IMG/VR virus record: IMGVR_UViG_3300009502_000157
Location: 1-29,201 of that record
Source of the DNA: a virus
Strand: one strand, 5' to 3'
DNA: 29,201 nt
Made by a program: the position numbers and the translations under genes. Under the pieces are notes generated by a model. It was not told the DNA's origin, did not search any database, and saw only the letters and a list, made by a program, of their open reading frames with translations. Positions 1 through 29,201 of the stretch are shown one piece after another. Each line of letters begins with the position of its first letter. Positions within the stretch are counted from its first letter, which is position 1.

Positions 1-3000
1 CCTCATACATAGCATCTCCACGGGTTGCAGGGGCAGAGAGAATCATCTCTACCTGAGTGAGTTCCGGGTCAGTTCCTTCTACAACGGTAACACCAGCCCC
101 CGTGTGTTGCCGTGCCAGTACAAAGTTGTTCCTGTTGATGAACCCAAGCCCGAAACCAAAGATTTCACATTCAATGACGTAATCGAAGTCATTGAAGTAC
201 TGCCCACCGGAAGTCCCTGTGTAGTAGGGACTGATGGTGATATCAATAGCAGATTCCGGGACTACATAAGTATGGGCATCCTCTTCACCAAGGATACAAG
301 CATCGGCACCCCCGCCCCTACGAATGTAGAGAGTCTGCTGTGTAGCATTCTTCTTGAGAAGATTGACAGGGCCCGGCACCAGCGGAGTGATCCTATCTGA
401 GGCATAGGCTCCTGAATGCCCCGCAGCAACATTGTTCACATAATCCCGACGTTCGTAGACACCATAGAGCCGAGCAATCCCCTGGAACGGCGGAAGCTCA
501 ACACCCCACATCCCATACCCAAGGTCCGAAGACACAACAGTGGGGTCATGGATCTTGCGTGCCATGTAGCAAGCTTCAGGAGGACCAGTGATCGTAGAAC
601 GAACACCATAGGGCAACATAGGGCTTGATGCCGAATCATACAGCATGGGGTACACGGCATTGGAAGCCGGTGCTGTGTTGTCTTCCCCACCCATGATGTA
701 GAACGTCTGCTTCGTTGGATCAATGTTATCCGAGAACAAGTGATTGATCCCAGGAAGGATGGGGTCCGTCGAGCTTACCATTGTGTGGTAAGGGATATCC
801 TGACGGCCGAACCGGGGCATGTACTCTGGGGGTACTGCATACCCTAGTCTCGGTACAGAGGCTCCCGTGAAGAGATGGGCACCATCCTTGACGTTTCCAT
901 TGAGGTAAACGGAAGCTCCCATAAGGGAGTCTGCAATCCCAACCGTCTGCCCCTTGAGAGTCATCCGGTGAAACTTCATGGGACGGAAGATGACTGTCTT
1001 GGAACCCTTGTCTATGAAGAGTTCATGTTCACGGTCAATCTCGGAAAGTCCTACAACGGCTCCACCATAGTTAGGGGCATCCGGGGCATCCAAACCGAGA
1101 GACGGGAGACGGTTCCAGAGTTGAACGTGGGCAGGATCGTAGAGCCTCTCCAGGGAAGGGAATCCAGCTTCGGTACAGAAGGCAGGGTCCACGTCAGACA
1201 TCTGGTTACGGACATGAGAGGGGTCTCCACCCATGAGGGAGAATCTCAGGATTGATTCTGGGATTCTAAGGGATGCCCCACGGGCCGGTCCCCACAAGAC
1301 AGTGGTATCCAGTACAATCTTAGACATGAACGTATCAGAGCTTGGTGCAAGAGTACCAAGATTTGCACCGTTCCACGGATTACTGAATGTACCGTCATTG
1401 TTTTGAAGGTCTGTAAATACCACCATGGCATCCGGCATTCCACCAATGTAACTGGTAGCAACTCCCTGTGCCATGTACTGGGACCGGAGTTGGAGCTTCA
1501 TGGTTACAGTGGGGTTGTCAGTGAGAGTAACAAAACCCTCACCCATAGCCTTCACCCTGATAAGGGTGGGGCCAATGGAAGATTGGACAGTGTACTCTGC
1601 AATCTTCCCAGCCCCTACAACCTTGAACACACCATTGTTGTATTGGTTGGTTATGTCACCTGTGAGAACCATGTAAACTTCAGAAGAGTTACCTGTGTTG
1701 TCTCTTCCATTGTCAGTCAACATTCCCCATAGGGTCCGGGTACCTTCCAGGAGGGGGTTGGTAATACCATCAGACGGGTCATTGGAGAATACATTTCCGT
1801 TCTTGTGGTAAAAGTTACCATCAAGATCGAAATTGAGACCTACTTCAACATCCCAGATGGTGGGGTCAGTGGTAGGTGCGAAGAGAGTACCAACTGCCAT
1901 ACTCAGGGAGATGCTCAGGTTGGGGTTGAGCAACGTCCCTAGAACGATGAATGGCTTCTCAAAGTTGGATTCCACCCTGGGGTACATAGGCCCAGGATGC
2001 TCAGTAACGGACTCTTCGTAGCCCGCAGGAGTCGTGAACCTACCCCCCATCCAACCATCCAAGAGGGGTCCAGGAGCACTAGAACTGTTCCCGGAGCCCC
2101 CTACAAACCGAACTCTCCAAGGGTGCTGTTGACCTGTAGTATCCGTGGAATACACAGTCTTCCACATCTCCCTAGGAGTTAGGAAACGTACCGCCTTTGG
2201 GTTAGGGCTCTGACAGAAACCAGAAAGTGCCCCATCTTGGCCTGAAGTCCCATTACCACCAAGGTACAGGTTGATGACTGCACAATTCTTCCAGGAGGTA
2301 GAGCTAATACCTGTAGGAAGGAATCCCGAAGGCTGGAAGTCTGCCCCAACGGTCCATTGAAGTGCCACGTTTGCATCGAACGTGGTTGCTGTGTACCCAT
2401 TGGGGGTCAGAGGGGAAGAGGGGTCCAGAAGCAGGGAGATGTCCCCCTGGGGTGCCGCAGAGTCAGACCAAATGGTCCTGATCCCATCCGGCCCGTCTAC
2501 CTGTCCAACCCAGTTAGGTAGGGCACTAGACGTGAAGTTGTGGAAATAGGATGCCTCAGTAGTCACTACACCAAAGGTATTCCCACCCGTCCCAGACTTC
2601 TTGGGGGTGCTCCTCAAATCTCCCTTGATGAGTGCAGCTACCGCAGCCTGGAGAATCTCCTGGTGATCCCAGTCCCCAAAAGTGATAGCTCTACGAAGAT
2701 CAAGAATATCGGTCTGAATAGTCTCATCAGAGTACAAGGATTCCCGAGTGCTGTAGAGCACTACAGGAGTACCCGCAGGGTGTCTCCGAGCCAGGGTCCC
2801 TGCCCGACCCCTTTCAGAGATAGCAATGGTCCCACCCGGCACATTGGCCGAAGTGAACGCAATGATTTCCTGAGAGACTCCAGTACCCAGAACCAGGAAC
2901 CTCTTGGGGGAACTTGTGAACAGAGCCGGGTCACCAAGGGCAGATCCCGAGAGACTCGTGATAGCTACGTTCCCGAGTGTGGCAGGACCCAAAGCCCCAG

Positions 3001-3961
3001 TCAGTGTTCCAAGAGTCAGAACCCTAGCCCCAGACCTGGGATCAGGGAGAAGGTAGGAAGAGGGTGTCCTATTGGTATCCCCATTCTGATTTGGGGAACC
3101 TGTATTGGTTACTGCTACGAAAGGTGTGTTGTTCCTGCGGAACACAGCACAAATCGGGATAGCGTAGGCATATCCATCAGTAGTACCCAGGGTGTTCAGG
3201 TAGTTCCCGTCCCCTGCCCTCCATAGGGAAGGGTCACCCAACTCCGTCCTCATGTTTGCGTAATGGAAGGCAGTAGGGGAAGGTGCCGCTCCCTGAGCAA
3301 AGACACTTGGGTCATCCACACCATCAGGATAGGTTTCCAGAGAGATGGATGCACCAAGACCTGAACCCGAACCTACCACCCGGATACGGTACTGAAGCTG
3401 TACTCTCTCAGTCGTCTCGAATCCGATAGCTGGGTCTTCAATGTCATCCGTGAGATTGGTTCCACCAAACTCGACATTGCCATACTTCCAGAGAGTGCTG
3501 GACGTGGGCTTGTTCACCGTGGAAGGAATGGGAGCAACCTTGGCCTTCCATACCTCCAGGAACACCAAGTCCACACGGTAGTCAGTGTCGGGGGGCGGGT
3601 AAAGCCGAATGGCATTCAGGATGCCATCAACCATTCCAGTGCCCGCTACAGGGAGTACCCAACCATTGACATTGGCAAAGAGAACCTGGGAAAGCTCATC
3701 CGTTACTTTCCGGCCGAAGTAGAACAGGTTGGTTGCCCTCGGATCGAAGGAAAAGTCATCCATCGTCCGGGACGGGTCAATGAAAAATCCTGAATGAGCC
3801 TGATCCCTGACTACCTGGGCAAGGTTCTCCCAAGCCACCTGTTGAGACAGATTGAGCTCTGCATCCAGAGGGGGTTTCCCTGCCTGCCAGACCACCATTG
3901 TGAACTGCCTAGCAAGGGCATCAAGAGTACGGGAAACACCGGGGGCAAAGTCTTCGGACAT
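1..3961 (-). CDS. Giant tail-appendage/baseplate protein, C-terminus cut by window edge (paralogue of the 12681-16043 product)
   Basis: The frame opens at an ATG (3961-3959) and stays open to base 1. That gives at least 1320 residues, with the C-terminus outside the window. The start follows an AGGTG/GAGGA ribosome-binding stretch in the 55-base gap after the 307-aa gene. Residues about 28-40 read GKPPLDAELNLSQ, residues 134-144 FLEVWKAKVAP, then a RVQLQYRIRV segment, AIPICAVFRR and DILDLRR near 428-434. All recur in the same order in the 1120-aa protein, so the two are paralogues. Around residue 375-395 is an ERGRAGTLARRHPAGTPV segment of a type I recall from phage tail proteins, absent from the paralogue. 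The remainder is Gly/Ser/Thr/Pro-rich and beta-like, with a PEY...F...MGGEDN motif encoded near 675-840. The G-P-x-LDAELN start recalls N-terminal domains of phage appendage proteins such as DUF4815, but that is from memory. I infer a virion protein attached to the baseplate; its exact role is unknown. Confidence 0.85.
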   Translation of the reverse strand, partial: MSEDFAPGVSRTLDALARQFTMVVWQAGKPPLDAELNLSQQVAWENLAQVVRDQAHSGFFIDPSRTMDDFSFDPRATNLFYFGRKVTDELSQVLFANVNGWVLPVAGTGMVDGILNAIRLYPPPDTDYRVDLVFLEVWKAKVAPIPSTVNKPTSSTLWKYGNVEFGGTNLTDDIEDPAIGFETTERVQLQYRIRVVGSGSGLGASISLETYPDGVDDPSVFAQGAAPSPTAFHYANMRTELGDPSLWRAGDGNYLNTLGTTDGYAYAIPICAVFRRNNTPFVAVTNTGSPNQNGDTNRTPSSYLLPDPRSGARVLTLGTLTGALGPATLGNVAITSLSGSALGDPALFTSSPKRFLVLGTGVSQEIIAFTSANVPGGTIAISERGRAGTLARRHPAGTPVVLYSTRESLYSDETIQTDILDLRRAITFGDWDHQEILQAAVAALIKGDLRSTPKKSGTGGNTFGVVTTEASYFHNFTSSALPNWVGQVDGPDGIRTIWSDSAAPQGDISLLLDPSSPLTPNGYTATTFDANVALQWTVGADFQPSGFLPTGISSTSWKNCAVINLYLGGNGTSGQDGALSGFCQSPNPKAVRFLTPREMWKTVYSTDTTGQQHPWRVRFVGGSGNSSSAPGPLLDGWMGGRFTTPAGYEESVTEHPGPMYPRVESNFEKPFIVLGTLLNPNLSISLSMAVGTLFAPTTDPTIWDVEVGLNFDLDGNFYHKNGNVFSNDPSDGITNPLLEGTRTLWGMLTDNGRDNTGNSSEVYMVLTGDITNQYNNGVFKVVGAGKIAEYTVQSSIGPTLIRVKAMGEGFVTLTDNPTVTMKLQLRSQYMAQGVATSYIGGMPDAMVVFTDLQNNDGTFSNPWNGANLGTLAPSSDTFMSKIVLDTTVLWGPARGASLRIPESILRFSLMGGDPSHVRNQMSDVDPAFCTEAGFPSLERLYDPAHVQLWNRLPSLGLDAPDAPNYGGAVVGLSEIDREHELFIDKGSKTVIFRPMKFHRMTLKGQTVGIADSLMGASVYLNGNVKDGAHLFTGASVPRLGYAVPPEYMPRFGRQDIPYHTMVSSTDPILPGINHLFSDNIDPTKQTFYIMGGEDNTAPASNAVYPMLYDSASSPMLPYGVRSTITGPPEACYMARKIHDPTVVSSDLGYGMWGVELPPFQGIARLYGVYERRDYVNNVAAGHSGAYASDRITPLVPGPVNLLKKNATQQTLYIRRGGGADACILGEEDAHTYVVPESAIDITISPYYTGTSGGQYFNDFDYVIECEIFGFGLGFINRNNFVLARQHTGAGVTVVEGTDPELTQVEMILSAPATRGDAMYE

Positions 3962-4016
3962 TCCTCACCTACTGACAGGGATAGAACATAGCCACTCTAC
4001 CTACCTGGGGAGGATA

Positions 4017-4940
4017 TTAGAAGATGACTGCGTAGCTCAGGAGATAGATTGCAGCGGGCCAGAAGTTGAAGAACCCTAGCCGAAACCGAGTTAAGGTTGC
4101 CCCACCACAACCACAAGGGAGCGGGACATTCCGGGTCAACCACCCACGGAAGCCTCCGAATTCATCAAACAGACCTACCATGAAGACCCAATCATAGAAG
4201 AAAGCACCGGACATGAACCCAATCTCCATACTTCCACTGGAGTTTTCACCATCCAGGAAGTACCGCATGGCAGGGTCATTGACTACACTTCCAGGAACAT
4301 AATCAACCACTTCATCCGTGGAAATGAACTGACCGATTCTCCAGTCCACAATTACTTGGGGTGCTCCCGCAGGCCGAGTAGCAGAGATATCAATGACTTC
4401 AGTGATAATGGCTCCGGGCACCATAGGGAAAGCTAGAGAAGGTATAGCAGAGGCATCAGTCTGACCGTAGTTTGCAGCCAGAAGACACACACTGTTAGGT
4501 GCCGAACCCTGTGGGGCCGAAGCAGTACCTCGCCCTATCTGCATCCTTGGCCTGACCGAATGAGTCCCACCCCCCACAATGGGATCAAAGTCAATTGTCA
4601 CAGCCATAGTCTTGGAAAGACTATCTATGTCTACGGCTTCAAACAGTGGGTTGTAGGTGACCCCTACATATCCAAGGGATCGGTACGGGGGGAACCATAC
4701 CTCTTCATACATGAACTTGGGGATGTCTCCAGCCCCACCATGAGGGAAGAGATGGTTGGGATGGGCAGGGTACTCCGAAGCCTCTACCGGAGCAAAGGCT
4801 CCTGGAGGGGCATCAAAGAAGCACTTACCCGTGATGTTGGCTAGCTGGTCAAAGTCCGTGAAGAACACACCACCTGGAAGAGGGGGAGTGTTTTCCGCAG
4901 TCTGGGACAAGACACCGTTGAGTGGGCCGTAGTATCTCAT
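4017..4940 (-). CDS. Hypothetical virion protein with hydrophobic C-terminus (307 aa)
   Basis: I do not recognise the family. The ATG overlaps the TAA stop of the 1518-aa gene by one base (TAATG, 4938-4942). A GAGGA ribosome-binding site lies 7 bases upstream, inside the upstream coding region, so translation is probably coupled. The protein is rich in Phe, Gly and Pro and has no signal peptide. It has a PCGCGG segment near residue 275. Residues 289-307 form a run of about 19 residues without charge (GFFNFWPAAIYLLSYAVIF) that could be a membrane-type segment or a buried strand pair. Lying between two giant appendage genes, it is most likely an adaptor, cap or small fibre component. That is inference from context only. 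It ends with TAA, 55 bases before the next start. Confidence 0.8.
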   Translation of the reverse strand: MRYYGPLNGVLSQTAENTPPLPGGVFFTDFDQLANITGKCFFDAPPGAFAPVEASEYPAHPNHLFPHGGAGDIPKFMYEEVWFPPYRSLGYVGVTYNPLFEAVDIDSLSKTMAVTIDFDPIVGGGTHSVRPRMQIGRGTASAPQGSAPNSVCLLAANYGQTDASAIPSLAFPMVPGAIITEVIDISATRPAGAPQVIVDWRIGQFISTDEVVDYVPGSVVNDPAMRYFLDGENSSGSMEIGFMSGAFFYDWVFMVGLFDEFGGFRGWLTRNVPLPCGCGGATLTRFRLGFFNFWPAAIYLLSYAVIF

Positions 4941-4942
4941 TA
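4938..4942 (-). promoter_or_regulatory. TAATG stop/start overlap between the 1518-aa and 307-aa genes
   Basis: The TAA stop of the 1518-aa gene shares its last A with the ATG of the 307-aa gene. The ribosome-binding site (GAGGA) lies within the last codons of the upstream gene. This arrangement commonly gives translational coupling by re-initiation. Confidence 0.7.
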
Positions 4943-7900
4943 CCAGTTCCTCGGTCCAGGGTCTTTGTATGTCACTATGACATTGAAGAGAGAGTCATTC
5001 AAAGCAGCCACACCATCTGAACTAGACTTTACCGAGATTCTATGACGAACCAAAGAACCACCCACAGAAGGAATTCTTGATGGTGAAGTCCACCTATCAA
5101 CACTCAAGGAAACATCAGCCACCAAGTTCTGAGGATTGTTGGTCCCATCATCATATACCATTGCAATAAGAGGGGTGACAGTCGGTAGTCCTGGAGTTTC
5201 ATTAGCCATGATAGCGTCTACCAGAAGACCAATTCTCTTGGTTGCCCCCAAGCCTCCGGTAGGGGTAATACCAATTGTAACAGAAAGAAGTTCGCATCCC
5301 GTTGGAAGAGGTATGTCAAAGAGTAGGAATTCACCACCTGGGTTAGTGTTATTCGTCCAAACATCTGCCGATGCAAAACCATAATTCCAAGTATCAGTTG
5401 TGAATCCCTTCCTAGCAGACATTAGAGGAAGGGATAGAATTACCGCCCTACCACCCTGTTCATAATTGTAGGTTTTACGAGACCAAAAGGAGCCATCATT
5501 GCCAATAGCCGCAATCTCTCTGAGAAGTGGGGTGTCAGTAATAAGAAGACTCTCCGGTGCGAAAACTCTCAATGGGAACTGACCATGAATCTTCCCGCCC
5601 ATATCGGTTCTTGTATCAACCCCGCTGAATAGTGCCAGAGCAGTAGAATTTGCTTCCCCCCCTGTCATGAACACATTGTAAGGAGTAAAGCTAGGTGTGA
5701 TTACAGAAGAGAAAAGGGAGTCCTTAATGAACATCCCATATTCAGGGATAGCCTGATCCCCCCTAAACCTACTACCTAGTCTCTGTGCCGTATGGAGTAT
5801 GATTGACCCTGTATCTCCAGGATTAAAACCAGGGGAAGAGCCATCAAGGCAAAGGACAGTCAGGTACTTCTGATGGGCACCAGCAGTATTCTCCTCTGCG
5901 TTTCTCACCATCAATAGGTTATGTACAGAGCTAGGGGCCGAAGGAGTAAGAGACAGGACAGTTGCCAAAGTGGCTTGTGGTACAATGTGTAAAAGCCAAA
6001 TACCATTGGTAAGGACAGTCGTGATCTGAAGCTTAGTGGGACTTATGACTATGAAATCATAAGACACGGGAAGAGTAGGAGCAATATTCTCCCACATTGG
6101 ATTCATGGATAGGAAGTCATACCTGTTGACATTGGGACTTTGAGCTTCTGCTACAATATGCCCCAACCCAATCTTTTGATGGGATGTGATAACATCATCC
6201 CCCCTAAGAGTAAGGCTAGCAAATGAACCACCCCAGAAGGTACCATCTGTTCCCTGGAAGTACCCTTGGTTGATTGGGGAGTGGTAAACTCTACCGATAG
6301 CATCAACGGACCACACTGAAGAGTTTGAACCGTCTACACTCCTGTAAGAGATACTCTGAGCGAATGCCCATTGGTTCTCATCAGTCTTAGCCGCACTCCT
6401 ATTGGAGTAGATGTTGAAAGCACTGTAAGAAGCATTGGGTGCAAAAGCATAATCGAAACCGAATACAGAAGTGCCCTTCATCCTGGGAAGTGTGACTAGG
6501 GGTGCCCCATATCGAGATGCAAAATTAGGTCGATAGAAGGATGCCGTAACATCAGTGATGGGTGCGCCACCAAAAGTAGCGGCAACACCCATGAAATCTA
6601 CAAGATGAACTGTGCTAGTATCTGCCCCATCCAAGACCTGGATTACATAGTAACCTTCAAAGTTCATAGCCTTGAGGGTTGGGCTCCCCAAATAAACCAT
6701 ATCCACACCAAGGGACAGGTTTGTAAAAGGGCCTGCACTCCAGAATAGATGAGCCGCTAGTTTGATCGAGTCCGAAACAGCCGTGACACCTGTTTCAACA
6801 TAAGTAAACGTGGAAGAAACACCATCTCCCTGAATAGGGCTCCTGTCCAGGAACCCCGCTACAGATTTAGCAATAGCAGTTGTACTCTCAACAAAGTCAA
6901 AACCAATGGCAAGGAAATTGTCAGAAGTTGCTCTGAAGTGAGTAGCTGTGGGGTCAATCGTAGGGGTAGAGAAAGACCTAGATGCCTCAACGGCCTCACC
7001 TGTAAGATTGATTGTACGCCCTACTCCTACAGGGGGTGTAACCCCATTGTTGTAGGCATCATTCAGACTGTAGTTCACTATCCTTGTAGGAGTCAGGGAT
7101 ATTGACCCGTCAGGTGCCATACTGAAGTCAATACCCGAAAACTTCAGATCAGAGAACTTCTTGGAGGCTCCCCTGGTTGTATCATAGATTGGGTTTACCG
7201 CTGGGTTCTTGCAAAGAACCACATGGGTAGTTGCCGAAGGGACAGGGAAGGGAAGACCACCCCTTGGCCCCCCTGAACAAACACCATTAAAGGTGAGTCT
7301 ACCGGCACCAATGTTGTAGGAAGTGCCGTTGTACAGGTAAGGCCCCAACCAGCTAGTAAGAGAAGTATCCCATACATACAGATAGCCCGTGTACGGGGCA
7401 CTACCATAGGGGAAACCATCAGGGTCAGAGACAATGAGTGTCCCAGGGAGTCCTGCCCCGCCTGGGGTCCAAGACACTATGCTTGGGAAGATGACCCTGC
7501 CACCCAAGGCATCTGACTGTTCATATCCAAGGCCAATGGCATTGGACTTTGCAGAACCCCCAGTAACCCGGATGCCATTCTTCTGTTGTCCTTCCTCCAT
7601 TGAGGAAGGTACACACGCTACGAAGAAGACCATCTCCCCACGGGGATTGTTCTTCACCGTAAGAGTAGTAGCCCCTGAAATCCAGAGAACAGAATCCTTG
7701 TCATTGTAAATAGGTGGGTGGGACAGTGTTACCAGACCATTGGCATAGTCAACACTGATGGACTGTGCAGCCGTGACAGAGGAGTCAAGAATTGCATTAT
7801 CAAGGTCATAGATAGGGCGGTTGTAATTAGGGACAAAGTCTGTACCTACCAGTTTGGCAGGGTACAGAACCATCCTGAACCCGAGGTCCAGAAGGCTACC

Positions 7901-9496
7901 AGGGTCTTCATTATGCCCGTCTGTGCCTCTCCCCAAAGTATTGAATATTGCCCTATCTGCTCTAGCAGGAGTACTACCTGCCTGAACAGCATAGGTAGCC
8001 TTGTCTAGTGCCCTCCCACTAGTCCTGGGAGGAATGATATTCGTAAGCCGAGTAGCCTCAACAGCATCAGCCCTGTAGGCATCTGAATACCTGGGAGAGT
8101 AGAACAGGCTTGTTACTGTATCATGTGTGGTGAAACGAACCCTGATATTGGAACTAGGCCCGTAAACAGGACCCGCACCATCAACCTCATACCCACCACC
8201 ATAAGTTACAACCCCTGTTACGGGATTTACTTCGGGTAGACGACGCAGAGTGATCTGGTTGTAGGTAGCTCCTGGAGTAATAGTCTGAACTCTAAACCAA
8301 CCCATGAGGGTCTGGTTCCCACCTTCAATGATATGGGAACCTGTGGTATCCACGTTCTCAATACCATGGATGTGAAGAATGGTCTTGTCATCTACAAGAT
8401 CACCAATGTTAGTGATGTCCGTGTGGTCCACCCAGATATCCACTGTTCCCAGAGGGATGGCATCCATACCCGGAGAAGCAGTGGTGGTACTGGTGACATA
8501 CCCCCAAAGGGATCGGGTCGCATCCAAAGGAGAACTAGAGACCAGAGCAGGGCCCCTTGGAGTAGGTACAGGGAGGTCTACTCCAGAATTGTAAAGAGTA
8601 GGTTCTCCTGTTCTTAGAGGCTCAAGAGGCTCAATACCTCCACCAAGCCATGTTCCTGCAAGTATGTTGGAACCAAACGGGGGGAAGAACTCCCCGCTAG
8701 CAGACTTCTCTGGAGGGAGAACCGCATAGACGAGTTCCTTCCCTACTTGTCCTGAGCCTTGAATCGCAATTACCCTGGCGACTTTAGGGACAAGAAGAAG
8801 AACAGAACGAGTTACATTAATAGCCCCTGAACTATTGAAGTAGGTGCTAATCCTCTTTGCAGAGTCCAGTGTAAGAACAGAACCCGTCAGATCAGTGACT
8901 CTGAAAATCTCAAAGTAAGAACCGGGAGTGGTAGGGATAAGAGCATTAGCCCCAGGAACACATTCAGGGCTATCCACCCCTGTGTTCCTGATCACCACAT
9001 ACAGACCCCCATCAGGTATGGCATTGATGCCGTACCCCTCTGCGATGTCTGCAAATGTACCAAGAGTCAGAGTGTTTGCTGCAAAGTTCACGTTCCAGAT
9101 ATGAGTGGAGTAGGTGGACTTCAAAGTCCCACCAATTACATCGAACGAAATGGGGTGACCAATGAGGGACTGACCCTTGGTGCCGAAGATGTTGGTGCCG
9201 TAGTTGTAAGGGTTAAACTCCAAGTCGGGAAGACCCGGCATACCCAACTGGGATTCAACATTGGATACAGGAGGGGCTACCCCCGTATCCTGAATACCAC
9301 CTATGGAAGCCCTGTAACCATAGGAAAAGGAAGATGCCCATGATCCTGCAAACTCAGCAGGAAGGGGGTTGGATAGCACATCCTCTGGATTGCTGGTCAG
9401 ATGAAATCGAAGAGGCTCCTGGGCAGGAGTCAGAGTCGAGTTGGTCTGGGCAGCGTTCTCAAAGAACTTCCTGACCTTATCATTCAGGTCGGTCAT
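4940..9496 (-). CDS. Giant tail-fibre-like / baseplate appendage protein (1518 aa)
   Basis: This is a long open frame with a GGAG ribosome-binding site about 8 bases before the ATG at 9496. The N-terminus (residues 1-50) is hydrophilic and helical-looking. The rest is a Gly/Ser/Thr/Asn-rich beta-type sequence with no transmembrane segments. Near residues 808-850 there is SLNDAYNNG...GRTINLTGEAVEAS. This resembles the LQDAYDNG...I...GAV.I motif often seen in stalks of phage tail fibres (recalled family knowledge). A PEYG motif followed by MTGGEAN is encoded at about 5649-5752; a similar pair occurs in the >=1320-aa protein. The C-terminal 150 residues have alternating strands (FDIPLPTGCELLSVTIGITPTGG) typical of a fibre head or Ig-like domain. 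The stop overlaps the next start. I call it an appendage protein by composition and context; no enzymatic motif is visible. Confidence 0.82.
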   Translation of the reverse strand: MTDLNDKVRKFFENAAQTNSTLTPAQEPLRFHLTSNPEDVLSNPLPAEFAGSWASSFSYGYRASIGGIQDTGVAPPVSNVESQLGMPGLPDLEFNPYNYGTNIFGTKGQSLIGHPISFDVIGGTLKSTYSTHIWNVNFAANTLTLGTFADIAEGYGINAIPDGGLYVVIRNTGVDSPECVPGANALIPTTPGSYFEIFRVTDLTGSVLTLDSAKRISTYFNSSGAINVTRSVLLLVPKVARVIAIQGSGQVGKELVYAVLPPEKSASGEFFPPFGSNILAGTWLGGGIEPLEPLRTGEPTLYNSGVDLPVPTPRGPALVSSSPLDATRSLWGYVTSTTTASPGMDAIPLGTVDIWVDHTDITNIGDLVDDKTILHIHGIENVDTTGSHIIEGGNQTLMGWFRVQTITPGATYNQITLRRLPEVNPVTGVVTYGGGYEVDGAGPVYGPSSNIRVRFTTHDTVTSLFYSPRYSDAYRADAVEATRLTNIIPPRTSGRALDKATYAVQAGSTPARADRAIFNTLGRGTDGHNEDPGSLLDLGFRMVLYPAKLVGTDFVPNYNRPIYDLDNAILDSSVTAAQSISVDYANGLVTLSHPPIYNDKDSVLWISGATTLTVKNNPRGEMVFFVACVPSSMEEGQQKNGIRVTGGSAKSNAIGLGYEQSDALGGRVIFPSIVSWTPGGAGLPGTLIVSDPDGFPYGSAPYTGYLYVWDTSLTSWLGPYLYNGTSYNIGAGRLTFNGVCSGGPRGGLPFPVPSATTHVVLCKNPAVNPIYDTTRGASKKFSDLKFSGIDFSMAPDGSISLTPTRIVNYSLNDAYNNGVTPPVGVGRTINLTGEAVEASRSFSTPTIDPTATHFRATSDNFLAIGFDFVESTTAIAKSVAGFLDRSPIQGDGVSSTFTYVETGVTAVSDSIKLAAHLFWSAGPFTNLSLGVDMVYLGSPTLKAMNFEGYYVIQVLDGADTSTVHLVDFMGVAATFGGAPITDVTASFYRPNFASRYGAPLVTLPRMKGTSVFGFDYAFAPNASYSAFNIYSNRSAAKTDENQWAFAQSISYRSVDGSNSSVWSVDAIGRVYHSPINQGYFQGTDGTFWGGSFASLTLRGDDVITSHQKIGLGHIVAEAQSPNVNRYDFLSMNPMWENIAPTLPVSYDFIVISPTKLQITTVLTNGIWLLHIVPQATLATVLSLTPSAPSSVHNLLMVRNAEENTAGAHQKYLTVLCLDGSSPGFNPGDTGSIILHTAQRLGSRFRGDQAIPEYGMFIKDSLFSSVITPSFTPYNVFMTGGEANSTALALFSGVDTRTDMGGKIHGQFPLRVFAPESLLITDTPLLREIAAIGNDGSFWSRKTYNYEQGGRAVILSLPLMSARKGFTTDTWNYGFASADVWTNNTNPGGEFLLFDIPLPTGCELLSVTIGITPTGGLGATKRIGLLVDAIMANETPGLPTVTPLIAMVYDDGTNNPQNLVADVSLSVDRWTSPSRIPSVGGSLVRHRISVKSSSDGVAALNDSLFNVIVTYKDPGPRNW

Positions 9497-9555
9497 CTTC
9501 TAACTCCAATTGGGTACAGGTCTGTCACTTTGAGGGTCTGATAACCCGTCTAGTG

Positions 9556-12500
9556 TCACGGAACAATATCCATACCTATGATGCCACGGCAATTACTCGT
9601 GGTCCCACTCTCAGGTGCTCCCGTAAGGAAATCCAAAGCCTTACCACTAACGGAGTCCTTGATGATGACTTTGACCAATACGGGGCAATCAGTGTTATCC
9701 GGTGCTGGGTTCAAGAAGAATGCAGCTACAGGACCCACATTGATCTTCACTTGACAGTAAACATACCCGTATTTCGGGAACACAGTGGGACTGTCAAATG
9801 TATCCAAACCTGCTACTTGACATCCAGCACCGTCAAGAAGAGGATCTTGCTTGCTTGGACCAGCACCATCAACTCTTCCAACATCCATCCAGGTTGTCAA
9901 CCCTGGGATTTTCACCATGATTGCTAATGCCAAAGACCCAGGGCTACCACCCCCGGTATAGACAAAGTCATTCAGTTGAAGACCATGAAGCCTCAACTTG
10001 AAGTTCTTGAGTCCTACTGCCGTAACTCCGACATTGAAGGCCCGTACATACTGACGGTCCCCCGTACAACCTGAATAATTAGGTTGTGCCATGAACTCAG
10101 AAGCAAGATTGGGCCTGTACCCAACCGAATAATTGTACTGGGGGTACAGCAGGATACCGCAGGAAGGGAATGGGGCAGAGGAACCCTCGGCAATCGGAGG
10201 ATCTCTGGCAGGAAGTCCTGCAACTTGGGCCTCAGTGTTCAAAGCTGCTACACTAAGACTATGAGTGTGGCAGTAGCCAGCAAGCCATGAAGCATTGTCC
10301 CAATCATCCCTGGCTGAATTAGGCCGTACAGGTACCTGGATAGGGGGTGTCCCTGGAGGAAGTCCCGGGCCTACCAGAGGGACTGCCGCAGCTACGGGAA
10401 CGCCTGCAAAAGTAGTCCATTTGCTATTGTACCTGTAAGACTCATCCAGGAAGAACTCTGCCATATCCTTTGTGGTGTTGTACAAAGTAGTAACGGGTAC
10501 ACCACCACTCAAGAAGTTCCCGTACTCAGGAAGAATGTCAGTAGTGTACAGGACTGAATGGTACAGGATCTTATCAGCCCCAGACCTAGGTAGGTCTCCT
10601 AGATTCACAGTAGGAGTCGGAGTGCCTTGTAGGAGGGTCTTGCGTGCAAAGACACGTACCTTTGCATTCTCCGTGAAGGTAATTGGACTCCTTGATGTAT
10701 CCCCAATGGGGTATACTGAATCCTTACTGTACGCATCCGATGTGAGAACGGGAGAGTAGGTACCAGAAGGCCATGTACCACCTACAGTGTCATACAAGGC
10801 TGGGACTGGGTACTCAACCCTTTGGAATCTAGGGAGTGGAGTTGTACTGGTGGGCACAATAAAACTGGAACCATAGGATGCTGTAGACAGGAACAAGGGG
10901 CTTTGTGTCTTGGCATACCAAGCAGTCGGATCAAGCCCTCCAATACCTACATCACTATTAACGTAAGTACTGTCAAAGAGCCCATGAACCGTTATTGTGG
11001 TATCAAGGGCGAGTGCGTTAGACCTTGCATCTGCATCTGCCCACGCATTGTTCCGGGGAAGGAAGTATGCAACCCCAGAATTCAGAACGGCACAAGTTGG
11101 GAGTGCCCATGTCCCACTCTTGGTCAGGTCATATACTGAAGCACCATCCAATGTGGGAGATACTGCCCCATCAGCATCCTCAGTGACTTCACCCCTAAAG
11201 GCATGATAGCAGGATGCCGCTGTGCCACCCACAGTTGCAAGGTTGTCTACCCCAGAGATGTTTGCCCAGTCTACCAAAGACGTAGACCAGACATCTGTAC
11301 TTGCTGGGGCTACACCATCCCTGACATACCGTTCAAACGCTTGCTCAGTCTTGAAATGTACCAGGGCATAGGAACCATCCATCCTGAGAGGAGCGGATAT
11401 AGCTCCCGTGAACTGGAACCGATGCCTGTACCGTGCAATCTGGTATCCCCAAAAGTCCTTGGAGAAATTAGGATAATCCCCAGCCCTGGGGAGAGCTATT
11501 GAAGCATGTCCAGGCAAGGGGTTATCATCGAAGAATCTAAGCTTATCTACTAGAGGGGTGTAGAGCAGATTCACATAGTCAGACAGGTACGGGAGGCGGT
11601 ATCCCAAGAAGTTCCCGTCAGTACCCCCACCATGACCTGAAGAAGTAGCCCCAAAGATAGGAATACCCTTCCCCGTGATCACAAAAGACTGAGCAGAAGG
11701 ATCAAGTAGGAGCCGTACCTGTCCTGCCAAAGGATCAGGAGCCGCAGGAGCCGTCCCACCAACCCTAGCTGCCCCAGTGTGAATCTCATTCAGTTCGAAC
11801 TGTCCCGCAGCCTTACCAGGGAAAACATACGGACTTGGGGGAGTACCGGACCCTGGGGTGAAGATGCCTCCAGGATGCCCGTCACAACCACTCCCACCAG
11901 AGAAGCCTTGGCCGAGAAGGATTGCTCCAACGCACCTATCCAGGACATCAGCTTCGGAAGCCGCAGGGCTAATACTTGTGAACGTGCTAGACGGCCAATG
12001 AAGCAGTGCCAACACCCCCCTGTCAGCCGGGAAGCACACTCCAGACACTACAGAATAGAGTGCCGCTGCCCCCGCATTTGGAAGGATTCTCCATGTAGCA
12101 TTCGTGGAGAATACACCACCAGGAGTCAAGGTACAGAATCCAGGAACCGTTGCCCCAGGACCACCACCCGTGTAAGTACCAGCACCATCAACAATGTTGA
12201 AGGTTGGATCAGTTACAGGATCTACTCCAAAAACCGTGAAGGCACCACCGGAGACAACCCTTCCCGGTTGAGGATCAGACCAGTAGTAAGGATACACAGC
12301 ATCAGCAGTCTGTGTCGAATCCCAAGGCCACGCATAGGAAGCCCTGTTAGATTGGACATCCATCTTCAAGTAACCCCAATCAGGGATACCCGAAATGGTA
12401 GACCCAAGCCACATCAAAGGAGCATTCCCAACCGTGGGTGGGATCGGTGGAATTAGAGCCGAAAGGTCATCCAAGGCTCCTTCTACATCTTCCACGAAGT

Positions 12501-12678
12501 AGCGAAAGAAGAAGTCCCTATAGGTGATATCCTCAGATGAATGAGCGGCTGGACTTGTGATGTGTGCCGCAAGACCATCCTCAGAATTACCTGTTACAGA
12601 TCCCGGTTCTACGGAAGAACCGGAAATCATTCCAGGGCCACCACCTACAGAAGTCAGACCGTCAATTCTACGGGGCAT
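9556..12678 (-). CDS. Giant virion-associated protein, unknown family (1040 aa)
   Basis: The gene starts 2 bases after the TAG stop of the 1120-aa gene, with a GGTGAG ribosome-binding site that overlaps that stop. It ends with TGA, 59 bases before the 1518-aa gene. The first 50 residues are Gly/Ser-rich and look disordered. A short acidic helical segment follows (residues 51-75), and then a long beta-type, Gly/Pro/Ser/Thr/Tyr-rich body. I count 13 cysteines, about three times the density of the neighbouring 1518-aa protein, spread along the whole chain. It has a CHTHSLSV segment in the C-terminal third and a DILPEYGNF motif encoded at about 10519-10539, like the PEYG of the 1518-aa protein. 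It does not share the GKPxLDAELN platform of the flanking paralogues. It is probably a tail or baseplate appendage, judged by size, composition and neighbours only. Confidence 0.82.
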   Translation of the reverse strand: MPRRIDGLTSVGGGPGMISGSSVEPGSVTGNSEDGLAAHITSPAAHSSEDITYRDFFFRYFVEDVEGALDDLSALIPPIPPTVGNAPLMWLGSTISGIPDWGYLKMDVQSNRASYAWPWDSTQTADAVYPYYWSDPQPGRVVSGGAFTVFGVDPVTDPTFNIVDGAGTYTGGGPGATVPGFCTLTPGGVFSTNATWRILPNAGAAALYSVVSGVCFPADRGVLALLHWPSSTFTSISPAASEADVLDRCVGAILLGQGFSGGSGCDGHPGGIFTPGSGTPPSPYVFPGKAAGQFELNEIHTGAARVGGTAPAAPDPLAGQVRLLLDPSAQSFVITGKGIPIFGATSSGHGGGTDGNFLGYRLPYLSDYVNLLYTPLVDKLRFFDDNPLPGHASIALPRAGDYPNFSKDFWGYQIARYRHRFQFTGAISAPLRMDGSYALVHFKTEQAFERYVRDGVAPASTDVWSTSLVDWANISGVDNLATVGGTAASCYHAFRGEVTEDADGAVSPTLDGASVYDLTKSGTWALPTCAVLNSGVAYFLPRNNAWADADARSNALALDTTITVHGLFDSTYVNSDVGIGGLDPTAWYAKTQSPLFLSTASYGSSFIVPTSTTPLPRFQRVEYPVPALYDTVGGTWPSGTYSPVLTSDAYSKDSVYPIGDTSRSPITFTENAKVRVFARKTLLQGTPTPTVNLGDLPRSGADKILYHSVLYTTDILPEYGNFLSGGVPVTTLYNTTKDMAEFFLDESYRYNSKWTTFAGVPVAAAVPLVGPGLPPGTPPIQVPVRPNSARDDWDNASWLAGYCHTHSLSVAALNTEAQVAGLPARDPPIAEGSSAPFPSCGILLYPQYNYSVGYRPNLASEFMAQPNYSGCTGDRQYVRAFNVGVTAVGLKNFKLRLHGLQLNDFVYTGGGSPGSLALAIMVKIPGLTTWMDVGRVDGAGPSKQDPLLDGAGCQVAGLDTFDSPTVFPKYGYVYCQVKINVGPVAAFFLNPAPDNTDCPVLVKVIIKDSVSGKALDFLTGAPESGTTSNCRGIIGMDIVP

Positions 12679-12680
12679 GT

Positions 12681-15600
12681 CTACTCACCCGCCATCAGGA
12701 GAAGGTTCTTGGTTCTGTAAATCGCAGCCGAAGTGAAGTTACCGGCAGGAGCCACAGGATCAGGTTGGTCAGATACAAAACCAATCACGTTCAAAGCACT
12801 CACGATTGAGTACCTGGAGAACACTACTAAGAGTACTTCACCCTTACGGAACAGAGGACAATCAGCCGTTGCCCTTGCCAGGACCGGAAGGAAGACCTTG
12901 TGAGTACTGGCTCCCGTGAGAGGCTGTGAGCCCATTGCAGGACGATAATCCTTGGGGTCTATGTAGTCGTAGTAGGCACGCATCTCTGCGTCCATGATGG
13001 GACCATGTGTACCACCAAGCTTGATCTCTACTGTCCCATCCATCTGTACGAAGGGGAACAATGAAACCAACCCTGCCTTGGTGTTGAAGTCAGAGATGGC
13101 AAGCTGGGAAATCCCACAGAACTCCCAATCACCCCCGAAGGTGTATTGGAGAAGAGGATTGTCCCTACGGTTGTTCGCACAAGCAATCTGTGCCAGGGGC
13201 TCTGCGTAGGGGTAAGGCAGTTCCACAGATCCAGGGCCCATGTTCCCCGAGTAGAGTACAGAGCCAACCACCAGGGGCTTGATTGTCAGCAGGGACGGCA
13301 GAGGATTCGGCCCCCCCGTGATTGGGAACTGCTTGGACCCTACGGTCTGAGGAGCATTTGTCCTGTAGTAGACAGATACCTGATACCCGAACACACCGGG
13401 ATTAGGGATCGGGTCTTGAGGGTAGTAATCCACTTGACAGAGGGCATTGGGGCCCGATGGGAGAGGAGCCGCCAACTTCAGAAGCCTTGATGAGCTACCG
13501 TACTCTGTAGCAGCGAGATCAACACCTACAGGGTTTGCTGTAACCGTATCTGTAACTGTAATTCTCCCACGTCCAATCCGTCGAGATAGGGCAATGGTTT
13601 GAATATCTCTACATACCACAAATTCAGTGACAGCTAAGTCACCCCCACCTATAAGGCAAGATGATTGTTCCAGGGTAACTTCCCGGAAACCTTCTCGGAA
13701 GAGAGGTTGAGGGACCCATGTGGAAATCATCTCCGGGGGACGTTCAGCAAGGTTATTCTCTACAAGAGAGCCTTGAGGGAACACCACAGGGTCCGGTGCG
13801 GGGATCAGATCCGGGTTGTCAGTAAGCCCGAATGCAGGGGGGTAGGTAATCTCCAGGTCAATGGATAGTGTCCTGGGACTTCCATTATCCCCAAGAACAG
13901 CATTCCCTACCATTGGGTAATTCATGCCACTGTTAGTGCCACCATCAACAGTGCATCCATTCACCCCGAGGGTAATCTCAATCTTGTCAGTCCCAATACC
14001 CTCGATCAAATCAATCTGGACATCCCGACCGAAGGGGTTTGCCATGCCTACACAGAGCCCATCATCATGTACAGCATCAAACAGGTCTGTGACCATTGTA
14101 CCAGAAGGCCATAGATCCTTTACTGCATGGAGATAGGCACCCCCAGGAGTCCAATCTTGGAGGGAGTCTGCACGGAGTATTGAGAAGTCTATGGTGATGA
14201 CATCTCCAGTCATCCACTTAGTAGTGTGCCCATCAGGTCCAGCCGCAACTTTGATCCCTAGAGGATTGAGAGCCGGGTTTGGGTTGATTACAAAGTTGTG
14301 TCTAGCCACAACGGGCTGTGACCCAAAGCGCCGAGAGATGTGATCGAAGTCCCGGATGGACTCACCCCTGGTGGTATCCCCAGATCCCTGTGCGGGGATA
14401 CCATCATGTCTTCCAATTTCATTGCAGACAATGAACTGTGTAGAATACCCACCAGTCCCTTGTCCAATATCTTCCAATTTGTCTTCGGCACAAAGCTGCC
14501 AAGTCCGAACCGTCCCATCCATGAGGGACTGAATCTGGTTCTGAAGTTCTGCCGTCAGGTCAAGTCCCGTAGGAGACACATGGCGACGAAGATCAAGAAC
14601 ATCAGTTCTCTCAATCACGTCATGGAAGTACCCATCAGGTCTATCAGATGTGGCAGGGGGGATAGCTACAAGGCTACCTGCCGGAAGATGTAGGTGAGTG
14701 TTGTTGAGACCTGCATGGTTATGGGCTAGAGCACCACTCACGTTCCCATCAGGGTTGAAACCACCTTGAAGGGTGGCATCATCACGCCGAAAGACAAAAC
14801 AGATTGGGATTGCAAAGACAAAACCATCCACCGTTCCGAGGTCAATGGCTGCATTCCTGGAACCATCTCCAGCTACCCAGAGTCCATTGTCTACGATCCC
14901 GTAAGCAGTTGCATCCGAAGGGGGGACAATCGTAGCATTGTCAGCCGGGATGAAATGATATCCAGCTACAGGTACACTCTGGGCACCCTGAGCTAGAATC
15001 CCAGGGTTAGAGAAACCATCCGGTTCAATTCTCGGCTCCACACCTAGAAGTGCCTGCCCATATACCCTGACACGGTACTGAAGTTGTACCCTCTGGGCAC
15101 ACTCAATCCCAATCATGGGGTCTACAGAGTCATCATCCAGCCAGACACTAGGATTACTGTTGACATTCCCATGCCGGTAGATTTGAGTCTGGTTCGGCTT
15201 GTTGGGCCTGTTGGCACCACCCGCCATAGGGAAGGGTCCAGTACCCCCACCATTGACAGGGATATTCACTGTTGAGGAAGTCAGGAGAACACCGTTCCCA
15301 ACCAGACCCCCATTGACAGCCGTTACCGTGACTAGATATGTACCGTAAGAATTGGCAGAAACGTAGGTGTTGAGCCCATTGATCGGATTGTTGATGGCAG
15401 AGGCAAGGTTAGCAGCCGTAGTGGTGTCATTCACACCTACCTGGAACTGGTTGGCACCGGGAGCCCCTGCTACCGCATTGAGAGTGACAGCACCACCACC
15501 GATAGCAGTAATGTCAATAGTCACCCAGTCCACACCAGGGGCCGGAAGAGTCAGAGTGATCCCGAACGTCCCACTTGCCCTTGGGGATGGTGCAACGAAA

Positions 15601-16043
15601 GCTCTCCATACTTCCAGGAAGGCAAAGTCCGTTCGCTTGGTAGACCCTGGAGGCCCTGGAGGTAGAGGAGCCCCTGAAAGCTGGATAAGGTTCTTCCCAG
15701 GGGTACTGGTATTGGTGTATTCAAACACCAAAGGAGAACCATCCACTACTACCAGTCTCTTGTTGATGCCGAAAGCATTGGGGACTGCCCCCCCAACAAA
15801 CTCATAGTCATCCAGGGCAGACCCACGAGTCTGAGGCCGAATGAACCCAGACGGGAGTTGCTTCTCCTGAATGAGCCTGGAAAGCTGCTCTAGGGCATCC
15901 TGAGCAAGGTTGAGCTCTGCATCCAGAACCGGCTTCCCTGACTGAAACACCAACCCTTCGATAGCCCGTTCCCCAGGAGGCAAATCCCGAGATACGGTCG
16001 TCGGAGTAGCTGGAATATCGTAGTACTTCCTACGGATGGGCAT
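12681..16043 (-). CDS. Giant baseplate/tail-appendage protein with shared N-terminal platform (1120 aa)
   Basis: The ATG at 16043 has a strong AGGAG ribosome-binding site 6 bases upstream, inside the last codons of the homing endonuclease gene (14-base overlap). Residues 34-48 contain FQSGKPVLDAELNLAQ, 142-152 FLEVWRAFVAP, then RVQLQYRVRVYG, FAIPICFVFRRDD and DVLDLRR. The same motifs occur in the same order in the protein that starts at 3961. Between FLEVWRAFVAP and the YRHGNV segment lies an extra Gly/Ala/Thr-rich beta domain (about residues 155-280) that the paralogue lacks. A histidine cluster (AHNHAGLNNTHLH) lies near residues 435-450. The ELQNQIQSL helix after DVLDLRR may help oligomerisation. 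By family resemblance and context this is a virion protein whose N-terminus docks on the baseplate or tail; the rest may be a fibre or peripheral structure. It ends with TAG. Confidence 0.85.
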   Translation of the reverse strand: MPIRRKYYDIPATPTTVSRDLPPGERAIEGLVFQSGKPVLDAELNLAQDALEQLSRLIQEKQLPSGFIRPQTRGSALDDYEFVGGAVPNAFGINKRLVVVDGSPLVFEYTNTSTPGKNLIQLSGAPLPPGPPGSTKRTDFAFLEVWRAFVAPSPRASGTFGITLTLPAPGVDWVTIDITAIGGGAVTLNAVAGAPGANQFQVGVNDTTTAANLASAINNPINGLNTYVSANSYGTYLVTVTAVNGGLVGNGVLLTSSTVNIPVNGGGTGPFPMAGGANRPNKPNQTQIYRHGNVNSNPSVWLDDDSVDPMIGIECAQRVQLQYRVRVYGQALLGVEPRIEPDGFSNPGILAQGAQSVPVAGYHFIPADNATIVPPSDATAYGIVDNGLWVAGDGSRNAAIDLGTVDGFVFAIPICFVFRRDDATLQGGFNPDGNVSGALAHNHAGLNNTHLHLPAGSLVAIPPATSDRPDGYFHDVIERTDVLDLRRHVSPTGLDLTAELQNQIQSLMDGTVRTWQLCAEDKLEDIGQGTGGYSTQFIVCNEIGRHDGIPAQGSGDTTRGESIRDFDHISRRFGSQPVVARHNFVINPNPALNPLGIKVAAGPDGHTTKWMTGDVITIDFSILRADSLQDWTPGGAYLHAVKDLWPSGTMVTDLFDAVHDDGLCVGMANPFGRDVQIDLIEGIGTDKIEITLGVNGCTVDGGTNSGMNYPMVGNAVLGDNGSPRTLSIDLEITYPPAFGLTDNPDLIPAPDPVVFPQGSLVENNLAERPPEMISTWVPQPLFREGFREVTLEQSSCLIGGGDLAVTEFVVCRDIQTIALSRRIGRGRITVTDTVTANPVGVDLAATEYGSSSRLLKLAAPLPSGPNALCQVDYYPQDPIPNPGVFGYQVSVYYRTNAPQTVGSKQFPITGGPNPLPSLLTIKPLVVGSVLYSGNMGPGSVELPYPYAEPLAQIACANNRRDNPLLQYTFGGDWEFCGISQLAISDFNTKAGLVSLFPFVQMDGTVEIKLGGTHGPIMDAEMRAYYDYIDPKDYRPAMGSQPLTGASTHKVFLPVLARATADCPLFRKGEVLLVVFSRYSIVSALNVIGFVSDQPDPVAPAGNFTSAAIYRTKNLLLMAGE

Positions 16044-17274
16044 TGACTACTCCTAGAGGAGCTTTCCCAAAGATTTCGGGGTGCGTTCTCAAGTTCCTAC
16101 AAGGCCGTTCCCATAGAGGGATTCTTGGGGCATACCTGGACTCTACCTGCGACCACACAACATCCCGTTGGCATAGGACAAACACCCGGCCCACCTGAGC
16201 TTCAAACTCCACCATCTTTTCTGAGGCTCTCCGGGCATACGTCCCATCGGGGTAACCCCACCCCTTCAATTCCACCCACCCGGCAGGAACCAAATCTTCC
16301 ACTGGGTCGTGCAGGTAGAATTCAGGGGTGTAATGTGCCCCCGATAGGAGTTTGAAGACCTCCCCCTCGTATTCGTACCTGATCCCCAGGAGCATCAGCA
16401 CCCGGCAGAAGTTGGCCTCCAGTGTGGACCGGGTGTAATGGGGAATGCCCTTGCGGAACCCACAGATGCCTCTCCCGCCACCCTGGGGAATCAAAGTACC
16501 ATTCGCAATGCGAGAAGCTAGACTTTTAGCACAAGCACCTGGGGTTTGGAAACCAACCTTCTCCCCTCGATCCAGTCTCCGACGGACACCCGCAGATAGT
16601 TTCTCGGAATGTCCAGGTCTTTCTCGGATAGCCGCCAAGGATACCCGCCCCCTCTCCCCACGTCTCTGAGAGTCCTCGGAAGTGATATTATGAGGCTTGC
16701 CAAGCCCTCCCCGAGAGATCGCAACCTTATGCTCTTCCGAGAAGTGTTTTCCCTTCCAGGGGGCTGACTCTCTGAGTTTCTCAGATAGTGCCTCCCGTGC
16801 TCCTGGGATAGCCCACCTAGCCTTGGCAGCGTCAACCATCTTCGCCCTGCACTCAGCAGACCTAGCCCTAGACCCGGGGACATCCAACAGAGCCCCAGGG
16901 TATTGCTCCAGGTATTGCTCCTGGGTGAAACCGTGGTCTGCCTGAATGTGTTGGAGAAGTCGTCTCCGAAGCAACCCACAGGTCTGACAGGCTAACATTG
17001 AATCCGTGGTTTTCCCCTTCTTATACTTCAGGGGTGTACCCCTGCATGAATCACACTTCACATAGAAGGCCCTCCCCGTATAGCCCGTCACAGGAGCACC
17101 ACAGGTCGAACATTTTACTTCCCGCCCCTCGATGGGAACCTCTAAAAGAGTCCCAGGGTACTGAGCGAGAAACTCCTCCCGACTCAAACCATGCACATCA
17201 TGGACATGCTTGGTGAGCCTGAGAAGATCGCTTCGGCTACATAGGGGACAGGTGAGTCGAGTCGGGGTGCCCAT
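16030..17274 (-). CDS. Free-standing homing endonuclease: zinc fingers + NUMOD3-like + PD-(D/E)XK nuclease (414 aa)
   Basis: Two MucR-like C2H2 fingers are visible: C9/C12/H23/H28 and C96/C99/H109/H114. Each is followed by a near-copy of the same tail (LSREEFLAQYPG and FTQEQYLEQYPG). Between them is a zinc ribbon, C55/C58/C74/C77. Residues about 172-195 (WKGKHFSEEHKVAISRG) match the NUMOD3 DNA-binding element of phage homing endonucleases. The C-terminal domain has LEANFCRVLMLLGIRYEYE (E286), YTPEFYL (E318, where Asp is usual) and VELKG (E335, K337), the layout of a PD-(D/E)XK nuclease. It would cut a phage allele lacking the gene and spread by repair. The gene sits between two structural genes, 40 bases after one, and overlaps the next by 14 bases. 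Only a weak GGGG ribosome-binding site, buried in a hairpin, precedes its ATG. The product is clearly not structural. Confidence 0.88.
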   Translation of the reverse strand: MGTPTRLTCPLCSRSDLLRLTKHVHDVHGLSREEFLAQYPGTLLEVPIEGREVKCSTCGAPVTGYTGRAFYVKCDSCRGTPLKYKKGKTTDSMLACQTCGLLRRRLLQHIQADHGFTQEQYLEQYPGALLDVPGSRARSAECRAKMVDAAKARWAIPGAREALSEKLRESAPWKGKHFSEEHKVAISRGGLGKPHNITSEDSQRRGERGRVSLAAIRERPGHSEKLSAGVRRRLDRGEKVGFQTPGACAKSLASRIANGTLIPQGGGRGICGFRKGIPHYTRSTLEANFCRVLMLLGIRYEYEGEVFKLLSGAHYTPEFYLHDPVEDLVPAGWVELKGWGYPDGTYARRASEKMVEFEAQVGRVFVLCQRDVVWSQVESRYAPRIPLWERPCRNLRTHPEIFGKAPLGVVNAHP

Positions 17275-17284
17275 GCACTATGAT

Positions 17285-17315
17285 ACCCCGATCAACTACC
17301 TAATGATGTAGGGGT
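17285..17315 (-). promoter_or_regulatory. Hairpin covering the only ribosome-binding site of the homing endonuclease gene
   Basis: ACCCC (minus strand 17315-17311) pairs with GGGGT (17289-17285), and ATCA (17307-17304) pairs with TGAT (17294-17291). The asymmetric internal loop has 3 and 1 bases, and the apical loop has 9. The GGGG arm is the only Shine-Dalgarno-like run before the ATG at 17274. No U-run follows, so a terminator is unlikely. The effect on translation is inferred. Confidence 0.45.
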
Positions 17316-17950
17316 CAGAAGGAAAGTCGCCAAGTAACCGTCAGAATTGATGTGTTGGGTTTTGCGATGCAGGCGAATGTGAGATAATTAGCCAGGATGT
17401 CATAGAGAGTTAGATCCCTTGTGAGGTTTCGGGTAGGGAACGTGTCGGGGTTGGGATGAGGGGTGAGTGAGTCATCCAATGTCCTCATCAACCCCATCTC
17501 GTTCAGGGGCCCTACTGCTTCGGCCTGACCATACGTTGTAGTGAAGTCAACGATATTGGTGGGAATCGAAGAAGCTGCCCCAGTACCATCCCTGAAGACC
17601 CTAGTGGAGAATGCCTTACGGGCAATCTCATTGTTCAATCTACGCTGCCTGGGGTCCGGTGCGTCGGGACTAAGAAGTGAACCCGTGGCACCTGTACCTA
17701 CCCCAAGCATGGTCAAACCAGCCGTACCGGCTCTCCCAGCCTGGAACATCATTGCACAGAGGATCGAAGCGTCCAGAGTGATGATATTGTCTAATTCCCG
17801 GTACTCCATGAGTTTATCAGTAAGAGCATCCCTCATCTCAATGATGAACTTGCCCTTGGCTGAACCCATCAGGAGTTGATCCTCATACCTAGTTTCCATA
17901 GCACACTTGAACCCCTGGGAAGGTTGATGGATTCTATCCGAGTGGAACAT
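17315..17950 (-). CDS. Virion structural protein, VGTG/NEMGLM type (211 aa)
   Basis: Residues 1-70 look helical and charged. From residue 80 the sequence reads MLGVGTGATG (VGTG at 84-87), then RRLNNEIARK (103-112), TNIVDFTTTYGQAEAVGPLNEMG and GLM (153-155). This order, VGTG, then L.NEI.RK, then E.GL(M/F), is a pattern I recall from small phage tail and baseplate-associated proteins; I cannot give a family name. The ATG at 17950 directly follows an 8-bp inverted repeat and an AGGGTG ribosome-binding stretch. An internal ATG at residue 18 (METRYEDQ) has a poorer ribosome-binding site. The gene lies in the same frame as the 1786-aa gene upstream, separated by two in-frame TAG codons. It is followed after 40 bases by the homing endonuclease. 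Confidence 0.78.
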   Translation of the reverse strand: MFHSDRIHQPSQGFKCAMETRYEDQLLMGSAKGKFIIEMRDALTDKLMEYRELDNIITLDASILCAMMFQAGRAGTAGLTMLGVGTGATGSLLSPDAPDPRQRRLNNEIARKAFSTRVFRDGTGAASSIPTNIVDFTTTYGQAEAVGPLNEMGLMRTLDDSLTPHPNPDTFPTRNLTRDLTLYDILANYLTFACIAKPNTSILTVTWRLSF

Positions 17951-17991
17951 GGTTTCACCCTTGGGTAAATGATAGCTCTCCTAGTGAAACC
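17951..17991 (-). promoter_or_regulatory. 8-bp inverted repeat abutting the start codon of the 211-aa gene
   Basis: GGTTTCAC at 17951-17958 and GTGAAACC at 17984-17991 are perfect inverted copies separated by 25 bases. In the transcript the downstream arm ends directly at the ATG (17950) and includes part of the AGGGTG ribosome-binding stretch. The upstream arm starts 4 bases after the stop codon of the 1786-aa gene. This could be an intercistronic translational control or RNA-processing structure. There is no U-tract. Confidence 0.45.
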
Positions 17992-17995
17992 CTCT

Positions 17996-20900
17996 CTAGG
18001 ACGGACCACCTAGGATAGTGATTGATGGGAGGGGTGGTGGAGGCAGAGCCAAGCCTCCATTCAGAATGATACCCGTGCCACCTACAGGGATTCCATAAGG
18101 TTGTGAAGGTGAAGTCCCACACAGAACCGAATTCAAACCTGAACCAAGGTATCCTAGAGGAGAATACATGGAATAGGTAGGGACCGTCTGTAGACTCAAC
18201 CAAACCGACCCGTTACGGGAACCCCAACCAGAAGGACTAAAAGGTGCGGGTCCATAGGAAGCATAGAATTGATCTTCTGCTATAAGTAGCCATACCTCCA
18301 CCAGAGGGACATCTACATAGGGTAGGTTGGCATCCGTCAGTACTGAACCAGGGGAAGCTCCAATCTGGATGACCCAGAATACTTCCCAGTTTGAGACAGT
18401 TCCACCCCCAAGGGTAGCTCCATAAGACGGACCTGTACCCGGACCCAGCCTACCATCCAGATACCTACCCCCACTGAGGAGCAACCCAAGAGGGCTGAAG
18501 GGCCTAGGCACCCCAGGCATGACCCGTTGCTGGAAATTCAGTCCAGAGAATCCAAGGGATAGTGGACTTGAACCCCCAATTCCAGGATCATCTGTCAAAG
18601 GGAAGATTACTCCAGTAGCCCCACCATCACTGACCTGTTGGAACTGGAGTGCTTCATACAGAGCATTGGGGTCATCCCCAAACTGACGTACCCTGTAGGG
18701 ATCGTTCAGGATATAGCTAGAGCTCCCGAAGACCGGAGAAGGTACAGGCCCTCCATCTCCCGAGACGGTAGAGGAAGTCAGGGCTCCCATCCCTTGACTC
18801 TCAGGGAAGGCTGGGGTCCCTTCGTAGAGGAGTGTCGGGGAATCCGCTACAGGCTGGGTTTGCAAGTAAGTATTGGTAATCGTCTTCCCTGGGGAGAACG
18901 TCACCGTGACGGGATAGTTCTCGGCCGGAAGAGCATCTGTCAGAGTGATGATCTGTGTTGCAGAGTCAAAGGTAAATCTATCCGAGGCTAGGTAAGTCCC
19001 ATCTACCTGAACATAGAAAACCCGACTGGCATTGATATGAGAATCCCTGAGATGAATGATATGTGTTGAGAAAGCATTGATAGAGACAACTTCAGGTGTT
19101 GTGTCTTTGAGAATCTCACCGCTGGAAATAACATTGCTACGGTTCAGTACCATGCCTTGCGGGGCAAGGTAATTTAGGGACGTGTTCGTGAAAAGACGGT
19201 ACTTGATGTCTCTCCACAACTGAAGGGTATTACCCGGATTGGCATTTCCGAAGCTTACCGTACCATAAGTATGCGAATCTCTAGGGAGATTTCGATACTC
19301 AACCGTTGCCCAACCGGCACTTGGATTGATACTTTCAGTGGCGAAGTGATCCAAGTACCAAGGAGGGAGGGGAAGGTCAGGACGCTCAAAGACAACCCCC
19401 CAGGTAGGATCAATGGACAGGCGTACCCAGCACTGGGAAGTCCAGTCCATGTTGTAGATGACGCTGGCAGGATCAGAGTTAGGTTTCCCTGTGGTATCCA
19501 ACCGTGGGATCACCCATTGGTTGATATCAAGGGGATCTCCCCCGAGCCAGATGCCGAAAGTCTTGAGGACAGTTACAGGATTCAGGTCTTCCCGAAGGAC
19601 CGCACCATGCAGTCTTACCTGGAAAGACCCTGTATCTTGGAGAGATGTAGCGAGGATACTGTTAGTATCAAATGGGACAGTAGCTCCAACGGGCATGGCA
19701 GAAAGAGCCATGATTGTAACCAAGACATCATCCACATAGAGTCCCAGGGTATCCGTTACGTTCAGGGCTTTCACCGTGTAAGTACGGGTTACCCCATCAT
19801 CCCAAGGGACTGTTGCCGTCAAAGAAGGGGGTGCCGTCAATGAAGACCTGACCACTACCCGTCCTGGATTCCCCATGAAATCCAGGTAGAGAGGGTGAGG
19901 ATTTCCAAAGCTGTCTACGGCACAGCAAACGAAAGTCAGACCGCAACGGTTGTCCGTGTCAAAGGTAGTACTCTGGGCACTGAGACGTGTCTCTACGATT
20001 TTGGAACCACCATGGGGTACAAACTTCTGGTTGACCCCCCATGACTCATCCCCAGTACGGGAAAGAATCTGGTAGGTGTCTCCCTGTACTATTCTTGGAG
20101 CTACAGGGTTGGTAGCTCCCGAAGGATCATCTCGCAACCAACCTTGTACAGCATAGGTTTCCTGTCCATCCAGGGAAGTGTAGGTACTGGAGGCCAAGTA
20201 CTTGTTGCCAGTACCACCAATGGAATAAGCCAGTGCCCCAAGTCGAGCTACACGCTTGGTATCCCCAAGAGTGAATGTAATCCCTGAACCTGAAGAACAC
20301 ATGGGAGAGGAAAGCTTGGCTTCAGACGAGACATACCACCGGCTATTGAGGTTGGGGTCAATGTGAGTGTACTCAAATCCCCGAACCTGTACGGTGTGGA
20401 CATTGATATCTCCAAAGACTACCCCTGAGTAACCATGATATGTAGTAGGGTACCAATCATTGGGGTCATCTTCAGGAGGCCCAGACAAGGATACTTGAAT
20501 AGAGTCTCCCCTGGTGATGAGTCTCTCCCGTGAAGAGAGATACCGAAGGAAAGACCAAGAAGAGATGTTGGTCTGTGTGCGGCCGAAAGACCCCCAAAAG
20601 ACTCTCCCTGTTTGTCCTAGAGGGATACCCAGGAAGGCAGGGGACACAAGGGTAGGTACACCAGACGTGACAACGAACGATCCCGAGGGCTCCCCAGAGA
20701 ACTTGACTTCCAGGTTACCTGTGCTGGTATCGGCAATGAGCCTCCAGGTAGCGTAGTTATCCCACTCAACATCGAAGTACAGGGTGATGTCCCGATTCCC
20801 GTACAGATGATAGTTTGCAGGGAACGGGGTAGTGGTAACAATCGTGAGCTTGGTACGGTCTTCAGACAAAGACCCGTAAGAGACAGTGTAGACTCCCGTC

Positions 20901-23356
20901 TGACTACCTGCCAAAACTTGGAACTTGATCCCATCTGGGAATGGGATTGGTAGGTTTGTTACCAGGACTTCAACTTGGTTAGATCCTACAATGGTCCCGC
21001 TGGCCCTGGGACCGATAGCCCAAGAAGATGCTAAAGAGGCATCTCCCGGCCTAACCAGGATTCCTACATGACGTAGAGCATTGATACGAAGTGCTCCCGT
21101 AAAGTAGGTCCGGTTGTTGTCATGGAAGCCGAAGCCAACCCCGGTAAAGACACCGGAGGGTATTGCCTGGGATACCCGGATTCTGGCTGCAACGTAAACT
21201 CTAGTCCCGATAGGGAGAGTGACTTCTTCAGACCAGTAAGCAGGCTCAGTTATGCTAGCATCATGGAGATCATACTCCGTCAACTGTACTACCGAGCCCG
21301 TAGCATCCCCAGTCAGACCCCAGCCTATCGTTGAAGGATCTTCTCCACTGTAGGATATGGATTCCTCATCCGTATCCGTCTCGGCATACGGGACAGAAAC
21401 CCATGTGGGACTGTAGTTCAGCTTCAGTGATAAAGGCCGGTTGAGGGAAGCTGTATACCCCCGTTCAAACCCCAGGAACCTGTGACCTACCCGAACAGGA
21501 TCATGCCCTACGGGCATCCCCAGGACAACACCCATCGGGAAACGGTTAGGTTCTATCGCCCCTAGGGGTGAGCCTACAGAAGGGGAAGTTACATGCCTGC
21601 CACACCGATTAGACCAACGATTCAGGGTTAGTCCAGGGGTGTTCAATCCTGCCATCCCAAAGACAGGGGCAGGGAACCAAGTGTAACTCACCGTGACGGT
21701 GTGAGCACTAGGGGCAAAGAGAGGGATCGGAGGAGTGACGGTGATTTCCCCTGTGTAGGGGTTGACCGTGTTGACTACCTGTGACACCCCATCCAGGAGA
21801 ACTGTAACATCCTGGAAGGTGGCTGGGGTCATGTCCCCCCAAGGCTTCACCAAGGGACCGAAAGCCGTCAGGAAGGTGTCTCCTGTCCCAGAGGAGCCGT
21901 AAAAGTAATTGGAAACATCTTCGTTGACAACCGAGTTTGGGGTCTTCACCCCAAGGTTATTCAAGGAGATTGTGTAGGACTGCCCAACAGCAAAAGGTGT
22001 CAGCATCCGAGGCTTGACCCGGAGGACACCATGAACCGGACGGACACCTAGACCTGGACCAATGGCTACCCCTACAGGACCCCCATCGGGTCCCAGGAGT
22101 GTTCCCAGGTAATACGTCCCTGCGTTTGGACCCGAGGCAAAGGTGAGAGTCTCCCCATCATAAAGACTCATCCAAGTCTGGGTAGGGTCTAGGATGTCCC
22201 CGTTGAGGACATAAGCTCTACCCGAGAGTCCTGTAGGACTTGTGGTGTAGGGCCGAAGAACAGGATCATTGGAGAACGGAAGTCTTAGTACTTCCTGGAT
22301 CGTGTACCTACCTGCGTTGGGTCCAGTTGTGATTGTGAGGATTGCCCCAACCCGCACCGAATCAAAGCTTAGAGAAGCATCATGGAAAAGGAACGGATCA
22401 AGGGACTCCCCTAGTGTTCCTGTAATTGCTCTCGCACTGGCCCAGTACTTCCGGTACTCATCATAATGGTAGTCTGTAAGGTTACTACTCCATGTGTCCG
22501 AGAAGATTGTACCAAGGAATTCCCGGAACAGGTTCCGGTAGGTATACAAGGTGTGGGCAGGCTTCAGTGCCTTGAGTACCAGCCTTGCATTCTTCTCCAG
22601 GACAAAGGGTAGGTCCGGGAAGTCAGAGAGAAGATCATGGGTATGCAGACCCGTGTGAAGTGCTGGGTCCAGGTAGGCATTGTCTACCCTAAAACCAGTG
22701 ACTATATGTATATGGTCAATCCCGTTGACAGTAGTGACCGTTGTACCACTACCCCCGACACTTACCTGAACCGTATGGTAGTGTGTATCTGTCTGGGGGG
22801 CCGTTCTCCGGTACTTGAAGACATTGACCTCAAAAGTGAACCTATCCAGGAGACCCCAAGCCGAGTTGGGGTCAGTGATGTAGGGTGACGTGTCAATGAC
22901 TTCGAATTCTGCATCCGTCAGAAGGTCTAGGCCCGAGACAAGAGTCTCCAGCTTGGACCCAGTGAGTAGGAGCACCACCATCTGGCGCAAGAACTCACGG
23001 TAAGTGACATCCCCATCAATGACCGGGACATCCCCCTTCGGGAATACCAAGTCACCAATGAACTGGAACAGAACTTCAGGCCGAGTGAAGTTGAAGTCTG
23101 AGTCTTCGTAGGCATCCAAGACCGAGACTTGGATCTTAGCCAACTGCTCGGCCGCTGCCTGGAACTGGGCGATATAGTAGGGCCCGTTGGTCTGTGCAAC
23201 GTAGTTAGACGGAAGTGACTGCATGAAAACGGCAAGAATCTGGTCTGCATAGTACCGGATTCTATCCGCTTCTACCTGCCCAACAGGAATGAAGGGGGCC
23301 GGGTTCTGGACATCCGAGTCCAAAACCAATCCATTCTCTTGTCTAGTCTCAGCCAT
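17996..23356 (-). CDS. Baseplate/tail protein, gpI-like N-terminus fused to lectin-type appendage domains (1786 aa)
   Basis: I chose ATG 23356 because GAGGG lies about 5 bases upstream. A TTG at 23389 would add 11 residues but has no ribosome-binding site. Residues 30-150 are helical (FMQSLPSNYVAQ...LAKIQVSVLDAYEDSDFNFTRPEVLFQFIGDLVFP), and LVLKALKPAHTLY follows near 260-272. The KPAHT motif and the position after the J protein suggest a P2 gpI-type baseplate connector; this is a tentative match. Residues 192-240 hold clustered His motifs (HYH, DHIH, HTGLHTHDL). The middle has two stretches that look like concanavalin/laminin-G folds: YFDVEWDNYATWRLIADTS with VFWGSFGR (about 862-937), and SQCWVRLSIDPTWGVVF with GTVSFGN...WRDIKYRLF (about 1302-1389). 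The last 250 residues are Gly/Pro-rich. I infer one polypeptide that both joins the baseplate and displays binding domains. Confidence 0.83.
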   Translation of the reverse strand: MAETRQENGLVLDSDVQNPAPFIPVGQVEADRIRYYADQILAVFMQSLPSNYVAQTNGPYYIAQFQAAAEQLAKIQVSVLDAYEDSDFNFTRPEVLFQFIGDLVFPKGDVPVIDGDVTYREFLRQMVVLLLTGSKLETLVSGLDLLTDAEFEVIDTSPYITDPNSAWGLLDRFTFEVNVFKYRRTAPQTDTHYHTVQVSVGGSGTTVTTVNGIDHIHIVTGFRVDNAYLDPALHTGLHTHDLLSDFPDLPFVLEKNARLVLKALKPAHTLYTYRNLFREFLGTIFSDTWSSNLTDYHYDEYRKYWASARAITGTLGESLDPFLFHDASLSFDSVRVGAILTITTGPNAGRYTIQEVLRLPFSNDPVLRPYTTSPTGLSGRAYVLNGDILDPTQTWMSLYDGETLTFASGPNAGTYYLGTLLGPDGGPVGVAIGPGLGVRPVHGVLRVKPRMLTPFAVGQSYTISLNNLGVKTPNSVVNEDVSNYFYGSSGTGDTFLTAFGPLVKPWGDMTPATFQDVTVLLDGVSQVVNTVNPYTGEITVTPPIPLFAPSAHTVTVSYTWFPAPVFGMAGLNTPGLTLNRWSNRCGRHVTSPSVGSPLGAIEPNRFPMGVVLGMPVGHDPVRVGHRFLGFERGYTASLNRPLSLKLNYSPTWVSVPYAETDTDEESISYSGEDPSTIGWGLTGDATGSVVQLTEYDLHDASITEPAYWSEEVTLPIGTRVYVAARIRVSQAIPSGVFTGVGFGFHDNNRTYFTGALRINALRHVGILVRPGDASLASSWAIGPRASGTIVGSNQVEVLVTNLPIPFPDGIKFQVLAGSQTGVYTVSYGSLSEDRTKLTIVTTTPFPANYHLYGNRDITLYFDVEWDNYATWRLIADTSTGNLEVKFSGEPSGSFVVTSGVPTLVSPAFLGIPLGQTGRVFWGSFGRTQTNISSWSFLRYLSSRERLITRGDSIQVSLSGPPEDDPNDWYPTTYHGYSGVVFGDINVHTVQVRGFEYTHIDPNLNSRWYVSSEAKLSSPMCSSGSGITFTLGDTKRVARLGALAYSIGGTGNKYLASSTYTSLDGQETYAVQGWLRDDPSGATNPVAPRIVQGDTYQILSRTGDESWGVNQKFVPHGGSKIVETRLSAQSTTFDTDNRCGLTFVCCAVDSFGNPHPLYLDFMGNPGRVVVRSSLTAPPSLTATVPWDDGVTRTYTVKALNVTDTLGLYVDDVLVTIMALSAMPVGATVPFDTNSILATSLQDTGSFQVRLHGAVLREDLNPVTVLKTFGIWLGGDPLDINQWVIPRLDTTGKPNSDPASVIYNMDWTSQCWVRLSIDPTWGVVFERPDLPLPPWYLDHFATESINPSAGWATVEYRNLPRDSHTYGTVSFGNANPGNTLQLWRDIKYRLFTNTSLNYLAPQGMVLNRSNVISSGEILKDTTPEVVSINAFSTHIIHLRDSHINASRVFYVQVDGTYLASDRFTFDSATQIITLTDALPAENYPVTVTFSPGKTITNTYLQTQPVADSPTLLYEGTPAFPESQGMGALTSSTVSGDGGPVPSPVFGSSSYILNDPYRVRQFGDDPNALYEALQFQQVSDGGATGVIFPLTDDPGIGGSSPLSLGFSGLNFQQRVMPGVPRPFSPLGLLLSGGRYLDGRLGPGTGPSYGATLGGGTVSNWEVFWVIQIGASPGSVLTDANLPYVDVPLVEVWLLIAEDQFYASYGPAPFSPSGWGSRNGSVWLSLQTVPTYSMYSPLGYLGSGLNSVLCGTSPSQPYGIPVGGTGIILNGGLALPPPPLPSITILGGPS

Positions 23357-23393
23357 GCGAGCCCTCAACCTGTGAGGGGATATAGGCAAACCG

Positions 23394-23717
23394 TCATGGC
23401 TCGAAGGAAAGATACATGATCAAGCTTGCACCTGACTTTGTGAGACAGGACGTAACCCTCACCTTGGATTGAGAAATCTCCGGGTCAATGATCAGGAGTA
23501 CACCGTAAATCATGTAGTCCTGACGTTTGATTTCCCGACAATCCAATTCCGGGATATGATCAATCTCCCTAACAAAGCTGTCAAAGACCCTCTTGCAACA
23601 GGCTACTGAGGTAACTTCAAGGTCCCTTTTGTGTGATTCATCCCAAAGAGGTCTCAAGTCCCTCACTGAAGGAGGCCAGTGCTGGATGATGAAGTGCTCA
23701 GTAGGGGTGAATTCCAT
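23394..23717 (-). CDS. Small hypothetical protein between baseplate J and gpI-like genes (107 aa)
   Basis: The gene fits exactly into the space between the J gene (14-base gap) and the 1786-aa gene (start codon 37 bases after its stop). The ATG at 23717 has a GAGGG about 11 bases upstream, a rather long spacing. The protein begins MEFTPTEHFIIQHWPPSVRDL, has a CCKRVFDSFVREID helix around residues 40-53, and ends in beta-type segments (YGVLLIIDPEI, SLIMYLSF). There is no known motif and no membrane segment or signal. Genes in this slot of myovirus baseplate operons often encode small wedge or hub components, so that is the most likely role, by position only. Confidence 0.7.
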   Translation of the reverse strand: MEFTPTEHFIIQHWPPSVRDLRPLWDESHKRDLEVTSVACCKRVFDSFVREIDHIPELDCREIKRQDYMIYGVLLIIDPEISQSKVRVTSCLTKSGASLIMYLSFEP

Positions 23718-23731
23718 GGACTACTTTACCC

Positions 23732-26700
23732 TCATCGAAGTAAAGAAGAATCTTCATCGAAGGTAAATTGGATAACACCAGGGATGAAGTATTCGGCTAC
23801 ACCAAGGCTAATGTCTTTCTCATTGGGGTCATCCGTAGTAATGTATGTTGCTGCGTAAGTAGCATTTGCGGGGGAATCCCCTACAGGGAGTGCCACCAAC
23901 ACCCGATTAGCAGAGATTTCAGCCCTACGGGTAAGAATCTCCGTTGCTGTAATGTACCCCTGAGCAATCAAAGTGGCATCATCGCTGAACCCAGGGATTG
24001 CTAGACCACCAGACCCAATGATGTATGCCTTTCCAGGATACGAAGCCAGTAGCTCTGGGTTCGATACCTGGAGAGGCATGACTACGTCATTCTTGTAGAC
24101 TGCCTTGAAATCTCCAGAAGTCCCACCACCACCGATAGTAGTAGGGGCCGAGAATTCATTGTTCAGAAGCCACACGGCATTGACATAGTTGGACCAACCA
24201 TCTACCCGCCGAATGTCTCCTATCTGATCGGTTGTAAGGTCTTCCAACATCACCAAAGACCCCGAAGACCGGGACATCTTTGTCAACGGGAGCACCACAT
24301 AGGACACTCCAATGGACCTACTGAGAATGTCAATGCAGTCCGACCTACGGAAAGAGGCACCGAGTTGAAGTGTAGCCAGGAAACTCGCCAGATCGGCTCT
24401 GATACTTGAATCTACCAAGTCCTTGTCGGTTCCTGGGACCAACACAATCGTAGATGTCAGGTCTACCCCAGAGGGGATAGCCTCCTTTACCAATACATCA
24501 GCCTGAATGTGCCGCTTCCGATTCACGGCAAGCTGAGTCATTGCTACCAGGACATTGCTCTTGTAGGAGACAGTGAAGTTCTCATTGTACTGATAACTGA
24601 CCAGTACAGTCTGTCCATCAGTAATGGCAGAGGATGAAGTACGCTTGATGCTGAGAGGGATAGTCTGTGTACCCTCTTCGATGGTGTAATCTGGAGTCCC
24701 AGAGGGGTCCCAAGGGCCCCTGTAAGTGACAATGCTTGCTAGGTCAGTGACTACTACTGAAAGGCTTTCAACCCCCAACTTGTTCAGGTACTCAGTGTAA
24801 AAACCTAGAACAGTATGTGACTCACTTGTGACAGTGATAAGGTTACCCGTTGGAATTGCTGTGCCACTGACCTGAAGATAGTCTCCTGCCCTACTAGACC
24901 TACCGTAATTCAAGGGGGAATCCGGGTGTACCAAGGAATAGAGAGAACCATCCAGGGTACCGGAAACCTCCCCTACCAGAGAAGTAACTTGGCTTACGGG
25001 TTGTGTTGGGAATACAAACTTGTCCCCGGTCCTGAGACGGTAATCCCCAAGGAGTACATCTCCGTAGGTTAGGGTCGGTTGTGCTATTGTAATGTCCAAC
25101 TGAACCGTATCATAAGAGATGAAAGTGACCCCCGTCAGATCAAACCATAGACCCGTGGTAGCATCCCTGAGCCCCATACCTAGGGCTGGGTAGTCCAGCA
25201 TACCAGCAATCGGGTTTGAAAGAGACAGACTGGAATCAACAGCCCTGAACCGATAATTCGCAGGGTCCCCTACAACCACAAACTGGACATCTCTCTTCTT
25301 CTGGTAAGTGAAGGCAAAGGTGTCACTCAAGGTAGAGGGCTGCACACCCCGAACCCAAAGATCAACCATCCCCCCGACATGCCTTCCAGTGGCAGGGTCC
25401 AAGTCCCGGAACATGAGGGGGTCACCAGCCGGAACCTCATTGACCTGGATGACTCCAGCCGACTTAGCTACGGTCTGAAGGTACCCCTGTTCAGTACCAA
25501 CATCTACTGAAGACAGCTTCCCCATCGCTGCCACAGCAAGCTGCCGGTTGGTATCTTGGTCAGTACCCCCAAAGAAATCTGCATCATTGGTGACTGAAAG
25601 CCCAGAGGGTGCCCCTGTCTTCAGTTGGTCCCTACCAATGTTTCCGGCACTACCTGGGTTGTCTGCCCGAACTGGAACTCTTACCAAGTACCTCTTTGTT
25701 ACCGGGTCATAGAAAGAAGCTGCCGTGGCATACGGAATCGAAGCCCCAACCAGCACCCTGAAAGTGACACCATTAGCAGATACAGGGGACCCAAGAGGAA
25801 TGGTCAAAGTCCTGGTAGGTGTCCTGGTGGTGTAGAAAGTAGCATCCCCTTCGGCTCGATTACCCTGCTGCCGGTACACCCCATAGTTAGAAGCAAGCTT
25901 CTCAAATGCCCTGTCAATGACTGCTTGGATGTCAGAGTCAGACGTTAGGAATAGTGCCCTTCCTAGAGCTTGCTTGTAAGGTGCCTGGGATACAGCCAGG
26001 GAAACCCCTATGTTTGTAGGGTCATCCAACTGAAGTAGGGTCTCAAAAGAAGATGCCCTGTACACAAAGTCCAGGACAAATCTGATCCTCTCGGCTTCAG
26101 ATAGGAATGGGTCAATGAAGGTATCCCTGATGACTGATCCCGGTTGGATAGCAATGTCCGTCCGGGTCCGGTAGATAGACAAGACCGTGTCTTGAAGAAT
26201 CGTCTGACGAGTAGTTATGGGGATACCAAGAGCATTCCCTCTCTGGATGTTTACAGGTGCCCCTACCACTTCAACAGAGTAAGGGCTCTCAAACTCCAGG
26301 TTCGTTGCCGGATCATAGTAGAGTGCCGTGGTGATGTAGTATAGGTAATCAGAAGGGTCGATTACCGCAAAAGAGTTGTTGGAGATGGTAGGGGGTATCG
26401 AGGAAACCCCAGCTACACGGCTATGCTGGAAACTGTAGTACTTGACAGCTTCCACAGATGAATATGAGATTCTGGCATCTATCCTGGATGTGTTATCCGG
26501 GACATCCATGAGACCATTGATATCGGGAGCCGTTGAAAGAGAAGTGCCCGCAATGTTCTCCTGTGAGACTACTGTCAAGAGACGTAGATTGGAAGTCTTT
26601 AGAGTAGGGAACTTAGCCTCAATGGTCCCAAACTCTGTAGTCACATCCTCTTGTGCAAAGGTAGTAACAGGGTACAAGTTGATCCGAGAGTATCCCGAAG

Positions 26701-27166
26701 AACCACCACCGGGAGAAATTGAGGCATAGAAGTTGTAACCAGTGACACGGGTATCACTGAGTCCAGTGAGAGTGATAGTTACAGAGTCATCTTGTCTCTC
26801 AACGGTAATCCCGGAAGGAGGGGTACCTAGGGAGTCACTAGAAGATGCTATCAGGTTGATGATTGCTCGTGCAGGATTACTGATTGCACCTACAAGATTG
26901 GTAGTCCTGATGAGGACTTCGTTGGGACCGGAGACAAGATCCAAGCCATTCGGATATGCCGAAGGGCTGGGGATGATAAAGCTAGTTGCTGTGAAGTACA
27001 CCAAATCTGGGTCTGCCGAATAGGCTTGACCCCTGATGGAAACTTCCACAACTGCCGTGTCACTTGGAAGAGTGCCTGTCAGGAACTTAGATGTTGTGGT
27101 TGTAGAGAAGATCAGGTCACTTCTCAGCACACCATCAGGACCGTAGATTTGAGTCTGGTTTGCCAT
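23732..27166 (-). CDS. Baseplate J-like protein (T4 gp6 / P2 gpJ / Mu gp47 type), 1144 aa
   Basis: This is the best-recognised gene in the window. Residues 325-380 (TDIAIQPGSVIRDTFIDPFLSEAERI) match the start of the wedge protein core. Residues 452-480 carry TLTIPLGSPVSANGVTF, followed by RADNPGSAGNIGRDQL (510-526) and VTNDADFFGGTDQDTNRQLA (535-554). These are the signature of the baseplate J family. Residues 880-960 (HIQADVLVKEAIPSGVDL to GVSYVVLP) match its C-terminal domain. In the baseplate this protein dimerises into the inner wedge ring that triggers sheath contraction. The N-terminal 300 residues are an extension that looks like one or two Ig/fibronectin-III domains (ITVERQDDSVTITLTGL...VTGYNFYAS). 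The protein is much longer than P2 gpJ. The gene starts 4 bases after the gp25-like gene and ends with TGA. Confidence 0.93.
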   Translation of the reverse strand: MANQTQIYGPDGVLRSDLIFSTTTTSKFLTGTLPSDTAVVEVSIRGQAYSADPDLVYFTATSFIIPSPSAYPNGLDLVSGPNEVLIRTTNLVGAISNPARAIINLIASSSDSLGTPPSGITVERQDDSVTITLTGLSDTRVTGYNFYASISPGGGSSGYSRINLYPVTTFAQEDVTTEFGTIEAKFPTLKTSNLRLLTVVSQENIAGTSLSTAPDINGLMDVPDNTSRIDARISYSSVEAVKYYSFQHSRVAGVSSIPPTISNNSFAVIDPSDYLYYITTALYYDPATNLEFESPYSVEVVGAPVNIQRGNALGIPITTRQTILQDTVLSIYRTRTDIAIQPGSVIRDTFIDPFLSEAERIRFVLDFVYRASSFETLLQLDDPTNIGVSLAVSQAPYKQALGRALFLTSDSDIQAVIDRAFEKLASNYGVYRQQGNRAEGDATFYTTRTPTRTLTIPLGSPVSANGVTFRVLVGASIPYATAASFYDPVTKRYLVRVPVRADNPGSAGNIGRDQLKTGAPSGLSVTNDADFFGGTDQDTNRQLAVAAMGKLSSVDVGTEQGYLQTVAKSAGVIQVNEVPAGDPLMFRDLDPATGRHVGGMVDLWVRGVQPSTLSDTFAFTYQKKRDVQFVVVGDPANYRFRAVDSSLSLSNPIAGMLDYPALGMGLRDATTGLWFDLTGVTFISYDTVQLDITIAQPTLTYGDVLLGDYRLRTGDKFVFPTQPVSQVTSLVGEVSGTLDGSLYSLVHPDSPLNYGRSSRAGDYLQVSGTAIPTGNLITVTSESHTVLGFYTEYLNKLGVESLSVVVTDLASIVTYRGPWDPSGTPDYTIEEGTQTIPLSIKRTSSSAITDGQTVLVSYQYNENFTVSYKSNVLVAMTQLAVNRKRHIQADVLVKEAIPSGVDLTSTIVLVPGTDKDLVDSSIRADLASFLATLQLGASFRRSDCIDILSRSIGVSYVVLPLTKMSRSSGSLVMLEDLTTDQIGDIRRVDGWSNYVNAVWLLNNEFSAPTTIGGGGTSGDFKAVYKNDVVMPLQVSNPELLASYPGKAYIIGSGGLAIPGFSDDATLIAQGYITATEILTRRAEISANRVLVALPVGDSPANATYAATYITTDDPNEKDISLGVAEYFIPGVIQFTFDEDSSLLR

Positions 27167-27170
27167 AGCT

Positions 27171-28250
27171 CTATCCCAGAGACAGGTTATTAGTCCCTGC
27201 CAATGCTACCACTCCAGGGCTAGTATACACAATTGTGAGGCTCACAGGGTCCCCAGAGAAGTTACTGACTACAACATCGACAATGAAAGCCGTAGGTGCC
27301 CCCTCTGGTTGAGTAACATTGATACTCAATACAGAGTACAACCTCTCCTTGGCAGATACGTTCTGGTACTTGGCTTGTTCCTGTTGGACCTTCTGGAAGT
27401 TAGCCAAAGCATCCCTGACCGTAGATTTGATTGTCTCGGCCGTACCAGGAATAGCCTTCTGCCCAATCAAAGACCTGAGTACTGTTCCATACCAGGGATG
27501 GTAGGGGTTGGATTGAAGGTCCGTCAACATGATTTTCAGGGAAGCTTGATACAGGAGGTTCTCATCCTGTACCATCAGGGCTTCACCCTTTGCATCAAAT
27601 CCATAATCATTCTCGACGCCCGTAGACCGGCATCGAAGGCAGTACTGCCTGGGCACTGGGTAAGAAACCCTGAAGTATGGGTTGGCTTTGAAGGGCTCAG
27701 TGAACTGGAGGGTATACCCCTGTTCTACCGTTCCCTGAATCATGGGACGGCGAAGCAACCTCCACCCAGGGAAGATATTCCTTCCCGCAGCCATATGCTG
27801 TTGCCCAAAGCCTAGAGCCGAAGCTGCAAACCCTTGAACATTGACCCAGGAATCCAAACCTACCCTTGTAGTCTCCCGTAGGATGAGCCTCCCTCCCGAA
27901 GCTTCCGCCAAGAGACCCATGTTAGGCACCGTGAAGAGAGGGACAAGCTCTGCAACAGTTCGATACCCCACAGTCAAAGCACGGGTCACCGTGCCATTAG
28001 GGGTCGTGACCGAAACCGTATTCTCTCTGAGAGGGATACGGAATGGTTCCTTCACGCTCCCGATCAATGTAGCCGAAGAGTAGTAACCAGTAGAGGGGAT
28101 GAGGTACTGGTCATTGACCAGCACCCTTACCATCCCCGTACCAAAGAGGGGTTGACGAGTTTGGAGAGTAACCCTGTCTGTATCCAGGATTGACTTTTCC
28201 CCATCAATGTAATGTGGACACGGAAAGGCCAGTTGGAAGTCTTCTGACAT
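27171..28250 (-). CDS. Probable baseplate wedge protein with gp25-like C-terminus (359 aa)
   Basis: The C-terminal 100 residues read as a long helix (TAETIKSTVRDALANFQKVQQEQAKYQ, 270-296), then KERLYSVLSINVTQ and two beta strands (AFIVDVVVSN, DPVSLTIVYT). This is the helix, (E)R, strand, strand plan of the GPW/gp25 family, and it stands immediately before the J gene, as gp25 and gpW do. The family call is inference: the usual EPR triad reads KERL here. The N-terminal 200 residues are a separate beta-rich domain (LFGTGMVRVLVNDQYLIPSTGYY). Next come a CLRC pair (C204, C207) within YCLRCRSTGVEND and a PYHPWYGT motif (249-256). The CxxC could bind metal with other residues, but only one pair is visible. 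The ATG at 28250 is the first start after an in-frame TGA. The gene is 4 bases from the J gene and ends with TAG. Confidence 0.8.
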   Translation of the reverse strand: MSEDFQLAFPCPHYIDGEKSILDTDRVTLQTRQPLFGTGMVRVLVNDQYLIPSTGYYSSATLIGSVKEPFRIPLRENTVSVTTPNGTVTRALTVGYRTVAELVPLFTVPNMGLLAEASGGRLILRETTRVGLDSWVNVQGFAASALGFGQQHMAAGRNIFPGWRLLRRPMIQGTVEQGYTLQFTEPFKANPYFRVSYPVPRQYCLRCRSTGVENDYGFDAKGEALMVQDENLLYQASLKIMLTDLQSNPYHPWYGTVLRSLIGQKAIPGTAETIKSTVRDALANFQKVQQEQAKYQNVSAKERLYSVLSINVTQPEGAPTAFIVDVVVSNFSGDPVSLTIVYTSPGVVALAGTNNLSLG

Positions 28251-28252
28251 CA

Positions 28253-28266
28253 GGGTACTCTTACCC
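28253..28266 (-). promoter_or_regulatory. Short hairpin just before the gp25-like gene
   Basis: On the minus strand GGGTA-AGAG-TACCC forms a 5-bp stem with a 4-base loop, ending 2 bases before the ATG at 28250. The only purine-rich, ribosome-binding-like bases (GGGGTAAGAG) lie in the stem and loop. The stem is short, so this may be chance. Confidence 0.3.
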
Positions 28267-28283
28267 CGGATATCATAACACCA

Positions 28284-29201
28284 TCAACGGAGAGAAGGAT
28301 AATACTTGTCCATGGCATTCTCCCAGATTTCGTTCTGTGCCCAATATGCTGCCTGGATATCCCCTTGTGGGTTGTCCATGTCAACACCATGGGCCTTCAA
28401 GAACACATGAATCTTCTGTGAAGTGAAGAGAGTGTCATAAATCCTACTCATCACAAAATTGATTCTCTGGCGATCCTGTGGGAAGGATGAGTCAGGGTTA
28501 GGCTTGAATCCGAAGGGGATAGCCCCCTTGTTGACATCTCCAACTTCTTTGATGATCCTAGGTTCCACCACCGTTTCGTAGTATTCCTGGACCAAGGCAT
28601 CTACCTGATGCTGGAAATCCGTCTTGCTCTCGGCAATGTAGCGTTCCAATTCTGCCATGTACACCCTCTCCAGCTTGTGCATGGCAGATTCAATTTTCAC
28701 AAAGATATCATGTGTGACTCTGTTGATCTGACCCTTCCGGTCCAGCTTGACCACACTCATTGCTTCGGACTGAGCAGGACCCCAGACCTTATTGTTCCCG
28801 TCTGTGACCCGCCACATGGCAACCATCTGCCTGTCCGTGTCATAAACCCACAGGAACTTCCATGGGTTATCCGACTGCATTCGGATCACCTTGGCGCTAC
28901 CGGCCCAAGAAGGATCTTCCGGCTCTGCAAGATCCCCTAGGGGTCCCCCATGAGTGGATAGGGTGTACTTCACACTACTGATAGTAATGGTGGGATTCTT
29001 GAACTTCTGCCCAGTGCTGCCAGGGAACTGCAAGAGTGCCCCTGCATATTTGTGAGCTACTCTCTCAGCCATTGCTACGCTATCCATTGCTCTCTCCACA
29101 TATCTAACAAGGGGTCCCATACCTGGGAAAGATCGAAGGATCATCCTGAAGCCACCTAGACAATAGGCTAGGGTGCTCTTGGCCTTGGGGTAGGACTGTT
29201 C
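28284..29201 (-). CDS. Unknown tail/baseplate-region protein, 5' end outside window (>=305 aa)
   Basis: The frame is open from the right window edge to a TGA at 28286-28284. An ATG at 29144 (286 aa) has an AGGTGG 7 bases upstream and could be a true start. However, the 19 codons before it are also open and protein-like (QSYPKAKSTLAYCLGGFRM), so I annotate it as partial. The N-terminal part has hydrophobic helices (SFPGMGPLVRYVERAMDSV). A beta segment contains WKFLWVYDTDRQMVAMWRV. The middle is a long charged helix that could form a coiled coil (HDIFVKIESAMHKLERVYMAELERYIAESK). The C-terminus is helical (RINFVMSRIYDTLFTSQKIHVFL). No family is recognised. Lying upstream of the gp25-like and J genes in the same tight run, it is most likely a tail or baseplate component. 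Confidence 0.75.
   Translation of the reverse strand, partial: EQSYPKAKSTLAYCLGGFRMILRSFPGMGPLVRYVERAMDSVAMAERVAHKYAGALLQFPGSTGQKFKNPTITISSVKYTLSTHGGPLGDLAEPEDPSWAGSAKVIRMQSDNPWKFLWVYDTDRQMVAMWRVTDGNNKVWGPAQSEAMSVVKLDRKGQINRVTHDIFVKIESAMHKLERVYMAELERYIAESKTDFQHQVDALVQEYYETVVEPRIIKEVGDVNKGAIPFGFKPNPDSSFPQDRQRINFVMSRIYDTLFTSQKIHVFLKAHGVDMDNPQGDIQAAYWAQNEIWENAMDKYYPSLR

Follow-up and report, generated by a model that had tools for sequence, protein, structure and literature searches.

The window examined here is the whole 29,201-nt viral record IMGVR_UViG_3300009502_000157 (positions 1 to 29,201), in which all of the long genes lie on the minus strand, in the order J, I, H, G, F, B, E, D, C, A (Table 1). 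Two giant genes, A and B, lie immediately downstream of the genes for the baseplate J and gp25-like proteins in a J-I-H-G-B-E-D-C-A arrangement, and relatives keep the order B-E-D-C-A, with E 30–41% identical. Both giant open reading frames are as the initial annotation described them, the one at 1–3961 running past the window edge; the visible part of A is 1320 residues long, the full protein measuring 1830–2150 aa in close relatives and the orthologues in huge phages 1330–2150 aa.

Table 1. Genes and domains of the window
Feature	Position	Strand	Description
Gene A	2..3961	-	large baseplate/tail protein with N-terminal shared platform; ORF of 1320 aa, C-terminus beyond window end
A platform	2612..3961	-	residues 1-450; weak B homology on to ~570 (window ~2250); blastp, hhalign
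A N-terminal GKPPLDAELNLSQ helix	3782..3889	-	part related to DUF4815 N-terminus; hhalign E 5e-5 to 4e-6
A-only inserted beta-barrel domain	2753..3016	-	residues 316-403; absent from B in alignment
Gene C	4017..4940	-	307 aa; small protein immediately before A
Gene D	4940..9496	-	1518 aa; matches to relatives mostly in front ~650-900 residues
Gene E	9556..12678	-	1040 aa; conserved neighbour, comes after B
Gene B	12681..16043	-	complete, 1120 aa; paralogue of A
B platform	14469..16043	-	residues 1-525; weak A homology on to ~610-730; model pLDDT mostly 85-95
B-only inserted domain	15210..15578	-	residues 156-278, ~120 residues; tail-sheath type alpha/beta domain
B N-terminal GKPVLDAELNLAQ helix	15846..15947	-	DUF4815-like
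Gene F	16030..17274	-	zinc-finger/endonuclease-like; phrog_22215 and homing-endonuclease matches
Gene G	17315..17950	-	211 aa; phrog_5417; conserved neighbour before B
Gene H	17996..23389	-	1797 aa; large protein, between baseplate J gene and B
Gene I	23732..27166	-	baseplate J-like wedge protein; PF04865 1.3e-12, phrog_6 5e-19
Gene J	27171..28250	-	gp25-like sheath initiator/baseplate protein; phrog_2669 1e-8

Gene F, which lies between G and B and overlaps the start of B by 14 bases, is absent from the corresponding place in most relatives and is likely a homing endonuclease insertion. Gene G very constantly occupies the position directly before B, with a counterpart in Bacillus phage G as well (L046 3235–3828), and its family, phrog_5417, is one of unknown function. 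Gene D ranges from 1085 to 2120 aa across relatives; because these match mainly its front 650–900 residues, D may be a variable tail fibre and, judged from sequence, is a better candidate than A or B for a variable, host-facing protein. Profiles of the TssG and P2-I families (PF06996 and PF09684) picked out no wedge partner in the window.

The similarity between the A and B proteins is, at the sequence level, far beyond chance. Blastp aligned them in two segments in matching order (E 9e-23, 41% over 145 aa, and 7e-11, 35% over 143 aa, the second segment scoring 2e-13 in the reverse search), and profiles built from the two orthologue families aligned with an hhalign E value of 7e-86 over residues 1–450 of A and 1–525 of B. 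The initial annotation was thus right that the two share an N-terminal platform with its motifs in the same order, and that they are related by duplication, that is, by common descent. Its further statement that they diverge completely after about 400 residues holds in that homology is eventually lost, but the loss is a fading rather than a stop: full-length profiles (E 3e-77) continue in weak alignment to about residue 570 of A and 610 of B, and with shorter A relatives the alignment reaches about residue 730 of B. When the back halves were compared without the shared part, no significant profile match was obtained; we rejected homology there, the match seen (E 0.009, probability 4.5%) falling just after the platform.

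Each platform is interrupted by a domain that the other paralogue lacks at that place in the alignment. The insert of A resembles 8jov_1, 8rk3_b (480–556) and 8vjh_A at Z scores of about 10 and matches phrog_1101, and that of B resembles 8kee_A (Z 11.1) and the 9cba sheath (Z 10.2), and matches 8fop_T by sequence (E 1.4e-3) as well as phrog_165. A search of solved structures with the B profile returned sheath proteins only, via this inserted domain. A domain of the type inserted in B is also found towards the C-terminus of full-length A proteins (hhalign E 7.6e-7), and a short B protein of 875 aa in one relative (G009) lacks the B insert. Family assignment from Pfam and PHROGs alone was abandoned, as it gave nothing for A and B beyond weak matches on the inserted domains.

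The fold of the platform offers more. AlphaFold2 models built from 61-sequence alignments reached a pLDDT of 86.5 and pTM of 0.83 for B, and 79.8 and 0.75 for residues 1–700 of A. In Foldseek searches the top matches of both were two chains from the baseplate of Staphylococcus phage phi812, 9eui_Q and 9euj_G (E 1e-4 for 9eui_Q with A; 7.5e-3 and 1.9e-2 with B). The B model superimposed on 9euj_G at Z 8.3 (165 residues, 3.6 Å), on 9eui_Q at Z 8.2 and on 9euf_0 at Z 6.4, over 155–165 residues, and the A model on 9euj_G at Z 6.0; scores of 6.0–8.3 are supportive, yet near the level of common arrangements. The aligned part of the phi812 protein spans residues ~4–178 in all three chains, and from this shared range we infer that all three represent one protein, ORF65, the name given to chain 9euf_0. 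The role of ORF65 in the phi812 baseplate is taken from the PDB entry titles only. Profile alignment points the same way, with the N-termini of seven DUF4815-type phage proteins aligning to the platform N-terminus at an hhalign E of 5e-5 (4e-6 when gp673 of phage G is included) and the DUF4815 helix region, of the type rpLQqaELNemQ, falling on GKPxLDAELNL.Q, so that the N-terminal helix of that family is present in the platform. A Pfam search with A and B gave no match at E ≤ 1, and PF16075, the DUF4815 profile, stayed below the Pfam cut-off on every relative, the best values being 3.8e-7 for phage G gp673 and 0.013 for gp211. We regard the platform as remotely related to the N-terminus of the DUF4815 tail proteins (Kayvirus TmpG and phi812 ORF65; 9euf, 9eui and 9euj): ORF65 is the best relative of solved structure, the helix motif is shared, the fold of the first ~180 residues seems similar, and DUF4815 genes, like A and B, lie within a baseplate cluster, but only this N-terminal part is matched, neither A nor B reaches the Pfam cut-off, and no paralogous pair was seen in the DUF4815 phage regions viewed.

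Weaker structural resemblance, at Z under 8, links the platform to the beta-sandwich shoulder domains of TssK from the type VI secretion system (T6SS) and of the receptor-binding proteins of lactococcal phages 1358 and p2. The B model matched TssK 5y0e_A at Z 6.5 over 159 residues and 5mwn, 6giy and 6n38 at Z 4.9–5.1, and the A model matched the phage 1358 shoulder (4l9b/4l92_B) at Z 6.2, a level (Z 5–6.5) that can reflect a common arrangement only. Sequence similarity between A or B and TssK or the 1358 and p2 shoulders was not found, and A and B differ from those proteins in being much larger and duplicated. TssK shoulders dock on the baseplate protein TssG, two trimers per wedge (PMC6300606), and the 1358/p2 shoulder, the baseplate-docking part of those proteins, is the same domain type (PMC7291167). 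Because of the likeness to DUF4815/ORF65, and since the TssK and 1358 shoulders dock on a baseplate, the shared platform is plausibly a baseplate dock; of the conserved docking parts that the initial annotation proposed, the N-terminal one is thus credible from fold and profile likeness, as something that we infer.

The nearest named relatives are the uncultured 485-kb phage LR745208, Bacillus phage G and Tunturiibacter phage Tunturi_5. LR745208 carries both genes at 47–48% identity with the whole query covered (47% over the full length of B). Two phage G proteins share the platform, gp211 (sequence profile E 3e-72, predicted fold in BFVD E 9e-22) and gp420 (E 3e-106 and 9e-12, respectively); unlike the window, this phage has an expanded platform set of gp211, gp420, gp423 and gp431 with differing back halves (L047 14173–20205; L243), and gp420 holds two platform copies in tandem. 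Another phage G protein, gp673 (L244 10350–13427), joins a DUF4815-like N-terminus to endo-mannanase and polysaccharide deacetylase matches, which makes it a possible cell-wall-degrading tail protein. Tunturi_5 gp247, annotated as a tail fiber protein, is a platform homologue encoded in the tail-gene region near baseplate genes; unlike in the window, a single copy was detected in the complete 309-kb genome, with a platform ~31% identical or less. Between this protein and the baseplate genes lie two very large proteins, gp245 and gp246 (L045 18283–27559), annotated as regulator of chromosome condensation.

Beyond these, a search of IMG/VR with the platform alignment gave at least 384 relatives, many of which lie on contigs of 200–619 kb. 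When whole IMG/VR records, some of them near-duplicates, were searched with the platform profile, exactly one A (1330–2123 aa) and one B (861–1311 aa) were present in 46 of 49 related viral records (24/25 and 22/24); the strict rule of one of each is confined to this IMG/VR clade, Tunturi_5, a complete genome, having one detected copy and phage G several. The three remaining records (G001, G032 and G033) hold A alone. B is found ~45–50 kb downstream of A in LR745208 (loci L043 and L044), in its near twin G010 and in G021, the B-E-D-C-A cluster of LR745208-like phages being split so that C and A stand away from B and E. Given such a layout, the expected site of B would lie outside the contig in G032 and G033 and near its end in G001, and contig truncation is a likely, if unproven, explanation of the lone A genes.

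At DNA level three platform blocks match at 18/18, 21/23 and 17/18 bases, exactly as the initial annotation gave them, all in the same codon phase. Such blocks of 17–21 matching bases could suggest a recent duplication, or ongoing gene conversion keeping the platforms alike within each genome, and codon identity at shared residues is indeed slightly higher within genomes (0.41) than between them (0.36). The blocks had been picked by eye, however, as the best available. Of 200 synonymous recodings of A and B, 2 attained an exact run of 18, the longest between the two genes, and all three block scores are equalled by other A–B pairs, of which most join different phages; the matches therefore need no special explanation, and we set them aside as a signal. 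At the 125 sites with the same residue in both proteins (Met and Trp excluded), 49 identical codons were observed against 45±5.1 expected under independent codon choice, with codon identity flat along the length and no block standing out. Silent sites are saturated in every block, an outcome that the initial annotation had itself named as adverse if seen across the whole platform, and which counts against a recent origin; the slightly higher codon identity within genomes is consistent with shared codon usage.

Phylogeny bears this out. In a tree of 24 platforms, the B copies, leaving aside the short copy of G009, form one clade (support 0.999 and 100) and the A copies a separate one (0.965 and 96), and the inner groups G002+G005, G003+G007 and G006+G008 recur in both, so that the two gene trees are largely congruent. 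Identity between A and B is no higher within a genome (mean 35.2%) than across genomes (36.3%), and a tree forcing the A and B of the window together as sisters was rejected (delta lnL 252.6, AU p 0.0005). By the separate, largely congruent clades, the two identity values and the AU result, the duplication is older than the split of these phages. Recent duplication or gene conversion is accordingly highly improbable, and A and B are products of an ancient duplication with no detectable gene conversion. The root position and the placement of phage G gp211 and gp420, which group together and were assigned to neither A nor B, carry supports of 42–72 only.

The initial annotation had also suggested that docking parts were held constant with change free elsewhere, and that the pair could be alternative appendages for one baseplate socket; A and B would then be interchangeable host-range modules, with variable tips, competing for the same site. 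A platform common to both, joined to unrelated back halves, is what this would look like, and phages that carry several receptor-binding proteins typically have N-terminal anchors like this. The back halves are nonetheless conserved. Mean pairwise identity per 60-residue bin, from 50 orthologues each of A and B, runs from 0.33 to 0.63 for A and from 0.37 to 0.62 for B, highest in the platform, and still amounts to 0.33–0.49 and 0.39–0.59 in the respective back halves, the profile of A covering residues 1–1320 and leaving its C-terminal ~500 residues outside the window. A hypervariable end was seen nowhere over the whole length of B in these bins, and the combination of a conserved N-terminus with a hypervariable C-terminal half, by which a tail-fibre receptor-binding protein may be recognized, appeared neither in B as a whole nor in residues 1–1320 of A. 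Since 46 of 49 records hold exactly one A and one B, and with largely congruent trees besides, we consider interchangeable appendages quite improbable. The same fixed gene content and congruence would also suit a single hetero-oligomer, such as a trimer or ring of mixed composition, in which A and B were subunits rather than separate appendages, and paralogous subunits often do form mixed rings; against this, the two genes stand ~45–50 kb apart in LR745208 and G021, and the inserted domains differ, so that we hold such an assembly to be unlikely.

Instead, A and B are probably structural components of the contractile-tail baseplate, paralogues of ancient origin that have specialised and been kept across a large clade of huge phages. 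Because nearly all records (46 of 49) carry one of each and the gene trees are largely congruent, they look like two obligate parts, a fixed pair and not interchangeable spares. The shared front half, as a docking module resembling the DUF4815/TssK-RBP shoulder, would anchor each protein to the baseplate wedge, probably in trimeric form, and the unrelated back halves would point outward as exposed, protein-specific structures with different jobs. Both proteins would be built into every virion and specialised to different places, perhaps to two distinct sockets on each wedge. The T6SS has two sockets per wedge, both filled by identical TssK trimers (PMC6300606). By analogy, an ancestral shoulder protein might have duplicated and its copies become dedicated to the two sockets, giving two obligate, non-equivalent arms, a tentative extension that we think rather unlikely as it stands.

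For a widespread clade of huge phages, with contigs of up to 619 kb, these findings provide candidate identities for two virion proteins that are among the largest and have so far had no annotation, and they link A and B to solved baseplate proteins of the Herelleviridae. In place of swappable appendages they also put forward a testable idea, in which a baseplate dock would have been duplicated and then specialised.
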